Source of the DNA: Burkholderia sp. 9120
GTDB lineage: Bacteria; Pseudomonadota; Gammaproteobacteria; Burkholderiales; Burkholderiaceae
Length of the DNA stretch: 64,000 bases
Assembly: GCF_000745015.1 (NCBI RefSeq)
Contig: NZ_JQNA01000002.1
Coordinates: forward strand, 558,001-622,000
Reading direction: 5' to 3'
In this document: positions 1 to 64,000 of the stretch, in pieces
How positions within the stretch are numbered: position 1 is the stretch's first letter
How the letters are laid out: the number at the start of each line of letters is the position of its first letter
Notes under the pieces: generated by a model
Told to the model about the DNA's origin: nothing
Seen by the model: the letters and a program-made list of their open reading frames with translations, nothing else
Databases searched by the model: none
Translations under genes and position numbers: made by a program

Positions 1-1
1 G

Positions 2-457
2 GAAAACCGCGAGATTCCGCCGCTCAAATACGACTACGCTTATCAGTTGAAACGTGATTTTCCGCATCTGGAGATCATCATTAACGGCGGCATCAAAACG
101 CTCGATGAAGTGGAAACGCATCTTCAGCACGTCGACGGTGTGATGCTCGGGCGCGAGGCTTATCACAACCCGTATCTGCTGGCCGACGTCGACGCACGCT
201 TCTACGGCTCGACGCAAACGCCGCTAACGCGCGAGCAGGTCGAAGCGAAACTGATCGAGTATTGCGCGGCTGAAATGGCGCGCGGCACGTACCTCGGCGC
301 GATCACGCGCCATGCGCTCGGTCTGTATCGCGGCGAAGCCGGTGCGCGTGGATGGCGCCGCGTGTTGTCGGATAGCAAGCGTCTCGCCGCGCGCGATCTG
401 AGCATCTTCGACGAGGCAAGACAGCATCTGCGTGAGCCAGTCGAAATTTTTGAATAA
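2..457 (+). CDS. dusA: tRNA-dihydrouridine(20/20a) synthase DusA, 3' part (5' end outside window)
   Basis: This is the C-terminal 151 residues of a flavin-dependent tRNA dihydrouridine synthase, which reduces uridines in the D-loop of tRNA. The reading frame is open to the window edge, so the start codon lies upstream. The end of the TIM barrel is visible in the segment IIINGGIKT and in the strongly conserved DGVMLGREAYHNPYLL, which contributes to FMN phosphate binding. The helical tRNA-binding domain follows (ITRHALGLYRG, GARGWRRVLS). These segments match DusA better than DusB or DusC. The gene ends 88 bp before tRNA-His, which has its own promoter, so the two are probably transcribed separately. 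Confidence 0.93.
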   Translation, partial: ENREIPPLKYDYAYQLKRDFPHLEIIINGGIKTLDEVETHLQHVDGVMLGREAYHNPYLLADVDARFYGSTQTPLTREQVEAKLIEYCAAEMARGTYLGAITRHALGLYRGEAGARGWRRVLSDSKRLAARDLSIFDEARQHLREPVEIFE

Positions 458-462
458 AGGAC

Positions 463-491
463 TAGGCAAACGCCAATCTTGTTCGTATAAT
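463..491 (+). promoter_or_regulatory. Probable promoter of tRNA-His
   Basis: A perfect -10 box TATAAT lies at 486-491. A 4-of-6 -35 match (TAGGCA, 463-468) precedes it with a 17-bp spacer. Transcription would start near 498, about 48 nt before the tRNA. The call is by eye. Confidence 0.6.
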
Positions 492-545
492 CTCGTTTCT
501 TCATCGACGAGCCAGAGTTTTTAGGCAAGTCAAGCAGATGTCAGT

Positions 546-622
546 GGTGGCTGTAGCTCAGTTGGTAGAGTCCAGGATTGTGATTCCTGTTGTCGTGGGT
601 TCGAGCCCCATCAGCCACCCCA
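546..622 (+). tRNA. tRNA-His (GTG anticodon)
   Basis: A full cloverleaf is visible. The acceptor stem GTGGCTG (547-553) pairs with CAGCCAC (612-618). The extra 5' G at 546 opposite C619 is diagnostic of histidine tRNA. The anticodon stem is CAGGA/TCCTG with loop TTGTGAT (578-584) and anticodon GTG at 580-582. CCA is encoded at 620-622. A Rho-independent terminator follows at 651. Confidence 0.97.
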
Positions 623-650
623 AAGAATTCAAGCAGTAAATAGTTTGACG

Positions 651-688
651 AACGGCGTTGTGAGAAATCACAACGCCGTTTTTGTTTT
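651..688 (+). terminator. Rho-independent terminator after tRNA-His
   Basis: A perfect 13-bp stem (651-663 with 668-680) encloses a GAAA loop and is followed by TTTTGTTTT-type T-rich sequence on the plus strand. Confidence 0.9.
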
Positions 689-756
689 GGGTCTCTGAGT
701 CGAAGCCCGCTCTTTATCGGGTGATGACCGCAGTCCCTCCGCTCTTCGCGAGAACA

Positions 757-782
757 ATAAAAAAACCCGCCGAAGCGGGTTT
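757..782 (-). terminator. Rho-independent terminator of the hicAB operon
   Basis: AAACCCGC (763-770), loop CGAA, GCGGGTTT (775-782). The A-run at 757-762 becomes a T-run on the minus strand, directly downstream of the hicB stop at 806. Confidence 0.85.
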
Positions 783-805
783 CATTGATGATGCGGCAAG
801 CCGGC

Positions 806-1225
806 TCAGACGAGCCTCACTTCGAGGCGCCTGCCAAGCACGGCGAACGCGGATTCGACCATCTCGATCTTCGACGAATGCCTGAAATTGAGCAGGCGAT
901 CGACCTGCACCTGATTCACTTTCAGCCGGCGCGCCAACTCCGCCTTGCGCACGTTCTGCTGCAGCATTTCATTTGCCAGCAGAACTTTTGATGTGACCAG
1001 CGCCGGCAGGGTCACGACGTGCTGGCCGCGCTTCGCCCTGGACGGCAACGGAATGGGCCGCTTTTCCGAAACGTAGATCTCAAGTGCCGCTTCCAGCGCG
1101 TCGAGAGCCTGCACGATTACATCATCTTCGTTCTCTCCAACGCTGAGCGCTTCAGGCACGTCCGCAAACGTGACGAGAAGCGTGCCATTTGAATCCGGCG
1201 TCAGCTCGATGGGATACGACAACAT
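806..1225 (-). CDS. hicB: HicB family antitoxin with C-terminal HTH
   Basis: This 139-residue protein is the antitoxin of a type II toxin-antitoxin pair. The N-terminal part (about residues 1-60: YPIELTPDSNGTLLVTFADVPEALSVGENEDD) is the HicB partial RNase H-like fold that blocks the toxin. The C-terminal part (about 85-139: VRKAELARRLKVNQVQVDRLLN) is a helix-turn-helix DNA-binding segment. The open frame extends further upstream, but I chose the ATG at 1225 because GGAGA lies 5-6 nt before it and the family starts with this motif. It lies 22 bp downstream of hicA on the same strand and ends just before a terminator. It probably represses the operon through the palindromes at 1518-1568. Confidence 0.93.
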   Translation of the reverse strand: MLSYPIELTPDSNGTLLVTFADVPEALSVGENEDDVIVQALDALEAALEIYVSEKRPIPLPSRAKRGQHVVTLPALVTSKVLLANEMLQQNVRKAELARRLKVNQVQVDRLLNFRHSSKIEMVESAFAVLGRRLEVRLV

Positions 1226-1247
1226 ACGATTCTCCAGTGGTACCGCT

Positions 1248-1484
1248 TCAAGAAAACACAAAGGCCGCGAACGATCGGACCGGTCTGAGCTGCCCCGGCT
1301 CATTGGATACCAACTGCTTCTTGATCGCTTCGACAAGGAAGGTACCCATTTCCTTGGCTCCGTGATCGGGAAAAATGGTCGTCTTACCGTTCAGCGTGAC
1401 CCGATAGTGACTTGAACCGCTTCTGTGCCGCTCGAAGGTCGCACCCTGTTTCCTCAGCCACTTCCTAAACTCGCTGTACTTCAT
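1248..1484 (-). CDS. hicA: HicA family mRNA interferase toxin
   Basis: This 78-residue protein has the HicA double-stranded-RNA-binding-like fold. It starts KYSEFRKWLRKQGATFER and carries the catalytic-histidine segment GSSHYRV (His26), followed by IFPDHGAKEMGTFLVEAIKKQL. HicA toxins cleave mRNA until bound by HicB. The C-terminal 15 or so residues after KKQLV exceed the usual length of about 60 and look unstructured. The toxin gene comes first, as is usual for hicAB. A good -35/-10 pair and two palindromes lie immediately upstream. Confidence 0.92.
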   Translation of the reverse strand: MKYSEFRKWLRKQGATFERHRSGSSHYRVTLNGKTTIFPDHGAKEMGTFLVEAIKKQLVSNEPGQLRPVRSFAAFVFS

Positions 1485-1510
1485 GCTCCCCCTCTCGGTA
1501 AGTCAGAGAG

Positions 1511-1539
1511 AAATTAGTACAACAAATATGTTGTATCAA
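1511..1539 (-). promoter_or_regulatory. hicA: hicAB promoter
   Basis: Read on the minus strand, TTGATA (1534-1539) and TAATTT (1511-1516) are separated by exactly 17 bp. The spacer is occupied by the first palindrome (1518-1535), so a bound repressor would exclude RNA polymerase. Confidence 0.7.
1518..1535. promoter_or_regulatory. HicB operator 1 (TACAAC-N6-GTTGTA)
   Basis: A perfect 6-bp inverted repeat with a 6-bp spacer, between the -35 and -10 boxes of the hicAB promoter. HicB binding is inferred from position and from autoregulation in this family. Confidence 0.7.
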
Positions 1540-1550
1540 AAAACTAAAAA

Positions 1551-1568
1551 TGCAACATTAAAGTTGCA
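1551..1568. promoter_or_regulatory. HicB operator 2 (TGCAAC-N6-GTTGCA)
   Basis: A second perfect 6-bp inverted repeat of the same architecture, differing from operator 1 by one base per arm. The centre-to-centre distance is 33 bp, about three helical turns, so two dimers would sit on the same DNA face. Confidence 0.65.
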
Positions 1569-1920
1569 TCGGATAGATCACGGCAAACAGTTCATGCCGA
1601 GCAATGGAGATCGAGCCGAAGTCTCCGCGCAAACCGAACTTGCCACCCGCGCTTTTCGTGCACATCCGCCGATAACCCGCTCCGCGAGCGGGTCTTTCCT
1701 CCCCAAACCCGCCCGCCCATCGGGGTCGGAACGTCGCTCGCCCTTCTCCCGCCTGCCTCCGGCCGATTATTTCAATATCGAGAACAGTAATTTCAAATTA
1801 TCAGCACAAATTCTCGATAGTAGGGGTATACACTGCCTTCCATCGACGTTGCAGACACACCCCACCGGCCCCTGCGACGCCATCCTGAACTGAAGTCGAA
1901 ACGTTTAACGGAGTCACACC
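1569..1920. other. Intergenic region between hicA and the 88-residue secreted protein
   Basis: No convincing gene. An open frame crosses it (1483-1893) but has no start signal and no coding-like composition. AT-rich sequence at about 1765-1830 probably holds the promoter of the gene at 1921; no clear -35/-10 pair was found. Confidence 0.5.
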
Positions 1921-2187
1921 ATGAACACCAAGCTTATCGCCGCTGTGCTGGTTGCTGTTTCTGCCTCGATCGCCGCTCCCGCTTTTGCTAGCGGCTACGG
2001 CCCGGCACCGTCGTATCGTCCGTCGGTTGGCGCCCCGGCTTCGCAACAAGGCCAGAACGCTCAAACCGTCGCTGCAGAACGCGTTCAATCGGAATCGAAC
2101 GCTTACGGCGGTGTGAAGAGCGTGTCGTCGCAATCGGGTACGCGTGAAGCGACTTCGGGCCCGCAGTCGGTTTTCTTCGGCCACTAA
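1921..2187 (+). CDS. Small secreted protein of unknown function
   Basis: This 88-residue protein starts MNTKLIAAVLVAVSASIAA and has a Sec signal peptide with probable cleavage after AFA-S (about residue 24). The mature part is short, polar, and rich in Ser, Gln and Gly, with no recognisable domain. Similar signal-peptide-plus-short-tail periplasmic proteins are abundant in Burkholderia (the DUF4148 type), but I do not see that motif here. A GGAG Shine-Dalgarno lies 9 nt before the ATG. A hairpin at 2233-2276 could end the transcript. The function is unknown. Confidence 0.75.
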   Translation: MNTKLIAAVLVAVSASIAAPAFASGYGPAPSYRPSVGAPASQQGQNAQTVAAERVQSESNAYGGVKSVSSQSGTREATSGPQSVFFGH

Positions 2188-2232
2188 GCAGTCGTTGTTG
2201 AATCTGCTGCCGCCACGGGCAGCAGATAAACA

Positions 2233-2276
2233 AAACTGGGCGTCGCGCATGATGTATTCATGCCGGCGCCCAGTTT
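2233..2276. terminator. Hairpin between convergent genes, possible bidirectional terminator
   Basis: AAACTGGGCG (2233-2242) pairs with CGCCCAGTTT (2267-2276), with further imperfect pairing inside. The flanking A and T residues are short, so efficiency is uncertain. Confidence 0.55.
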
Positions 2277-2361
2277 GCGTTTACAGCGGTTAGTGCCGGA
2301 TTGATGCGGGTTTCACCGCTGTGTCGTCGATCTCGACTCAGCGCCGCATGCGCTGCCGAGG

Positions 2362-2604
2362 CTAGGCGGCGATGCCCGCATCGATCGTTTCGCGCCCGGC
2401 GCGGAAAGCCGCCTCCGCCGCAGCATGTTCGGTCGGCCAGAGACTGTCGATCCGCACGAGCCGCCACTCGATCACCACGGCGCCGCCCCGCAGCACCCGG
2501 AAATGCGCTTTGACGCCGGTCAGCACCTGCTCGACCGCAACCTCGATGTCGTAGTCCTGATAGCGCTCCCGGTAATCCCCCATGTCGAGGCCTTTCGGCT
2601 CCAT
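2362..2604 (-). CDS. Conserved hypothetical protein, 80 aa
   Basis: This small acidic soluble protein contains YRERYQDYDIEVAVEQV and GGAVVIEWRLVRIDSLWPTEHAAAEAAFRAGRETIDAG. It has no signal peptide or membrane segment. GGAGG is positioned 6 nt before the ATG at 2604, which fixes the start; a second ATG lies at 2583. The composition is protein-like and differs from the shadow frames around it. It has no recognised domain. It runs in the same direction as the 65-residue gene upstream but 116 bp away. Confidence 0.68.
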   Translation of the reverse strand: MEPKGLDMGDYRERYQDYDIEVAVEQVLTGVKAHFRVLRGGAVVIEWRLVRIDSLWPTEHAAAEAAFRAGRETIDAGIAA

Positions 2605-2720
2605 GGTCGCCTCCGTGGTGACTCGTGGTGTGAGCTATGGAAATCGGTCCCGGGACGGACGCACGGCCGCACTTCCCCTGCGAGCGCCAGCTCGCGCATC
2701 GCGCAACTCCACCCTGACGA

Positions 2721-2918
2721 TCAATCGCAATCGCCCGACAGATACTGCCGGCCGTTGCAGGTGATCTCGACCTCGCCGCTGCCCGCTTCGGTAACCAGGC
2801 CGCTCGCCAGCAATTCCGCCGCGACGGCCTGCGCAAAGGCCGGCGCAGGCTGGCCGACGCCGACCTCGTTCAGGCGCCGCAACGCTTCGATCGCTTCGGG
2901 ACTCAATGATTTAGACAT
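2721..2918 (-). CDS. Conserved hypothetical protein, 65 aa
   Basis: The 65-residue product starts MSKSLSPEAIEALRRLNEVG. Two helices are followed by a short strand-rich end (VTEAGSGEVEITCNGRQYL), which resembles a minimal winged-helix or an end-of-domain fold, but no family is recognised. GGGAGA precedes the ATG. It is cytosolic and its role is unknown. Confidence 0.65.
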   Translation of the reverse strand: MSKSLSPEAIEALRRLNEVGVGQPAPAFAQAVAAELLASGLVTEAGSGEVEITCNGRQYLSGDCD

Positions 2919-3080
2919 CGCCGTCTCCCGTCGGGATGATCAATTCATCCTAGCAACTTTCAGCGCGGTATGCAGCCATGCGTCGAGGCATAGGGATTGC
3001 GTGTGCAGGGTGTCGGATGCGGCACGTCGGACGCGCGCGGAATCCGGCCAGACAAGGCCGGACTCGCAAAGGAGAAGGAC

Positions 3081-3431
3081 ATGAAACGAAGCAGATCAGC
3101 GGCGTTAAAAATGTTGACCGCAACGTCGAATGCAACGCTAAACGAAGCACTGACCCCCGCATTGAAGGCGAGCATCGCGCTCACGCTATTCGGTTTGAGC
3201 GGCCCGCTGACGTTCGCCCAAACGCCTCGGCCCGTGCAAACCGTACAAAGCGTCCAAACCAACCCGCCCCCACACCAGGACAGCAACGCCCCAATGGCCA
3301 AACCGCCAGAGGCGGCCTCAGGCTCCGGCGGTTCGAGCAACCCGGACAACATGCCGGTCAAGCGTCCGCCCAAACCGACCAACGACCGGATGATGCGCGA
3401 GCCGCCCGCCAGCGGCGCGAACGCGAAATAG
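3081..3431 (+). CDS. Secreted proline-rich hypothetical protein
   Basis: The chosen ATG at 3081 follows a strong AAGGAG. The N-terminus is unusually long before a hydrophobic stretch (ASIALTLFGLSGPLTFA, about residues 30-48), which looks like a signal sequence ending FA-Q. The mature region is Pro/Gln/Ser-rich and disordered (TPRPVQTVQSVQTNPPPHQD; KRPPKPTNDRMMREPPASG). No domain is recognised. A longer frame opens 84 bp upstream but lacks a ribosome site. Confidence 0.65.
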   Translation: MKRSRSAALKMLTATSNATLNEALTPALKASIALTLFGLSGPLTFAQTPRPVQTVQSVQTNPPPHQDSNAPMAKPPEAASGSGGSSNPDNMPVKRPPKPTNDRMMREPPASGANAK

Positions 3432-3448
3432 CGCGTCCAGCACCGGCC

Positions 3449-3664
3449 TCAAAGACGCGCGATCGACACCTCCGTCGACTTCACCAGCGCCACCACTTCC
3501 GAGCCGACCTTCAGGTCGAGTTCATCGACCGAGCGCGTGGTGATGACCGAGGTGACGATACCGAACGGCGTATCCACATCGACCTCGGATACCACCGGCC
3601 CGCGGATGATTTCCTTGACCTTGCCTTTGAACTGATTGCGTACGTTGATTGCGGAAATGCTCAT
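3449..3664 (-). CDS. Molybdopterin-binding (Mop/TOBE domain) protein
   Basis: A 71-residue single TOBE/Mop domain starts MSISAINVRNQFKGKVKEI and continues GPVVSEVDVDTPFGIVTSVITTRSVDELDLKVGSEVVALVKSTEVSI. Such stand-alone Mop proteins (molbindins) store or buffer molybdate or tungstate oxyanions in the cytosol. The family length is 68-72, so the protein is complete. The start at ATG 3664 matches the family; a GGAG sits about 9 nt upstream. It lies 57 bp downstream of ssuB on the same strand and may be cotranscribed, although sulfonate uptake has no known need for molybdate. Confidence 0.9.
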   Translation of the reverse strand: MSISAINVRNQFKGKVKEIIRGPVVSEVDVDTPFGIVTSVITTRSVDELDLKVGSEVVALVKSTEVSIARL

Positions 3665-3721
3665 ATCGGGTGACTCCAGAGTCCAGAAAAGCGATTGAAA
3701 AAACAGGTCAGGCAAGCAATC

Positions 3722-4813
3722 TCAGACGGCCCAGCGGACCTCGGTCGGCCGCATGACACGGCCTTCGTCACGGACCTCGTAGGCGCGATACGACAGCGCG
3801 TCGTCATTCGGCGCGGTCTTCAGCACGCGTTGCAACACATGGTCTTCGAGCGCCGCGAAACCCGCCGACGCACGCGCCCGCGGACGCGCGAGCGGCACCG
3901 GTTGATCGAGCGCGATCCGCCCTTCTTCGATCAGCAGAATCCGGTCGCCGAGCGCGACGGCTTCGTGCACGTCGTGCGTGACCAGCAATGCGGTAAAACG
4001 ATGCTCGCGCCACAGACGCTCGATCAGCGCGTGCATTTCGATCCGCGTCAGCGCATCCAGCGCGCCGAGCGGTTCATCGAGCAGCAGCAATTGCGGACGA
4101 TGCACGAGCGCCCGCGCCAGCGCGACCCGCTGACGCTGCCCGCCGGAAAGCTGCGCGGGCCAGTCGTCGGCGCGTTCGAGCAGGCCGACTTCGGCGAGCA
4201 CGGCGCGCGCATCGTCGCGCGCGCTGCGGCCGAGGCCGAGCATCACGTTCTGCAGCACGCTCTTCCAGGGCAACAGGCGCGCGTCCTGAAACATGATGCG
4301 AGTGTCGAGCGGGCCGCCGTCTTCGGCGCGTTTGTCGAGCACGCCCACGCTGGCTTTTTCGAGGCCGGCGACCAGCCGCAGCAACGTCGATTTACCGCAG
4401 CCGCTGCGGCCGACGATCGCCACGAAACTGCCGCGCTCGATCGACAGATCGAAATCGGCCAGCACCTTGCGCTCGCCGTACTGCTTGCCGACGCCGCGCA
4501 ACTGCACCGAGTAATCGGCTGACCCTGCGGCGGAATCCGCGTCTGAACCGGCGCCGCCCCCCTCAACCAACCGCGCCACCGCCCCCGCAGCAAAATCACG
4601 CACTTCAGCAGCCCCACACGCATCGCCACGCGCCGACACCTCAACAGCACGCACCGCCCCCACCTGAGCAACCTCATGCGACGCATCGTCAAACTCAAAT
4701 CCCGCCGCTTCCCCAGCATCACGATCGACAACACGCGTTTGCGCCAGCTCAGCTTCGAGATCGCTACCCGCGATCCCGCCAAACGACGCCGAAAGAGTCG
4801 TCGCGTTCATCAT
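3722..4813 (-). CDS. ssuB: Aliphatic sulfonate ABC transporter, ATP-binding protein SsuB
   Basis: This is the ATPase of a sulfonate/nitrate/taurine-type importer. Motifs in order: Walker [10 protein letters not shown] (135-143), Q-loop Q176 in [10 protein letters not shown], signature LSGGQ (222-226), Walker B LLLLDEP (242-248), H-loop TH280D. The ABC domain starts only at about residue 101. The preceding 100 residues form an Ala/Glu/Asp/Gly-rich, low-complexity extension, while SsuB is normally about 255-270 residues (363 here). The ATG at 4813 overlaps the ssuC stop by 4 bp, so translation is probably coupled. A start deeper inside the gene would give a normal-sized protein, but no ribosome site is apparent there. 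Confidence 0.92.
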
Positions 4814-5643
4814 TTCGCTCCTCGTTGATAAGCCGGATGCCAGCGCAGCGACACGCGCTCGAGGCTCTTCGCCAGCACGTCGGCGAGCTTGCCGAGCCCC
4901 GCGTACAGCAGAATGCCGACCACCACCACATCGGTTTGCAGGAACTCGCGCGCGTTCATCGTCATGTAGCCAATGCCCGACTGTGCGGAAATCGTCTCGG
5001 CGACGATCAGCGTGACCCACATCAGCCCGAACGCGAAACGCACGCCGACCAGAATCGACGGCAACGCGCCCGGCAACACCACATGCCGGTACAACGCGAA
5101 ACCCTTCACGCCATAACTGCGCGCCATTTCGATCAGGTTCGCGTCGACCGAACGGATGCCGTGGAACGTGTTCACGTAGATCGGGAAAAACACGCCGAGC
5201 GCGACCAGAAATACCTTGGCCTCTTCCTCGATACCGAACCACAGAATCACCAGCGGAATCATCGCCAGCGCGGGGATGTTGCGGACCATCTGCACGGTTG
5301 AATCGAGCGCGATTTCGGCGGGTTTGAACAGGCCGGTCGCGAGCCCGAGCACGAGACCGATCCCGCCGCCGATCGCAAAGCCCGACACCGCCCGCCACGT
5401 GCTGACCTTGACGTCCGCCCACATTTCGCCGGACTGGATCAGCGACCACGCCGCCTTCACGACCGCGAGCGGTTCGGGCAGCACTCGCGTCGATAGCACG
5501 CCGCTGCGCGCGGCGAGTTCCCACGCCAGCAGAATCGCGAGCGGCGCGAGCCATGGCGCGACATGCGCACCGATCCGGCGCAACACGCCGGATCGCTCGC
5601 GCGCGTTTTCGTTTTGATCCGCATTCACGGTAGCTTGAGCCAT
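4810..5643 (-). CDS. ssuC: Aliphatic sulfonate ABC transporter, permease SsuC
   Basis: A 277-residue inner-membrane permease with about six hydrophobic segments and the BPD_transp_1 coupling motif region ([31 protein letters not shown], quoted in part). [18 protein letters not shown] is typical of the SsuC/TauC group. The start ATG at 5643 follows AGGAAAAG; an upstream-extended frame was rejected because it lacks a ribosome site. It lies 70 bp downstream of ssuD and overlaps ssuB by 4 bp, so ssuD-ssuC-ssuB form one operon. Confidence 0.94.
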
Positions 5644-5713
5644 GATGACTTTTCCTGATTGCCGCATCGCCGGATGCGACGGGTGCGCCGGGTGCAAGCG
5701 GAGCGCGCCGCGC

Positions 5714-6874
5714 TCAGCTCGAACTCGCCGCCTTCGGCAAATAGTTATTGCCGACGATCTCGCCGAACGGACCCGACAGCGGTCCATTCGAGGCCTTGTT
5801 CTGCCGGTTCGGCAGCAGCGGAAACACCAGCTCGGCGAAGCGATACGATTCCTCCAGATGCGGATAGCCGGACAGAATGAAGGTATCGACGCCGAGCGCG
5901 GCGTACTCCTTCATCAGCGCCGCCACCTGCTCCGGATTGCCGACCAGCGCCGTGCCCGCGCCGCCGCGCACGAGGCCCACGCCCGCCCACAGATTCGGAT
6001 AGACCTCGAGCTCCGCGCGGCTGCCGCGCTTGCCGCCGTGCAACGCAGCCATGCGGCGTTGGCCTTCGGAGTCCATCTTCGAGAACGACGCCTGGGCGCG
6101 CGCGATGGTTTCGTCGTCGAGCTTGCTGATCAGTTTGTCGGCGGCGGCCCACGCTTCTTCTTCGGTTTCGCGCACGATCACGTGCAGACGAATCCCGAAC
6201 TTGATCGTGCGGCCGTGCGCCGCGGCGCGCGCGCGAATGTCGGCGATCTTCTTCGCCACGGCTTCGGGCGGCTCGCCCCACGTCAGATAAGTGTCGATAT
6301 GCTCGCCCGCCATGTCGTGCGCGGCCGGCGACGAACCACCGAACCACAGCGACGGATGCGGGTTCTGCACCGGCGGATATAACGCTTTGCCGCCCTTCGA
6401 ACTCAGATGCTTGCCGTCGAAATCGATCGCGTCGTTGGTATGCGATGCGGTGAGCAGCTTGCGCCAGATATGCAGGAATTCGTCGGTGATCTCGTAGCGG
6501 GTATCGTGATCGACGAACACGCCATCGCCTTCCAGCTCGGCCGCGTCGCCGCCGGTCACGACGTTGATCAGCAGACGTCCGTTCGACAGGCGGTCGAAGG
6601 TCGCCGCCATGCGCGCCGCCAGTCCCGGCGACGAAATGCCCGGACGGATTGCCACCAGAAACTTCAGACGTTTGGTCGCAGCGATCAGGCTCGACGCGAC
6701 CACCCATGCGTCTTCGCATGAACGGCCGGTCGGCAGCAGGACGCCTTCGTAGCCGAGCGTGTCGGCAGCCACGGCGATCTGCTGGAAGTAGTCGTAATCG
6801 GCTGCGCGTGCGCCTTGGGACGTACCGAGATAGCGGCTGTCGCCGTGAGTCGGAATGAACCAGAACACATTCAT
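5714..6874 (-). CDS. ssuD: FMNH2-dependent alkanesulfonate monooxygenase SsuD
   Basis: This 386-residue bacterial-luciferase-fold enzyme desulfonates alkanesulfonates to aldehyde plus sulfite, supplying sulfur when sulfate is short. It starts [19 protein letters not shown], a signature of Ssu[19 protein letters not shown] includes the Cys seen in the SsuD active site, and [13 protein letters not shown] and the flavin-site segments follow. AGGAG lies 7 nt before the ATG at 6874. SsuD needs reduced FMN from a reductase (SsuE), which is not encoded nearby, and no SsuA binding protein is present in this cluster. Confidence 0.96.
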
Positions 6875-7387
6875 GTGCTGCTCCTGCTTGTTCGAAACGG
6901 GTTTGAATGAAGACGCCGCGGAATCTGTCCGCGCACACGCCGGCCGCGCGCATCCCACGGGCAGCCGTCTGTCAGCGGCCCGGCGATGCAACGCAAAAGA
7001 GGATCAAGAAAAAGTGGCGGTAACCGCGCCGGCTAGCGACGACAGCGTCGGCGCGCGTACGCCGGGCGGCGGATGAAGATCGGCATCAGGCAGGACATCG
7101 CGACAGCTTCCCTCGACCAGACGTGCGCGTGCTGCGCTCGATTAAATGGGCGACGGTGGCAAACACCGTCTGCATGGAGAAGCAGTCTAGGGATCGGGCC
7201 GCGGCTTTTGAACGATTTTTTTTAGCTTAGGTTTTCCACTTTCGTGATTAGCCCGACGTTAAAGCATACGGCTGTTGCGCGCCGTGCACGCAGGAAAGCA
7301 AAGGTCCCTAGATATAATGGCGCACGTTTCCAATAACCCGGTGCAGGCCGCGCGAACCGCGCCGCCTGAGCTCTCGCGGTGCACTGC
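6875..7387. other. Intergenic region between divergent ssuD and a membrane-protein gene
   Basis: About 510 bp without a supported gene. It must hold the ssuDCB promoter; sulfonate operons are usually controlled by LysR-type activators (Cbl/CysB), but I could not identify a binding site. An AT-rich patch (7209-7265) and a TATAAT (7313-7318) are the only promoter-like sequences seen. Confidence 0.5.
7313..7318 (+). promoter_or_regulatory. Possible -10 box for the membrane-protein gene
   Basis: A perfect TATAAT lies 70 bp before the ATG at 7388, but the -35 position (7290-7295) does not resemble TTGACA. Confidence 0.35.
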
Positions 7388-7813
7388 ATGCAAAAACTCA
7401 TCCTGCCGTTCGTCGCCGGTTTCCTGGCTTCCCTGTTCTTTCACGAATCGACGCTGGCGCTGTTGCACGCAGCCGGGCTAATCGACCCGACGGGTTTTTC
7501 CACCGCACCGTTTTTACCGCTCGGGCTACCGGAATTCATCGCCAATGCTATCTGGAGCGCATTCTGGGCCGTGCTGATGGCGTGGCTATTGCGCGTCGCG
7601 CCGCAACGGCGCGCGCCGTGGGTGCCGGCCTTCGTGTTCGGCGGCATTGCATTGACGGCGGCGAGCGTGTTCGTGGTCGATCCGCTGCGCGGCATCTGGC
7701 CGAGCGGCAACATGCTGCCGCGCCTCGCGGTGGCGTTCGCGGCCAATGCAATGTGGGGCTGGGGCGCGCTAGTGTTCATGCGCGCCTTCATGGCGAGTGA
7801 AGACGAGGAGTAA
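7388..7813 (+). CDS. Integral membrane protein of unknown function
   Basis: The product has 141 residues with about four predicted transmembrane segments: MQKLILPFVAGFLASLFF, IANAIWSAFWAVLMAWLL, AFVFGGIALTAASVFVV and LAVAFAANAMWGWGALVF. The layout resembles small conserved proteobacterial inner-membrane proteins of about 140 residues. I chose ATG 7388 over the in-frame GTG at 7379; neither has a clear Shine-Dalgarno. It ends 26 bp before the convergent hydrolase gene. The function is unknown. Confidence 0.72.
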   Translation: MQKLILPFVAGFLASLFFHESTLALLHAAGLIDPTGFSTAPFLPLGLPEFIANAIWSAFWAVLMAWLLRVAPQRRAPWVPAFVFGGIALTAASVFVVDPLRGIWPSGNMLPRLAVAFAANAMWGWGALVFMRAFMASEDEE

Positions 7814-7839
7814 GCGAGCTTTAGCGAACCTAGGCGAAC

Positions 7840-8970
7840 CTAACCGCGCAGATCCCGCAACGGGTGTTCGCTCGCGGGCCACGGGCTTTCGAACATCTTG
7901 TCCACGTCGGCCGCGCTCACGTCTTCAATACGCGCGAAACGCCAGCGCGGCGCATTGTCCTTGTCGATGATGCGTGCGCGAATCCCTTCGACCGTATCGC
8001 CGCGCGTAAAGCACGAACGCGTCAGATCGAGGTCACAGCGCAACACGTCCGCCATCGAAGACTCGGCGCGCGTCACCACTTCCAGCGACACCGCCATCGA
8101 CAACGGCGAGCGTTCGCGCAACACCGCGATCATCTGTTCGGCCCATTCGCCGCTGTCGCCGTCGCGTGCCTGTTCGAGCGACGCGAGAATCCGCGCGACG
8201 TCGGGCAGCGCGAAATGCCGGTCGATCAACTCCCGCGCATTGGCCAGCGACGAAGCCTCGGGCGACGGCACGACCTGATGCGCCAGTGCTTCGCGCTCGA
8301 CGCACGCCACCACCTCCGCGCCGCGCTCGAACAGCTCGCTGCGCAAGGTGTCGACCAGCGCGGGCAACGCCGAGTCGTCGAGATAAACATCGGCGAGGCC
8401 GGCGTACAGCGCGTCCGCGGCGCCGATGGTCTCCCCGCTCACCGCCAGATAGCGGCCGATCGCGCCCGGCGTGCGGGCCAGAAACCAGCTCGCGCCGACG
8501 TCGGGAAACAGGCCGATGCGGGTTTCGGGCATCGCCATCTTCGTGGAGTTCGTGACGACGCGCAGGCCGCCGGTGCGATGCGCGCCCTGCGAAATGCCCA
8601 TCCCGCCGCCCATCACGACGCCGTTCATCAGAGCGATATACGGCTTCGGGTACGTGAAGATGGCGTGATTGAGCTGATATTCCTCGATGAAGAACACGTC
8701 GCGCGCGTCATGCTCGCCGCGTTGCGCGGACTCGTACAGAAAGCGGATATCGCCGCCCGCACAGAACGCGCGCGGATGCTGGCTGCGCACCACGACCGCG
8801 ATCACGTCGGGATTGTCGCGCCACTGGTCGAGCGCCGCGTGCATTGCGCGAATCATGCCGGTCGACAGCGCGTTGAGCGCCTTCGGCCGCTCCAGTTCGA
8901 TGAAGCCGATGCGATTGGCTACGTAAGTCGCGACTTCGTCGCTGACGGCGGGCGAGGCGGAAATGGACAT
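7840..8970 (-). CDS. Enoyl-CoA hydratase/isomerase family protein, probable 3-hydroxyisobutyryl-CoA hydrolase
   Basis: A 376-residue crotonase-fold protein of the long HIBYL-CoA hydrolase type (valine degradation; releases 3-hydroxyisobutyrate from its CoA ester). Key segments are ELERPKALNALSTGMI, the oxyanion-hole segment FCAGGDIRFLYE, NGVVMGGGMGIS, MPETRIGLFPDVGASWFL, and the C-terminal GIRARIIDKDNAPRW typical of this subgroup. Its length (about 350-380 residues) and the ETRIGLFPDVG motif separate it from ordinary hydratases of about 260 residues. No valine-pathway genes adjoin it in the window. Confidence 0.9.
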   Translation of the reverse strand: MSISASPAVSDEVATYVANRIGFIELERPKALNALSTGMIRAMHAALDQWRDNPDVIAVVVRSQHPRAFCAGGDIRFLYESAQRGEHDARDVFFIEEYQLNHAIFTYPKPYIALMNGVVMGGGMGISQGAHRTGGLRVVTNSTKMAMPETRIGLFPDVGASWFLARTPGAIGRYLAVSGETIGAADALYAGLADVYLDDSALPALVDTLRSELFERGAEVVACVEREALAHQVVPSPEASSLANARELIDRHFALPDVARILASLEQARDGDSGEWAEQMIAVLRERSPLSMAVSLEVVTRAESSMADVLRCDLDLTRSCFTRGDTVEGIRARIIDKDNAPRWRFARIEDVSAADVDKMFESPWPASEHPLRDLRG

Positions 8971-9016
8971 GGCGTGCTACGCGCGACGGCGCAAATTGAA
9001 ATGGAACTGAACGTTA

Positions 9017-9829
9017 TCACGCGCTCGCGGCTTTCGGTTTGGCGCGCGGCTCGGGCGTGGGTTTGACAGCGGGTTCGGGAACGGCGCTGGATGGGCCAAA
9101 CCAGACGTCGAGCGTCAGGTTCAGCACCGTGTCGAGCGGCGCCGTTGGGAACACCGGGCACGTGAGGTTCAGCGCGACGATGCCATGCAAGGTCGCCCAG
9201 AAGGCCTCGGCCCATACGCCCACGTCCGCCGATGCGGATAGCCGCCCCGCGGCCTTCAGCTCTTCGAGCGCGCCGAGCATGATATGAAGCGCGGCGGCGC
9301 CGGGGTCGTCGTCCGTGTGCGCGGCCGAGTCCAACGATGCGGTCGCCGCCGTGGCGGATTCCCTAGCCGCAGCCTGCTTCTTCGCCGACGACGTCGTTGC
9401 ATCGTCAACTTCCGCGCCCGCCTCCTCGTCCGCCGACGCTTGCGCCTTGCGGGCCGCCCCACCCAACGCCGCGCCGGTGTAGCTCGGATCTTCCATGAAG
9501 ATCAACCGGTAAGTCTGCGGATGCGCCACCCCGAACGCGATATAAGCGCGCCCGAGCGCCTTCAGCCGCTCAGCCGGATCGGCGATCCGCGCATGCGGCA
9601 CGAACGTCTCCAGCAATTGCGCATAACCTTCCTCGCACAACGCCTGCGCGATCTCGTCGCGGCTTGCGAAGTGAAGGTAGAGCGTGGCCGGTGAATATTC
9701 GATGGCGTCGGCGATCTTGCGCATGGATAGCGCGGCGAAGCCTTCGCGCATCACGATGCGCCGCGAGGCATCGAGGATGCGTTCGCGCAGTGCCTGCTTC
9801 TGGCGGTTCTTTCGTTCAGCGATTCCCAT
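9017..9829 (-). CDS. TetR/AcrR family transcriptional regulator
   Basis: A 270-residue repressor. The N-terminal HTH (about residues 10-60) reads RERILDASRRIVMREGFAAL and SMRKIADAIEYSPATLYLHF. The C-terminal ligand domain is interrupted at about 119-180 by an Ala/Ser/Glu/Asp/Lys-rich low-complexity stretch and resumes at ALHIMLGALEELKAAGRL. The protein ends with a Pro/Lys/Ala-rich tail. The start ATG 9829 matches the family. The gene is divergent from the NAD-binding protein gene, with a 27-bp palindrome between them, so it probably represses both. Confidence 0.93.
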   Translation of the reverse strand: MGIAERKNRQKQALRERILDASRRIVMREGFAALSMRKIADAIEYSPATLYLHFASRDEIAQALCEEGYAQLLETFVPHARIADPAERLKALGRAYIAFGVAHPQTYRLIFMEDPSYTGAALGGAARKAQASADEEAGAEVDDATTSSAKKQAAARESATAATASLDSAAHTDDDPGAAALHIMLGALEELKAAGRLSASADVGVWAEAFWATLHGIVALNLTCPVFPTAPLDTVLNLTLDVWFGPSSAVPEPAVKPTPEPRAKPKAASA

Positions 9830-9845
9830 GACATCTATTTTCGGG

Positions 9846-9873
9846 TTGACAAACTGAAAAGTCAAATTAAACT
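9846..9873 (+). promoter_or_regulatory. Promoter of the NAD-binding protein gene
   Basis: TTGACA (9846-9851), a 16-bp spacer, then TAAACT (9868-9873). The TetR palindrome begins at the last base of the -10 box and would cover the transcription start. Confidence 0.55.
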
Positions 9874-9899
9874 GAACACTGTTCACTGAACGGTGTTCA
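9873..9899. promoter_or_regulatory. 27-bp palindromic operator for the TetR regulator
   Basis: The arms TGAACAC and GTGTTCA enclose an inner GTTCA-N-TGAAC. The whole 27-bp element is symmetric except for one base pair and the centre. It lies 43 bp upstream of the TetR start and 65 bp upstream of the divergent gene. Binding is inferred. Confidence 0.75.
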
Positions 9900-9964
9900 C
9901 TAAATTTTAAGTCATCAGGCAAATTCACTCGCGGCGCGATCTGGCGCCATCTCAAGGAGTCGTC

Positions 9965-10966
9965 ATGGAAGCAAACGGGAAAGTCGGGTTGTTCGGCGCC
10001 GCGGGTGCGGCTGGTCAGATCATTGCTGCGGCGCTGAGCGCCGCAGGGCGCGATTACCGCGTGGTCGGCCGCTCGCGTCAGCCGCTCGAGGCGGCGTTTG
10101 GCCACGATCCGCACGCCGAAATCGTCACCTGGAATCCGGACGATCCCGCTTCGATCCAGGCAGCCTCCGCCGGCTTGCAAACCGTGATCTATCTGGTCGG
10201 CGTGCCCTACGACCGCTTCGCCGAGCATCCGCCGCTGATGGAACGTACGCTCGCCGGCGTGACGGCGGCGGGTGTCGAACGTTTCATTCTGATCGGCACG
10301 GTGTACCCGTACGGCCGCGCGCGCAGCAATCCGATTCGCGAAGATCATCCGCGCGAGCCGCACACGTTCAAAGGCCAGATGCGCCTCGCGCAGGAAAAGC
10401 TGGTGCTCGCGGCGCACGGCCGCAACGGTCTGTCGACGCTGGTGCTGCGCCTGCCCGATTTCTACGGCCCAGGGATCGAGCGCAGCCTGGTGAACGGCGT
10501 GTTCGAAGGCGCGGCCAGCGGCACGCGCGCACAGATGATCGGCCCCGTGGATGTGCAACACGAGTTCATCTATCTGCCGGATGCCGGACCAGTGGTCGAA
10601 AAACTCACGCGTACGCCCGAGGCGTATGGACGCTGGTGGCATCTGGCGGGCGCCGGTACGATCACGCAGCGCGAAATGGCGCGGCAAGCCTACGCGCTGG
10701 CCGGCCAGAAACCGAAGCTGATGATTGCCGGCAAGACCATGCTGCGCGTACTCGGCCTGTTCAATCCGTTGATGCGCGAGCTGGTGGAGATGAACTACCT
10801 GATGACCGAACCGGTCGTGATGGACGACTCGGCGTTGACCGGATTGATTGGGCCGATTGCTAAAACGTCGTATGAGGAAGGCATCCGGCAGACGTTTGAA
10901 GCCGCGCGCGAGGCGGCTTCGGCAAAGGCTGCGGCAGGCGGTGGTGGAGCGGCGAAAGCGGCGTGA
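9965..10966 (+). CDS. NAD-dependent epimerase/dehydratase (extended SDR-like) family protein
   Basis: A 333-residue protein with an N-terminal nucleotide-binding glycine motif GLFGAAGAAGQ (about 9-19) and YLVGVPYDRF. The SDR-like segment GTVYPYGRARSNPIREDHPREP has the Tyr-centred YPYG pattern of NAD-dependent epimerases, and LVLRLPDFYGPGIE follows. Substrate specificity cannot be read. The last 20 or so residues are Ala/Gly/Lys-rich and disordered. The TetR operator upstream suggests induction by a small molecule. Confidence 0.87.
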   Translation: MEANGKVGLFGAAGAAGQIIAAALSAAGRDYRVVGRSRQPLEAAFGHDPHAEIVTWNPDDPASIQAASAGLQTVIYLVGVPYDRFAEHPPLMERTLAGVTAAGVERFILIGTVYPYGRARSNPIREDHPREPHTFKGQMRLAQEKLVLAAHGRNGLSTLVLRLPDFYGPGIERSLVNGVFEGAASGTRAQMIGPVDVQHEFIYLPDAGPVVEKLTRTPEAYGRWWHLAGAGTITQREMARQAYALAGQKPKLMIAGKTMLRVLGLFNPLMRELVEMNYLMTEPVVMDDSALTGLIGPIAKTSYEEGIRQTFEAAREAASAKAAAGGGGAAKAA

Positions 10967-11010
10967 TTCAGGACGGCGGGTTCAAGTGGGAAACCGAACC
11001 GCCGCGCTGC

Positions 11011-11436
11011 TCACCCCGCCATGTTGCCCGGCGGGAAGTGTCCGCTCTTGAGCAGCACGGGCGTGCCGTTACTGATCTGCAGATGCTCGCGCGCCACGGC
11101 CTCGATGCGCTCGCGGCCGGCGTCGAACGCGCGCAGCCAGCCTTCGAGGTTTTCGCTGTACGCGCCGAAGTGGTCTTCGAGCGCCTCGACCGAGATCGCG
11201 CACGGCACTGGTTCGCCATCCACCAGGGCGGGAAAAACGACGGTGAGATTGGAATCGCGGTAAGCAGGCGCGTCCGCGGGAAACCGAATTTCCATGGTCG
11301 CCTCATCAGAAGTATCCGGCGGGAGATCGGGGCCGGCGCGCATCCGCCGGTCCCGGAGAACCCCGCTATGGTACTCGCGCGGCCGGACCATGGTCCAGCC
11401 TGCGACGGCCTGCTGTTTCGCGTCGCGCGTCGTCAT
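11011..11436 (-). CDS. DUF1488-type small protein
   Basis: The last 94 residues (from MEIRFPADAPAYRDSNLTVV) match the DUF1488 pattern: FPALVDGEPVPCAISVEALEDHFG. That family normally has about 85-95 residues. Two starts compete. ATG 11436 overlaps the upstream stop as TGATG with GGAGGT 6 nt before it, giving 141 residues with a 47-residue basic, unfamiliar N-terminus. ATG 11295 with a GAGG-type site gives the family-sized protein. I list the longer one because of the strong ribosome site and the coupled geometry, but the shorter form may be the real or main product. The biochemical function is unknown. Confidence 0.75.
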   Translation of the reverse strand: MTTRDAKQQAVAGWTMVRPREYHSGVLRDRRMRAGPDLPPDTSDEATMEIRFPADAPAYRDSNLTVVFPALVDGEPVPCAISVEALEDHFGAYSENLEGWLRAFDAGRERIEAVAREHLQISNGTPVLLKSGHFPPGNMAG

Positions 11437-11705
11437 CAGTGACCTCCGAGCAGCCGGTCGACGTAGTCGCGCGCCGCCTGTTCGACGAAGCCGAGCGCCT
11501 CCTCCTCGCTGCCGAAACGCTGCTCGCCGCCGAGTTCCAGCAAGGTCTCGATCCGGTGCGGATCGTCCGGGCCGAGTTCCGCGAGACTCACCGAGCCGAT
11601 GTAGGTCCCGCCGACGGCATGGGCCGGCGCCGCGTTGGCCGGCACGAGGCGCGCGGCGGCGCTGATGTAATAGCCGCGATAAGGTCCGCTGACCCGTTCA
11701 GCCAT
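11436..11705 (-). CDS. Conserved hypothetical protein, 89 aa
   Basis: The 89-residue soluble protein starts MAERVSGPYRGYYISAAAR and contains GGTYIGSVSLAELGPDD and FGSEEEALGFVEQAARDYVDRLLGG, a strand-then-helix layout. GAGGAGA lies 7 nt before ATG 11705. Its stop overlaps the start of the DUF1488-type gene, so the two form a coupled pair. No family is recognised. Confidence 0.75.
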   Translation of the reverse strand: MAERVSGPYRGYYISAAARLVPANAAPAHAVGGTYIGSVSLAELGPDDPHRIETLLELGGEQRFGSEEEALGFVEQAARDYVDRLLGGH

Positions 11706-11969
11706 CTTCGTTCTCCTCGTTGCAGTTGATGTAGCGATTTGTGTCGTCTGGCGTTGGTGCGGACGCCGTGTTGAGCGCATCTAACGCATGAGTGCTCCCG
11801 GCGCCCTCTGTATCAATCGCCAACCGGCGAGTAAGTAAGGCGCTTCGCCAGCCGATAAGTTCGCCCCGGCTACACTGGATCGCACTTGTGCCGCGCCGGC
11901 CGGTCGAACAGACTCCGCGGCACGATCCGTGCTGACGGGAGACGCCTTTTCGAGTTCAGCGAGCGCAAT

Positions 11970-12161
11970 ATGGGAAAATATTTTCTGCGGAACCACGAAC
12001 TGCCCGAGCCGGATGCGGCGAATCGATGGTTTGCTTACGCCGAAAGCCACGGCATCGACATTCCGAAAGCCATCAGCATCTGGGAAGACGCGGCCACCGT
12101 CAGCGGCACAGAAAGCCGCCGGCTGGTCAGCGCAGCGGGCATCACGATCGAGACGCCGTAG
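11970..12161 (+). CDS. Small hypothetical protein, 63 aa
   Basis: The product starts MGKYFLRNHELPEPDAANRW and is protein-like in composition (FAYAESHGIDIPKAISIWEDAA). There is no strong Shine-Dalgarno, and the open frame extends back to 11886. No family is recognised. The sequence is plausible but unproven. Confidence 0.5.
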   Translation: MGKYFLRNHELPEPDAANRWFAYAESHGIDIPKAISIWEDAATVSGTESRRLVSAAGITIETP

Positions 12162-12242
12162 GGTTGGCGCCTGGGCCTCTTCCCTCTCCGCCTCGCGCCG
12201 ATCCGGCGAGCCCCGGACATCTATCTGAAAGGAAACCTCACG

Positions 12243-12623
12243 ATGCAATACATGACGCAATCGCGCCGCGCCACCCACCTCTGCCTGAGCGCCACGCTCG
12301 CCATGTTGCGTAAGGTGTCCCTACCCGTCGCGCTACCCGCTGCCGTGTTGCTCGGCATGAGCCTCGCCGGCTGCGCATCGTCGAACACCACGTCGCTGAT
12401 CAATCTGCCGAACGGCCAGACCGGCTTCGCGGTGAATTGCAGCGGCGCGGACGCCGCGTCGAGCTGGGCCTCGTGCTACGTGCAGGCCGGCAAGGCCTGC
12501 GGCGCGACCGGCTATGACATCGTGTCGAAAGACAACGACGAAGGCGGCGCCGCGGGCGGCAGCGTGACGAACGTCGTGTCGGCGAACGTCAAGAACCGCT
12601 CGATGATCGTGCGCTGCAAGTAA
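12243..12623 (+). CDS. Lipoprotein of unknown function
   Basis: A hydrophobic segment ending in the lipobox SLAGC (Cys44) marks a lipid-anchored envelope protein. The mature part has several cysteines (NCSGADAASSWASCYVQAGKACG), suggesting disulfides, and resembles small Burkholderia lipoproteins. AGGA lies about 9 nt before ATG 12243. The signal peptide is long from that start; ATG 12303 (MLRKVSLPVALP) would give a normal 24-residue signal but has no ribosome site. Confidence 0.85.
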   Translation: MQYMTQSRRATHLCLSATLAMLRKVSLPVALPAAVLLGMSLAGCASSNTTSLINLPNGQTGFAVNCSGADAASSWASCYVQAGKACGATGYDIVSKDNDEGGAAGGSVTNVVSANVKNRSMIVRCK

Positions 12624-12666
12624 GCGCCCGGCGTGCCGCCTGTAGAAACGTCAATGCGTCAACGCG

Positions 12667-13005
12667 TCAATGCGCCTGCATCTTCGAAAAGATATTTAAC
12701 ACCGCGACGCCGGCGATGATCAGCCCTAGCCCGATGATGGCCGGCAGATCCGGCACCTGCCGGTACAGCACCAGCGCGACGAGCGTGATCAGCACGATGC
12801 CGGCGCCCGACCACACCGCGTAGACGATGCCGACCGGAATACTCTTGAGCGTCAGCGACAGGCAGTAAAACGCGATGCCGTAGCCGATCACGACAACCGT
12901 CGACGGCACGGGCCGCGAGAAACCTTCCGAGGCCCGCATCGCCGACGTCGCAATCACTTCGGCGACGATCGCGATGCCGAGCAGTGCATAAGGAGGCATC
13001 CGCAT
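12667..13005 (-). CDS. Small multidrug resistance (SMR/EmrE-type) efflux protein
   Basis: A four-helix inner-membrane antiporter of 112 residues, the usual SMR length. The essential membrane glutamate is present ([13 protein letters not shown], Glu16), along with [30 protein letters not shown] and the [13 protein letters not shown] end. The family exports cationic drugs or guanidinium; the exact substrate cannot be read. It starts 4 bp after the UPF0303 stop, so the two are cotranscribed. Confidence 0.93.
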
Positions 13006-13009
13006 CGCG

Positions 13010-13507
13010 TCAGGCCTTTGCAAGCGCGAGCTTGCTGTAGTCATGGCCGAGATGCGCGCACAGCGCTTCCACCACCAGCTCATGATCGGCGCGCTGCGGC
13101 AGACCGGACACCGTGATCGAGCCGATCACGCCGACACCGGTCACCGTCAACGGAAACGCGCCGCCATGCGACGCGTATTCGCTGGACGGCAACGCGTGCT
13201 TGTCGGCCAGCGTGCTGCCGGCCTGCTGCATCTTCAGACCGATCGCGTACGAACTGCGCCGGAAATGCGCGACCGTGTTGCCCTTACGGCGCGCCCAATC
13301 CACGTTGTCCGGCGTCGCGCCGTCGAGCAGGCTGAAGAACAGCGGCTGACCGAAGGTGCGCACGTCGATGGCGGCGGCGATACCGCGCGCTTTCGCGACC
13401 TCGTGCAGATAGACACCAACCTGCCATGCGCGGTCGGCGTCGAATTGAGGGAACACCAGCGCGTGTTCCTGGGCGGCAATCATCTGCAGATCGTGTGCGA
13501 TATCCAT
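13010..13507 (-). CDS. UPF0303 / heme-degrading-domain-type (HbpS/GlcG-like fold) protein
   Basis: A 165-residue cytosolic protein starting [20 protein letters not shown] with the family segments [40 protein letters not shown] and [38 protein letters not shown] (in part). The UPF0303 family shares the HbpS/DUF336 fold, and its biochemical role is unclear. The length is normal. It is the first gene of a two-gene unit with the SMR pump. Confidence 0.88.
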
Positions 13508-13734
13508 GGCGTTCGGGGCGAGTAAGAGTTAAGGCGATTCCGGCGTCGAGGCGCGCGTCGATGCATGAGTACGGCCAATGCCGCATACGACGCGCCGCGC
13601 GAAGCGAACCTGGATTCTAGCGTAGCGCCTTACGACGGCCTTCCGGCATACGACGCCGGCAATGCGTGCGACGACTTGCGAACGCGTCATCAGGCAAATT
13701 CAAGCGCGGAGTGAAGTCGATTCTTAAATAGCTA

Positions 13735-13763
13735 TTGCAGAGGCGTGCTGCGTACGCTATACT
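13735..13763 (+). promoter_or_regulatory. Promoter of initiator tRNA-Met
   Basis: TTGCAG (13735-13740), exactly 17 bp, TATACT (13758-13763), placed 16 bp before the tRNA. Confidence 0.75.
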
Positions 13764-13778
13764 CTTTTCTTCGACGGA

Positions 13779-13855
<77 letters not shown>

Positions 13856-13865
13856 TCAAGCATTT

Positions 13866-13898
13866 AAAGGCCTGATTTCTCACGAAATCAGGCCTTTT
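13866..13898 (+). terminator. Rho-independent terminator after tRNA-fMet
   Basis: A 13-bp perfect stem (13866-13878 with 13885-13897) is followed by a short T-run. Confidence 0.9.
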
Positions 13899-14027
13899 CG
13901 CTTTTCCGGGCCGGCCTATCGACCTGCGCTGTTCGCATCATTCACTTACGTTCCCGCCTGACTGACTCGCGTTCACGCAGGCACACGAGCCAGTCGATCA
14001 ATCAGTCGGTCAGACGCAATTCAACAA

Positions 14028-15119
14028 CTACGCGGTGAGCTGCGCATAAAGCGCGTCGTAGTAGTCACGGCAGCTCGCCAGCCGCAACGCCGCGCCCAGC
14101 AAAATATCCGCGCCCACCGACGGCGTCTCATTCACGATCGGCACGATCACATTGGCCAGCCAGCCTTCGCCGTGAATCACGTCGATGGTCACATGCTCGT
14201 CGTAGTAATCGAGCTCGTTGAGATTGCCCAAGCCGACGCGCCGGCATCCACGCGCCAGCTTTTCGTATTGCGACGGGTCCAGCAACTCCGTCATCGCCAT
14301 GATGCCCAGCAGCTTGAAGTAGTGACGGCGGTTCAGACAGGTCAGCATGAAGAGGTTGTGGCCAGCCAATCCTTGCCAGCCGAGTTCGCCGGCGTGATTG
14401 TCGTGCGCACGGCCCACCCCGACGGTTTCCAGCAGATGCTGGAACAGACTCACATGACTGCGGGCGGCTTCGCCGCGTCCGGATTCGTCCCAGAAGTTTT
14501 GCGCGAGTTCTTTGCGCACACCTTCTCTCGATCCAACCATCGAAAACAGCAGCAGATCGAAGAAGCGGATATTCAACGCGCTGTCGCTTTTGAAAAACGC
14601 GATCACCTGTTCCCGCGACGCGTCCTTTTCCAGAAAATCGAACAGCGGATGCGCCGCCACCGGATGCCGCGCCCACAGATCCTTCAGCGAGCGCACCATC
14701 GCGGCGCTATCGGACGCGCCGGTTTCGATGTCGAGCCGCGCCACTTCACTCTCGATCCACGCACGCTCGATGCGACTGCGAACACGCGTCAACGTCGGAT
14801 TGAATTGATTCGCCGTACGCGGCGACGTGCCGTCCATCACGTGCAGGTCGTAAAGCGAAAAAAGCGCGTGATGCACTTCCCTCAGCGCCACCGGATCGCG
14901 ATCGGCAAACGCGCGATTCAGCGCGATCTTCAGTTGGTCGAGAAACCGCGCCTCCCAACCGGGCTCCTGCTCGACCCATTCCTCGAGTTCCGCGCAATCG
15001 CACAGCGCGGAAACCGCGAGATCGAGCGGCATCGACAGGACGGACGCCAGAAGCGCTGGCGTGGCGCTGATTCCGTTCATAGGCCAATCCGCCTTATTTT
15101 TTGTTTGTGCCTCGTTCAT
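14028..15119 (-). CDS. Iron-containing redox enzyme family protein (heme-oxygenase-like diiron fold)
   Basis: A 363-residue all-helical protein with the metal-ligand pattern of heme-oxygenase-like diiron oxidases (HDO): NFWDESGRGEAARSH (Glu212, His222), MAMTELL (Glu278) and DYYDEHVTIDVIHGEGW (His309, Asp313, His316). Characterised HDO members oxidise amines, fatty acids or amino-acid side chains; the substrate here is unknown. GAAGGGG precedes ATG 15119. A second in-frame ATG (codon 14) is possible. It is a single gene with no biosynthetic partner beside it. Confidence 0.85.
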   Translation of the reverse strand: MNEAQTKNKADWPMNGISATPALLASVLSMPLDLAVSALCDCAELEEWVEQEPGWEARFLDQLKIALNRAFADRDPVALREVHHALFSLYDLHVMDGTSPRTANQFNPTLTRVRSRIERAWIESEVARLDIETGASDSAAMVRSLKDLWARHPVAAHPLFDFLEKDASREQVIAFFKSDSALNIRFFDLLLFSMVGSREGVRKELAQNFWDESGRGEAARSHVSLFQHLLETVGVGRAHDNHAGELGWQGLAGHNLFMLTCLNRRHYFKLLGIMAMTELLDPSQYEKLARGCRRVGLGNLNELDYYDEHVTIDVIHGEGWLANVIVPIVNETPSVGADILLGAALRLASCRDYYDALYAQLTA

Positions 15120-15375
15120 GCTTAACCCCTTCTAGTTTTTGTGGACCCGATCAAAGCGCTCGATACTATAGAACGCGTTCCGTATCGAACATCAGATTGC
15201 GCGTGGGATTTCGCACGTCGGACAAAGCCTGGCCGATGGACGGAAATATCCCTTGCGCGGCGTCGGATGCGTTCGCGACGCACGCCGGCGCGCCGAGTTT
15301 TCGTGCCTATCGCGAGCCGTCAGGGAAACCTCGGCCCAGTGATAAACTCCCAACACCCTTTCTCGTCCCCATCCT

Positions 15376-15921
15376 ATGAAATTCTGTTCTGTCTGCGGCC
15401 ACGGCGTCAGCCTGAGCATTCCGCCGGGCGACAACCGCGAGCGCTTCGTCTGCGGCAGTTGCGGCACGGTGCACTATCAGAATCCGCGCAACGTGGTCGG
15501 CACCGTCCCGGTCTGGGACGACAAGGTGCTGTTGTGCCGTCGCGCGATCGAGCCGCGCTACGGTTACTGGACGCTGCCCGCGGGCTTCATGGAGATGGGC
15601 GAGACCACCGCCGAGGCCGCCTCGCGCGAAACGCTGGAAGAAGCCGGCGCGCGCGTCGAGGTGCAGAGCCTGTTCTCGCTGCTGAACGTGCCGCACGTGC
15701 ATCAGGTGCACCTGTTCTACATGGCGCGGCTGCTCGATCTCGACATTGCCGCCGGCGAGGAAAGCCTCGAAGTCAAACTCTTCGAGGAACACGAAATTCC
15801 GTGGGACGAGATCGCCTTCCCCACCGTCGGCCAGACCTTGCGTTTCTTTTTCGCGGACCGTGCCGCCGGCAGTTTCGGCCTGCACACGGGCGACATCTTC
15901 CGCTCGCTGCGCGAAGGTTGA
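15376..15921 (+). CDS. Nudix hydrolase with N-terminal zinc ribbon
   Basis: A 181-residue protein. An N-terminal zinc ribbon (Cys4, Cys7, Cys26, Cys29) precedes a complete Nudix box from Gly70 (PAGFMEMGETTAEAASRETL, then EEAGA) with the catalytic REXXEE residues Arg84, Glu85, Glu88 and Glu89. It hydrolyses a nucleoside-diphosphate-linked substrate, with NADH-pyrophosphatase-like proteins as the closest architecture. There is no clear Shine-Dalgarno before the ATG. It ends 9 bp before aat, so the two are probably cotranscribed. Confidence 0.93.
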   Translation: MKFCSVCGHGVSLSIPPGDNRERFVCGSCGTVHYQNPRNVVGTVPVWDDKVLLCRRAIEPRYGYWTLPAGFMEMGETTAEAASRETLEEAGARVEVQSLFSLLNVPHVHQVHLFYMARLLDLDIAAGEESLEVKLFEEHEIPWDEIAFPTVGQTLRFFFADRAAGSFGLHTGDIFRSLREG

Positions 15922-15930
15922 GCGGCGCCC

Positions 15931-16674
15931 ATGGTGCCCTGGCTCGGACCTGACGATCCGTTTCCCTCTGTCGAGCGCGCTCTCGGCGCCGCCAGCGGCG
16001 CGCCGGGGCTGCTGGCCGCCAGCGCCGACCTGCTGCCGTCGCGGCTGATCGACGCTTACCGGCGCGGCATTTTCCCGTGGTACTCGGACGGCCAGCCGGT
16101 GCTGTGGTGGAGCCCCGACCCGCGCATGATCCTGCGACCCGCCGAATTCAAACTATCGCCGTCGTTGCGCAAGACGCTCAAGCGCGTGCTGCGCGACGAC
16201 GCGTGGGAAATCCGCGTCGACCATGATTTCGCTGGTGTGATGCGCGCCTGCGCGCAGGCGCCGCGGCGCGGTCAGCGCGGCACGTGGATTACCGCGGACG
16301 TGGTCGAAGCGTATTCGTCGCTGCATCGTGTCGGCGATGCGCACAGCATCGAAAGCTGGTTCGAGGGCAAGCGCGTGGGCGGTTTGTACGGCGTCTCGTT
16401 CGGCCGGATGTTCTTCGGCGAATCGATGTTCGCGGAAGTCACGGACGCCTCGAAGATTGCGTTGTCCGCGCTCATCGGCCATTTGCGAAGCCATGACATC
16501 GAGTTGATCGATTGTCAGCAGAACACGTCGCATCTGGCCTCGCTCGGCGGGCGTGAAATCGCGCGCAAGGCGTTCGTCGCACATGTACGCGCAACGGTCG
16601 GCGCACCGCCGATTCCGTGGCGCTTCGACAAGGCGGTGCTGTCGGAACTCGTCGCGAAGCAGTCTTATTTGTAG
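15931..16674 (+). CDS. aat: Leucyl/phenylalanyl-tRNA--protein transferase
   Basis: A 247-residue N-end-rule enzyme that adds Leu or Phe to proteins with N-terminal Arg or Lys, marking them for ClpAP. Signature segments are [61 protein letters not shown] (in part), [21 protein letters not shown] and [17 protein letters not shown]. In related genomes the next gene is usually bpt/ate; here two minus-strand genes intervene. The first of these overlaps the aat 3' end by 10 bp. Confidence 0.97.
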
Positions 16675-17123
16675 TCCCGCGTGTCGACTACCTTGGTGAT
16701 TTTCCAGGCGCCATCCACTTTGCGCAGGAACACCACGTTGGTCTTTTTGTCCGTCGATCCAAACGTCACGGGGACAAGCGCCACGTCATCCAGCATGATC
16801 GCCGGGTGAGGAACGATATGCGCCGTCCAGTCAGCTTCGTCGAAGTCCTGGACATTGGTGAAATATTCGGCGTCGCCGGGCAGGCTGCTGGTCTTATATT
16901 GCGTTCTCAGCAGATTAACCGTCGGTTTTGAGACGTATCGATAAATCTCTTTGCTCATTAACGGATATCCGCGATCTTCAGCGTCCTGCCTGATAAACCA
17001 GGCGTAAAACGCTTTGACACTCGCCTCAGGCGACCCCGGTTTTTCCTCCGCAAATGCGGTCGGCAAAAACGAACCTGATGAAAAAATAAAAGCAGTAGTT
17101 AAGAATACCAAGACTTTTCTCAT
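16665..17123 (-). CDS. Secreted protein, probable periplasmic immunity protein for the adjacent amidase
   Basis: The 152-residue product has a clear signal peptide ([20 protein letters not shown], cleavage near AFA-EE). The mature domain of about 125 residues resembles DUF3828-type immunity proteins: [20 protein letters not shown], then [20 protein letters not shown] and the final [21 protein letters not shown]. It starts 7 bp after the amidase stop, with GAGGAA before the ATG. Periplasmic location, position and size fit an immunity protein that protects against peptidoglycan cleavage. The role is inferred from context, not from a named family match. Confidence 0.7.
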
Positions 17124-17130
17124 CGATTCC

Positions 17131-17496
17131 TCAGTCGTGTCGATACATCTTGTAGCGCGGCTGCGCTGTGCGATACGCTGGACCCGGATAAAAACCATGC
17201 AGCTGTCTGAAGTCGGATATCCATATCTGTCCGTCGTACATCGCCATATGACCGTCATCATGCCCGGCGATCGGCTGGATCACAATTACATCGCCTTTTT
17301 TCGGCACTCCGCGCAATACAGGGTAAAACCCGGCACAGACGAGGGATGCACCGTAATTGTATGCGGAATGCGTGTGTATCAACATAATGCCGCCGCGTTG
17401 AATCGCTTCGCGGACATATCGAGCACAGCGGCCGTGACTAGTTGCTTCTGCATGCGATTGCAAGTAGATCACCGCAGCCGATTTATCCCAAGGCAT
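17131..17496 (-). CDS. Papain-fold (CHAP/NlpC-P60-like) peptidoglycan amidase, probable interbacterial effector
   Basis: A 121-residue protein without a signal peptide. It shows Cys24 in SHGRCARYVREAI, the strand region KKGDVIVIQPIAGHDDGHMAMYDG with His83, and Asp95 in IWISDF, a likely Cys-His-Asp triad. The end GPAYRTAQPRYKMYRHD is typical of small T6SS-associated amidases. GAGGG lies 8 nt before ATG 17496. The absence of a secretion signal, together with a secreted partner downstream, fits an exported effector with its own immunity gene. No VgrG, Hcp or PAAR gene is adjacent. Confidence 0.75.
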   Translation of the reverse strand: MPWDKSAAVIYLQSHAEATSHGRCARYVREAIQRGGIMLIHTHSAYNYGASLVCAGFYPVLRGVPKKGDVIVIQPIAGHDDGHMAMYDGQIWISDFRQLHGFYPGPAYRTAQPRYKMYRHD

Positions 17497-18213
17497 TCAA
17501 GCGCCCTCACAGTTGAAAGCTGAATGCTAACGCGCCATGGGATCGCAGGTGGTTACTGTGACATCTTTTGACAAAATCAGCGGCATTTCATACACCAACC
17601 AAACAAATAGATAGCAAATATTATATATAATCACCCATCATAATAATAAAAAAGTGATAAGTGACGACTAACATCAAAACCAGAAATACAGACGGACTCG
17701 AAAAAATGCCGGAATTAATTGATTCCGTCAGCACCGCAAGCAGCCCTCTTCGTCCCTGATGCGCCGTCTGGCCACCCACCATCGCTTCTGCGACAGCAGC
17801 GGCCAACAGCCGACACCGTTGCCCCGCAAGATCCCAAGCGACCAACGCCCGCGCGCCGCCATCCAACGATCTCCTGCCATCAGGCACAACACGGAGAAAC
17901 AGCCCGCCCGCATCCGCAATATACTTATCGCTACAACTCGCGCCGCCCGTTTGATGATTCAATACCCGAGCTTCATCGTCGCAGCCCCGCGAAAATTTTC
18001 GTGTTACCGTTTATGCAAGCTTTCCGGCGCGCCCCGCTGCCGACCGGCCATGCGAAACGATTGATTGACCAGGCAACACCCGCGCTGGCGCCGACAGACA
18101 GTCAGCCGGGAAGAATCAGGCCGAATCCGGATCCGTCGCCTACCGAGCCACGGGTCATGAGCCGCAAGGCTCGCCGGGTTTGCATTACCAGAGACGCTTC
18201 GAGAGCTGCCAAC
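17497..18213. other. AT-rich to mixed intergenic segment between the amidase gene and bpt
   Basis: About 700 bp without a supported gene. The part at 17570-17720 is strikingly AT-rich for this genome and includes TATAAT on the minus strand (17620-17625) without a clear -35; it probably drives the amidase/immunity pair. The part from 17719 is open in the bpt frame but does not look coding, and it presumably carries the bpt promoter. Confidence 0.55.
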
Positions 18214-19035
18214 GTGACTCATCCCAACGAGCTGCCTCTTTCACCGCTTTCCGCGCTGCAATTTTATGCAACGGCGCCCTATCCCTGCAGCTATCTGGAT
18301 GGCCGCATCGCGCGCTCGCAGGTCGCCACGCCCAGCCACCTGATCAATTCCGACGTCTACACCGATCTCGTCAAGGCCGGCTTCCGGCGTTCAGGCGTGT
18401 TCACCTACCGCCCGTATTGCGACGGCTGTCGCGCCTGCGTGCCGGTGCGCGTGCCGGTCGACCAGTTCGAGCCGAACCGCACCCAGCGCCGCGTCTGGAA
18501 AAAGCATGGCCAGTTGATCGCGACCGTCGCGCCGCTGCACTACGACGAAGAACACTACGCGCTCTATATGCGCTATCAATCCGCGCGGCATGCGGGCGGC
18601 GGCATGGACCGCGACAGCCGCGACCAGTACGAACAGTTCCTGCTGCAAAGCCGGATCAACTCGCGGCTGGTCGAGTTTCGCGAACCGTGGCCGGATCAAC
18701 CTGACGTGCCCGGCATTCTGCGCATGATCAGCATGATCGATATCCTCGGCGACGGACTTTCGTCGGTCTATACGTTTTTCGAGCCCGGCCTGGAGCACAC
18801 CAGCTTCGGCACCTACAACATCTACTGGCAGATCGAACAGGCGCGCAGCCTGAAGCTGCCGTACGTGTATCTCGGCTACTGGATCCGCGAAAGCCCGAAG
18901 ATGGCGTACAAGGCGAATTTCCGGCCGCTCGAAGGCTTGATCGACGGTGCGTGGCACGTGCTCGACCCAGACAGCATCGACTTGCCGCCCGTCGATCTGG
19001 CGATCCACGGCCGGCGCGGACCGCTGCGGCCCTGA
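18214..19035 (+). CDS. bpt: Aspartate/glutamate leucyltransferase (bacterial Bpt, ATE family)
   Basis: This 273-residue enzyme transfers Leu to N-terminal Asp or Glu and is the second N-end-rule transferase of proteobacteria. Signatures are [20 protein letters not shown], the Cys-rich site [35 protein letters not shown] and [20 protein letters not shown]. The GTG at 18214 gives the start seen in relatives ([13 protein letters not shown]), with GAGAG upstream. The frame is open for 500 bp further upstream, but that part does not resemble the family. Confidence 0.94.
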
Positions 19036-19205
19036 TCCTGCCAGCGGGTTAAGGCCCGGAGTACACCTCCGGCTCCGCCCGAGTTACGCACCCGGGAACG
19101 CCAAACCCGCACCCCACCCTTCGCTCCGCTTTCAATCAATCTCATTAAAGCCTCAAAGCCGTTAAAATGGAGGGTTCCCATTTTCCGGCCGCCCGGCTTC
19201 GTCCC

Positions 19206-20228
19206 GTGTTCAGTTCCCTCTACCCGCTTGTACGCGCCCAACTCTTTCGCATGGACGCGGAAGACGCTCATCACCTGACCTTGCGCATCCTCGGCGCCGC
19301 TGGCCGTACCGGCCTCGCGGGCGCGCTCGCGCCGCGCGTCCCGGATGCGCCGCGCACCGTGATGGGGCTGACGTTCCGCAACCCGGTCGGGCTCGCCGCG
19401 GGGCTCGATAAAGACGGCGCGTGCATCGACGGTCTGGCCGCGCTCGGTTTCGGTTTCATCGAAGTGGGCACGGTCACGCCGCGCGCGCAGCCGGGCAATC
19501 CGCGGCCGCGCATGTTCCGTCTGCCGCAGGCGAACGCGGTGATCAACCGGATGGGCTTCAACAATGCGGGCGTCGACCAGTTCGTGAAGAACGTGCAGGC
19601 CGCGCGCTATCGCGGCACGCTCGGGCTGAACATCGGCAAGAACGCCGACACGCCGATCGAACGCGCCGCCGAAGACTACCTGTACTGCCTCGAACGCGTG
19701 TACCCGTTCGCGAGCTACGTGACGGTGAACATCTCGTCGCCGAATACGAAGAACCTGCGCCAGTTGCAAGGCGCGGGCGAACTCGACGCGCTGCTCGCGG
19801 CGCTCAAGGACAAGCAGCAGCGTCTCGCGGACCTGCACGGCAAGTTGGTGCCGCTCGCGCTGAAAATCGCGCCGGACCTCGACGACGAGCAGATCAAGTC
19901 GATCGCCGACACGCTGTTGCGCCACCGGTTCGAAGGCGTGATCGCCACCAACACCACGCTGTCGCGCACCGCGGTGGCCGGCATGCAATACGGCGACGAA
20001 GCCGGCGGCCTGTCGGGCAAGCCGGTGTTCGACGCGTCGAACGAGGTGATCCGCAAGCTGCGCGCCGAAGTGGGCGACACGGTGCCGATCATCGGCGTCG
20101 GCGGGATTTTCTCGGGCGATGACGCGCGCGCCAAGCTGGCGGCCGGGGCGTCGCTGGTGCAGCTTTACACCGGCTTTATTTACCGTGGCCCGGCGCTCGT
20201 GGCCGAATGCGCGCAGGCGTTGCGTTAA
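19206..20228 (+). CDS. pyrD: Dihydroorotate dehydrogenase (quinone), class 2
   Basis: A 340-residue FMN enzyme of pyrimidine synthesis that passes electrons to ubiquinone at the inner membrane. The class 2 N-terminal membrane helix [20 protein letters not shown] is present, followed by [47 protein letters not shown], the catalytic-Ser loop [14 protein letters not shown], and [20 protein letters not shown] chose GTG 19206 (MFSSLYPL-type start); ATG 19167 would add 13 residues not expected in the family. Confidence 0.97.
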
Positions 20229-20397
20229 GCGGCCATGACGACGGCGGTGGCGCGGACCTCAAGTCCGTTCATACCGCCCTCGCTATCCATGCAATCCGCA
20301 TGGGAATATAGACATAAACAAACAGTATTTAGGTTTCGATAGTCTGCTTTGTTATGCTTTCGTCTGTTAAAACGCCAGACGAACAAAAAGGTACAGG

Positions 20398-21192
20398 ATG
20401 AAATTGGGCTTGCTGAAAAAGCTTCTGGTCGCCGGTCTGATCGGCGCGTCGTTCACCGCCGTCGCCGCGCACGCGGACGATCTGCTCGACCAGGTCAAAC
20501 AGCGCGGCACGTTGCGCATCGGCCTGGAAGGCACCTTCCCGCCATTCAACTCGAAAACGCCGTCGGGCGAACTGGTCGGCTACGACGTCGACGTCGCCAA
20601 AGCGGTCGCGGCCAAGCTCGGCGTGAAGCCGGAATTCGTCACGACGGAGTGGAGCGGGATCATCGCCGGTTTGCAGGCGGGCAAGTTCGACGTGATCGCC
20701 AACCAGGTCGGCATTACGGATGCGCGCAAGCAGGTGCTCGACTTCTCGCCGGCTTACACGTACTCGGCCGCGCAGTTGATCCAGCGTAAGGACGACACGC
20801 GCCAGTTCAAGTCGCTCGACGACCTGAAGGGCAAGAAGCTCGGCGTCGCGCTGGGCACGAACTACATGGACATGGCCAAGGCCGTGCCGGGCATCGACGT
20901 GAAGACGTATCCGGGCGCGCCCGAGTACCTGCGCGATCTGGCCGCCGGCCGTCTGGACGCGGCGCTCAACGACCGTCTGATGCTCGCGTATCTGATGAAG
21001 AACTCGCAGTTGCCGCTGCGCAGCGGCGCGAACGTCGGCGCGGGCAACCCGTCGGGCATTCCGTTCAAGAAGGGCAATCCGAAGTTCGCCAAGGCGATCG
21101 ACGACGCGATGAACCAGCTCGAAGCGGACGGTACGTTCGCGAAGATCTCGGACAAGTGGTTCGGTATCGACGTCAGCAAGCCGATCAAGTAA
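20398..21192 (+). CDS. Amino-acid ABC transporter substrate-binding protein (cystine-type)
   Basis: A 264-residue periplasmic binding protein (SBP_bac_3). The signal peptide is cleaved after AHA (about residue 26), followed by GTLRIGLEGTFPPFNSKTPS, LVGYDVDVAKAVAAKLG, EWSGIIAGLQAGKFDVIANQ and ISDKWFGIDVSKP. The pattern is closest to cystine/cysteine binders (FliY/TcyA), but the ligand is inferred. AAAGG is placed before the ATG. A perfect terminator hairpin separates it from the permease gene. Confidence 0.9.
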   Translation: MKLGLLKKLLVAGLIGASFTAVAAHADDLLDQVKQRGTLRIGLEGTFPPFNSKTPSGELVGYDVDVAKAVAAKLGVKPEFVTTEWSGIIAGLQAGKFDVIANQVGITDARKQVLDFSPAYTYSAAQLIQRKDDTRQFKSLDDLKGKKLGVALGTNYMDMAKAVPGIDVKTYPGAPEYLRDLAAGRLDAALNDRLMLAYLMKNSQLPLRSGANVGAGNPSGIPFKKGNPKFAKAIDDAMNQLEADGTFAKISDKWFGIDVSKPIK

Positions 21193-21210
21193 GCGGCGCT
21201 GCGTGAAACG

Positions 21211-21247
21211 AAGGGCGGCATCGTGATCGATGCCGCCCTTCGCTTTT
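21211..21247 (+). terminator. Terminator or attenuator between binding-protein and permease genes
   Basis: A 13-bp perfect stem (21211-21223 with 21228-21240) has a 4-nt loop and is followed by CGCTTTTT. It would make the binding protein far more abundant than the permease. Confidence 0.88.
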
Positions 21248-21366
21248 TGCACCACGCCTGAAAATCCGCCGACGTTTATGATGTGCGCTTTGCGCGTCAA
21301 CCCCGACGGCAATCCGACGGCACCCCGACGCCAACCTCACGCCAACCCGACCCGACGCCCTCGCTC

Positions 21367-22026
21367 ATGTCCACCACTTCCCTGCTCGTCCAATCGCTTC
21401 CTGTGCTTGCACAGGGCGCCGTCCTGACGGTCAAGTTCGCGGTTCTGTCGATGTTCTTCGGCCTGCTGGCCGGCGCCGTGCTCGCGTTGATGGGCGTGAG
21501 CCACAACCGCGTGCTGAAGTGGCTCGCGCGCATCTACGTCAGCGTGATGCGCGGCACGCCGCTGCTGGTGCAGATCTTCGTGATTTACTACGGCTTGCCG
21601 AGCTTCGGCATTTCGCTCGATCCCACGCCGGCCGGCGTGATCGCGCTGTCGGCGAACGTCGCGGCGTATCTGTCGGAGAGCATGCGCGGTGCGATACTGG
21701 GCATTCACAACGGCCAATGGCTAGCCGCGTACAGCCTCGGTCTCTCACGCCGCCAGACGCTGCGTTATGTGATCGCACCGCAGGCGCTGCGCATTGCCGT
21801 GCCGAGTCTGTCGAACAGTTTGATCAGCCTGATCAAGGACACGTCGCTGGTGTCGGTGATTACCGTCACCGAACTGCTGCGCAGCGCACAGGAAATCATC
21901 GCGTCGACCTATCAGCCGCTGCCGTTGTATCTGGCCGCGGCCGCGGTCTACTGGGTGTTGTGTCAACTGCTCGAAGGGGTGCAGCGCTGGTACGAACGAC
22001 GCCTCGCGCTGCCGTCGCGCAACTGA
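21367..22026 (+). CDS. Amino-acid ABC transporter permease (HisM/YecS-type)
   Basis: A 219-residue membrane protein with the polar amino-acid permease features: TVKFAVLSMFFGLLAGAVLA, SVMRGTPLLVQIFVIYYGLP, AAYLSESMRGAILGIHNGQW, the coupling-loop segment ALRIAVPSLSNSLISLIKDT and SLVSVITVTELLRSAQEI. The start ATG 21367 fits the family. No ATP-binding gene follows; the next gene is lepB on the other strand. The transporter must borrow an ATPase encoded elsewhere. Confidence 0.92.
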   Translation: MSTTSLLVQSLPVLAQGAVLTVKFAVLSMFFGLLAGAVLALMGVSHNRVLKWLARIYVSVMRGTPLLVQIFVIYYGLPSFGISLDPTPAGVIALSANVAAYLSESMRGAILGIHNGQWLAAYSLGLSRRQTLRYVIAPQALRIAVPSLSNSLISLIKDTSLVSVITVTELLRSAQEIIASTYQPLPLYLAAAAVYWVLCQLLEGVQRWYERRLALPSRN

Positions 22027-22102
22027 GCATCCGCTTCAAGCATCCTGCGGTGCGTCCTGAAGTGAATCCTGCAGCGAGTCCGGAAAATCGCCCGGCTCGC
22101 GT

Positions 22103-22804
22103 CTAGCGGCTCGCGAGCGGCGCAGCGTGCGGATCCAGCGCAGCACCAAAGCGCTCGAATCGCGGCGCGTAGTAGTGGTCCGGGTCGAGCGAGAACGCCA
22201 CGTGACGCGTGCGGCCCATCAACTCCTTGCGCGGAAAGAAACCGAAGTAACGCGAGTCGGCGCTGTCGTCGCGATTGTCGCCGAGCATCAGATACTCGCC
22301 CGGCGGCACCGTTACCGGCCCAAACGAATTGCGCGGGCTGGGTGCGTCGGGCGCGAGCCGCATTGTGTGCGTGACGCCGTCGAAGCGCTCGGTCAGATAA
22401 TCGCCCGGCGAGGTCGCATCGCCCGGCAGCGGCTTCAGCTTCAGCGGCTGGTAATCGGCGCGCACGCCGTTCACGTACAGCACGTTGTCGCGCATCGCCA
22501 CGCGGTCGCCCGGCACGCCGATCAAACGCTTGACGATCAACTCATGCGCGGCCGACGAATCGATCGTAACGATATCGCCGCGCTGCGGATCATGCAGATG
22601 CGCGATCGTAATGTGCGTGAGCGGCACGCGCAGATCATAGGCCATCTTGTCGACAAAAATCCGGTCGCCTTCGCGGATCGTCGGCAGCATCGAGCCGCTC
22701 GGCACGACGTTCCAGTCGGCCACGGCGCTGCGAAACAGCACCATCAAGAACAGAAACGCGACGAGGCTCTTGTTGTCGCGCCACAATTTTCCAAGCATGC
22801 GCAT
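22103..22804 (-). CDS. lepB: Signal peptidase I
   Basis: A 233-residue membrane serine-lysine protease that removes Sec/Tat signal peptides. One N-terminal membrane helix (LVAFLFLMVLFRSAVADW) precedes the catalytic PSGSMLPT (Ser38) and ELIVKRLIGVPGD (Lys92), and GEYLMLGDNRDDSADSRYFG follows. Compared with the usual lepB (about 297 residues, two membrane helices, next to lepA), it is short and isolated, so it may be a second copy. Confidence 0.92.
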   Translation of the reverse strand: MRMLGKLWRDNKSLVAFLFLMVLFRSAVADWNVVPSGSMLPTIREGDRIFVDKMAYDLRVPLTHITIAHLHDPQRGDIVTIDSSAAHELIVKRLIGVPGDRVAMRDNVLYVNGVRADYQPLKLKPLPGDATSPGDYLTERFDGVTHTMRLAPDAPSPRNSFGPVTVPPGEYLMLGDNRDDSADSRYFGFFPRKELMGRTRHVAFSLDPDHYYAPRFERFGAALDPHAAPLASR

Positions 22805-22919
22805 GGCAAGCGGCTCCAGTGGAAGGTGTTCGAAAGCTGCGGGCCGACGGCGCTATCGAACGCGCGGCGTGGCCCGCGCAAATCGTACCACCGCCTCGGC
22901 GAGCCACGCGGCGCAGCCC

Positions 22920-23939
22920 TCACTCCCCCGCGAACTTCAGCCCCAGCGCCGCGCGCGCGGCGTCGGCCATCGCGATCATTTGCACCGACGTGCTGTGCGG
23001 CATCAGCGGGCTCTCCAGTTGCCCCGCACGAATCAGCTCGCAGAAATGCGCGGTCTCGTAGTTCAGGCCGCCGCCTTCGAACGGCTCGTCGAGTTCGACC
23101 ACGCGCCCATCGGCGTAACGGATCGTGGCGCGCGACGGATTCCACCACGGCTCGTGAATCGTCACATGGCCGCCTTTGGCCATGAGCAGCGCGTCGCCCT
23201 TGCCGTGCAGATCGAGTCCGCAGAACAACTGCGCGATACCGCGCTCGTGCTGGCTGTTCAGACTCGCGAACAGATCGACGCCGGTGACTCCGAGCCGCCC
23301 GAGCGTCTGCACCTCACGCGGCGCGCCCAGCCAGTCGACCGCGAGAAAGATCTCATAGATGCCGATATCGAGCAGCGCGCCGCCCGCATGCTCGAACGAC
23401 AGCGACGGATGATCGTCCGGCACACCCGGCACCGAACAGCCGGCGCGTACGAGTCCCACCTCGCCGATCGGCTCGGCCGTTAGATGCGCGCGCAACTTTC
23501 TGTAGAGAGGATAGAACGGCGGCTTCATGGCTTCCATGAAGAGCCGTTGCGCGGCGCGCGCGGCCTCGAGCACACGCTCGAGCTGCGGCTGGTTGATCGT
23601 GGCGGGTTTCTCGCACAACACGTGCAGACCGGCTTGCAATGCGGCGATTGCGTAGTCGGCGTGGCTGTCCTGAACGGTCGCGATATAAAGCGCGTCGATG
23701 CCGCTCGCGAGCAGCGCGTCGAAATTCGCGCAGACCTCGCCGCCGAATTCTTCGGCAAAGGCCTGGGCGGGTTCCGCGCGGCGCGACCACAGTGCGCTGA
23801 GTTGCGCGTGCGGCACGAACGCCAGTCCCTGCGCAAAGCGTCGGGCAATCCGGCCGGTGCCGACGATCCCCCAGCGAATCACACGGTCCGTTGAAGATTG
23901 CGGAGTCGCGTTTGCCGCGGATGTTGACGTCGTAGTCAT
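22920..23939 (-). CDS. Gfo/Idh/MocA family oxidoreductase
   Basis: A 339-residue NAD(P)-dependent dehydrogenase. The nucleotide-binding N-terminus reads RWGIVGTGRIARRFAQGL and is followed by CEKPATINQPQLER (the EKP motif with the catalytic lysine). The C-terminal dimerisation/substrate domain carries GGALLDIGIYEI and GGGLNYETAHFCELIRAG. These enzymes act on sugars, inositols or dihydrodiols, and the substrate is not readable. The start MTTTSTS at 23939 was chosen over an upstream M lacking a ribosome site. It lies 142 bp downstream of the GntR regulator on the same strand. Confidence 0.9.
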   Translation of the reverse strand: MTTTSTSAANATPQSSTDRVIRWGIVGTGRIARRFAQGLAFVPHAQLSALWSRRAEPAQAFAEEFGGEVCANFDALLASGIDALYIATVQDSHADYAIAALQAGLHVLCEKPATINQPQLERVLEAARAAQRLFMEAMKPPFYPLYRKLRAHLTAEPIGEVGLVRAGCSVPGVPDDHPSLSFEHAGGALLDIGIYEIFLAVDWLGAPREVQTLGRLGVTGVDLFASLNSQHERGIAQLFCGLDLHGKGDALLMAKGGHVTIHEPWWNPSRATIRYADGRVVELDEPFEGGGLNYETAHFCELIRAGQLESPLMPHSTSVQMIAMADAARAALGLKFAGE

Positions 23940-24081
23940 TGTTTCTTCGAGTCCATGCAGTTCCGAACAGGCGCTATTGTCGCGCATGCCGCTCGCTCAC
24001 GCGTGAACATGAGCTCGCGTCGTTCGTGCTGCCAGGTCGTCGAAGACCATCCGCCTGCCGCCGTCGCGGCAGCGGTTGCGC

Positions 24082-24804
24082 TTATTCGCGCGTGACGGGC
24101 GGTTCGCCGGAAAACTGACCGCCGATTTCTTCCGCCGTGTAATCGATCATCGCGAGCGAGGCGATTTCGGCTTCCTTCGGATCGCGCCGTTCGATCGCGT
24201 CGACCACTCGCCGATGCGAATTCACCGCCGTCTCCCACAGCCCTTCCCGCGTGGTGACGATCGGATTGACCGTCGACAGCGCGCCGCGAATGATCGCCGC
24301 CATCTGCTTGAAGAACTGATTGCCGCTCGCCACCACGATGCGGGTGTGGAACAACTCGTCGGCTTCCTGATAGCCGGGCTCGCCCGGCCGGATCGCCCGG
24401 AACGCCTCGAACGCCTCGCGAATCGCCGCGATATCGGCGGCGCTGCCGCGCGCGGCCGCCTGCGCCGACGCGCGCGGTTCGATCAGAATGCGGAACTCGA
24501 TCACGTCGCGCAGAAACAGCGGATCGGGCTTCGCGCGAAAGCGCCACTGCACGACGTCCTCGTCGATCATCCGCCAATCGCTCATCGGCCGGATGCGCGT
24601 GCCGATCTTCGGCCGCACGTCCAGCATGTCGCGCGCGAGCAGCATCGACAGCGCCTCGCGCATGACGGTGCGGCTGACATCGAACTCCTTCGACAGCACA
24701 TCCTGCGGTGGCAGTATGGCGCCGTACTTCTCTTCGACGATGCCGGTGACCAGTCCGTCCATGACTTTGCTCACCAGCGATCGATCCTTGTTTGCCTGTT
24801 CCAT
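24082..24804 (-). CDS. GntR/FadR-subfamily transcriptional regulator
   Basis: A 240-residue regulator. The winged helix (about residues 10-75) reads ILPPQDVLSKEFDVSRTVMR and EALSMLLARDMLDVRPKIGT. The FadR/FCD C-terminal domain carries the metal/ligand histidine pattern (DELFHTRIVVASGN, NSHRRVVDAIERRD). GGGGAGAG lies 5 nt before ATG 24804. FCD regulators usually respond to organic acids or sugar acids. The neighbouring oxidoreductase is a possible target. Confidence 0.92.
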   Translation of the reverse strand: MEQANKDRSLVSKVMDGLVTGIVEEKYGAILPPQDVLSKEFDVSRTVMREALSMLLARDMLDVRPKIGTRIRPMSDWRMIDEDVVQWRFRAKPDPLFLRDVIEFRILIEPRASAQAAARGSAADIAAIREAFEAFRAIRPGEPGYQEADELFHTRIVVASGNQFFKQMAAIIRGALSTVNPIVTTREGLWETAVNSHRRVVDAIERRDPKEAEIASLAMIDYTAEEIGGQFSGEPPVTRE

Positions 24805-25224
24805 GACACTCTCCCCGAAGCGGTGTTTGCCCCCGCGTAGCCTGTTGATCAAGCGGCCCTCGTGTGTCGTTTTATTGATGCTGCCTGGTTGTTTTACGAT
24901 ACGTTGCTAGCTTCAAAACAGATGCGCCAGTTGGGAAACGTCCTGACAGGGTTATCCCTCTGAAGAATTGTTTCGTCCGTGTAACGCCGCATATTTTGAT
25001 GGGCCATAAGCTTGCGTCCCAAGCGTGCCTGCGTTGCAAAATTTGCATAGTGCGAAGACGCACGTAGCGCAGCGAATTGTCTGACCGACACGGCGCAGTG
25101 GCGCGCCGCTGGCGGAAAGAGACGGGACGGCGTCCGAACCGACACGTTCGGCGCAGACGATGACGGCGCGGCTCGATCGCGCGGCGTGCGCGATCCCGAA
25201 GGGCTCGATCTCAAATGCGCCATC
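24805..25224. other. Intergenic region between the methyltransferase gene and the GntR gene
   Basis: About 420 bp with no supported gene; an open frame at 24894-25298 looks like a shadow. A 13-bp perfect palindrome TGCAAAATTTGCA lies at 25035-25047, some 230 bp upstream of the GntR start. Its role is unknown. Confidence 0.45.
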
Positions 25225-26058
25225 TCAATCGAAGCGACAGGCGGCCAGCGGCTTGTGCGCGATGAAATGAAACCACCACGCGCCGCTGTCTTCGACATCG
25301 TCGGGAATACGGTTGCCTTCGCAACTACCGAACACCGCGTCGCTCTGCAAGCCGACCTGCACGAGTTGGCGGCGCTGCTCGCCGAGCGTCGTATAGACGA
25401 TCACAATGCCGAAGTTGTGGGCGGCCGCGGTCTTCACCGCATAAGCGCCGTAGTCGTGATTCAGCTTCACATGGCGCAGATAGTTCAGCGTGCCGAGTTG
25501 AAAGCGCCGCACGGAAATCAGCGTGCGCCAGCCGAGTTTGAGCGGGTTGGGCGTGAAGTGCGGCAACAGCTGCCAGATATTCTCCAGATAGCCTGGGCCG
25601 CCACGGTTGTGCGACGAGAACAGCACATAGCCGCCCGGTCGCACGACGCGATACATCTCTTCGAGAATGCGCACGCGGTCGTCGTAGTCGACGCAATCGA
25701 TCCCATTCCAGCTGAACTCGGCGAGTCCGTAGTGGCCTGACGGCAACGCCGACATATCGCGCGCGTCCATGTGCCGCAAATCGCGCGTCGGATAGCGCGA
25801 CCTCGCCAGGTCGAGCAGACTCTCGGTGTAGTCGACGCCGGTGTAGTCGTTCGAGATCGCGGTCATCAACGGAATCGTGCGGCCGGTGCCGACGCCGATA
25901 TCGAGCAGCGGCGCGCCGCTGCAACGCGGCGCGAGCCAGCCGAAGGCGGCCTCCTCGCCAGCGTCCGAGAAGGTCTTCTCCTGGGTGAAGACGCGCGCGG
26001 CGTCGGCCGAATTCCACGCAACGCGATTGATGCGATCCAGTTCGGTTTGACGATGCAT
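25225..26058 (-). CDS. Class I SAM-dependent methyltransferase
   Basis: A 277-residue Rossmann-fold methyltransferase. Motif I PLLDIGVGTGRTIPLM is followed by YTGVDYTESLLDLARSRYPT (acidic residue for the SAM ribose), RHMDARDMSALP and EMYRVVRPGGYVLFSSHN. GGGGAGGAG lies before ATG 26058. The gene follows the fused hydrolase gene by 45 bp on the same strand, so it probably modifies a polysaccharide or lipid-linked intermediate of the EPS locus. The acceptor is unknown. Confidence 0.88.
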   Translation of the reverse strand: MHRQTELDRINRVAWNSADAARVFTQEKTFSDAGEEAAFGWLAPRCSGAPLLDIGVGTGRTIPLMTAISNDYTGVDYTESLLDLARSRYPTRDLRHMDARDMSALPSGHYGLAEFSWNGIDCVDYDDRVRILEEMYRVVRPGGYVLFSSHNRGGPGYLENIWQLLPHFTPNPLKLGWRTLISVRRFQLGTLNYLRHVKLNHDYGAYAVKTAAAHNFGIVIVYTTLGEQRRQLVQVGLQSDAVFGSCEGNRIPDDVEDSGAWWFHFIAHKPLAACRFD

Positions 26059-26103
26059 GGCGCTCCTCCCCTGAAGCTCACCTGTGCGGGACGTCCCGCG
26101 CAA

Positions 26104-28053
26104 TCATGAAGCTTCTCCGAATAGACGAACCGCGCGCGCCCGCTTTACAAGCCATTGCGCGGCCCTCGACTGCCGCCAGCGGGAGCGCGTCGCACGCGCG
26201 TCGTGGGCTGGTTCGGTGTCGGTCCGCGCGATCCCGCTGAAGCTGTCGCGATAGAAATTCTCGAAGTACGACATCACGTTTTCCTGCGCGCTCGACGACA
26301 GGATCGCGTGATCGGTCCGCTCGCAAAACGCCGCGCGAACGTGATGAAAGCGCCGCAGCCGCGCACCGTGCGCGCCGAAGTGACATTCCAGTTCCTCGAC
26401 GCCTTCGTCGAGCACGCCGTACACGAGACGGGTCTCGGCGCCTTTGGCATCGACCGCGGCAATCAGGCGGTGCGCTTCGCGCGCGCCCAGTTCGATGCCG
26501 CTCACGCGTTCGAGCCGGTCGGCCAGTGTCGCGGCGACGCGAGCCGTGAAGCGCGCCGTCAGTTCGCGCGCCACCGGCAAGCCGCCCGACTGCCCCTTCA
26601 GCACGCGCAGCCATTTACGCGGCTGGCACATGGAGCGCAGATAGCTGCGCGTCGAGCCGAAGGTTGCGGGCGCAACCGCCGGCTTGCCTTGCTCGTCGCA
26701 GAGGTTGCGCCAGGTGAACTTCTGCAGATTGACCAGCACCGCGCCGGTCACGGCGGGTTCGCGCGCGGCGGCATGCAGGCCGATGTACGCGCCCGCGCAA
26801 ATGCCGAGCACCACCGCGCCGCAATGGCCTTGCGCGTTCAGCCAGCGGGCCGCGCACGCGGCATCGTCGACGCCTTCGGGCGCGTACAACGCGTCGAGGT
26901 TCAGGCCGTCGACGGAAGGCAGGCTGTCGCCCAGACCGCGAAGGTCGACCCGCAGCGAACTGATACCCTGTTGCGCGAGACGCCGTGCGAAACGCACGCC
27001 GAGCCGCGCATTGCCGATTCGCGATACGGCGCCTGTATTGAGTAGCAACGCGGCCGGCGCTGTAGCGCTCGCATGCGCTTCGCAGCGCGCAGCCGGCGCG
27101 CAGTAGATGCCGAACAATCTGCCGCCGTCGAGCCAGACCGGCGTCTCGACTACGTTCGGCGCGACGGGATGGCCGGCGAGGTGGTCCGTTGCGTGAGTGG
27201 CCACATGAGTGACTGAATGAACAGCAGCGTGGTTCTCATCGTCGCCGACGTTCACGTTCACGCGCGCGCTCGCCACCGCGTTACCGTCACGATCCGTCAG
27301 CCAGTTTTCAATCGATGCGAACGCCGCTTGCGGAAGCTCGCTGTCGAGCGATTCCAGCATGAACTTGCTGTATTCGTCGAACGGCTGCCGTTCGACTTCG
27401 AGACCTTGCTCGCGATAGTGCGTGACCAGCGCGTCGACGCGTCCGGCGTCCAGCGAATCGAGCACAAGAACGCGCGCGGCGGGCTGCTCCGCGTCGCGTC
27501 GCAAGTCGACGGCGCGCAGACTCTCCAGCGTGTCCTGATAGAGACGAAAACCGTAGGCCTCGACGAAGGCGTCGGTATCGGGTTCATGAACGCAATCCAT
27601 CGATGCCGGGATCGACAGCCACTGCCGGTAATGCGCGCGCAACTCACGCTGATAGTTCTTGCCGGACAGCACCGGCGCGAGCAGCACGAGGCCGTCCACG
27701 CCGCCGAGTTCCTGCGCCGCGAGCGCGGCCAGCGTGCCGCCCAGACGCAAGCCGCACAGGCTGACGCGCGCGACGCCGGTGGACTCGCGCAGCCACGCGA
27801 CGGCCTCCTTGATGCTGTCGATCCACGCGCGCCAACGGCCGGGTTCGCTCGCGTCGCCGGCCGAGTCGCCGGTGCCGGGATAGTCGAAGCGCAACACCGG
27901 CATGCCGCGTTCGGCGAGTCGCTCGGCCAGTCTGCGCAAACCGCGATACGTGCAGAGCGCGTCATAACCGAACGGAGAACACAACACCACGCCATGCGGC
28001 CCATTCGCCGGATGGAACCAACCGAACTGACCATCGAAGACTACTGGCCTCAC
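26104..28053 (-). CDS. Fused tandem alpha/beta hydrolase-fold protein
   Basis: A 649-residue protein with two alpha/beta hydrolase-like halves. Half 1 (about 1-260) has VLCSPFGYDAL and LRFDYPGTGDS, but the nucleophile elbow reads CGLRLGGTLA (about 100-109), with Arg where Ser is expected. Half 2 (about 305-600) has LRVDLRGLGDS and elbow GICAGA, with Cys419 in the nucleophile position. GLRLG-type elbows occur in exosortase-associated hydrolases. A basic tail (after RTDTEPAHD) follows. I chose GTG 28053 because GAGGAG lies 6 nt before it; the frame also offers TTG 28083. It is first in a unit with the methyltransferase gene. Confidence 0.83.
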   Translation of the reverse strand: MRPVVFDGQFGWFHPANGPHGVVLCSPFGYDALCTYRGLRRLAERLAERGMPVLRFDYPGTGDSAGDASEPGRWRAWIDSIKEAVAWLRESTGVARVSLCGLRLGGTLAALAAQELGGVDGLVLLAPVLSGKNYQRELRAHYRQWLSIPASMDCVHEPDTDAFVEAYGFRLYQDTLESLRAVDLRRDAEQPAARVLVLDSLDAGRVDALVTHYREQGLEVERQPFDEYSKFMLESLDSELPQAAFASIENWLTDRDGNAVASARVNVNVGDDENHAAVHSVTHVATHATDHLAGHPVAPNVVETPVWLDGGRLFGIYCAPAARCEAHASATAPAALLLNTGAVSRIGNARLGVRFARRLAQQGISSLRVDLRGLGDSLPSVDGLNLDALYAPEGVDDAACAARWLNAQGHCGAVVLGICAGAYIGLHAAAREPAVTGAVLVNLQKFTWRNLCDEQGKPAVAPATFGSTRSYLRSMCQPRKWLRVLKGQSGGLPVARELTARFTARVAATLADRLERVSGIELGAREAHRLIAAVDAKGAETRLVYGVLDEGVEELECHFGAHGARLRRFHHVRAAFCERTDHAILSSSAQENVMSYFENFYRDSFSGIARTDTEPAHDARATRSRWRQSRAAQWLVKRARAVRLFGEAS

Positions 28054-28215
28054 GCTTCGCTCCTCACTGTGCTTACCTTTCAAGCATTACAACAAACCTC
28101 ATACCTATCCTCTGTACGCCTTGCCACATAGCCCCTGCTACTTCGAGGCGCGGGCGGCACGGATAGCGTTGTTGTGCGAAAGACGAGCTGCAATGAAACG
28201 ATGCAAAAAATAGAT

Positions 28216-29193
28216 TCAGCCGCCGTGCGGCGTACGCAGCGCGAACGTCGAACGGGCCGCTAGCAACACGTGATAGAAAAACCGCGCGCGCAGTCTGTCG
28301 CGCATCGGGTAATGCTTCGATAGCAGCACACGCCACGCGTTGGCCGGTTCGCCGGCTCGCGCATACGCGGACGCGGCGCGCGGCGCGACCCGGCGTAACG
28401 CGTCGTCGCGGGCGGCCTGCGCCGCGGCCGGCACGCGGCTCGCGCGCAGTTGCGCGAACGCGTGCATGGCAGGCAACGCATGGGTCGAAATGGACTGCGC
28501 CGTTTCGCGCGAGATCGACACGAATTCGTCCACGAAACAGATCGCGGCGGCGTCGACGCTCAGGCGCAGACCGAAATCGAAATCGCACGCCTCGCCCACT
28601 TCCGCCACCGTGCGATAGCCGATCCGGCGCGCCGTTAGGGTATCGACGAGGTAGCCGTTGTTCGGGAACATCTGGTCGATGCCGGCCAACGCGGGCACGG
28701 GCAGCCGGCCGGCGCGTTCCGGCACGCGCCGGTAGTCGACGTTCAGCCGTTCGGTGGCTTGCGGGCGCGGCGTGCCGTCGTCGGCGATCACACGCTGTTT
28801 GCCGAACGCGGCGGTCAATGCCGGGTAGCGCTGCCAGCACGCGTCCAGACAGGCCAATGCGCCTGGCTCGAGCAGATCGTCGTCGTGCAGCAGCACGAGC
28901 CTGGCGCCCTGCGCGCGTGCGAATAGCCGGTTGACGTTGGCCGCCTGGCCGAGCCGCGGCGTATTGCGTTCGTAGCGGATAGGCCGTGTGCTGCGCGAAC
29001 GGCAGCGTTCCACGACGTCGTGCGCGCGATCGTCGGCCGAGTCGTCGCCAATGACGATTTCGAATTCGCCGTAGGTTTGCGCGAGACAACTGTCGATGGC
29101 CTGTTCGAGCAACGCAGGCCGGTTGCAGGTGGGAACGCATAGGGAGATCAACCGTGCGTTCAATCCACTCCCGCCGCTCTCGCCCTGCTTCAT
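28216..29193 (-). CDS. Glycosyltransferase family 2
   Basis: A 325-residue GT-A fold transferase. LISLCVPTCNRPALLEQAID is followed by EIVIGDDSADD and the metal-binding LLHDDDLLEPGALA. The C-terminal half is helical and lacks a membrane anchor. ATG 29193 was chosen; a TTG two codons earlier is possible. The gene sits 162 bp upstream of the hydrolase/methyltransferase pair, divergent from the flippase gene. It probably adds a sugar to the EPS repeat unit. Confidence 0.9.
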   Translation of the reverse strand: MKQGESGGSGLNARLISLCVPTCNRPALLEQAIDSCLAQTYGEFEIVIGDDSADDRAHDVVERCRSRSTRPIRYERNTPRLGQAANVNRLFARAQGARLVLLHDDDLLEPGALACLDACWQRYPALTAAFGKQRVIADDGTPRPQATERLNVDYRRVPERAGRLPVPALAGIDQMFPNNGYLVDTLTARRIGYRTVAEVGEACDFDFGLRLSVDAAAICFVDEFVSISRETAQSISTHALPAMHAFAQLRASRVPAAAQAARDDALRRVAPRAASAYARAGEPANAWRVLLSKHYPMRDRLRARFFYHVLLAARSTFALRTPHGG

Positions 29194-29469
29194 GGTCAAG
29201 CCCCGTTAAATAGCGGCACTGGGTGCCGATGCCGAGGGTGCCGAGGGTGTCGAAACGGCCCGGCCCTCTGTTGGCTACTCATTTAACCCTGGCGGATCGC
29301 AACTATCTGTACGGCCACCCACACAGGCACACGGGGCACCAGGGCACTATTCGAGGCTGCGACGGGCCGACGCCAACGTGCCACGCATGCCGCAGGGTGC
29401 GGCCGCGAACCGACGGCGTCCGGGACGCACCCCACCATTGAAGGACTTCAGCCGCCGGACAAGCGCACC

Positions 29470-30927
29470 ATGGAAAGAAGTATCGTCAGGAACATCTTCA
29501 TCAACTTCGCGGGAGCGATCGCACCGACCTTCGTTTCCCTGGTGACCGTGCCGGCGTACATCCACCTGATGGGCGTGGAGCGCTACGGGGTCATCAATCT
29601 GGTGTGGGCGCTGATCGGCTACTTCAGCGTGCTCGATCTCGGCACGAGTCTCGCGACGGAAAATCAGATCTCCAAGGCGCGCGCCGCCAACGACGATTCG
29701 ATCGAGCGGATCTTCTGGAGCGCGTGGTTCATGAACCTGGGCACCGGCATTGTCGGCGGCCTGCTGATTTATCTCGGCACGTTCATTTACATCACGCACG
29801 GCGTAAAAATCGAACCCGAGTTTCAACGCGAAGTGATGGCGAGTTTGCCGTGGATTGCGGTGGCCGTGCCGATCGCGAACGTCTCGTGGGTGTTTGCCGG
29901 CGCGATCAACGGCGTGGAGCGTTTCACCAGTTTCAACATCAACCAGACGATCGGGACCGCGCTGTTTCAACTGCTGCCGCTGGCGGCGATTTTCTGTTTT
30001 TCGCCGTCGCTGGCGGTCGTGATACCGGCGGCCGTGCTGGCGCGTTTGATTGCCGGCGTGATGCTCGGCGCGGCCGCGTTTCGCGCCATCGGGATTCGAC
30101 GTGTGCGGATGCCGCAATGGCGCGTGATGGCGGAGCTGTTTCGTTATGGCCGCTGGATGCTGCTGTTTTCCGGCGCCAACATGATTGCATCGACGCTCGA
30201 TCGGGTGCTGGTGGGCGCGTTGCTCGGCGCGCGCTTCGTGACTTACTACGCGACGCCGCAGAACCTCATTACGCGTCTGAATCTGCTGCCGGTTGCGATG
30301 GTGCGCACGTTGTTTCCGCGACTCTCGGCGGTGTCGCGCGCGGATGCGGATGCGCTCGCGCACCGGGCGCTCGCATTTCTGAACGGCGCGTTCACGCCTT
30401 GCGTGATCGTCGCGTTGTTCGCGCTGAAACCGTTTTTGATGCTGTGGCTCGGGCCAACGGTGGCGGCTGCGGCGCCGGTTGCGAGTGTGCTTGTGCTGGG
30501 GGTGTGGCTGAGTGGGCAGTCGGGCATTCTGGGGATTCTGATCCAGGCGCAGACTAGTCCGGCAGCTATTGCCGGGGTGAGCTGGATCGAACTACCGGTG
30601 TTCGCCGGCGCGCTGTGGTGCGGGATTCACTGGTTCGGGATCATGGGCGCGGCGGCTGTCGTGGTGCTGAAGAGCTTCTTCGACTATGCGGTGTTGCTGG
30701 TGTTTTCGCGGCTGCATGTGTGGTCCATTGTGCGCAATATGCTGGCTCATCTGATGTTCCTGCTTGTGGCGCTCGCGTTGGCCGAGACGATTAGCGCGCT
30801 GCCGGTGAGTATTCTGGCGGCGCTCGCGCTAGCGGCGGCGAATCTGGGGTTGTCGTTGCATGGGTCGAGTGAATTGCGTGGAGTGGTTTATAAGGTTTGG
30901 GCGCGGGTGACGTTGTCGATGAGTTAG
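29470..30927 (+). CDS. Wzx-type oligosaccharide flippase
   Basis: A 485-residue MOP-superfamily membrane protein with 12-14 hydrophobic segments. It starts with the classic flippase N-terminus VRNIFINFAGAIAPTFVSLV, VPAYIHLMGVERYGVINLVW. SANMI-type segment GANMIASTLDRVLVGALLG follows. It moves undecaprenyl-linked repeat units across the inner membrane. Codon use drifts towards GTG/TTG-rich in the last third. It converges on the Imm52 gene with a 41-bp gap. Confidence 0.93.
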   Translation: MERSIVRNIFINFAGAIAPTFVSLVTVPAYIHLMGVERYGVINLVWALIGYFSVLDLGTSLATENQISKARAANDDSIERIFWSAWFMNLGTGIVGGLLIYLGTFIYITHGVKIEPEFQREVMASLPWIAVAVPIANVSWVFAGAINGVERFTSFNINQTIGTALFQLLPLAAIFCFSPSLAVVIPAAVLARLIAGVMLGAAAFRAIGIRRVRMPQWRVMAELFRYGRWMLLFSGANMIASTLDRVLVGALLGARFVTYYATPQNLITRLNLLPVAMVRTLFPRLSAVSRADADALAHRALAFLNGAFTPCVIVALFALKPFLMLWLGPTVAAAAPVASVLVLGVWLSGQSGILGILIQAQTSPAAIAGVSWIELPVFAGALWCGIHWFGIMGAAAVVVLKSFFDYAVLLVFSRLHVWSIVRNMLAHLMFLLVALALAETISALPVSILAALALAAANLGLSLHGSSELRGVVYKVWARVTLSMS

Positions 30928-30968
30928 TTTGTTTTTTCTGTGAGCGGACTGGTCGGCTGCCGTCTGGT

Positions 30969-31697
30969 TCAAAGGTCCGCGTAGCGAGGTAGCAGATCCT
31001 GATCGACGAGGCGGATCTCGATGCGGTTGGCGATTTCGATGTGCTCGGGGTTGTCTATCGACAAGACGGCGTCGGTTACGCTTACGATGATCGTGCCGGT
31101 CTGGTTCTTGCCATGCTCAGGGACAGGAATTAGCGCGCGAGCTTCCGGCACCTGTTGTGCGGTGATGACCTTCGGCAGATAGAGCATCCAGCCGACGCCG
31201 GGTTTGTCGTCGAAGACGCGTTTTTCAAAATAGCCCTTTGGAGACACTCCCACGTATGCAGGATTAAATTCCTGCACAGTACACGTGACGATGCTGGCGA
31301 CAGTCGTAAGCTCGGCCAGCGCATACTCTCCAAGCATCTCGACAACGAACAGATTCAACGCACCTGGGCGTCCCACGTGACACATCATACTGACCCCGGA
31401 TGCCGCCGCGTCGCTCCCGTCCCAGATCGACACATAAGTCCGATTGGGTGAGTTCTGGAATTCTTCTTTTAGAACAGCAAGAGCGCCCGGTGACGCCCCA
31501 CCTTCGTCGAACGCTGGGTACAGGCCGGCATCAGCCCGCGAGTTTCCTTTCAGACGCCATGTGTTCTTCTGAACATCGCCACGCTTCTGCGCTATCGAAT
31601 CAATGATCGAACCGAGCCGGTTTAGTACCTCCACGAAGTCAAGCGGTGACAGCGTCAGGTCCCGAAACTGCGCATTGATTTTCACGTGTTTCCTCAT
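30969..31697 (-). CDS. Imm52 family immunity protein
   Basis: A 242-residue cytosolic protein starting MRKHVKINAQFRDLTLSPLDF, with TWRLKGNSRADAGLYPAFDE, YVSIWDGSDAAASGVSMMCH and the end DNPEHIEIANRIEIRLVDQD. These are features I associate with Imm52, which is known to pair with Tox-REase-5 nuclease toxins, exactly its upstream neighbour here. The start overlaps the toxin stop by 4 bp (ATGA), the expected tight coupling of toxin and immunity. Confidence 0.85.
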   Translation of the reverse strand: MRKHVKINAQFRDLTLSPLDFVEVLNRLGSIIDSIAQKRGDVQKNTWRLKGNSRADAGLYPAFDEGGASPGALAVLKEEFQNSPNRTYVSIWDGSDAAASGVSMMCHVGRPGALNLFVVEMLGEYALAELTTVASIVTCTVQEFNPAYVGVSPKGYFEKRVFDDKPGVGWMLYLPKVITAQQVPEARALIPVPEHGKNQTGTIIVSVTDAVLSIDNPEHIEIANRIEIRLVDQDLLPRYADL

Positions 31698-32290
31698 GAC
31701 ACGACAACTGATGGAACGCCATACTGAGTCAATACTTCAAGCATTTTTTGCCGCGTTTTAGGCCCTTGGAAGTACCACATCAGCCGGGCTGGCGGGTTCT
31801 CTGCCACGACTTCGCTCTGCGCCATGATCATTGCCGCCATATCGTCAAATCCCTTAAAAGACCTTACTGCCCAAGGCTGATCGACGAACTGGTCGTAATT
31901 GCCTTTAGCTTCCTGCAACTGGCATTCGGCAGGCCTGAAACCGTCGAAATCAATTTTCGACCAGTGCCATTCCTCGCTCCATCCTTCCGCGACGTTATAC
32001 GGCCGGCCCGTAATACGGCCTTGATATTCTCGCGGTGCCGCATTCATGTAGTGCGATCGTCTGAGTGCAAGCCCTGCTTGTTCCGGCGGACATTTTTTGC
32101 AGCTCTCGCCAGTACGCGGGAGCGTTCGCACCGCAGGCGTGGCCTTGCTGTCCTCTTTCGACTTGTCACCCGACACGCTACCTGTCGCTGCCGTTGCCGC
32201 GCCACCCAATAAAGCTCTGCCAGCGCTCAACAAAACCGGCCCAAACTCCGCGACGGCGCTCTCCAGCAACGGCGCCAGTATCGTCCCCAT
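31694..32290 (-). CDS. Tox-REase-5 (restriction-endonuclease-fold) toxin, probable T6SS DNase effector
   Basis: A 198-residue protein. The N-terminal 40 residues are hydrophobic (TILAPLLESAVAEFGPVLLS, AGRALLGGAATAATGSV), as in many T6SS cargo toxins. After a Lys/Ser linker, the toxin domain begins with CKKCPPEQAG and continues SEEWHWSKIDFDGFRPAE to the nuclease core CQLQEAKGNYDQF. Asp114 or Asp116 and Glu127-x-Lys129 form the PD-(D/E)xK-type site. ATG 32290 has GGGAGG 9 nt upstream, so the 113-bp overlap with the upstream gene looks real. Confidence 0.86.
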   Translation of the reverse strand: MGTILAPLLESAVAEFGPVLLSAGRALLGGAATAATGSVSGDKSKEDSKATPAVRTLPRTGESCKKCPPEQAGLALRRSHYMNAAPREYQGRITGRPYNVAEGWSEEWHWSKIDFDGFRPAECQLQEAKGNYDQFVDQPWAVRSFKGFDDMAAMIMAQSEVVAENPPARLMWYFQGPKTRQKMLEVLTQYGVPSVVVS

Positions 32291-32654
32291 ACGTCAACCC
32301 TCCCACAAACTCAGGATGTTCAATTCGCCAGCGCAACACACACAGAAAATCATGAAACCGCGCGTCGGCCGAGCTAGCCGAGTTAGCCGAACGCTTGATC
32401 CAGCCACGCATCGCAGGCTTCTCATAGAAACCGGGCGAGTAAGCTTCGAGTCGCAGAAACTCGACGAGATGGGCATCTTCCCGAATACCGATTCCTCGCG
32501 CGACATTAAACGCACGCCACAACCGCGTCCAAAGAAAAACGGCATCCACCAGTTCCGGCTCTTCGCTTATCAGATCCTGCCGCACCCGCTCGACAAAACC
32601 TTTAGCGTCGATATCGGCAAGCGCCGCGACCTGTTCCGAAGTCAACTCAATCAT
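32178..32654 (-). CDS. Unknown protein in T6SS cassette, 158 aa
   Basis: A soluble protein starting MIELTSEQVAALADIDAKGF with a helical, Trp/Arg-rich body (VDAVFLWTRLWRAFNVARGI, GIREDAHLVEFLRLEAYSPG). It starts 8 bp inside the end of the DUF4123 gene, and its last 38 codons overlap the toxin gene in another frame. Similar unnamed proteins sit beside DUF4123 genes in T6SS cargo loci. A second adaptor or a loading partner is the best guess; no domain is recognised. Confidence 0.72.
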   Translation of the reverse strand: MIELTSEQVAALADIDAKGFVERVRQDLISEEPELVDAVFLWTRLWRAFNVARGIGIREDAHLVEFLRLEAYSPGFYEKPAMRGWIKRSANSASSADARFHDFLCVLRWRIEHPEFVGGLTYGDDTGAVAGERRRGVWAGFVERWQSFIGWRGNGSDR

Positions 32655-33150
32655 CCGGATGCACCCTGATCAGTTCGCCATTGATCTGCACCAACCAGTC
32701 GAAGGCCGGCACAAAAAACGCCGCACGTTGCGACGACGACAACACCCGCGCGATATCGCCCAAAACGCGAGCGTCATAGAAACGCAATAGCGCCGTGCCA
32801 CCGTTCGGCATCCGCACGTCCAATCGCTCGCGCAATTCCCGCGTGAGCGATCGAAACTGATACGCCGTAGTGAGCCACGACACACCCGAAGCCCCCGCCG
32901 CAAGCTCCAGCAGTTCGTGCCGTATCGCCATCGAAGCATCTTCGAAATCGATCAGCCACGGCCCCGCATCGGCGAGAGAAGCGTCCGGCGTCTCATCGAA
33001 TAAAGCAATCGCGGCGGAACTCCGTTCAAGCGTGGCCGCGCCGAACGCGTCGCCATAAAGCAGGCCGTCAATGAGTGCGTAGAGCCGAACCGGCAACGAG
33101 GTCTGTAGCCGACGCTGCGTCAGATAACTTTCGAGTGTCGACACCGGCAT
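32647..33150 (-). CDS. DUF4123 domain protein (T6SS effector adaptor/chaperone)
   Basis: A 167-residue protein with the DUF4123 pattern: LPVRLYALIDGLLYGDAFGA near the start, GPWLIDFEDA, GVSWLTTAYQFRSLTRELRE, ALLRFYDARVLGDIARVLSS and a Trp-rich end. DUF4123 (Tap/Tec) proteins load specific effectors onto VgrG or PAAR. It lies 3 bp downstream of the PAAR gene and overlaps the unknown gene by 8 bp, a compact cargo operon. Confidence 0.9.
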   Translation of the reverse strand: MPVSTLESYLTQRRLQTSLPVRLYALIDGLLYGDAFGAATLERSSAAIALFDETPDASLADAGPWLIDFEDASMAIRHELLELAAGASGVSWLTTAYQFRSLTRELRERLDVRMPNGGTALLRFYDARVLGDIARVLSSSQRAAFFVPAFDWLVQINGELIRVHPDD

Positions 33151-33153
33151 GCC

Positions 33154-33579
33154 CTACCCTCGCATCACGGTCGTCGCACCGCTTTCGGTAGCGGCTCTCA
33201 GGCATTCGACGCAAAGCGTCGGCGCAGAGCCGAACGATTGAACATCGGCCGATCGAGCATCGTCAGCGTCACCGCCGCCTCGATAAGCATCAACCTCACC
33301 GCTATCTTCGATTGTCATTCGGGACTGAGACGAGATCAGCACCGCGCCGCAAGTGGTGCGCATGCCATCAACCGCCGTATCGCGCCCATGCATCCGATGC
33401 GAAAAACGACGCCCGAGCAAATTGTCCGAGATCGCAAACACACCTTTGCAAAGCGGACAGAGCACCTTGTGTCCGACGCCCGCTATTGCTCGTCCGTCGA
33501 TCCTTGATTTGTCGTTACCTTCGAGTACACGACCGCCGTGTGACGTCGTGTCACCCTCGCGAATGATGGCGCGTTTCAC
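33154..33579 (-). CDS. PAAR domain protein (T6SS spike tip)
   Basis: The 141-residue product starts (V)VKRAIIREGDTTSHGGRVLE, the standard PAAR opening, then DGRAIAGVGHKVLCPLCKGVF and DTAVDGMRTTCGAVLISSQS. His and Cys residues there are the likely zinc ligands. The C-terminal tail is rich in Gly/Asp/Ser and ends with a CVECLRAA segment. I chose GTG 33579, which has GAAGGAAA about 8 nt upstream. An ATG at 33624 would add 15 residues not typical of PAAR. It is the first gene of the five-gene cassette. Confidence 0.9.
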   Translation of the reverse strand: MKRAIIREGDTTSHGGRVLEGNDKSRIDGRAIAGVGHKVLCPLCKGVFAISDNLLGRRFSHRMHGRDTAVDGMRTTCGAVLISSQSRMTIEDSGEVDAYRGGGDADDARSADVQSFGSAPTLCVECLRAATESGATTVMRG

Positions 33580-33632
33580 CACTGATTTTCCTTCGTTCGT
33601 CAAACAGGCGACGAAGGATTTCATAACGCAAA

Positions 33633-33672
33633 CGGCCGCGCTACCTGCCTGGACTAGCAGGTAGCGCGGCCG
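33633..33672 (-). terminator. Strong hairpin ending the EPS block B operon
   Basis: A 16-bp perfect stem (33633-33648 with 33657-33672) with an 8-nt loop. On the minus strand it is followed by TTTGCGTTAT. It lies between the last EPS gene (stop at 33785) and the T6SS cassette (start 33579), so it should insulate the two. Confidence 0.75.
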
Positions 33673-33712
33673 TCTAGACCCGCTCCGTCTCAAACAAGAA
33701 ACGCACACTTCA

Positions 33713-33730
33713 GAACAAACAAGATTGTTC
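33713..33730. promoter_or_regulatory. Dyad GAACAA-N6-TTGTTC upstream of the PAAR cassette
   Basis: A perfect 6-bp inverted repeat with a 6-bp spacer, about 135 bp upstream of the PAAR start. It may be an operator or a weak terminator; the role is undetermined. Confidence 0.35.
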
Positions 33731-33784
33731 AGTAATCCGTCTCACCAACACTCATAGCGCGTCTCTTTTCGAGCTAATTTTTAC

Positions 33785-34906
33785 TCAAGACTTCTCAGGC
33801 ACCGCGAGATTGGAAGTCACCATCGTCGCAAACCGACGCGGCTGGCAACTGGCCAACGTCCGTTCATAGATCGCGAGATAGCCGTCGCTCACCTGCTGCA
33901 CGCCGAATTTGTCGAGATTGAGCGGCGCTCGCGCGCACAACGTGGCGTGCGCATCGGCATCCGTCAACAAATGTCCGAGCGCGTCGGCCAGCGCAGCCGG
34001 ATCGAGCACCGGCACCAGCACACCAGCCTCACCGCCATCGAGCATTTCCGGAATGCCTCCCACCCGGGTCGCCACAATCGCGCGCCCCGTCTCACGCGCT
34101 TCGCACAGCACGAGCCCCGCCGCCTCATAGTGCGAGGCCAGCACGAACACATCGGCCTGCGCGAGATACCCGCGCGGATCGGCCACGAAACCTTCAAAGC
34201 GCGTTTGCTCCGCGACACCCAACGTCACCGCGAGCGCTTCCATGGCCGCGCGATCGGGCCCATCGCCGACGAGATACAGCATCGCGTCCGGCACGCGTCG
34301 GCGCAACAGCGCGAACGCATTCAGCAAATCGCCGATGCCCTTGCGCTCATACATTCCCGACACCGTGACGATGCACGGATGCGCCAACTGCGGCGTCGAC
34401 GCCACCGGCGTCCCGGTAAGCCGTGGCGTGCCGATCGTGCCGTTGCGCACGACGCTCAGCCGCTCACGCGGAATGCCGCGCCGCGCCATCGCGACGGCTA
34501 CCGCATCGCTGACCGCCACCACGTGATCGCCGACGCCCATCAGCGAAGCCGTGCGCTGAAACTCGTTATGCACTGTCGTGACCAGCACGAAGCGCCGGCT
34601 GAACGCGCTAAAACGTGCGATCAACGCGCCGGTCATCATGTGCGCATGCACGACGTCGGGATCGAACTGCGCGACCAGCCGCCTGAAAGCAGCCACCATC
34701 GCCGGCACACGGGACGGCTTGGGCGACTGCGGCAGCAGCACGTGACGCACGCCGTGCCGCGCCAGCAGTTCCTCGAAACCGCCGCCCGCCGAGGCTACGA
34801 TCACCTCGTGCCCGGCGCGCGCCTGCAGACACGCAAGGTCGATCATCACGTTGACGATGCCATTGCCGATACAGCGCGCGTGATTGGCGAGATGGATGAT
34901 TTTCAT
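33785..34906 (-). CDS. Glycosyltransferase family 4 (EPS)
   Basis: A 373-residue GT-B retaining transferase. The N-terminal domain starts MKIIHLANHARCIGNGIVNV; the C-terminal nucleotide-sugar domain has VSGMYERKGIGDLLNAFALL, YLVGDGPDR and the E-x7-E motif HYEAAGLVLCEARETGRAIV. ATG 34906 overlaps the upstream stop (ATGA). It is the last gene of block B. It probably adds one sugar of the repeat unit. Confidence 0.93.
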   Translation of the reverse strand: MKIIHLANHARCIGNGIVNVMIDLACLQARAGHEVIVASAGGGFEELLARHGVRHVLLPQSPKPSRVPAMVAAFRRLVAQFDPDVVHAHMMTGALIARFSAFSRRFVLVTTVHNEFQRTASLMGVGDHVVAVSDAVAVAMARRGIPRERLSVVRNGTIGTPRLTGTPVASTPQLAHPCIVTVSGMYERKGIGDLLNAFALLRRRVPDAMLYLVGDGPDRAAMEALAVTLGVAEQTRFEGFVADPRGYLAQADVFVLASHYEAAGLVLCEARETGRAIVATRVGGIPEMLDGGEAGVLVPVLDPAALADALGHLLTDADAHATLCARAPLNLDKFGVQQVSDGYLAIYERTLASCQPRRFATMVTSNLAVPEKS

Positions 34907-37284
34907 GGGGTTTGCGCAACATTCGTTGAATGAGGTGGCGCGGCCGCTTGCGACGCAGCCGGTGGCATGAAGCGATACATCAGCGCCTTGCCGTACGCGT
35001 CTTCTTCAGCCAGCACGAGGTATTCGCCCGACGCGAGGCGGTGCGCGGTGAGCGGCATCGGCACATCGGCCCACCCGCTTTTCGAGCCGACTTCCCGGCC
35101 GGGCGACAAACGGCCGACGTCGTGTCCCGTGGCGCGGTCGTAGACCCGCACGACCGCGCTGCGCGTTTCGATCGCGAACACGTAGTCGCCCGCCACCGCG
35201 AAGCCGCTGATCGACGACCAGTCCGGCGCGCCGCGATCGGGCAAGCCGATCACATAGCGCAGCACCGGCTTGCCGCTCTTCCAGTGGTCGTAACGCGCGA
35301 GCTGCGAGCCCGCGCTATTCCAGTTGTCCTGCACGAACGGATGCGCGGGCGTCGAACCGGAGACGAACATCGTGTCGTCGTCGGGGAAATAATTCATCCG
35401 TGCGATCCGGTAGAACGGCGCGGGCGGCGGGTACTGCCGCATCGCCGAATAGCGGTAGATGGGATTGCCGGCGTGGTCGAAACCCTGCAACGGAAACTGG
35501 CGGATACCCTGCGATTCGGTGCCCTGCCAGATATCGCCATGACTATCGACCCACCACGCGCGCAGCGGCGGCGCGTTGGTGCTGCCAGTGTTCTGATCGA
35601 ACGCGGACGCGGAGAAATCGCCCTTGCCGGTGGCGTCGCGCCAGATCCATTCGCCCTGCGGCGGCTGGTTGGGCGGCCACGTGCCGTCGATATGCGCCTG
35701 CGAAAAGAGTCCCGACGGAATCGCGGTCTCGCGGTCGTCGGCGAAACGATAGATGCGCAGATACGACGAGTACATATCGGTTGTATAAAGCAGCCGATGG
35801 CCGCGCACGTCGCGCACCATCGGCATGCCGCGCTGACCGCCGAGATACAGATGAAAGTACGGGTCGTACGGATAGCGGAAACGGTCCGCCGTGTAACCGG
35901 CGTACGACCACTCTTCACCGGCGGGCCGCGACAGGTCGAGCGTGAAGCGCTTGCTGCCGGTGTAAATGGAAGGCGGCTCGCCGTCCACGAACTGCGCGCC
36001 GTCGACGAACAGCAGCCCTTGCAAACTGAAACGCTGCGCACCGTCCGGCGTGTAGCTTTCGAGCAGCGCACCGTCGAAGGTGCTCGGTCCCGCGCCGAAC
36101 GGACGCGGGCCTGCGCCGTTCATCGACACGTAGAGGTTGCCCGCGCGATCCACGCCAACCCCAGTCAGTCCGTTGAAGCGCTGCGGCCCCGGCGCGCCGG
36201 CCCGGCCTGCATAGATTCCGCCCTGCTGGCCGAAGCTCGCCGACAGTTGCATGCCCTCGCCGGGTTGAGACGCCGCCGTGAAAATCAGTATCTGCTGACG
36301 CACGCCGTTATCGGCGACCAGCAGACGTCCACGCGTATCGACGGTCAGATCCACCGGCACCACACCGGCAGGCAACGCCAATTCACCGAGCCGAGCACCG
36401 TCGCGCGCATGGTGAACCACGCGCCGCGCGCCCTCCGTGCGGCTGTTCTCGATGACCCACAGCGAACCGTCCGGCGCGAGCGCGAGACGGCCTGGCTCAT
36501 GCACCGGAAAACTGCCGACCGGCTGCATGGTCTGCGCGTCGAACATCTGCACGCGATTGTCGAGCTGGTTCCCGACGAAGAGCCGTGTTTCATCCGCGGC
36601 CAGGCCACGAATCGCGTAATCCCCCTTGGCCGGATACGCCGAAATCAGCAGATACGCGAGATGCCCGCCCGGAAATTTCACCTGCCCGGCAAACGGCACG
36701 CCGTCGCTGATATCCGCACGACTACGACGCGCCACGCCGGTCCACTCTTCGCCCTCGCGCGGTGTCGGCCGATGTTTGGCTTCCTCGTTGCCGAGGCTCA
36801 CCACCGTCTGCGCGGTGTAGACGTATTCGTCGTTCACCGCGATCGCGTCGCCGCCCATCATTCCCCAGCCGTGCGACTCGCCGCCGTGCCTCACCAGTTC
36901 GCCATTGCGGTATTGGCCGAGTTCACCGCCGCCTTCGTCCCACGGCGCATTCGTGAAGACGTCGCCATTCGGTGCGACGGCGATCGCCTGCACGTCGATC
37001 TGCATCCAGCGCTTGTCCGCGTAGCCCCACGTATTGCCGACCCACGAGGTCCGATACGACAACGACGGATGCGCAAGCGCTGCCAGCGCTTCGGCCGCCG
37101 GCACGGCGGCGGAGGCGACGGTCAACGCGCGCGCGCCGGCTGCCTCGGCAGCGCGCGCCAACGTCGCGCCTGCGCCCGTCACGGCACCGCCCGATCCGCC
37201 GGCGCTCAGCAGCACCAGCACCGGCAACGCCACCGCCGCGGCGCACACCACCCGTTCGAAAGTTTTGCGCGTGGGACGTCGCAT
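34903..37284 (-). CDS. Secreted/membrane-anchored beta-propeller-like (NHL-type) protein in EPS operon
   Basis: A 793-residue protein. The N-terminal hydrophobic segment RVVCAAAVALPVLVLLSAGG acts as signal or anchor. The body contains repeated propeller-like blades: VQAIAVAPNGDVFTNAP, GLAADETRLFVGNQLDNRVQ, RLALAPDGSLWVIENSR, DLTVDTRGRLLVADNGVRQQ, GVGVDRAGNLYVSMNGAG and FAVAGDYVFAIETRSAVVRV. No catalytic motif is recognised. Its stop overlaps the following GT4 start by 4 bp, and it starts 13 bp after the preceding GT4. It could bind, modify or guide the polymer in the periplasm. Confidence 0.82.
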   Translation of the reverse strand: MRRPTRKTFERVVCAAAVALPVLVLLSAGGSGGAVTGAGATLARAAEAAGARALTVASAAVPAAEALAALAHPSLSYRTSWVGNTWGYADKRWMQIDVQAIAVAPNGDVFTNAPWDEGGGELGQYRNGELVRHGGESHGWGMMGGDAIAVNDEYVYTAQTVVSLGNEEAKHRPTPREGEEWTGVARRSRADISDGVPFAGQVKFPGGHLAYLLISAYPAKGDYAIRGLAADETRLFVGNQLDNRVQMFDAQTMQPVGSFPVHEPGRLALAPDGSLWVIENSRTEGARRVVHHARDGARLGELALPAGVVPVDLTVDTRGRLLVADNGVRQQILIFTAASQPGEGMQLSASFGQQGGIYAGRAGAPGPQRFNGLTGVGVDRAGNLYVSMNGAGPRPFGAGPSTFDGALLESYTPDGAQRFSLQGLLFVDGAQFVDGEPPSIYTGSKRFTLDLSRPAGEEWSYAGYTADRFRYPYDPYFHLYLGGQRGMPMVRDVRGHRLLYTTDMYSSYLRIYRFADDRETAIPSGLFSQAHIDGTWPPNQPPQGEWIWRDATGKGDFSASAFDQNTGSTNAPPLRAWWVDSHGDIWQGTESQGIRQFPLQGFDHAGNPIYRYSAMRQYPPPAPFYRIARMNYFPDDDTMFVSGSTPAHPFVQDNWNSAGSQLARYDHWKSGKPVLRYVIGLPDRGAPDWSSISGFAVAGDYVFAIETRSAVVRVYDRATGHDVGRLSPGREVGSKSGWADVPMPLTAHRLASGEYLVLAEEDAYGKALMYRFMPPAASQAAAPPHSTNVAQTP

Positions 37285-37297
37285 GATCACGGCCGCG

Positions 37298-38455
37298 TCA
37301 GAACGCGTCGATCGCTTCGCGGTAGACGGCGGCGACCTGCGCGGCCACGACCGCCCGGTCGAAATGCTTGCGCGCATACGCGCGGCACGCCGCGTTGTCC
37401 GGCACCACGCGTTGGCCGAGCAGCACCTCCATGATGCCTTCGCCGATCGCCTTGAAGCCGCCCGACGGCAGCACCAGTTCCGCCGACAGCGGCGCCACCG
37501 CTTCGGGCAACCCGCCGACCGGCGTCACCAGCACCGGCGTGCCGGCCGCCAGCGATTCGATGGTAGTGAGACCAAAACCTTCGAGCGACACCGTCGGCAC
37601 CACCGACAGATCGGCCGCGCGATACCACAGCGGCACTTTGTCATCCGCGACGAAACCCACGAGCTGAACGTTGCGCTCCAGCCCGCGCGCGACGATCCGC
37701 GCCTGCAACTGCTCTTCCAGCGGCCCAGTGCCCGCGATGGTCAGCAGCACGTCGGGCAGCGCGGGTTTGACGATCGCCATCGCGTCGATCAGATCCTCCA
37801 GCCCCATGCGCGACACGAGCCGGCGCATACAGAACAGCAGTGGACGATCCTGCGGCAAACCGAGCCGCTCGCGCGCCTTGATCTTCGTTGCGCGCACATT
37901 GAATCGCGCAACGTCGACGCAACCCGGCACCACGCGAATCCGTTCCTCGCGCACGCCATAGGTCTCATGAAGCAGTTGACCGAAGGCCCGCGACAGCACG
38001 ATATGACGCGTCGCGCCGCGATAGACGAACCGTTCGAGGGCGACACGCGCCGCGCGCGACCAGCCGCCGCCACCGCCGGGATACGATTCGGCCGCCCACG
38101 GCCCGTGAAAATGCACGACCTTCGGCACGCGACGAAACACGCCGGCGGTCGGCGCCGCATACAGCGCGAAATGCGAGGCGACGACGTCGGGCATCTTCGC
38201 GGCGCGCAGCGCACGCGATTGCACCCGCGAGCCCCACAGCCGCGCGCCCAATTGCTCCTGCACACCGGCGAACGCCAGCACGCGGCCGCCCGACGCGTCG
38301 AACACGCCGGGGCTGCCCGCCACCATGCCGCGCACGCTGACGCCCTGGTCGGGCAGCGTGTCGATCAAGGCCTTGAACATCCGATCGAGGCCACCGGGCC
38401 GCTCGTTGAACCAGTGCATGCCGATCTGCAGCGAATCGATTGAAGTCCCACTCAT
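37298..38455 (-). CDS. Glycosyltransferase family 4 (EPS)
   Basis: A 385-residue GT-B transferase: IGMHWFNERPGGLDRMFKAL, VVHFHGPWAAESYPG, CMRRLVSRMGLEDLIDAMAI, IAGTGPLEEQL and the E-x7-E motif SLEGFGLTTIESLAAGTPVL. Its ATG overlaps the upstream GT4 stop by 4 bp. It is likely cytosolic and membrane-associated, acting on the lipid-linked EPS unit. Confidence 0.93.
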   Translation of the reverse strand: MSGTSIDSLQIGMHWFNERPGGLDRMFKALIDTLPDQGVSVRGMVAGSPGVFDASGGRVLAFAGVQEQLGARLWGSRVQSRALRAAKMPDVVASHFALYAAPTAGVFRRVPKVVHFHGPWAAESYPGGGGGWSRAARVALERFVYRGATRHIVLSRAFGQLLHETYGVREERIRVVPGCVDVARFNVRATKIKARERLGLPQDRPLLFCMRRLVSRMGLEDLIDAMAIVKPALPDVLLTIAGTGPLEEQLQARIVARGLERNVQLVGFVADDKVPLWYRAADLSVVPTVSLEGFGLTTIESLAAGTPVLVTPVGGLPEAVAPLSAELVLPSGGFKAIGEGIMEVLLGQRVVPDNAACRAYARKHFDRAVVAAQVAAVYREAIDAF

Positions 38456-39645
38456 AATTTCACCGGCGCGCTCGCGCAGTTGGACGGCATCGCGTGGGCT
38501 GTGCGCCGCGCGTGTACCTGTTCATAGACGGCCAGATAGCGTTCGGCCATCGCGTGCCAGCTCAAGGTGCCCGCTACTTCGCGCGCGGCCGCGCCGAGGC
38601 TTCGCGCATAGGCCGGGTCGCTAGCCAGACGTTCGATCGCGGCGGCCAGCGCCGTCGCGTCGTTGGGATCGGCGAGCACCATGCCGCTGCCGGCGCTGAT
38701 CACTTCCGCGCCGCCCGCGGTGCGCACGGTAATCACCGGCAAGCCGGCGGCCAGCGCTTCGAGCAACACCAGGCCCATCGGTTCGTAGCGCGACGGAAAC
38801 ACGAACGCATCGACCGAGCGCATCAGCGCGGGCATGTCCATCACCATGTCGGTGAAGTGGACCCGCTGCGTCAAACCGAGCGACGCCACCAGCGCCGGAT
38901 ACGGACTGTTGTGCAAAATCCCGGCGACGGCGAGATGCACGTCGGCGCGGGTCTGCACGAGTGCGTGCAGCACGGTGTCGAGATTCTTGCGCGACATGCG
39001 CAGATCGCCCGCGAACAGCAGCATGAACGGTGCGGACGGCAAGCCGAAACGCTCGCGTTCCGGCGCACCGGGCGTGAACTCGCCGACGTCGACGCCGTTA
39101 TGAATCACCTGCACGCGCGCCGCGCCGATGCCGAGCGCGCGCACCTCGCCGGCCACTTTCTGCGAGACCGGCACAATCACGTCCGCGTGGCGGAACGCCC
39201 ATTTTTCGCAGGCGATATTCAGCAGCGTGTAGATCACCTGATACGCGTGATACAGGTTGTGCAGCAATCGAAACGGATAGAAGCCGCAGCGATACCAGCC
39301 GTCGTGGACGAAATGCGCCGCGTTGACATCCGCGCGCGCCCACGCGATAAAACCGTTCACGTGCACCACGTCGAACTCGTCGCGATGCGCGCGAATCCAC
39401 GCGCCGCAGCGCCACGCGAACATCTGGTATTGCACGAGCTTGGTCGGCAGACGGCTGCCGGCAATCCGCACAAAACGCACGCGCGGATGCTCGATCAGTT
39501 CGGCGGCCGCTTCGGCGGCGAGCAGCGTCACGCTATGACCCGCCGCGAGCGCCGCCTGCACGATCTCGTAGTTGACTCGCCCTTGCCCATCGTTTTTACG
39601 CACGACATGGGTGACGATCAGAATCCTCATCCTGTGGTCCTTCAT
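38452..39645 (-). CDS. Glycosyltransferase family 4 (EPS)
   Basis: A 397-residue GT-B transferase: MRILIVTHVVRKNDGQGRVN, HFVHDGWYRCGFYPF, VIHNGVDVGEFTPGAPER, LFAGDLRMSRKNLDTVLHAL and the E-x7-E motif RYEPMGLVLLEALAAGLPVI. ATG 39645 overlaps the Wzy stop by 4 bp; ATG 39630, five codons on, is also possible. A longer frame extends into the Wzy region but is a shadow. Confidence 0.93.
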   Translation of the reverse strand: MKDHRMRILIVTHVVRKNDGQGRVNYEIVQAALAAGHSVTLLAAEAAAELIEHPRVRFVRIAGSRLPTKLVQYQMFAWRCGAWIRAHRDEFDVVHVNGFIAWARADVNAAHFVHDGWYRCGFYPFRLLHNLYHAYQVIYTLLNIACEKWAFRHADVIVPVSQKVAGEVRALGIGAARVQVIHNGVDVGEFTPGAPERERFGLPSAPFMLLFAGDLRMSRKNLDTVLHALVQTRADVHLAVAGILHNSPYPALVASLGLTQRVHFTDMVMDMPALMRSVDAFVFPSRYEPMGLVLLEALAAGLPVITVRTAGGAEVISAGSGMVLADPNDATALAAAIERLASDPAYARSLGAAAREVAGTLSWHAMAERYLAVYEQVHARRTAHAMPSNCASAPVKL

Positions 39646-41210
39646 CTGACTTTCTTCAGGTACTGTTCGATGCGTCGAGCGGCCGCGCCGGAAGCGGGCC
39701 GCGGCGTTTGACACTCGCGCGCGTAGCGCAGCGAAATGACCGGCAGGGTCACGCCGAGAAAGAAGAACATTCCCGACACGGAGGTCAGCGTGTTGATGAA
39801 AATCATCATCGAGAAAATCGCCACAGCCACGCCGACGCCCGACACCGCCATCAGATCGTTGGGATGCAGGCGGCTCGCACGGTATGCCCGCCACATCAGC
39901 ATCAGCACGCCGGCCGTATACAGCAGCGTGCCGGGCCAGCCCATCACGAAGGGCACTTCCATCAGGCCGCTGTCGAAATCGACCATGGCCTGCGATTTGT
40001 TGTCGGAGAGCTTGGTGCCCAGCCCGATCGAGCCGAAGCCCTGCCCCGCGATATCCGTGAACGCCGACGAAAAGAAGCTCTTGTAGAACTCCGCGCGCGC
40101 CTGATAGCTGTTGTCCTGGCCGAGGTCCTGCATCGTGCTGAAGCGCGCCATGACCGGCTCCGCGACCTGGTCGATCATCATCAACGGCGTGGCCATCACG
40201 GCCAGACCCAGCACGCCGGCCAGCAAACGCAGGCGGCTTTTGCCGTCGAGCATCGCGAACGAGTACACCAGCGCGATCGCGAAACCGCCCCACGTGCTGC
40301 GCGCGCTGGTCAGCAGCAACGCGGGAATGCCCACGCAGCCGAGTACGATGCGCGCCTTGCCGCGCGCCGCGAACGACATGAGCAGTAACGCCATCAACGT
40401 AACCGCGAACGGGCCGCACGAATTCATCGTGCTGCTCACGCGCATGCCGAACGGCACCGGCTGGCCTTCGGATTGCATCTTCGACGCGATCAGCCAGAAG
40501 GCGTCCCACGGCATTGGCGAGACGAATTCGAGCAGGCCGTACAGGCTCATCAGCAGTCCGCCGAACACGAAGGTCTTGAGCAGCACCCGGTGATAGTCGG
40601 GGTAATGACGCCATGTCACGGTCAGGTAGAACGCCACCATCACCGGATACAGCCAGTTGATCAGCGTGTAGGTGGCCGGCGCGGGACCGACCTGCGCCAT
40701 CCCGATCACATACGCGTAGAACAGCGCGATCACGATCAGCACCAGCGGCGCCGCGCGGCGCTGGCCCAGCAGCGTGACGTGCTTGAGCAGCGTCAGCCCG
40801 GTCAGCGCGACGGCCAGCAACGGCGCGACCATGATCGGGCTCTGGTCGTTGAACGCGCCGTTGACGAAGTCGGCGAGACGCCGCACTTCCGGCGTCAGGA
40901 AAAACAGCCAGCAGACGAAGCCGAGGTAATGCGCGGGCGAGCGCCAGTACAACACCAGCGCGACGCCGAACGCGCCGAGCGGGAAGAAAAACTCGACCAG
41001 CCGGCCCTGATGCAGCAGCACCAGCAGCAGGGTCACGGCGAATAACGCCAACGGCAGGCGCAGCGGATGACGCAGGCCTTTCGTTGGCGTACCTGAGGTG
41101 GCCGCTGGCGGCGCCGCCGGCGCTTCGCCGTAGGGCGGCCCGGGCGGCTTCAGTGGCTTCGGGACGGCGAGCTGAGCGGCACGCGAAGGCGTGACCAGCA
41201 TCCGCCCCAT
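39642..41210 (-). CDS. O-antigen ligase/Wzy-like polymerase family membrane protein (EPS)
   Basis: A 522-residue inner-membrane protein. A Pro-rich N-terminus is followed by 10-12 membrane segments and the large periplasmic loop expected of the Wzy_C/O-antigen ligase group: FYKSFFSSAFTDIAGQGFGS and the GLGTKLSDNKSQAMVDFDSG stretch. SSTMNSCGPFAVTLMALLLM and LLTSARSTWGGFAIALVYSF are typical. It probably polymerises lipid-linked repeat units. ATG 41210 lies within TGATG, one base overlapping the GNAT stop; a GTG at 41213 is an alternative. Confidence 0.88.
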   Translation of the reverse strand: MGRMLVTPSRAAQLAVPKPLKPPGPPYGEAPAAPPAATSGTPTKGLRHPLRLPLALFAVTLLLVLLHQGRLVEFFFPLGAFGVALVLYWRSPAHYLGFVCWLFFLTPEVRRLADFVNGAFNDQSPIMVAPLLAVALTGLTLLKHVTLLGQRRAAPLVLIVIALFYAYVIGMAQVGPAPATYTLINWLYPVMVAFYLTVTWRHYPDYHRVLLKTFVFGGLLMSLYGLLEFVSPMPWDAFWLIASKMQSEGQPVPFGMRVSSTMNSCGPFAVTLMALLLMSFAARGKARIVLGCVGIPALLLTSARSTWGGFAIALVYSFAMLDGKSRLRLLAGVLGLAVMATPLMMIDQVAEPVMARFSTMQDLGQDNSYQARAEFYKSFFSSAFTDIAGQGFGSIGLGTKLSDNKSQAMVDFDSGLMEVPFVMGWPGTLLYTAGVLMLMWRAYRASRLHPNDLMAVSGVGVAVAIFSMMIFINTLTSVSGMFFFLGVTLPVISLRYARECQTPRPASGAAARRIEQYLKKVR

Positions 41211-41743
41211 CACAACAGCTCGAAGGTATTGACGAGCACCGCGCCGTCGCGCTCGCGGCGGCGCGTACCGAAGCGCGGCGCGCTGCTGCGCACCTGGCGC
41301 GTCAGGCCGATGAACGGCACGCCGTGTTCCAGATACGGTCCTTCGGTCTTGCGAAAGCCGAATTGCTCGTAGAAGTCGCGCAAGCCGAGCGGCGCGCTCA
41401 CCCGCGCGGCGTGTCCCGGCCAGCGTTCCGCCATCGCCTGCAACACACGTTCGATCAGCAGTTCGGCGGTGCCGTCGCCGCGCCGCAGCGGGCTCGTCAG
41501 CACCTTGTCGATGGTGATTTCAGGATCTTCCGCGTCGCCGGGTTGCAAACGGGCGTAGGCGAGGATCGGCATGGGCCGCGCGATGTCCTCCACCGCGAAC
41601 ACGTGCAGCGAGTTTTCATCACGGCCGTCGGCGTCAAGACAGACATGCGACTGTTCGACCACGAACACCGCGCTGCGCGCGCGCAAAATCAGATATAGCT
41701 CGCGTGCCGAAAGCTGCTCGAATTCCAGCGTTTTCCAGTTCAT
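41210..41743 (-). CDS. GNAT family acyltransferase (ElaA-type)
   Basis: A 177-residue GNAT protein: LSARELYLILRARSAVFVVE at the start, AYARLQPGDAEDPEITIDKV, the acetyl-CoA loop SPLRRGDGTAELLIERVLQA and APLGLRDFYEQFGFRKTEG. It is the first gene of block B, coupled to the polymerase gene. It may acetylate or acylate a sugar precursor, or transfer the acyl group made by block C. GGGGAACG precedes ATG 41743. Confidence 0.87.
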   Translation of the reverse strand: MNWKTLEFEQLSARELYLILRARSAVFVVEQSHVCLDADGRDENSLHVFAVEDIARPMPILAYARLQPGDAEDPEITIDKVLTSPLRRGDGTAELLIERVLQAMAERWPGHAARVSAPLGLRDFYEQFGFRKTEGPYLEHGVPFIGLTRQVRSSAPRFGTRRRERDGAVLVNTFELL

Positions 41744-41891
41744 CACGTTCCCCAGCGGTCAATAAGTTCAGCGAGCGCGGCTTCGCCCGCCGCCCTCGAC
41801 GGCCTGGCTCGACAGGCCGGCACGTTGTCATGGCTACACGGTACGTCCGCGAAACGCGCGTTTCCGTGCGGCATCGCACTGACGCTGGGCT

Positions 41892-41919
41892 TTGACAATT
41901 CTTAAATACGACTTATTGG
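41892..41919 (+). promoter_or_regulatory. Possible promoter of block C
   Basis: A perfect TTGACA (41892-41897) is followed after 16 bp by a weak TATTGG (41914-41919). It lies about 115 bp before the carrier-protein ATG. Confidence 0.35.
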
Positions 41920-42034
41920 AAAACGGCCGTGTCCATCGCGGCAACCACCACCCTGCAACCACCGCATGCAGTCGTTTTCCATGAGAACCATCCGAGAGAC
42001 CGTTCCAAGTTCAACAATCAGGGGGCACCACACC

Positions 42035-42286
42035 ATGAAAACCGCATTGCGACGCATCCTTTCCGAATCGGCCCGCCTCGATGTCCCGCCGGACAGCCTG
42101 GCCGACGACGCCGATCTGTACGCCGCAGGCCTCTCCTCGCTCGCGACCGTGCACCTGATGCTGGCAATCGAAGATCAGTTCGATATCGAGATTCCGGACC
42201 GGCTGCTGACGCGCCGGCTGTTCTCCAGCATCGATTCGATGGCCGCCGCGATCACCGAACTGCAACAGGCGAAGGCGGCAGCATGA
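42035..42286 (+). CDS. Free-standing acyl/aminoacyl carrier protein
   Basis: An 83-residue four-helix carrier protein. The phosphopantetheine site is in DLYAAGLSSLATVHLMLAIE; Ser35 before Leu is the likely attachment residue. FDIEIPDRLL and LFSSIDSMAAAI complete the fold. A G-run precedes the ATG at 42035. Its stop overlaps the next start by 4 bp. In known aa:CP ligase systems the dedicated carrier protein is encoded beside the ligase, as here, so it probably carries an amino acid thioester, not a fatty acid. Confidence 0.92.
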   Translation: MKTALRRILSESARLDVPPDSLADDADLYAAGLSSLATVHLMLAIEDQFDIEIPDRLLTRRLFSSIDSMAAAITELQQAKAAA

Positions 42287-43653
42287 ACACGCCGTTGCTG
42301 GACGCGGCCGCCGCCCAGGCGGCGGGGCCGCTCGTGCAGGCCGCCGCAGCGCAGGCCGCCGAAGCACACGCCGACGCCGTACAAGCCGCCGCCGCACAAG
42401 CCGATAAGGCCACCGTGGCCGCCGCCCAGCCCGGCGGCGACGCCGCCGTCATGCTCACGGCGGTCGAAACCGAGCCCGGCTGGCGCGCCGCCGCCCAGCG
42501 CTGCGCCGCGATCGCCGCGCAGTTCGCCGACGCGGTGGACCGCGACGCGCGTTTCCCGAGCGAGGCCTTCGACGCGCTCAAACGCGAGCGCCTGCTCTCG
42601 GTGATGGTGGCGGTCGCCTTCGGCGGCGCCGGGCTCTCGCTCGCGGAAGTCGGCGCGATCTGCGAGATCCTCGCGCAAGGCTGCGCGTCCACCGCGATGG
42701 TGTTCGCGATGCATCAGATCCAGGTGGCGTGTATCGCAGCGCATGGCAGCGGCTCGGCCTGGCATCGACAGTTGCTCGCGCAACTGGTCGAGCGGCAATG
42801 GCTGCTGGCTTCGGCGACGTCCGAGGAAACCATCGGCGGCAACATGCGCACCAGCGCCTGTTCGGTCGAACTCGACGGCGCGCGCTTTCGGATTGAAAAG
42901 CTCGCCCCGACGATTTCGTACGGCGCGCACGCGGACGGCATTCTGGTGACCGCGCGCCGCACCGCCGAATCGGCCGCGGCCGATCAGGTGCTGATCGTCG
43001 CGTTACGCGAAGAAACGCAGCTCGAAAAACGCGGCGGCTGGGACGCGATGGGCATGCGCGGCACCTGCAGCGAAGGCTTCCGGCTGGTCGCGGGTGGTCT
43101 CGCCGAACAGATTCTGCCGGCCCCGTTCGCCGAGATCGCCGACCAGACCATGCTGCCGGTCTCGCATACGTTGTGGGCGTCCGTCTGGACCGGCGTGGCC
43201 GGCGACGCGGTGAATCGCGCGAAAGCCTTCTTCCGCGCCCAGGCCCGCTCGACACCCGGCGCGGTGCCGCCGGCCGGCTTGCGCCTTGCCGAAGCGGTCG
43301 GCCTGCTGCAGATGATGCAGGCGCGCCTCGCGGTCGCGCTGGACGCCGCCCGCGCCGCGCACGACGCGCGTCATGGCCGCTCGCAGGCCGATGCGCCGCT
43401 CGCGGCCCAGCTCGGCTTCGCCTCCGACATGAACACGCTGAAGACCAGCATCTCCAACATGGCGCTGCAGGTCGTGCATGAAGTGCTGATGATCTGCGGC
43501 ATGGCGGGTTACAAGAACGGCACACCGTATAGCGTCGGCCGCCATTTGCGCGACCTGCACTCCGCGCCGCTGATGATCAACAACGACCGCATCGCACAGA
43601 ACACGGCGAGTCTGTTGCTCGCGCAACGGCCTGCCGCTCCGGGGAGAGCCTGA
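42283..43653 (+). CDS. Acyl-CoA dehydrogenase family flavoprotein (acts on carrier-bound substrate)
   Basis: A 456-residue protein. The first 55 residues are an Ala/Gln-rich low-complexity leader. The acyl-CoA dehydrogenase fold follows: RFPSEAFDALKRERLLSVMV, VGAICEILAQGCASTAMVFA, ASATSEETIGGNMRTSA, KRGGWDAMGMRGTCSEGFRL and NTLKTSISNMALQVVHEVLM. It probably uses FAD to oxidise an acyl or aminoacyl group on the neighbouring carrier protein. ATG 42283 overlaps the carrier-protein stop. Confidence 0.88.
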   Translation: MNTPLLDAAAAQAAGPLVQAAAAQAAEAHADAVQAAAAQADKATVAAAQPGGDAAVMLTAVETEPGWRAAAQRCAAIAAQFADAVDRDARFPSEAFDALKRERLLSVMVAVAFGGAGLSLAEVGAICEILAQGCASTAMVFAMHQIQVACIAAHGSGSAWHRQLLAQLVERQWLLASATSEETIGGNMRTSACSVELDGARFRIEKLAPTISYGAHADGILVTARRTAESAAADQVLIVALREETQLEKRGGWDAMGMRGTCSEGFRLVAGGLAEQILPAPFAEIADQTMLPVSHTLWASVWTGVAGDAVNRAKAFFRAQARSTPGAVPPAGLRLAEAVGLLQMMQARLAVALDAARAAHDARHGRSQADAPLAAQLGFASDMNTLKTSISNMALQVVHEVLMICGMAGYKNGTPYSVGRHLRDLHSAPLMINNDRIAQNTASLLLAQRPAAPGRA

Positions 43654-43657
43654 CAAA

Positions 43658-44755
43658 ATGAACAACATGACCGACACCGCCGCACTGGCCGGCGCGACTG
43701 ACGCTGCTTCTGACGCTGCTTCCGTTTCAGCCGCTGCTTCCGCAGAGCAACCCGCCGCGCCGAACTTCCGCGACGAACTGATCGCGGCGGGCCTGCTGAT
43801 CGACACCGGTGAAAACGGCCTGTACGGCCGCAGCCAGATTTTCGAAGACGTGCTGGACCGCCTGAACGTGGCGATCACGCATCTCGGCGCGGACCAGCAG
43901 CCGGAAGTGCTGCGCTTTCCGCCGGCCATGCGCCGCACCGACTTCGAAGATAGCGAATATCTGAAGAGCTTCCCGAATCTGGCCGGCACGATCCACTCGT
44001 TCTGCGGCAACGACATGGGCCACCAGCGTCTGCTGCGCGCGCTCGACGACGCGATGACCGAGCGCGACGACGACCGCGCGGATGCGTGGATGGAACAGCA
44101 GAAGCCCACTCGCGTGGTGCTGACGCCGGCCGCCTGCTATCCGATCTATCCGGTAATGGCGCGGCGCGGTCCGCTGCCGGCGGACGGCCGCACGATCGAC
44201 GTGCTGTCGTATTGCTTCCGCCACGAACCGTCGCTCGATCCCGGCCGCATGCAGATGTTCCGGCAGCGCGAATACGTGCGGCTGGGCAGTCCTGAGCAGG
44301 TGATGGCGTTCCGTCAGATGTGGATCGAACGCGGCTCGCTGCTCGTCACGCTGCTGCAACTGCCGGTCGAAGTGGATCTCGCCAACGACCCGTTCTTCGG
44401 CCGCGGCGGCAAGATCGTCGCCGACAGCCAGCGCGCTCAGGCGCTCAAGTTCGAGCTGCTGATTCCGATCGCCGATCCGCGCGGCAAGACCGCCTGCCTG
44501 TCGTTCAACTATCACATGGACCACTTCGGCGCGATCTGGAAAATTGCCTGCGACGACGGCGAGGTCGCGCATACCGGCTGTGTCGGCTTCGGCATGGAAC
44601 GCATCACGCTCGCGCTGTTCCGGCATCATGGGCTCGACGTGAATGCGTGGCCCGACGACGTACGCGCGCTGCTGTGGGGCGATACCGAGGCACGCGTGGC
44701 GCACGGCATGCAGACGCTGCCCGCCACTGCGCCCGGCGCCGGAGAGCGCGCATGA
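43658..44755 (+). CDS. Amino acid:[carrier protein] ligase (class II aaRS-like)
   Basis: A 365-residue homologue of the catalytic domain of atypical seryl-tRNA synthetases lacking a tRNA-binding arm. It activates a small amino acid with ATP and transfers it to a carrier protein. Motif 2-like SYCFRHEPSLDPGRMQMFRQ and motif 3-like GCVGFGMERITLALFRHHGL are present. The zinc ligands Cys160 (TPAACYPIYP), Glu205 (FRQREYVRLG) and Cys308 (AHTGCVGFG) are spaced 45 and 103 residues, the same spacing I recall for the Bradyrhizobium enzyme (131/176/279). The N-terminal 35 residues are Ala/Ser-rich. It lies 4 bp after the dehydrogenase gene and overlaps the DUF1839 gene by 4 bp. Confidence 0.93.
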   Translation: MNNMTDTAALAGATDAASDAASVSAAASAEQPAAPNFRDELIAAGLLIDTGENGLYGRSQIFEDVLDRLNVAITHLGADQQPEVLRFPPAMRRTDFEDSEYLKSFPNLAGTIHSFCGNDMGHQRLLRALDDAMTERDDDRADAWMEQQKPTRVVLTPAACYPIYPVMARRGPLPADGRTIDVLSYCFRHEPSLDPGRMQMFRQREYVRLGSPEQVMAFRQMWIERGSLLVTLLQLPVEVDLANDPFFGRGGKIVADSQRAQALKFELLIPIADPRGKTACLSFNYHMDHFGAIWKIACDDGEVAHTGCVGFGMERITLALFRHHGLDVNAWPDDVRALLWGDTEARVAHGMQTLPATAPGAGERA

Positions 44756-45855
44756 ACCCGTCGCTGACACCTGCGCCGACGGGGCCGCAAGCCGCTTTCC
44801 CGTTGGGGCGCCACGTCGATTTGCCCGCTCAGGACGGCGCCTCCTCGGCCGTGCCCGCAACGCCCACGGCGCCCGCCGCACTCGTCACGCCCGCCGCGCA
44901 TTTGCGGCAGCACGCGCCGCATGCGCTGCATCAGGGCGAGCGCGTGTGGCAGGAGACCAATTGCTACGTCGATCTGTGGATCGAGCTGCTGCACGGCTTC
45001 GGACTCGATCCACGCGCGGCATTGGCGTTCACCGTCACGCAGGACTTCGAAGGCGATCAGTTCACGTTCTTCAAATTCCCGCTCGAAGACCTCGAGCGGC
45101 TGTACGGCACCCAGGTGCAGGAACTGGCCATTTACGATTCGCTCGAAACCCGCGTGCTCGCGCAAACCCAGCGCGGCCATACCGTGCTGGTGGAAGTGGA
45201 CGGCTTCTATCTGCCGAACACGCGCGCCACGTCGTACCGGCGCGAGCATCCGAAGACGACGGTGGGCATCGACTTCATCGATCCCGCCGCGCGCCGCCTC
45301 GGCTACTTTCACAATACCGGCTATCACCAGCTCGACGGCGACGACTACGACGGCGTGTTCCGCAAGCTGCCGCAATTCGCGCAGCAACCCGACCTGCTGT
45401 TTCCGTATGTGGAATTCGCCAAGCAGGCGCGGCCCGCGCTCGAAGGTACCGCGCTCGCGGAAACCTCAGCGGAATTGTTGTGCGCGCATCTGAGCCGTCG
45501 GCCGTTGACGAACCCCGTGTCGCAATGGCGGGCGGCATTCCCCGCGCATCTCGACATGCTGCTCGAACGCGGCGAGGCGTTCTTCCATCCGTACTCGTTC
45601 AACCTGATGCGTCAGCTCGGCGCGAACTTCGAGTTTCTGTCGAAGTATCTGCTGTGGCTTGGCGCGCAAGGCTTCGAGATGCCGGCCACGATCCCAGCCG
45701 CCGCGCAAAGCATCGCAGCGGAGTCGATGGTGATGCAGTTCCGGCTCGTGCGGGCGATTGCACGCAAGCGCCGCGACCTGTGCGACGACTGTTTCGACGT
45801 GCTCGAAAGCGCTTATGAGAAGACGCTGCCGCCGCTCGCCGCGCTGGTGGCATGA
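44752..45855 (+). CDS. DUF1839 family protein
   Basis: A 367-residue protein. After a disordered 45-residue start it reads HQGERVWQETNCYVDLWIEL, FTVTQDFEGDQFTFFKFPLE, VLVEVDGFYLPNTRATSYRR, HPKTTVGIDFIDP and YFHNTGYHQLDGDDYDGVF. DUF1839 genes regularly accompany aa:CP ligases; the role is unproven, with transfer of the aminoacyl group as a reasonable guess. The Cys in the ETNCY segment and several His residues could be catalytic. It is the fourth gene of the coupled block C. Confidence 0.9.
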   Translation: MNPSLTPAPTGPQAAFPLGRHVDLPAQDGASSAVPATPTAPAALVTPAAHLRQHAPHALHQGERVWQETNCYVDLWIELLHGFGLDPRAALAFTVTQDFEGDQFTFFKFPLEDLERLYGTQVQELAIYDSLETRVLAQTQRGHTVLVEVDGFYLPNTRATSYRREHPKTTVGIDFIDPAARRLGYFHNTGYHQLDGDDYDGVFRKLPQFAQQPDLLFPYVEFAKQARPALEGTALAETSAELLCAHLSRRPLTNPVSQWRAAFPAHLDMLLERGEAFFHPYSFNLMRQLGANFEFLSKYLLWLGAQGFEMPATIPAAAQSIAAESMVMQFRLVRAIARKRRDLCDDCFDVLESAYEKTLPPLAALVA

Positions 45856-45927
45856 CGTTGCAATGTTTTGATGGTGTGACTTTGTGACGAATCGTCTGAC
45901 GCTTCAAAGAACACTCGGGGATTCGCC

Positions 45928-48513
45928 GTGGATGTAATGACGATCGACCCGACGCCCACCGAAGTCGAAGCCCATGGCTTGCCGGCGGACTCGCTGTGGC
46001 CGCAACGCCTCGACAGCGGCTGGCAATGCGTCAGCACGCCGCCAGGCGCTTGCGCGTCGCCCGCCGACCTGCCTGCGCAAGGCTGGCTCGCCGCGCCGGT
46101 GCCCGGCACGATCGCGAGCGCGCGGCGTGCCGCCGGTCAGTTCGACGTCACGCATCCCGCCCCGCTCGCCTTCGACGATCACTGGTATCGGCTCACGCTC
46201 AACGGCATCGGCCGACGTCGCTTGCGGCTGCACGGTCTCGCCACGCTCGCCGAGGTGTGGGTGGACGGCGTGAAGCGTCTCGATTCCGATTCGATGTTCG
46301 TCGCGCACGATCTCGACATCGAACTGAACGGCGATACCACGCTCGCGCTGTGCTTCCGTTCGCTGACTCCCGCACTCACGGCCAAACGCTCGCGCGCGCG
46401 CTGGCGGCCCCGGCTCGTGACGCCGCCCACACTTCGCAATGTGCGCACCACCTTGCTCGGACATATGCCGGGCTGGTGTCCTTCGGTCCAGGCGGTTGGA
46501 CCATGGCGGCCCATCGAATTGCTGAGCGACGCGCGTCACGCGATCGACACGCTCGATCTGACGAGTCGCGTCGATCACGACGACGGCGTTGTTTCGATAA
46601 CGCTACGTTTTGTGCATCCGCAGATTGGTGACGACTGTCATGCATCGTTAAATTGCGGCGACGCCGTTTCGTCTTTGCAATGGACCGACGCTTACACATT
46701 GAGCGGCAGCGTCCGCGTACTTCACGCCCAACGCTGGTGGCCGCACACGCACGGCGAACCCACGTTGTATCCCCTGACATTGCAGCTCGATGACGCGCGT
46801 GTGTCAGCCGAGCCGTCGTCGCATTCGCTCGGTTCGATCGGTTTTCGCAGCATCGAAGTGGAGCGCGGCGCGGACGGCATGGGCTTCGCGTTGCGCATCA
46901 ATGACACGCCGGTGTTCTGTCGCGGCGCCTGCTGGACCAGCGCGGATCTCGTCACGCTCGCCGGCAGCGAGGCGCAATTGCGCCACGCGTTCGCGCTGGC
47001 CCGCGACTCAGGCATGAACATGCTGCGCGTGGGCGGCACCATGGTGTACGAATCCGATACGTTCTACGCACTCGCCGACGAATACGGCCTGCTGATCTGG
47101 CAAGACTTCGCATTGGCGAATTTCGACTACCCGAACGACGCCGCATTCAGCGCGTCGATCGAACGCGAAGCCACTCAGTTTCTGACCCGCACGCGCCGCT
47201 TCGCGGCGCTCGCGGTGCTCTGCGGCGGCAGCGAAGTCGACCAGCAGGCGGCCATGTTCGGCCTGCCGCCTTCGATGCGCGCGCAACCTTTATTCACCGA
47301 ACAGTTGCCCGCGATCGCCGCGCGCGAACGCCCGGATGTGCCGTACGTCGGCAATTCGCCGTCAGGCGGCGTATGGCCGTTTTCAACTAATGAGGGCATT
47401 ACCCATTACTACGGTGTCGGCGCGTATCAACGGCCGCTCGACGACGTGCGGCGCGCGCAGGTGCGTTTTGCGGCGGAGTGCCTCGCGTTCGCCAACGTGC
47501 CCGACAACGCCACGCTGCACGACGCGCTCGGCACGATCCACGCGCACGATCCGCGCTGGAAAGCCGCGGTGCCGCGAGACCCCGGCGCGGGTTGGGATTT
47601 CGACGACGTGCGCGACCACTACCTGCAGTCGCTCTACGGCGTGGAGCCGGCGCGCTTGCGCTACGAAGACCCGGAGCGCTACCTGGATCTGTCGCGCGCA
47701 GTGGTCGCCGATCTGATGAGCGACGTGTTCGCCGAATGGCGCCGCGCGGGCTCCGGTTGCGGCGGCGCGCTGGTCTGGCAACTGCAGGACTTGCGCCCCG
47801 GCGCCGGCTGGGGCGTGATCGACGCCACAGGACGGCCTAAAAGCGCGCTGCACGGCCTCGCGCAGACGCTCCAACCCACACAGGTGGTCATCACCGACGA
47901 AGGCCTCAACGGCCTCGATATTCATCTGCTGAACGAGCGTGCTGAACCGTTGCACGCGCAACTGGAACTGGTCTGCCTGCGTGACGGCTGTGTGAAGGTG
48001 GTATCCGCGAGCCGCACGGTCAAACTCGCGCCGCACAGCGCGCAGCGCCTGAGCGCCGCCGACTGCCTCGGCCAGTTCTTCGATTTCACGCACGCGTACC
48101 GCTTCGGCCCGCGCGCGCACGACGTCACGATTGCGATACTGCGCGACGCGGCGGACGGCCGGGTTGTGTCTGAAGCGTTTCATCTGCCGGAGCGGCGCGT
48201 CGCCGAGCGCCATGATCTGGGCTTGAGCGTGACGGTCGAGCGCAGTCCGGCGGACGACGGCTGGCAGCTCGTCATTGAAACGAAGCGTTTCGCGCGCTTC
48301 ATTCATATCAATGACACACACTACCGGGCCGCGCGCGACTGGTTTCATCTGCCGCCGAACCGCCCTTGCGTCGTGCCGCTCATCCCACATGCCGAACTTC
48401 GCGAAATGGTTGCGTCCGCACCCAACCCCGTGTTTAAAGCTGACGCAACATGCGCGGCGCCGGCCGGAGAAGTGCGCGCGGTCAATGCGATTTCCGCCAC
48501 TTTCTACGGCTGA
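45928..48513 (+). CDS. Glycoside hydrolase family 2 (beta-mannosidase-like) protein
   Basis: An 861-residue protein with GH2 architecture: a sugar-binding-like sandwich (FDDHWYRLTLNGIGRRRLRL, HGLATLAEVWVDG), an immunoglobulin-like domain, then a TIM barrel (RGACWTSADLVTL, MLRVGGTMVYESDTFYALAD, EYGLLIWQDFALANFDYPND). The expected acid/base is Glu436 in LCGGSEVDQQ and the nucleophile Glu517 in VRFAAECLAF; the surrounding residues differ from classical CGNNE and SEFG. It has no signal peptide, so it is apparently cytosolic. GTG 45928 is used; ATG 45937 is possible. It follows DUF1839 by 72 bp. Confidence 0.85.
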   Translation: MDVMTIDPTPTEVEAHGLPADSLWPQRLDSGWQCVSTPPGACASPADLPAQGWLAAPVPGTIASARRAAGQFDVTHPAPLAFDDHWYRLTLNGIGRRRLRLHGLATLAEVWVDGVKRLDSDSMFVAHDLDIELNGDTTLALCFRSLTPALTAKRSRARWRPRLVTPPTLRNVRTTLLGHMPGWCPSVQAVGPWRPIELLSDARHAIDTLDLTSRVDHDDGVVSITLRFVHPQIGDDCHASLNCGDAVSSLQWTDAYTLSGSVRVLHAQRWWPHTHGEPTLYPLTLQLDDARVSAEPSSHSLGSIGFRSIEVERGADGMGFALRINDTPVFCRGACWTSADLVTLAGSEAQLRHAFALARDSGMNMLRVGGTMVYESDTFYALADEYGLLIWQDFALANFDYPNDAAFSASIEREATQFLTRTRRFAALAVLCGGSEVDQQAAMFGLPPSMRAQPLFTEQLPAIAARERPDVPYVGNSPSGGVWPFSTNEGITHYYGVGAYQRPLDDVRRAQVRFAAECLAFANVPDNATLHDALGTIHAHDPRWKAAVPRDPGAGWDFDDVRDHYLQSLYGVEPARLRYEDPERYLDLSRAVVADLMSDVFAEWRRAGSGCGGALVWQLQDLRPGAGWGVIDATGRPKSALHGLAQTLQPTQVVITDEGLNGLDIHLLNERAEPLHAQLELVCLRDGCVKVVSASRTVKLAPHSAQRLSAADCLGQFFDFTHAYRFGPRAHDVTIAILRDAADGRVVSEAFHLPERRVAERHDLGLSVTVERSPADDGWQLVIETKRFARFIHINDTHYRAARDWFHLPPNRPCVVPLIPHAELREMVASAPNPVFKADATCAAPAGEVRAVNAISATFYG

Positions 48514-49143
48514 AGCCGCGCGCCGATCGTACGAGTCCTTCAAGAACCGCATGAAACCTCGCGCTGCGCGAAGCGACCTGTCTGGTCTGCGGAATCACTG
48601 TCGGAATTTGCCCGACACCCGGCGGCGCGAACCCGGCGATTCGTACGGCACCGTACGCAGCGTATAGAACAGTTCTGAATCAAATCCGGCACATCCCGGA
48701 CACCCCTCGACAACCCTCATGCAAAGGGCATTGCATCCGTGAGACACCCTCTGCAAGGCCCTGCCCAACACCCACAAACCCAATCCGATCAAGGACTTGA
48801 GTCGGACAAAAAAGCCCCGCGCGAGACCAGCCGGGGATTCGTGTGTTGTACAGATTTGAAACAAAAAGCCACATTTTGCTTCGCGCATCGTCAAGTCTTC
48901 GCTCGCTGCGCCGCACCAGTGCTGGTTTTCCCCAAGGTTGGCACGCTCCTCGCTAAAGGAAGAGCGCAACACCGCGTCACCGCAAACAAGATCGACAAAA
49001 ACGGCGGCGGCGCACCAGGCCAATACGGGGCCGGTCCTGTTCATCCTCGCTGCTCGCCAGGCAGCACGTCGTTATCAAGGATGCAGGCATCGGATCAAAA
49101 ACAGGAAGTCACGCAGCGCGCGACTTCCACGCGAGGACCGATC
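48514..49143. other. Long regulatory intergenic region upstream of the Crp/Fnr-EPS operon
   Basis: 630 bp without a supported gene. It includes a sigma-54-like promoter (48939-48954) and a GC-rich inverted repeat near 48812-48832 (AGCCCCG and CGGGG arms). The open frame from 48739 runs into the Crp gene, but its first 135 codons do not look coding. Confidence 0.55.
48939..48954 (+). promoter_or_regulatory. Candidate sigma-54 (RpoN) promoter for the crp-wcaJ-GT2-wza-wzc operon
   Basis: TGGCACG (48939-48945), four bases, TCGCT (48950-48954). The -24 GG (48940-48941) and -12 GC (48952-48953) have the correct 12-bp register. One base departs from the consensus TTGCW. It would leave a leader of about 180 nt before the Crp/Fnr ATG. 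Confidence 0.45.
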
Positions 49144-49878
49144 ATGTTGACACTTCAATCAGATCTGCACGGCAACCATTTGCTCGGCGCATTGCCTTCC
49201 CACGAATGGCAGGCGCTAGCTCCGCATCTCGAACTGGTTCACCTGCGCACTGAGCAGTTGCTGTGCGACTCCGGTCAACGCATCCATCACGTCTACTTCC
49301 CCACCACCGCGATCATCTCGATGCTCTCGACGATGGAAGACGGCAGCTCCGTCGAAATCGCGGCAGTGGGCCGCGAAGGCATGACCGGCGTGCCGGTGCT
49401 CACGGGCGGCGAAACCATGCCGAACCGCGTGCAGGTGCAATGCGCCGGCTTCGCGTACCGCATGAGCGCACAGGCGCTCAAGCAACAGTTCGCCCGTTCG
49501 GACTTCCTGCGCCGGCTGATGCTGCTGTACATGCACGCCCTGCTGACCCAGGTCGCGCAAACCGCCGCCTGCAATCGTCACCACGCATTGAACAAGCAAC
49601 TGTGCCGCTGGTTGCTGATCGAAGTGGACCGCGTGGCGTCGAACGATCTGACCGTGACCCAGCAACTGATCGCCGACATGCTCGGCGTGCGCCGCGAAGG
49701 CATTACCGAAGCGGCCGGCAAGTTGCACGACGAAGGCCTGATTCACCACAGCCGCGGGCACATCAAGGTGCTCGACCGCAAAGGCCTCGAAGCCCGTGCC
49801 TGCGAATGCTACGGCCTCGTCAAGCGCGAATTCGACCGCCTGCTGCCGCGTCTGCGTCAGGCCGAAACGGTCGAATAA
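49144..49878 (+). CDS. Crp/Fnr family transcriptional regulator
   Basis: A 244-residue regulator. The N-terminal cyclic-nucleotide-binding-like beta-roll reads CDSGQRIHHVYFPTTAIISM, DGSSVEIAAVGREGMTGVPV and PNRVQVQCAGFAYRM. The C-terminal winged helix reads VTQQLIADMLGVRREGITEA, AGKLHDEGLIHHSRGHI. The Fnr iron-sulfur cysteine cluster at the N-terminus is absent. GAGGA is before ATG 49144. It is 35 bp upstream of the WcaJ-type gene and so is first in the EPS export operon. In Burkholderia cenocepacia a Crp/Fnr protein (BerA) acts as a c-di-GMP effector for EPS; equivalence here is unproven. Confidence 0.9.
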   Translation: MLTLQSDLHGNHLLGALPSHEWQALAPHLELVHLRTEQLLCDSGQRIHHVYFPTTAIISMLSTMEDGSSVEIAAVGREGMTGVPVLTGGETMPNRVQVQCAGFAYRMSAQALKQQFARSDFLRRLMLLYMHALLTQVAQTAACNRHHALNKQLCRWLLIEVDRVASNDLTVTQQLIADMLGVRREGITEAAGKLHDEGLIHHSRGHIKVLDRKGLEARACECYGLVKREFDRLLPRLRQAETVE

Positions 49879-49913
49879 GCAGGGCCTCGTTCGACTATCG
49901 GGTAATTTCAATC

Positions 49914-51308
49914 ATGTTCAGGAATACTGCGCGATGCCTCGACGCACTCTTCGTGATTGCGGGAGGCCTGCTCGCTCACTGGATGCGCTTTTCGACGCCG
50001 ATCGCGTTGTCCGACACCGAGCGCCTGTTGATCGCCTTCAACTGCGTGCTGGTGCTGCTGCTGTTTCCCGGCTTCGGGGTGTATGACACGTGGCGCGGCA
50101 AAGCCTTGAGCTCGATGCTGGCGCGCGTTGCCGCCGCCTGGCTGGTCGTTGTCGCCACCGCGCTCGTGCTGGCGTTTACGCTGCATCGCATGGATGCCGT
50201 GTCGCGTTTGTGGTTCGGCTATTCGACGCTGATTTCCGGCGCGCTGATCGTCGTCACCAAGTGCGTCGTGCACGTGGCGCTGCGCAGTGTGCGCCGTCGC
50301 GGCATGAACTTCCGCACCGTCGCGATCGTCGGGGCGCCCGGCTTCTCGCGCACGCTGCTCGCGCATCTCGAGCACGCACCGCAAGCGGGCTTCAAACCGG
50401 TCTGCGTGTTCGATACGAGCGACACCCGCATCGACGGGGCCGGCGCCTATGGCGCACGAATGAAACGCCTGCCGGTGCTGACCGATCTGAATACGTTCGT
50501 CAACAAGGTGCGCGACGAACAGGTGAACGAAGTGTGGCTCGCGTTGCCGCTCTCCGAAGAACATACGATCTATCGCTTCACGCGGCTATTCAGGAATGAC
50601 TTCGTGAATCTCCGCTTCATTCCGGACGTGCGCAGTCTGTCGCTGTTCAATCATGCGCTGGTCGATGTCGTCGGTTTACCGACGCTGAATCTGAGCGCGA
50701 CGCCGTTCTCGTCGCCGCAAATGTGGCCCAAGCTGATCTTTGACCGCCTGTTCGCGGCGGCCGCGCTGCTCGCGCTCGCGCCGGTGTTCGTCGTGCTCGC
50801 GATCGGCATCAAGCTGAGTTCGCCGGGACCGGTGTTCTTCCGCCAGACGCGCAAGGGCGTGGACGGCCAGCCGTTCGCGATCTACAAGTTCCGCTCGATG
50901 ACCGTGCATCACGAAGCGCACGGCCAGATCACGCAGGCCACGCGCCACGACGCGCGCATCACGAAACTCGGCGGCTTCATGCGCCGTACCAGCCTCGACG
51001 AGCTGCCGCAGTTTCTCAACGTGCTGCTCGGGCAGATGTCGGTGGTCGGTCCGCGTCCGCACGCGGTCGAACACGACGATCTCTACAAGGATCAGGTGTA
51101 CGGCTACATGTACCGCTACCGCATCAAGCCGGGCATCACCGGCTGGGCCCAGGTGAACGGCTATCGCGGCGCTACCACCAAGGTGGAAAAGATGGAGGCG
51201 CGCGTCAAGTTCGACCTGTTCTATATCCATAACTGGTCGTTCTGGTTCGACATGAAGATCGTGCTGATCACGATCTTCAAAGGCTTTGTCGGCCACAACG
51301 CATTCTGA
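49914..51308 (+). CDS. Undecaprenyl-phosphate glucose phosphotransferase (WcaJ-type)
   Basis: A 464-residue polyisoprenyl-phosphate hexose-1-phosphate transferase that starts repeat-unit synthesis on the inner membrane. Four N-terminal membrane segments and a CoA-binding-like middle domain ([20 protein letters not shown]) are followed by the catalytic domain: [63 protein letters not shown] and [15 protein letters not shown]. There is no clear Shine-Dalgarno before ATG 49914. Confidence 0.95.
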
Positions 51309-51310
51309 CC

Positions 51311-52261
51311 ATGCCACTCAGGAAACCGTTGCTGAAAGTCTCCGTGATCGTGCCGACCTATCGCCGGCCGGCCGACCTCGCGCGCTGCCTCGCGGCGTTG
51401 CAACGACAATCGCGCGCGCCGGACGAGGTGATCGTGATAGCACGCAGCGACGACGCCATGACGCACACCGCGCTGCGCGATCCGGCGCTGCCGGGCACGC
51501 TGCCGCTCACGGTGGCGCTGGTCGACACGCCGGGCCAGGTCGCGGCGCTCAATCGCGGGCTCGATGCCGCGAGCGGCGACGTGCTCGCCATCACCGACGA
51601 CGACGCCGCGCCGCACGCCGACTGGGTGGCGCGGATCGCCGCCGCGTTCGAACACGACCCGCGTCTCGGTGGCCTCGGCGGACGCGACTGGGTGCATGAA
51701 AAAGGCCGCGTGCTGGACGGCGAACGGCAGCGCGTGGGCAAGGTCACGGCGGCCGGCATGATCACCGGCAATCATCACCTCGGGGTCGGCGACGCACGCG
51801 AAGTCGACATTCTGAAGGGCGCGAATATGAGCTACCGGCGCGACGCGGTGCGCGCGCTGCGTTTCGACGTCCGACTGCGCGGCACCGGCGCGCAGGTCCA
51901 TAACGACATGGCGTTCAGCCTGAGCGTGAAGCATGCCGGCTGGAAGCTGATGTATGACCCGCGGGTGGCCGTCGACCACTACCCTGCGGAACGTTTCGAC
52001 GACGACCAACGCTTCAAATTCAACGACGCGGCTTTCTATAACGCGTCTTTTAATCTCCGACTCATCATGTGCGAAACCCTGACGCCCGCGGGCCGATGGG
52101 CATTCGTCGCGTACTCGACGCTGATCGGCAACCGCGCGGACCCGGGGTTCGTGCGCGCGTTGTCGCTGGCATTCGAGCGCGGCGGTGTGGCGCTGGCGCT
52201 GCGCAAATGGTGGGTCGGTTTACGCGCAATGCGCGGGGCATGGCAGGAAGCGGTGCGTTGA
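51311..52261 (+). CDS. Glycosyltransferase family 2 (EPS)
   Basis: A 316-residue GT-A transferase: KVSVIVPTYRRPADLARCLA, PGQVAALNRGLDAASGDVLA, ITDDDAAPHADWVARI with the metal-binding acidic cluster, and ILKGANMSYRRDAVRAL. It starts 2 bp after the WcaJ stop. It probably adds a sugar early in the repeat unit. Confidence 0.93.
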   Translation: MPLRKPLLKVSVIVPTYRRPADLARCLAALQRQSRAPDEVIVIARSDDAMTHTALRDPALPGTLPLTVALVDTPGQVAALNRGLDAASGDVLAITDDDAAPHADWVARIAAAFEHDPRLGGLGGRDWVHEKGRVLDGERQRVGKVTAAGMITGNHHLGVGDAREVDILKGANMSYRRDAVRALRFDVRLRGTGAQVHNDMAFSLSVKHAGWKLMYDPRVAVDHYPAERFDDDQRFKFNDAAFYNASFNLRLIMCETLTPAGRWAFVAYSTLIGNRADPGFVRALSLAFERGGVALALRKWWVGLRAMRGAWQEAVR

Positions 52262-52298
52262 GGCAATGGCGCACAAGCTTCACGCGAGGGACCAAACA

Positions 52299-53498
52299 AT
52301 GACTATCAAGATGATCGCCGCCGGGCTCGCGGCGGCCTCTCTATGCGCCTGTTCGCTGGCGCCGGGGCCGTATCTGGACACCAACCGCCTGACGCCGCCC
52401 GCGCCGCCCGAGCAGACCGCGGACAAGTTTCCGGTGCATGCGATCGACGTCGCGTACTTCCGTCAGCAGCGCGCGGCGGCGGTGCCGGCCGTCTGCCCGC
52501 TGTCGTGCCTGACCGCGCAGACCCGTGCGGGTTACGACTACCGGCTTGGTATCGGCGACCAGGTGAGCATCATCGTCTGGGATCACCCGGAACTGACCGG
52601 CGGCGGCACCGGCGTAGCGAGCCTGCCACCGCTGCCGAGCACCGGCGGCGGCGCGGCGCCCTCGCCCGGGCCGACGCAGACGCAAGGCGCGACGCCGATC
52701 GCGCCGGCGCTGTCGGGCGGCGGCGAAGGCGGCCTCACCGTGCGCGTCGCCAACAACGGCACGATCTTCTTCCCGCGCGTGGGCCGCATCAAGGTGCAAG
52801 GCATGGACGCGCAGCAGGTCCAGGAAATGTTGACGAAGCGTCTGTCGAAGACCATTCGCGATCCGCAACTCGACGTGCGCGTCTCGGGCTTCAACAGCCA
52901 GTCGGTGCAGGTCACCGGCAACCTGCGCACGCCGGCTTCGGAGGCGATCACCGACGCGCCGCTCACCGTGCTCGACGCGATCAATCGCGCGGGCGGCGCG
53001 TTGCCCGATGCGGATCTGCAAAACGTCGGCGTGACGCGCAACGGCAAACGCTACACCGTCGACGTCGCCGCGCTGCTCGAAACCGGCGATCCGCAACAGA
53101 ACGTGCTGCTCAAGGACGGCGACATCATCGACGTGCCGGACCGCTCGAATAGCCGCGTGTTCGTGCTCGGCGAAGTGAACAAGCCGACCTCGCTGCCGAT
53201 GAACCGCGGCCGCCTGACGCTCGCCGACGCGCTGACAGGCGCCGGCAGCCTCGACGTCAAAACCGGCGATCCGCGCTTCGTCTACGTGGTGCGCGGCGCC
53301 GACAAGACGCTCACGCCGGATGTCTATCAGCTCGACATGACCCAGGTCGACGCGTTGATGCTGATGACCAAGTTCGAATTGCAACCGAAGGACGTGGTGT
53401 ACGTGCAGGTCTCGAGTGCGGCGCGCTTCAACCGTGCGCTCGAACAGATCACGCCGACACTGCAGTCGCTGTTCTACACCGTGCAGCTCTCCAGATAA
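52299..53498 (+). CDS. Wza-type outer-membrane polysaccharide export lipoprotein
   Basis: A 399-residue protein with lipobox SLCAC (Cys18). The Poly_export domain contains YDYRLGIGDQVSIIVWDHPE, then a Gly/Pro-rich insert (about 105-145), GTIFFPRVGRIKVQGMDAQQ, VQEMLTKRLSKTIRDPQLDV, and SLBB domains (VQVTGNLRTPASEAITDAPL, VFVLGEVNKPTSLPMNRGRL). It forms the export channel with the Wzc-type partner encoded next. GAGGG is before ATG 52299. Confidence 0.95.
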   Translation: MTIKMIAAGLAAASLCACSLAPGPYLDTNRLTPPAPPEQTADKFPVHAIDVAYFRQQRAAAVPAVCPLSCLTAQTRAGYDYRLGIGDQVSIIVWDHPELTGGGTGVASLPPLPSTGGGAAPSPGPTQTQGATPIAPALSGGGEGGLTVRVANNGTIFFPRVGRIKVQGMDAQQVQEMLTKRLSKTIRDPQLDVRVSGFNSQSVQVTGNLRTPASEAITDAPLTVLDAINRAGGALPDADLQNVGVTRNGKRYTVDVAALLETGDPQQNVLLKDGDIIDVPDRSNSRVFVLGEVNKPTSLPMNRGRLTLADALTGAGSLDVKTGDPRFVYVVRGADKTLTPDVYQLDMTQVDALMLMTKFELQPKDVVYVQVSSAARFNRALEQITPTLQSLFYTVQLSR

Positions 53499-53520
53499 TG
53501 CGCACGCAACGGAGTCTCCT

Positions 53521-55926
53521 ATGAGTACGTACGACATGCTGGAGCCGGGCCCGCCGCCCGGCGGCGACGAAGACGCGGTCATGCGCGATCTGCTGCGCAC
53601 GGTGATGGATCAGATCTGGTGGGTGCTGGGCATTGCCGGCAGCATCATTCTCGCCGCGGTGATCTATACGAAGATCGCCACGCCGATCTATTCCGCCGAC
53701 GCGCTGTTGCAGGTCGACACGCAAAGCAATAACGGCGGCGCGCAGAACCCGAATTCGCCGTCGCTCGTGCCGACGGCCGGCCCGATGCATACCGACGCCG
53801 AGATCGAAATCATCAAGAGCCGCGCGGTGGTCGAACCGGTGGTCGAGCAGTTCAAGCTGAACTTCAGCACCTCGGCGAAGACCATGCCGGTGCTCGGCAA
53901 GATCACGTCGATATTTACGCATCCCGGTAAACCGCTCGGCGCTTTCCTCGGCATGCGTTCGTATGCATGGGGCGGTGAACAATTCGCGGTCGATTCGATC
54001 ACGGTGCCGAAAGCGCTCGAAGGCGCGCGTCTGACGCTGCATGTGCTCGACGAAGGCCGCTATCAACTCACCGATGCGTACGGCGAGGAGATCCTGACCG
54101 GCGTGGCCGGTCAACCCGCCACCGGCAGCGACGTCACGCTGTTCGTCAAGAAGCTGGTGGCGCGCCCCGGCACGACCTTCTACGTGACCCGCTTCAACCA
54201 GCTCGACGCCGTGTCCGGTCTCGCCGCCGGCCTGCAGGTCAGCGAGAAAGGTCGCGACACCGGCGTCGTGCAACTGTCGTTCATGGGCACCGATCCGCAC
54301 GCGATCACCGCGATCACCAACGCGGTGGCGGCCTCGTATCTGGCGCAGCGCACCGAGCGCGCGCAGGAAGAAGCGAGCCATATGCTCACGTTCCTGAACA
54401 GCGAGTTGCCGCATCTGCGCGACGAGGTGAAGAAGGCGGAGACCGCGCTGTCGCAGTATCAGTCGAAAGTGGGTTCGTTCCAGCCGACTCAGGAAGCCGG
54501 CGTGTATCTCGCCGGGGGCCTCGATTACGAAAAGCAGATCGCCACGTTGCGCATTCAGCGCGCGCAACTGCTGCAACGCTTCACGCAGGAAGCGCCGGAA
54601 GTGCAGCAGGTCGATGCGCAAATGGCCGCGTTGACGCGCGAGAAAGCGCGCTTCGAAGATCACTTCACCACGCTGCCGAGTTCCGAGCGCAATGCCCTCG
54701 CGTTGCAACGCGACGCCAAGGTCGCCGAGGAAATCTACGTGGCGCTGCTGAACAAAACCCAGGAGCTGTCGATTTCGCGCGCCGGCACGATCGGCAACGT
54801 GCATATCATCGACGACGCGTTGCTGCCGTCGCAGCCGGTGCGGCCGAAGTCCGCGCTGATCATTTCGGCGGGCACGCTGCTCGGGGTGATTGGCGGCATT
54901 CTGTTTGCGTTCTGCCGCCGTACGTTCTTCACCGGTGTGGCCGATCCCGAGTTCGTCGAGCGGCGTTTTCAATTGCCGATTTTCGGCTCGATCGCATTCA
55001 GTCCCGAACAGGCGCGCGCCGACAAGCAGTTGAGTGCCCAGCGCCGGGCCGCCCTGCCCGCGCCGCGCTCCACGCCGACCGAGGTGCCCGCGTTGCCGTC
55101 GGGTGTGATCGCACGGCTGCGGCCGGGTGCGACGGCGGCGGCAAGCAAGGCGCGCCGCCGCGCCAGCGTGCCGGTCGGCACGCAGACTGTGATTCCGTCC
55201 GGCAAGACGCCGATGCGGCCGCTGCTGGTCAAGACGCATCCGTACGATTCGACGGTGGAAGGCTTGCGCGGGCTGCGCGCCACGCTGCAGTTCGGCCTGC
55301 TCGAAGCGCCGAACCGTATCGTCGCGATCACGAGCCCGGCGCCGTCGGACGGCAAGAGCTTTCTGTGCGCGAACCTCGCCGCGCTGATCGCGGAGTCCGG
55401 CAAGCGCGTGCTGCTGATCGACGCCGATCTGCGACGCGGCCGGCTCGCGCAATATCTCGGCCGCTCGCCGAACGGCGGCTTGACCGAACTGCTGACAGGT
55501 CAGGTCGATCTGGAGACCGCGGCGCGCACGACCGGCGTGGACGGCTTGCACTTCATCGCGGCGGGCGCTTATCCGCCGAATCCGTCGGAGTTGCTGACGT
55601 CGGCGCGCTTCAGCGAAATCCTCGCGCGCTTCGAACAGGACTTCGATCTGGTGATCGTCGACACGCCGCCGCTGCTGGCGGTGGCTGATGCCGCGGTCGT
55701 TGCCAATCTGGCCGGTTCGACGGTGCTGGTGATGCGCGCCGGCGCTCATACCGAAGGACACCTTGCCGAAGCGCTGAAGAAACTGCGGCGTGCGCGGGCT
55801 CGCGTGGTGGGCGGGGTGATGAATGCGGTGCCGTTGAAGAGCCACAATCGCTACGGCACCTATGACTACGCGTACGCATACACGTATTCCGCCGGCGATC
55901 CGCCGGATATTCATGCGCCGCAGTAG
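53521..55926 (+). CDS. Wzc/BceF-type polysaccharide co-polymerase and tyrosine autokinase
   Basis: An 801-residue inner-membrane protein. A Wzz domain with TM1 (WWVLGIAGSIILAAVIY), a periplasmic coiled-coil region and TM2 (ALIISAGTLLGVIGGILFAF) precede the BY-kinase: Walker A around PSDGKSF (609-614), Walker A' LLIDADLRRG (Asp634, Asp636) and Walker B LVIVDTPP (Asp714). The C-terminus has six tyrosines in twelve residues (778-789), the autophosphorylation cluster. It regulates polymer length and export with Wza. GGAG precedes ATG 53521. Confidence 0.95.
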   Translation: MSTYDMLEPGPPPGGDEDAVMRDLLRTVMDQIWWVLGIAGSIILAAVIYTKIATPIYSADALLQVDTQSNNGGAQNPNSPSLVPTAGPMHTDAEIEIIKSRAVVEPVVEQFKLNFSTSAKTMPVLGKITSIFTHPGKPLGAFLGMRSYAWGGEQFAVDSITVPKALEGARLTLHVLDEGRYQLTDAYGEEILTGVAGQPATGSDVTLFVKKLVARPGTTFYVTRFNQLDAVSGLAAGLQVSEKGRDTGVVQLSFMGTDPHAITAITNAVAASYLAQRTERAQEEASHMLTFLNSELPHLRDEVKKAETALSQYQSKVGSFQPTQEAGVYLAGGLDYEKQIATLRIQRAQLLQRFTQEAPEVQQVDAQMAALTREKARFEDHFTTLPSSERNALALQRDAKVAEEIYVALLNKTQELSISRAGTIGNVHIIDDALLPSQPVRPKSALIISAGTLLGVIGGILFAFCRRTFFTGVADPEFVERRFQLPIFGSIAFSPEQARADKQLSAQRRAALPAPRSTPTEVPALPSGVIARLRPGATAAASKARRRASVPVGTQTVIPSGKTPMRPLLVKTHPYDSTVEGLRGLRATLQFGLLEAPNRIVAITSPAPSDGKSFLCANLAALIAESGKRVLLIDADLRRGRLAQYLGRSPNGGLTELLTGQVDLETAARTTGVDGLHFIAAGAYPPNPSELLTSARFSEILARFEQDFDLVIVDTPPLLAVADAAVVANLAGSTVLVMRAGAHTEGHLAEALKKLRRARARVVGGVMNAVPLKSHNRYGTYDYAYAYTYSAGDPPDIHAPQ

Positions 55927-55960
55927 GTGGGACGGTAGTTAGATCGGCAGAGCGTCAAAC

Positions 55961-56003
55961 AGAAGGGGCTGCGCCTGAATCAGGCGCAGCCCCTTCTGGT
56001 TTT
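55961..56003 (+). terminator. Rho-independent terminator after the EPS export operon
   Basis: A 17-bp perfect stem (55961-55977 with 55981-55997) has a 3-nt loop and is followed by GGTTTTC. Confidence 0.88.
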
Positions 56004-56013
56004 CTCGACGAGC

Positions 56014-56080
56014 GCGCAGCGTGGTTTGGGTGCGTGGCTTGAATGCATGCGCCGCACGCAAACCACGCTGCGCCGTTTTT
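56014..56080 (+). terminator. Second hairpin terminator in tandem
   Basis: GCGCAGCGTGGTTTG (56014-56028) pairs perfectly with 56059-56073, followed by CGTTTTT. It lies directly downstream of the first terminator and may also protect the higBA operon from read-through. Confidence 0.75.
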
Positions 56081-56501
56081 ACAGAAACGCGCTGACGTCG
56101 GTATGAAAACGCACGGCGAGCGCCTTGGCGACCTTTTTGCTGATCGCCCGCCGGCCCGCCAGGATATCGCTCACCACGGTGGGCGAAGCGATACCCATCA
56201 GATCCTTCTGCTTGAGCCCGTGCGTTTCCAGCAGATGCCGCAATACCTCGCGCGGCTCCGCTTTGGGAATCTCCACGTGCTGCTCTTCCCAGCGTTCGAT
56301 CAGGTCGGTCACGATCGCGAACAGATCGGCGAGCGGATCTTCCTCGTCGCCGTTCAGATGATCGGCGAGCGAGTTGGCGACACGCACCATCTGCTGGTAA
56401 TCCTGCTCGTTGCGGATGGGCATGATCGGCAACTGGGCTCGCAGCGCGACCCAGGTTTGAGCGATGTCGGGAAAGGCTCCCGGAAGGCGATCGGCATTCA
56501 T
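56079..56501 (-). CDS. higA: HigA-type antitoxin with XRE helix-turn-helix
   Basis: A 140-residue antitoxin. The N-terminal part reads AQLPIMPIRNEQDYQQMVRV and EEDPLADLFAIVTDLIERWE; the C-terminal HTH reads LRHLLETHGLKQKDLMGIAS, PTVVSDILAGRRAISKKVAK, ALAVRFHTDVSAFL. ATG 56501 overlaps the higB stop by 4 bp and was preferred over ATG 56525, which lies 28 bp inside higB. It probably neutralises HigB and represses the operon. Confidence 0.92.
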   Translation of the reverse strand: MNADRLPGAFPDIAQTWVALRAQLPIMPIRNEQDYQQMVRVANSLADHLNGDEEDPLADLFAIVTDLIERWEEQHVEIPKAEPREVLRHLLETHGLKQKDLMGIASPTVVSDILAGRRAISKKVAKALAVRFHTDVSAFL

Positions 56502-56797
56502 GAGTTTAAATTCTTCCTCGTCCAAAGGTCGTACTCCGCATGCGTCAATACATGACGAACGAATAACGACTGCCTGTTGTAGTGAATCGCCGCGACGATC
56601 CGGAACCGGTTGCCGCCTACATCGAAAACGGTGTATTGCGGCGGCACGTAGTCCACGGCGGCGAACGTCTGCTTCAGGTCGTTATAGCCATACGCGAGGC
56701 AAGCCTGCGCCAGTGAATACCACGTCATTAGCGCACTGCGCGCACCCGGATGTCTGTTTATAAAGTCCAGCAACGCCTTCTTTGAAATAACCCGCAT
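56498..56797 (-). CDS. higB: HigB-type mRNA interferase toxin
   Basis: A 99-residue RelE-superfamily toxin of the HigB group: MRVISKKALLDFINRHPGAR, SALMTWYSLAQA, YVPPQYTVFDVGGNRFRIVA, AIHYNRQSLFVRHVLTHAEY and DLWTRKNL. These toxins cleave mRNA on the ribosome. GAGGAA precedes ATG 56797. The toxin-first order is typical of higBA. Confidence 0.94.
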   Translation of the reverse strand: MRVISKKALLDFINRHPGARSALMTWYSLAQACLAYGYNDLKQTFAAVDYVPPQYTVFDVGGNRFRIVAAIHYNRQSLFVRHVLTHAEYDLWTRKNLNS

Positions 56798-57106
56798 CGT
56801 ATTTCCTCACCTGGTTTGGCGGGCTGAACATGCACGCTCTACCTGCAAGGCTAAACATTGCGGCACGGCGCCGATAGCTGGCCGGATGGCATAAGACAAA
56901 TGCCTGCTGATCGGGTATTGCGGTACGACTGAAAGCATTTTATTCGCGTTGCGCGAACTTCGCAATATGCGAATAACGAGACAACCTGGCGACGTCGAAC
57001 GGTCGCGCGGACTGCTGGCGGCGCATGCGTGCGCATCGTCGCGAGCAGACGCACACGTACGCGCACACACGCGCCGGTTTAAACCATATTCCTGCGCACG
57101 CGTGCT
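56798..57106. other. Intergenic region upstream of higBA
   Basis: 309 bp without a supported gene. It contains a 37-bp imperfect dyad (56940-56976) whose outer arms TTATTCGC and GCGAATAA are perfect. It may carry the higBA promoter or serve as the terminator of the upstream minus-strand GT4 gene. Confidence 0.5.
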
Positions 57107-58324
57107 TCAACGTCCCCAACTGCTTTCCTGTGCCGGCTCGCCGGACCATCCCAACTCGGGCGCGGCGAGGTCCGGTTCGTTGCGTTCCACGATGCTAAGC
57201 CGTTGGCGCAGCCCGCCCGCGGCGATCGTGCGCGTGACTTCGGCCATGAACGCGCGCCGGAACACCGCCGCCGAAAAACGTTCGGCGTTCGCGCGACACG
57301 CGGCCGGCGTGATCTGGTCACGTTGCCGTTCGAAACGATCGATCGCGCCGAGCATCGACACCACGGTCTGGCGCGCGAAATACACGCCTGTGGGATACGG
57401 CTCGCCGATCGGCACCACTGTTTCGAGCGCCCCGCCCTTGCCGTACGCGATCACCGGTGTGCCGCAGGCTTGCGCTTCGAGCGGCACGATGCCGAAGTCT
57501 TCTTCAGCGGCGAACACGAACGCGCGCGCGCGTTGCAAATGGTCCTTGAGCACTTCGAAGGGCTGGTAGCCGAGAATCGTCACGTTCGGGCCGGCCTTGG
57601 CGCGAATTGCCGCCATTTCCGGCCCATCGCCGATCACGATCAATTGCCGGTGCGGCGTCGCGCTGAACGTCTCGACGATCAGATCGATGCGCTTATACGG
57701 CACCATCCGCGACGCGGTCAGATAGAAGTCTTCCTTGGTCGTGCACAGTTCGAATTCGTGCACGTCGACGGGCGGCGGCACCACGGCCGCATCACGTCGA
57801 TAGGTTTTCATCACGCGTCGTGCGACGAATTGCGAATTCGCGATCAGACGATCGACGCTGTTCGCCGAATGCGAGTCCCAGCCGCGCAGATAGTGAAGCA
57901 AGGCACGCGCGGCCCATGACTTCGGGCCGGTCAGCAGATTCGCTTCACGCAGATATTGATGCTGCAGATCCCACGCGTAGCGCATGGGCGAATGCACGTA
58001 GCTCACGTGGGTTTGATCCGGGCCGACCAGCACGCCCTTGGCGACCGCGTAGGAACTCGTAATGATCAGATCGTAGCCGGACAGATCGAACTGTTCGACC
58101 GCGAGCGGCATCAACGCGAGATACGCGCGATAGCGCCGCCGTGCGAACGGCAGGCGCTGAATGAACGACGTGGTGACCGGTTTTCCGCCGAGCGGCCTGC
58201 GGTCTTCGAGGAAGTCGACAAGACTGAAAAGATCCGCGTCGGGAAAGCATTCGATGATCTGTTCGAGCACCTTCTCGGCGCCACCCGGTGCGACGAGCCA
58301 GTCGTGCACGATCGCCACTCTCAT
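57107..58324 (-). CDS. Glycosyltransferase family 4
   Basis: A 405-residue GT-B transferase: MRVAIVHDWLVAPGGAEKVL, VSYVHSPMRYAWDLQHQYLR, IANSQFVARRVMKTYRRDAA, VVPPPVDVHEF, YKRIDLIVETF and the E-x7-E motif EEDFGIVPLEAQACGTPVIA. It matches the WcaI/mannosyltransferase-like group common in EPS loci. GGGGAGATC precedes ATG 58324. It is divergent from the next GT4 gene and outside the main operons. Confidence 0.93.
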   Translation of the reverse strand: MRVAIVHDWLVAPGGAEKVLEQIIECFPDADLFSLVDFLEDRRPLGGKPVTTSFIQRLPFARRRYRAYLALMPLAVEQFDLSGYDLIITSSYAVAKGVLVGPDQTHVSYVHSPMRYAWDLQHQYLREANLLTGPKSWAARALLHYLRGWDSHSANSVDRLIANSQFVARRVMKTYRRDAAVVPPPVDVHEFELCTTKEDFYLTASRMVPYKRIDLIVETFSATPHRQLIVIGDGPEMAAIRAKAGPNVTILGYQPFEVLKDHLQRARAFVFAAEEDFGIVPLEAQACGTPVIAYGKGGALETVVPIGEPYPTGVYFARQTVVSMLGAIDRFERQRDQITPAACRANAERFSAAVFRRAFMAEVTRTIAAGGLRQRLSIVERNEPDLAAPELGWSGEPAQESSWGR

Positions 58325-58492
58325 GATCTCCCCACCTATTGATAAACGCCTCCAGGGCTTAGCGAAGAGTGTAGGTGTCGCATCGTTTGCCGTGCGTGCG
58401 CGTGCCCACATTCGACGCGCGACAGTGCGCGAATAATTAAGCATCGCGGTTCGCCTCTTGCGAATCCGCGCCTCTCAATCACTCGCCTTCCT

Positions 58493-59878
58493 ATGCGCCC
58501 GACGATCGACGCTTCGCCTCCTCTTCATGCTTTGCCGCGTATTCAGCCTGTACCGATCGAGACGTCTGGTGCGTCGCCTGCTTTGGGCGCTTCTGTGGGT
58601 TCTGCTGGCTCCGTTGCTTCCGTTGCGCCTGTCGCGCCTTTCGCTTCAGACTTAACGACGATCGAAGCCGCGCGTGCGCCCGTGTCGCCCACCGTGCTGT
58701 TCGTCGATCAGAGCGGACAGCTCGGCGGCGCCGAATTCGCACTGCTGCAACTGGCCGGACATTGCGCCGCCTACAGCGAAGTCGTGCTGCTGTCCGACGG
58801 TCCGTTCCGTTCGCGGCTCGAAGCGCTTGGCGCGCGCGTGCAGGTGATCAGCGATGCGCGCGTGTCGGGCATCGCGCGACACGCGTCGGGATGGAACTGT
58901 TTGCGCGTCCTACCCGGCATGTTTCGCCAGGTGCGGGTAATCGCCGCGCGCGCACGCGATTTCGACGTGCTGTTTCTTAATACGCAAAAGGCGCTGGTGC
59001 TCGGCGTGCTCGGCAAACCGCTGCATCGCAAACCGGTGATCTGGTATCAGCACGATATTCTCACGCGCAACCATTTCGGCCGCGTGCAGTTGAATGTCGT
59101 CAAATGGCTGGTGCGTTTCGCGGTCGATCAGGTAATAGTGAATTCGCAGGCCTCGGCGCGCTCGCTCGCGGCGTTGACGGGTGTCGCGGCGGACTCGGTG
59201 CCGGTGATCTACAACGGCATCGATGCGGCTGCGTTCAGCCGTGTGGAAGATGCTGATGGTGCCGACGGTGCCGTTACTAGTGCCGACGGTGCTGGCATCG
59301 CCGCGTTGCGGCGGCGGCTCGGCTTGCCCGCCGATGCGTGGCTCGCGGGTCTGTTCGGCCGGCTCGCGCCGTGGAAAGGCCAGCACGTCGCGCTCGACGC
59401 GATCGCGCGTTTGCCTGGGGCGCATCTTGTGCTGGTCGGTGCGCCGCTCTTTGGTGAGGACGCGTACGCGCAGCGCCTGCACGAGCAGGCAGCGGCGTTA
59501 GGGATTGCGGATCGCGTGCACTTCGCGGGCTTTCAGGACGACGTGCCCGCGTGGATGAGCGCGATGGATGTGATCCTGCACACGTCGACAGAGCCCGAGC
59601 CGTTTGGCCGTGTGATCGTCGAAGGCATGGCGGCGGCGCGCCCGGTGATTGCCGCCGCGGCGGGCGGCGTCACCGAGATCGTGCGGCATCGGCACAATGG
59701 CTGGTTGGTGAAACCTGGCGACGTCAGCGCATTGGCGGACGCGATCGGCGCGTTGCGGGACGATCCCGTACTCGCGCAGCGGCTTGCGCGACAGGCGCGG
59801 GATGATGCGCGGTCGGCGTTTTCGGTGGAGCAGTATCTGGAGAAGATGACGCAGGCGATCCGGCGGGCTGCGCGATGA
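58493..59878 (+). CDS. Glycosyltransferase family 4
   Basis: A 461-residue protein. The first 60 residues are Ser/Ala/Pro-rich and disordered, then the GT-B fold begins: PTVLFVDQSGQLGGAEFALL, KPVIWYQHDILTRNHFG, VIYNGIDAAAFS, FGRLAPWKGQHVALDAIARL and the motif EPEPFGRVIVEGMAAARPVI. A short Asp/Gly/Ala repeat (DADGADGAVTSADGAG) interrupts the middle. There is no Shine-Dalgarno before ATG 58493, and a start nearer residue 65 is possible. Confidence 0.9.
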   Translation: MRPTIDASPPLHALPRIQPVPIETSGASPALGASVGSAGSVASVAPVAPFASDLTTIEAARAPVSPTVLFVDQSGQLGGAEFALLQLAGHCAAYSEVVLLSDGPFRSRLEALGARVQVISDARVSGIARHASGWNCLRVLPGMFRQVRVIAARARDFDVLFLNTQKALVLGVLGKPLHRKPVIWYQHDILTRNHFGRVQLNVVKWLVRFAVDQVIVNSQASARSLAALTGVAADSVPVIYNGIDAAAFSRVEDADGADGAVTSADGAGIAALRRRLGLPADAWLAGLFGRLAPWKGQHVALDAIARLPGAHLVLVGAPLFGEDAYAQRLHEQAAALGIADRVHFAGFQDDVPAWMSAMDVILHTSTEPEPFGRVIVEGMAAARPVIAAAAGGVTEIVRHRHNGWLVKPGDVSALADAIGALRDDPVLAQRLARQARDDARSAFSVEQYLEKMTQAIRRAAR

Positions 59879-59891
59879 GGCGGGAAGAAGC

Positions 59892-59947
59892 GTAGGTTGA
59901 TGCGTGGTTGATGCGTGGTTGATGCGTGGTTGATGCGCGGTTGGTGC
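59892..59947. repeat. 11-bp tandem repeat, about five copies
   Basis: The unit GTGGTTGATGC occurs three times perfectly (59904-59936), flanked by one degenerate copy on each side (59892-59903 and 59937-59947). It lies just after the GT4 stop. Confidence 0.85.
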
Positions 59948-60060
59948 CTGGGTCGCGGCGCTAGTGGACGCGCGGACCGTCGTGGGGTTTTGAAACCCAC
60001 TGAAGAATGCGCGCGCAAGCCTTTTTCAACAGACTCACGCGCGGCTCAAACGAAGCTCGA

Positions 60061-60756
60061 TCAGTCCTTGCTGTACTCGATCGTTTCAACGCCAGTATCT
60101 GTACCGAGCAGGCACAGATTCGCGCCACGGCCTGCGAACAGACCCACCGTCACCACGCCCGGCCATGCGTTGACATGCATTTCCAGCGTGCGCGGATCGC
60201 TAATGCGCAGACCTTTGACGTCGATGATTTCGTTACCGTTGTCGGTAATGAACGGCACGCCTTCTTTCGTCACACGGACCACCGGCACACCGCCCAGCGC
60301 GGTGATGCGGCGGCCGATCGCGGTACGCGCCATCGGCACCACTTCGATCGGCAACGGGAAGTTGCCGAGCGTGTCGACCAGCTTGCTCGCATCCGCGATA
60401 CAGACGAATACGTCCGACACCGACGCGACGATTTTCTCGCGCGTCAGCGCGCCGCCGCCGCCCTTGATCATCGCGCCGCTGTGGTCGATCTCGTCGGCGC
60501 CATCCACATACACGCGCAGCGAATCGATTTCGTTCAGGTCGAGCACCTTGAAGCCATGCGATTGCAAACGCGCGGTGGTGGCGAGCGAGCTCGACACCGC
60601 ACCGCGATAGCGCGACTTGCTGGCGGCCAACGCGTCGATGAAACAGTTCGCGGTGGAGCCGGTGCCGACACCGATGATCGAGCCTTCCGGCACGGTGGCG
60701 TTCACGTAGTCGGCGGCGGCCTGGCCGACCAGTTGCTTGAGTTCGTCTTGAGTCAT
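60061..60756 (-). CDS. rpiA: Ribose-5-phosphate isomerase A
   Basis: A 231-residue enzyme of the pentose phosphate pathway that interconverts ribose-5-phosphate and ribulose-5-phosphate. Signatures are the phosphate loop [15 protein letters not shown], the catalytic [25 protein letters not shown] (catalytic Glu and Lys) and the C-terminal [20 protein letters not shown]. Length and motifs are complete. Confidence 0.97.
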
Positions 60757-60832
60757 GGGAGAGGCTGGCGTGCAGTAAAAACGGCTAGTTTACCGGAGTG
60801 GCGCGTGGGGGCTCGGGGATTACTTCCGCGAA

Positions 60833-61576
60833 TTACTTCTTCACCGAACGCTGACGCACCGCTTCGAACAGACAGACGCCGCTCGCCACGGAAACATTCA
60901 AACTCTCCACCGTGCCGGCCATCGGAATCTGCATCACCATATCGCAGGTATCGCGCGTGAGACGGCGCATGCCCTCGCCTTCCGCGCCCATCACCAACGC
61001 GACCGGACCGTCGAGCTCGGTTTCGTACAGGCTCTTGGTCGCTTCGTCCGCCGTGCCGACCACCCACACGCCCGCGTCCTTCAACTCACGCAGCGCGCGC
61101 GCCAGATTCGTCACGGTGATGTACGGCACGGTATCCGCCGCGCCGCTCGCGACCTTCGCCGCCGTCGCGTTCAACCCGACCGCGCGATCGCGCGGGGCGA
61201 TCACCGCATGCGCGCCGGCGGCATCCGCCACACGCAGACACGCGCCGAGGTTGTGCGGATCGGTCACGCCGTCCAGCACCAGAATCAGCGCCTTACCGTT
61301 GATACCGTCGAGCAGTTCCGCCAGGTTCTGCGCGAGCGGCATGTCGGTCGCGCGCGCCACCACGCCCTGGTGACGCTCGGTGTGCGAGAGTCCCCACAGA
61401 CGCGTTTCGTCGGCGGCGATCAGACGCACGCCGGCTTCTTTCGCCGTGTGCAGAAATTCGGTCATGCGACGATCTTTACGCGTTGCGTCGTAATAGACCT
61501 CTTCGACCGTCGACGCATCGTGACGCATACGCGCGGTCACTGCGTGGAAACCGTATAAAACCTTGAGACGTGACAT
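60833..61576 (-). CDS. rlmB: 23S rRNA (guanosine-2'-O-)-methyltransferase RlmB
   Basis: A 247-residue SPOUT-family methyltransferase modifying G2251 of 23S rRNA. The N-terminal substrate-binding domain starts [16 protein letters not shown]. The knotted domain has [20 protein letters not shown] (with catalytic Asn/Arg), [20 protein letters not shown] and the end [20 protein letters not shown]. It lies 199 bp downstream of rnr on the same strand, the common rnr-rlmB order. Confidence 0.96.
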
Positions 61577-61702
61577 GACTGATACAACCTTTGATTGAGC
61601 GCGACTGCAACGCGCGCTGCTGTGATGAAGACGAGCTTGAGTACTTGGCTGGGCGCTTCGTTACGCTACCCGCTTGCAGGTTTTGCTCGATTACTTGACC
61701 GC

Positions 61703-61758
61703 GTTAAAACGAACACCGCGCGCAACCGGTACGTTGCTCCGTACCCGATGCGCGCGGT
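61703..61758 (-). terminator. Rho-independent terminator of rnr
   Basis: A 10-bp stem (61715-61724 with 61749-61758) with additional inner pairing is followed on the minus strand by GTTCGTTTTAACG. It sits between rnr and rlmB, which suggests that rlmB also needs its own promoter. Confidence 0.7.
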
Positions 61759-61775
61759 TCTAAAACAAGGCCGCT

Positions 61776-64000
61776 TCAGCGCTTCTTGCGAGCCTGCGAT
61801 TTCACTGCCGGTTTGGCCGCGGCGCCATGCTTCTTCGCCGCACCGCGCGCCGCGCGTGCTTCCTGCACCGCAGCGGTTTGCGCCGGCGCCGCTTTCTTGC
61901 GCCGTGCTCCCGGCGCGGAGGCGCCACCACCGCCGTCCATGGGCGGCAACGAGCGCACACGCGCCCCGCCGCTTTCACCCGACGACTTGTCGGCCAACGC
62001 GCCACGCGCTGCCGGCGGCTTGATCGGCGTATCGCGCACGAGGCGGAAGTCGATCTTGCGCGCATCCAGATCGACGCGGCTCACCTGCACGCGCACGCGA
62101 TCCGACAAACGGTAGCGGATGCCGGTGCGCTCACCGCGCAACTCGTTCTTGATCTCGTCGTACTGGAAGTAGTCCGAGCCGAGTTCGGTGACGTGCACGA
62201 GGCCTTCGATAAACAGCGAATCGAGCTGCACGAAAATACCGAACGACGTGACGCCGCTCACCATGCCGCCGTACTCTTCGCCGAGCTTGTCGCGCATGAA
62301 GTAGCACTTCAGCCAGGCTTCGACGTCGCGCGAGGCTTCGTCGGCGCGGCGTTCGTTGGCCGAGCAATGCAGACCGAGCTCTTCCCAGATCGCCACATTG
62401 TTCGCGCGCGCCCGGCCGCGTTTTTCTTCGTCGGCCTGCTGCATGGCGCGAGCACGCGGCGACAGCGCCGTGTTCAACTCGACGCCTTGCGGCGCCTCCG
62501 GCTGATACTTGCGGCCCTGCAGGATCGCGTAGATCGCGCGGTGCGTAAGCAGGTCGGGATAACGGCGGATCGGGCTCGTGAAGTGGGCATACGCCTCATA
62601 CGCGAGACCGAAGTGGCCGATGTTGTCCGGGCTGTAGACCGCTTGCTGCATGGAGCGCAGCAGCATGGTTTGCAGCATCTGCGCGTCGGGCCGTTCGCGG
62701 ATCTGCGCCATCAGCGCGGCGTAGTCGCTCGCGTGCGGTTTGTCGCCGCCGGCCAGCGAGAGGCCCATGCCGCGCAGGAACGTACGCAGATTCTCGAGCT
62801 TTTCCGGGGTCGGGCCCGCGTGGATGCGGAACAGACCCGGATGCTTGTTGCGCTTGAGGAAATCGGCCGCGCAGACGTTCGCGGCCAGCATGCATTCCTC
62901 GATCAGCTTGTGTGCGTCGTTGCGGGTGCGCGGGATGATCTGTTCGATCTTGCCCTGCGCATTGCAGACGATGTACGTCTCGGTGGTGTCGAAGTCGATC
63001 GCGCCGCGCTTCTGACGCGCCGCGAACAACGACTTGTACACGCCGTACAGATTCTGCAACTGCGGCAGTAACGCAGCGCGGCGCGTGGCCTCCGGACCCT
63101 TGGTGTTTTTCAGCACCGCGGCGACTTCCGTGTAGGTCAGACGCGCGGCGGAATTGATCACGCCGGGGTAGAACTGATAGGCCTTCACTTCGCCGCGCGC
63201 GGTGACGATCATGTCGCACACCAGCACGCAACGGTCGACGTGCGGATTCAGCGAACACAAACCGTTCGACAGCTTCTCCGGCAGCATCGGAATCACGCGG
63301 CGCGGGAAATACACCGAGGTGCTACGTTCGATCGCGTCGGCGTCGAGCCCGCTCTTCGGATGCACGTAGTGCGAGACGTCCGCGATCGCCACGATCAGAC
63401 GGAAGCCATCGCCACGGCCCACCTGCACCGGCTCGCAGTACACGGCGTCGTCGAAGTCCCGCGCGTCTTCGCCGTCGATCGTGACGAGCGGCACGTCGCG
63501 CAGATCGATGCGATGCCGCGCGTCCACCGGACGGACTTCGTCGGGGAGCCTGGCGGCTTCGTCGAGCGCGGCCTGGCTGAACTCGTGCGGCACGCCGTAC
63601 TTGCGCACCGCGATTTCGATTTCCATGCCGGGATCGTCGATATCGCCGAGCACTTCCACCACGCGGCCGAGCGGCTGCGAATGACGGCTCGGGAAATCGG
63701 TCAGCTCGACCACCACCACCTGGCCGACCTTGGCCTTCTTGGTGTTCTGCTGGATCAGGATGTCGTGGCCGATACGCTTGTCTTCAGGCGCCACGATCAA
63801 CGCGCCGTTCTCGTTCAGCAGACGGCCGATCACGCGCTTGTTGGCGCGGTCCGTGACCTCGACGATATGGCCTTCCGGACGCCCGCGCCGGTCATACCCG
63901 ACGATGCGCGCGAGCACGCGGTCGTTGTGCATGACCTTCTGCATTTCGCCGGTGGGCAGGAACAGATCGTCCTGGCCGTCGTCGCGAATCAGGAAACCGA
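61776..64000 (-). CDS. rnr: Ribonuclease R, 5' end outside window
   Basis: 740 residues of a 3'-5' exoribonuclease that degrades structured RNA; the frame is open at the window edge. A cold-shock-type domain (NENGALIVAPEDKRIGHDI, VVVELTDFPSRHSQPLGRV) is followed by the RNB catalytic domain (IDGEDARDFDDAVYCEPVQV with the metal-binding aspartates, SHYVHPKSGLDADAIERSTS, FTSPIRRYPDLLTHRAI) and an S1 domain (YGGMVSGVTSFGIFVQLDSL, FIEGLVHVTELG). The tail of about 60 residues is Lys/Ala-rich and basic. Confidence 0.97.
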   Translation of the reverse strand, partial: GFLIRDDGQDDLFLPTGEMQKVMHNDRVLARIVGYDRRGRPEGHIVEVTDRANKRVIGRLLNENGALIVAPEDKRIGHDILIQQNTKKAKVGQVVVVELTDFPSRHSQPLGRVVEVLGDIDDPGMEIEIAVRKYGVPHEFSQAALDEAARLPDEVRPVDARHRIDLRDVPLVTIDGEDARDFDDAVYCEPVQVGRGDGFRLIVAIADVSHYVHPKSGLDADAIERSTSVYFPRRVIPMLPEKLSNGLCSLNPHVDRCVLVCDMIVTARGEVKAYQFYPGVINSAARLTYTEVAAVLKNTKGPEATRRAALLPQLQNLYGVYKSLFAARQKRGAIDFDTTETYIVCNAQGKIEQIIPRTRNDAHKLIEECMLAANVCAADFLKRNKHPGLFRIHAGPTPEKLENLRTFLRGMGLSLAGGDKPHASDYAALMAQIRERPDAQMLQTMLLRSMQQAVYSPDNIGHFGLAYEAYAHFTSPIRRYPDLLTHRAIYAILQGRKYQPEAPQGVELNTALSPRARAMQQADEEKRGRARANNVAIWEELGLHCSANERRADEASRDVEAWLKCYFMRDKLGEEYGGMVSGVTSFGIFVQLDSLFIEGLVHVTELGSDYFQYDEIKNELRGERTGIRYRLSDRVRVQVSRVDLDARKIDFRLVRDTPIKPPAARGALADKSSGESGGARVRSLPPMDGGGGASAPGARRKKAAPAQTAAVQEARAARGAAKKHGAAAKPAVKSQARKKR

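Follow-up and report, generated by a model that had tools for sequence, protein, structure and literature searches.

The window analysed here, a stretch of 64,000 nucleotides from Burkholderia sp. 9120, contains a gene group centred on a free aminoacyl carrier protein (CP) and its putative ligase (Table 1). The genes of CP, an acyl-CoA dehydrogenase (ACAD)-fold flavoprotein, the ligase and a DUF1839 protein all lie on the forward strand (42035-45855) and are joined by 4-nt overlaps or gaps, which bears out the tight four-gene operon proposed in the initial annotation. Its end was nonetheless placed too early; the GH2 gene at 45928-48513 was absent from that annotation, and the operon should extend to five genes with GH2 as the fifth. 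Scans around the operon detected neither promoters nor terminators, which has no bearing on its structure. The order CP-ACAD-ligase was conserved in 80/80 loci of Burkholderiaceae (the best 80 of 573) and also in all 11 DUF1839-type loci from other classes, and the grouping of these genes is therefore not a matter of chance.

Table 1. Genes of the operon and of its surroundings in the window
Feature	Position	Strand	Basis or remark
Tandem alpha/beta-hydrolase, co-occurring partner gene	26104..28083	-	PF12146; TIGR03101, TIGR03100
GT2 glycosyltransferase	28216..29199	-	PF00535
Wzx-type flippase	29470..30927	+	PF01943 E 8.8e-19
GT4 glycosyltransferase	33785..34906	-	PF13692/PF00534
NHL-repeat-like protein	34903..37377	-	PF01436
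GT4 glycosyltransferase	37298..38455	-	PF00534
GT4 glycosyltransferase	38452..39621	-	PF00534
Wzy/O-antigen-ligase-like polymerase	39642..41213	-	PF04932, below cut-off
GNAT, ElaA-like, divergent neighbour	41210..41746	-	PF13673; PRK10314 below cut-off
Free aminoacyl carrier protein (CP), 83 aa	42035..42286	+	PF00550 E 9.7e-11; NF005480
ACAD-fold flavoprotein without classical catalytic Glu	42283..43653	+	PF02771; Ile432
Predicted amino acid:[carrier protein] ligase, class II aaRS-like	43658..44755	+	NF005479; PDB 4h2w, 3mey
DUF1839, predicted CcbD/CtaG-like papain-fold aminoacyl transferase	44752..45855	+	PF08893; Cys71
GH2, predicted beta-mannosidase-like, fifth operon gene	45928..48513	+	PDB beta-mannosidases E 2.6e-39
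Crp/Fnr-type regulator, start uncertain	48739..49878	+	PF13545, PF00027
WbaP-like initiating sugar transferase, start uncertain	49854..51308	+	PF02397
GT2 glycosyltransferase	51311..52261	+	PF13641/PF00535
Wza-like export protein	52251..53498	+	PF02563
Wzc-like tyrosine kinase / chain-length protein	53515..55926	+	PF02706, PF13807
GT4 glycosyltransferase	57107..58444	-	PF00534
GT4 glycosyltransferase	58493..59878	+	PF00534

As had been described, exopolysaccharide (EPS) genes flank the operon on both sides: namely, three GT4s and the Wzy/O-antigen-ligase-like gene upstream, and the Crp-like regulator, WbaP-like, GT2, Wza and Wzc genes downstream. The divergent neighbour is indeed a GNAT. Its homologues were found in the flanks of 46 out of 80 Burkholderiaceae loci (again the best 80 of 573) and in 0/11 loci of other classes; GNAT was thus set aside as a member of the module and is probably a local neighbour. 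As a separate observation, a survey of GT4 placed one such gene near the ligase of genome G262 among the matches listed.

CP exceeded the cut-off of NF005480 (127 against 72 bits), and its best relatives in the PDB were 4h2w_C (E 8e-20) and 2jq4 (Atu2571; E 8.5e-20); the phosphopantetheine site is probably Ser35 in GLSSL, as assigned by eye. The ligase scored 533 bits against the NF005479 cut-off of 357, matched 4h2w (E 8e-86) and 3mey (E 4.9e-84), and is predicted by family membership to be an amino acid:[carrier protein] ligase. The zinc ligands Cys160, Glu205 and Cys308, noted as intact in the initial annotation, were invariant across an alignment of 11 ligases, from the window and 10 selected loci, and their positions align with the motifs of BlCCL1. 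To our knowledge, the biological role of these ligases is still open.

By profile and fold, the flavoprotein is related to 7p98, KijD3, DnmZ, the nitrososynthase 3mxl, DszC/TdsC and true dehydrogenases. The position of the catalytic Glu in classical acyl-CoA dehydrogenases was occupied by Ile432 in 41/41 aligned flavoproteins, and no acid was among the commonest residues at positions 289-299. In the alignment, Ile432 falls on the third position of the IYTGT motif of 7p98, which we take to correspond to the Glu of IYEGT in MCAD (the Glu376 position). The best profile match, 7p98, likewise lacks the catalytic Glu and has Thr there, and yet was named a dehydrogenase by its depositors. We consider that the flavoprotein probably oxidises the aminoacyl-carrier, and probably by a reaction other than that of a classical alpha,beta-dehydrogenase.

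DUF1839 matched PF08893 with E 1.5e-133 (445 bits; cut-off, 22.5). Sequence searches of the PDB, with the single sequence and as a profile, gave nothing usable, and only comparison of folds gave matches; the predicted model resembled CP-dependent transferases of the CcbD/LmbD/CtaG type across the whole catalytic and helical parts, at 10-14% identity. In this model Cys71, the presumed counterpart of C19 in CcbD, opens the first core helix (71-82). The residue was kept in 43 of 44 aligned best hits, an alignment that took in only one of the eight Cys-less copies from Cupriavidus/Ralstonia; the copy in the operon had no Cys in 8/9 loci examined there, which counts against our main reading. His166, His187 and Asp198 were invariant and are candidate partners of Cys71, and a published model proposes C(T/S)H as catalytic residues (PMC10318531). 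Near the C-terminus, Arg was aligned at positions 334 (44/44), 338 (39/44) and 331 (34/44), a candidate for the Arg-rich helix that binds CP. DUF1839 is likely a CcbD-like transferase that would take the aminoacyl group from CP. In our literature search, no paper paired DUF1839 with CcbD, LmbD, CtaG, closthioamide or "condensation enzyme", and DUF1839 was named only in PMC10318531 among the matches listed.

GH2 is predicted to be beta-mannosidase-like by homology and by Glu436 and Glu517, which were found in 20/20 aligned sequences and are presumably the two catalytic Glu (from alignment with PDB beta-mannosidases). All 16 genomes with DUF1839 had GH2, and all 16 also had the tandem hydrolase, which was present at full length in only one of 382 others; its TIGR03101 and TIGR03100 domains scored below cut-off. 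In several genomes the hydrolase is encoded near, or fused with, a Wzx-type flippase. Genome G322, from the genus of the window, carries the hydrolase with no ligase, and this counts against the main reading.

These observations could be brought together in a lincosamide-synthetase-like operon that serves a cell-surface glycan, a reading to which we give roughly even chances. The ligase would activate a small amino acid, which by analogy would be glycine or alanine, and load it on CP, where the flavoprotein would oxidise the aminoacyl group. Cys71 of DUF1839 would then receive this group and transfer it to a cytoplasmic sugar or a lipid-linked glycan, at an amino group or, with less likelihood, a hydroxyl; GH2 may trim or edit the aminoacylated glycoside, and the tandem hydrolase may act later, near the Wzx flippase. 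Use of an amino acid to decorate the glycan, as put forward in the initial annotation, is supported as regards carrier-to-sugar transfer, because DUF1839 has a predicted CcbD/CtaG-like fold with a conserved Cys and the context in Burkholderiaceae is mostly EPS, while the link with EPS varies with lineage. Against the reading, the fold match is that of a predicted model at low identity, there are competing candidates for the second and third catalytic residues of DUF1839, and none of the scanned window proteins was recognisable as an amino-sugar biosynthesis enzyme; the loci described below that lack neighbouring EPS genes also count against it. A more specific version is tentative: a six-gene aminoacyl-thioester system found across several Pseudomonadota classes. 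Before flipping, DUF1839 would there join oxidised glycine or alanine in amide linkage to a lipid-linked amino sugar; GH2 and the tandem hydrolase would be obligatory partners, and Cupriavidus/Ralstonia would use a pair of active and Cys-less DUF1839.

The initial annotation instead had the amino acid perhaps desaturated on the carrier; in this version the flavoprotein would desaturate the aminoacyl group, and GNAT or another transferase would then attach it to EPS. The ACAD fold, the name and the Thr of 7p98, and a match to the prolyl-ACP dehydrogenase 4irn (E 2e-13; the RedW model was below cut-off) are in favour of desaturation, but this is weakened because the catalytic Glu is missing and because glycine, were it the residue loaded, would offer no beta carbon. 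Attachment by GNAT is also at odds with its absence from the loci of other classes, and we regard this route as very improbable. Alternatively, DUF1839 might hydrolyse or edit aminoacyl-CP like a thioesterase or protease, the true acceptor step being left to a different enzyme (for instance, the tandem hydrolase); given that the full-length matches in the fold search were CcbD and CtaG or AziU2/U3, well above proteases, this is improbable.

A small soluble aminoacyl-glycoside, a metabolite like mycothiol or the lincosamides, is a somewhat unlikely alternative product of the operon; the EPS genes would then be mere local neighbours. Consistent with such a product, that of CcbD is a small molecule, and visual inspection showed no signal peptide in GH2. 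The EPS query proteins from the window found no homologue in the flanks of the full-length Caballeronia loci L072, L075, L076 and L078, and the first three keep the five-gene operon. Furthermore, the adjacency to EPS genes held in the window's family, where 5/5 genomes encode Wza or WbaP at most 10 kb from the ligase, but not in DUF1839-type genomes of other classes (0/11, in one of which, G191, the contig ends 2.5 kb upstream of the ligase) or in Bradyrhizobium-type genomes (0/12); co-location with EPS genes is thus dependent on lineage. On the other hand, the operon lies mostly among EPS genes in Burkholderiaceae, a linkage that persists across different EPS gene sets, and the constant presence of the tandem hydrolase, with its flippase connection, also speaks for a surface glycan.

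Among known systems, the lincosamide synthetase CcbD/LmbD shares with DUF1839 the predicted fold over the full length, an N-terminal Cys and a CP-bound amino acid donor, at ~14% sequence identity. Its donor is, however, loaded by an adenylation domain (LmbC) instead of an aaRS-like ligase, and its acceptor is a thiooctose; neither a flavoprotein nor a glycosidase of this kind is known to us as its partner. CtaG (closthioamide) and AziU2/U3 (azinomycin), which the predicted DUF1839 fold matches over ~269-283 residues, belong to different pathways, and their acceptors are not known to be sugars. BtrH was absent among the matches listed in the fold search and belongs to a different family (PF14399), but is likewise papain-like and moves an acyl group from ACP to an aminoglycoside (PMC10318531). 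The window ligase is homologous over 310 residues to Bradyrhizobium BlCCL1 (bll0957; PDB 3mey, 4h2w), whose gene adjoins the ACAD gene bll0958 by locus number (PMC10888616). Unlike the window, none of the 12 Bradyrhizobium-type loci (ligase 43-49% identical) had a genomic match to DUF1839 or GH2, and two of the three scanned with Pfam (L125, L130) adjoin methionine-salvage-like or sulfur genes.

The general idea was already printed in 2010 as a short prediction, in a note added in proof on an operon of the Agrobacterium Atu2571-Atu2574 type; common to that operon and the window are a SerRS-like CP ligase, an ACP, a redox enzyme, a conserved uncharacterised ORF, a glycosidase and liposaccharide genes (PMC2922099). 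That passage offers neither a structural assignment for the ORF nor any numbers, and names no tandem hydrolase; Atu2574, the uncharacterised ORF, would be the DUF1839 protein. In Burkholderia, the biofilm bep cluster as printed includes no ligase, ACP or glycosidase (PMC3584217, cluster table and discussion), and the main text of another biofilm EPS paper has no "tRNA synthetase", "carrier protein" or "mannosidase" (PMC5507470).

While the core idea thus dates from 2010, the enzyme that probably makes the attachment is set out more firmly here, as are a pair of partner genes and the distribution. With DUF1839 as the likely CcbD-like transferase and the tandem hydrolase added, the amino acid:[carrier protein] ligases gain a concrete, assayable pathway, and can be divided between two types, one accompanied by DUF1839 and GH2 and the other that of Bradyrhizobium. 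If the product is indeed a polysaccharide amide, this would be a new route for putting amino acids on bacterial surface glycans.

The window spans positions 558001-622000 of contig 2 in the 8.46-Mb genome of Burkholderia sp. 9120, and our search for the ligase gave a single match in this genome. The genes for the carrier protein (CP), the flavoprotein of the ACAD fold, the ligase and DUF1839 succeed one another on the + strand with 4-nt overlaps or gaps, and the tight four-gene operon proposed in the initial annotation is thus confirmed; a GH2 gene starts 72 nt after DUF1839. According to Pfam, a GNAT protein, a Wzy/O-antigen-ligase-like protein, two GT4s, an NHL-repeat protein and a third GT4 are encoded upstream on the - strand, and a Crp-like regulator, a WbaP-like transferase, a GT2, Wza and Wzc downstream on the + strand, so that EPS genes indeed flank the operon on both sides, as had been claimed. 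We also noticed genes for Imm52-type immunity and DUF4123 proteins, such as effector cassettes of type VI secretion typically carry, between the flippase and a GT4 gene inside the EPS locus; furthermore, a HigB-type toxin gene, overlapped by a small ORF with no Pfam match, adjoins the Wzc gene.

Features of the window, with positions relative to its first nucleotide
Feature	Position	Strand	Remark
Tandem hydrolase	26104-28083		two-domain alpha/beta-hydrolase
Imm52-type immunity protein	30969-31697	-	within 30969-33150
DUF4123 protein	32647-33150	-	within 30969-33150
CP	42035-42286	+	
Flavoprotein	42283-43653	+	
Ligase	43658-44755	+	
DUF1839	44752-45855	+	
GH2	45928-48513	+	
HigB-type toxin	56498-56797	-	small overlapping ORF in region 56079-56797

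The ligase matches NCBIfam NF005479 and the PDB chains of B. japonicum BlCCL1 (E 8e-86 and 4.9e-84). Its zinc ligands Cys160, Glu205 and Cys308, annotated initially as intact, are unchanged in 11/11 aligned relatives, and so are R188, E190 and R315, which we take to be class II residues. The closest PDB match of the carrier is Atu2571 of Agrobacterium. Between the two ligase sequences from the PDB, one stretch differs, and there the version deposited with an Atu2571-type carrier is more like the window's ligase.

Relatives of the ligase were found in 44 of the 398 Pseudomonadota genomes surveyed and DUF1839 in 16, every one among those 44 (Fisher p 3e-17, relatedness ignored). These 16 are exactly the genomes with a ligase at least 55% identical to that of the window, and in each, one DUF1839 match follows that of the ligase within 153 nt; two (G255 and G328) carry an additional copy elsewhere. 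The 11 DUF1839-type genomes outside the window's class are probably alphaproteobacteria, consistent with Agrobacterium in PMC2922099. Another 12 genomes, with ligases 43-49% identical to the window's, are here called Bradyrhizobium-type. In the scan of named genomes, the best 80 of 573 confirmed loci were kept, all Burkholderiaceae by title save one Burkholderiales MAG, and the set is therefore not an even sample; the loci nearest to the window in it are from Paraburkholderia. The order CP-ACAD-ligase holds in 80/80 of these best loci and the five-gene order, counted by best hit, in 69/80. Among the 11 exceptions, seven are Cupriavidus/Ralstonia loci in which the operon DUF1839 copy is the second-best hit, three (L077, L088 and L095) are cut off by the end of their contig, and one, L078, has no DUF1839 or GH2 hit although its contig continues. 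This last locus, from Caballeronia glathei, retains CP, flavoprotein and ligase, with the tandem hydrolase just upstream. The five-gene order is found in 11/11 DUF1839-type loci of other classes. At the 12 Bradyrhizobium-type loci, the ACAD gene adjoins the ligase, CP was found in 9/12, and DUF1839 and GH2 in none; nine distant ligase-like loci gave no hit to any partner query.

Some side features of these loci deserve mention. In eight (L083, L084, L086, L087, L089, L091, L102 and L105), Arg replaces the conserved Cys of the operon DUF1839 copy, and a Cys-bearing second copy is present in the same locus in 7/8. Also, 4/11 loci of other classes (L117, L119, L120 and L121) have two ORFs, by eye putative EpmA-/EpmB-type EF-P modification genes, upstream of the flavoprotein and 2.6-6.5 kb upstream of the ligase.

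GH2 was matched in 16/16 DUF1839 genomes and in none of the 13 others searched, namely the 12 Bradyrhizobium-type genomes and G322. With matches of E 1e-20 or better and up to three candidates scored per genome, the tandem hydrolase was likewise detected in 16/16, and both its domains in 1/382 others (Fisher p 1e-27, relatedness ignored); that one is G322, of the window's genus and with no ligase, and two further genomes gave a one-domain match. Hydrolase and ligase share a contig in 13/16, about 3.5 to 21 kb apart, and lie on different contigs in G255, G107 and G191. The hydrolase appeared in the fetched flanks of at least 18 of the best 80 Burkholderiaceae loci, at least 8/11 of other classes and 0/12 of the Bradyrhizobium type, and these flank counts are lower bounds, since the window's own copy is more than 10 kb away. 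In two loci, a single open frame of about 1100 aa combines a Wzx-type flippase part with the tandem hydrolase (L121:15272-18598, by Pfam and tblastn; L119:1456-4767, by tblastn). The two halves of the tandem hydrolase resemble the exosortase-A-associated hydrolases TIGR03101 and TIGR03100, both below the cut-offs.

The co-occurrence with EPS genes anticipated in the initial annotation depends on the family: it holds in Burkholderiaceae but only in part elsewhere. A gene for Wza or WbaP was located no more than 10 kb from that of the ligase in 5/5 genomes of the window's family, here called Burkholderiaceae, 0/11 DUF1839-type genomes of other classes and 0/12 Bradyrhizobium-type genomes, a count limited by contigs that stop 2.5 kb (G191, among the 11) and 4.4 kb (G167) upstream of the ligase. 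By tblastn, at least one of nine EPS query proteins was matched in the flanks of 74 of the best 80 Burkholderiaceae loci, some matches being weak or 10 kb off, and the EPS gene sets vary. L067, one of the 74, has a GT4 almost 10 kb away, and genes for UvrA-like, IlvD-like and transporter proteins at other places in its flanks. None of the nine was matched in the flanks of L072, L075, L076, L077, L078 and L088, those of L077 and L088 being short. In other classes, where a subset of flanking ORFs was scanned, GT4, Wzz or Wzx occurs within about 10 kb in at least 5/11 loci (L114, L116, L118, L119 and L121). Partial Pfam scans of three Bradyrhizobium-type loci placed the ligase near nucleoside phosphorylase and IF-2B-type genes in L125, which we read as methionine salvage, and beside sulfur-amino-acid genes in L130; these neighbours suggest a role other than that of the DUF1839 type. 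A Wzz protein is encoded nearby in L128.

The flavoprotein most likely acts on the aminoacyl-carrier and not on a sugar, because its gene is still found with that of the ligase in loci that lack DUF1839 and GH2. Desaturation on the carrier, as initially envisaged, now appears less likely than proposed. The position of the MCAD-type catalytic Glu is Ile432 in 41/41 aligned flavoproteins, six Bradyrhizobium-type members among them, and the commonest residues at positions 289-299 include no acid. Nonetheless, 7p98, the best profile match and named a dehydrogenase, has Thr at the Glu position; a base elsewhere is hence possible, which counts against dismissing a desaturase. The nearest solved relatives are dehydrogenases mixed with flavin monooxygenases or nitrososynthases, and the reaction may instead be N-oxidation, imine formation or hydroxylation.

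A link of this operon type to glycosidase and liposaccharide genes was already made in a 2010 note added in proof (PMC2922099), which also predicted a function for the uncharacterised ORF, Atu2574: formation of an amide with the amine of a sugar at the cell surface. To this the present analysis adds the structural link, based on modelling, that would relate DUF1839 to CcbD/CtaG, together with the counts of co-occurrence, the tandem hydrolase, the division of the ligases into two types, the Cys-less DUF1839 paralogues and the evidence against a classical desaturase.
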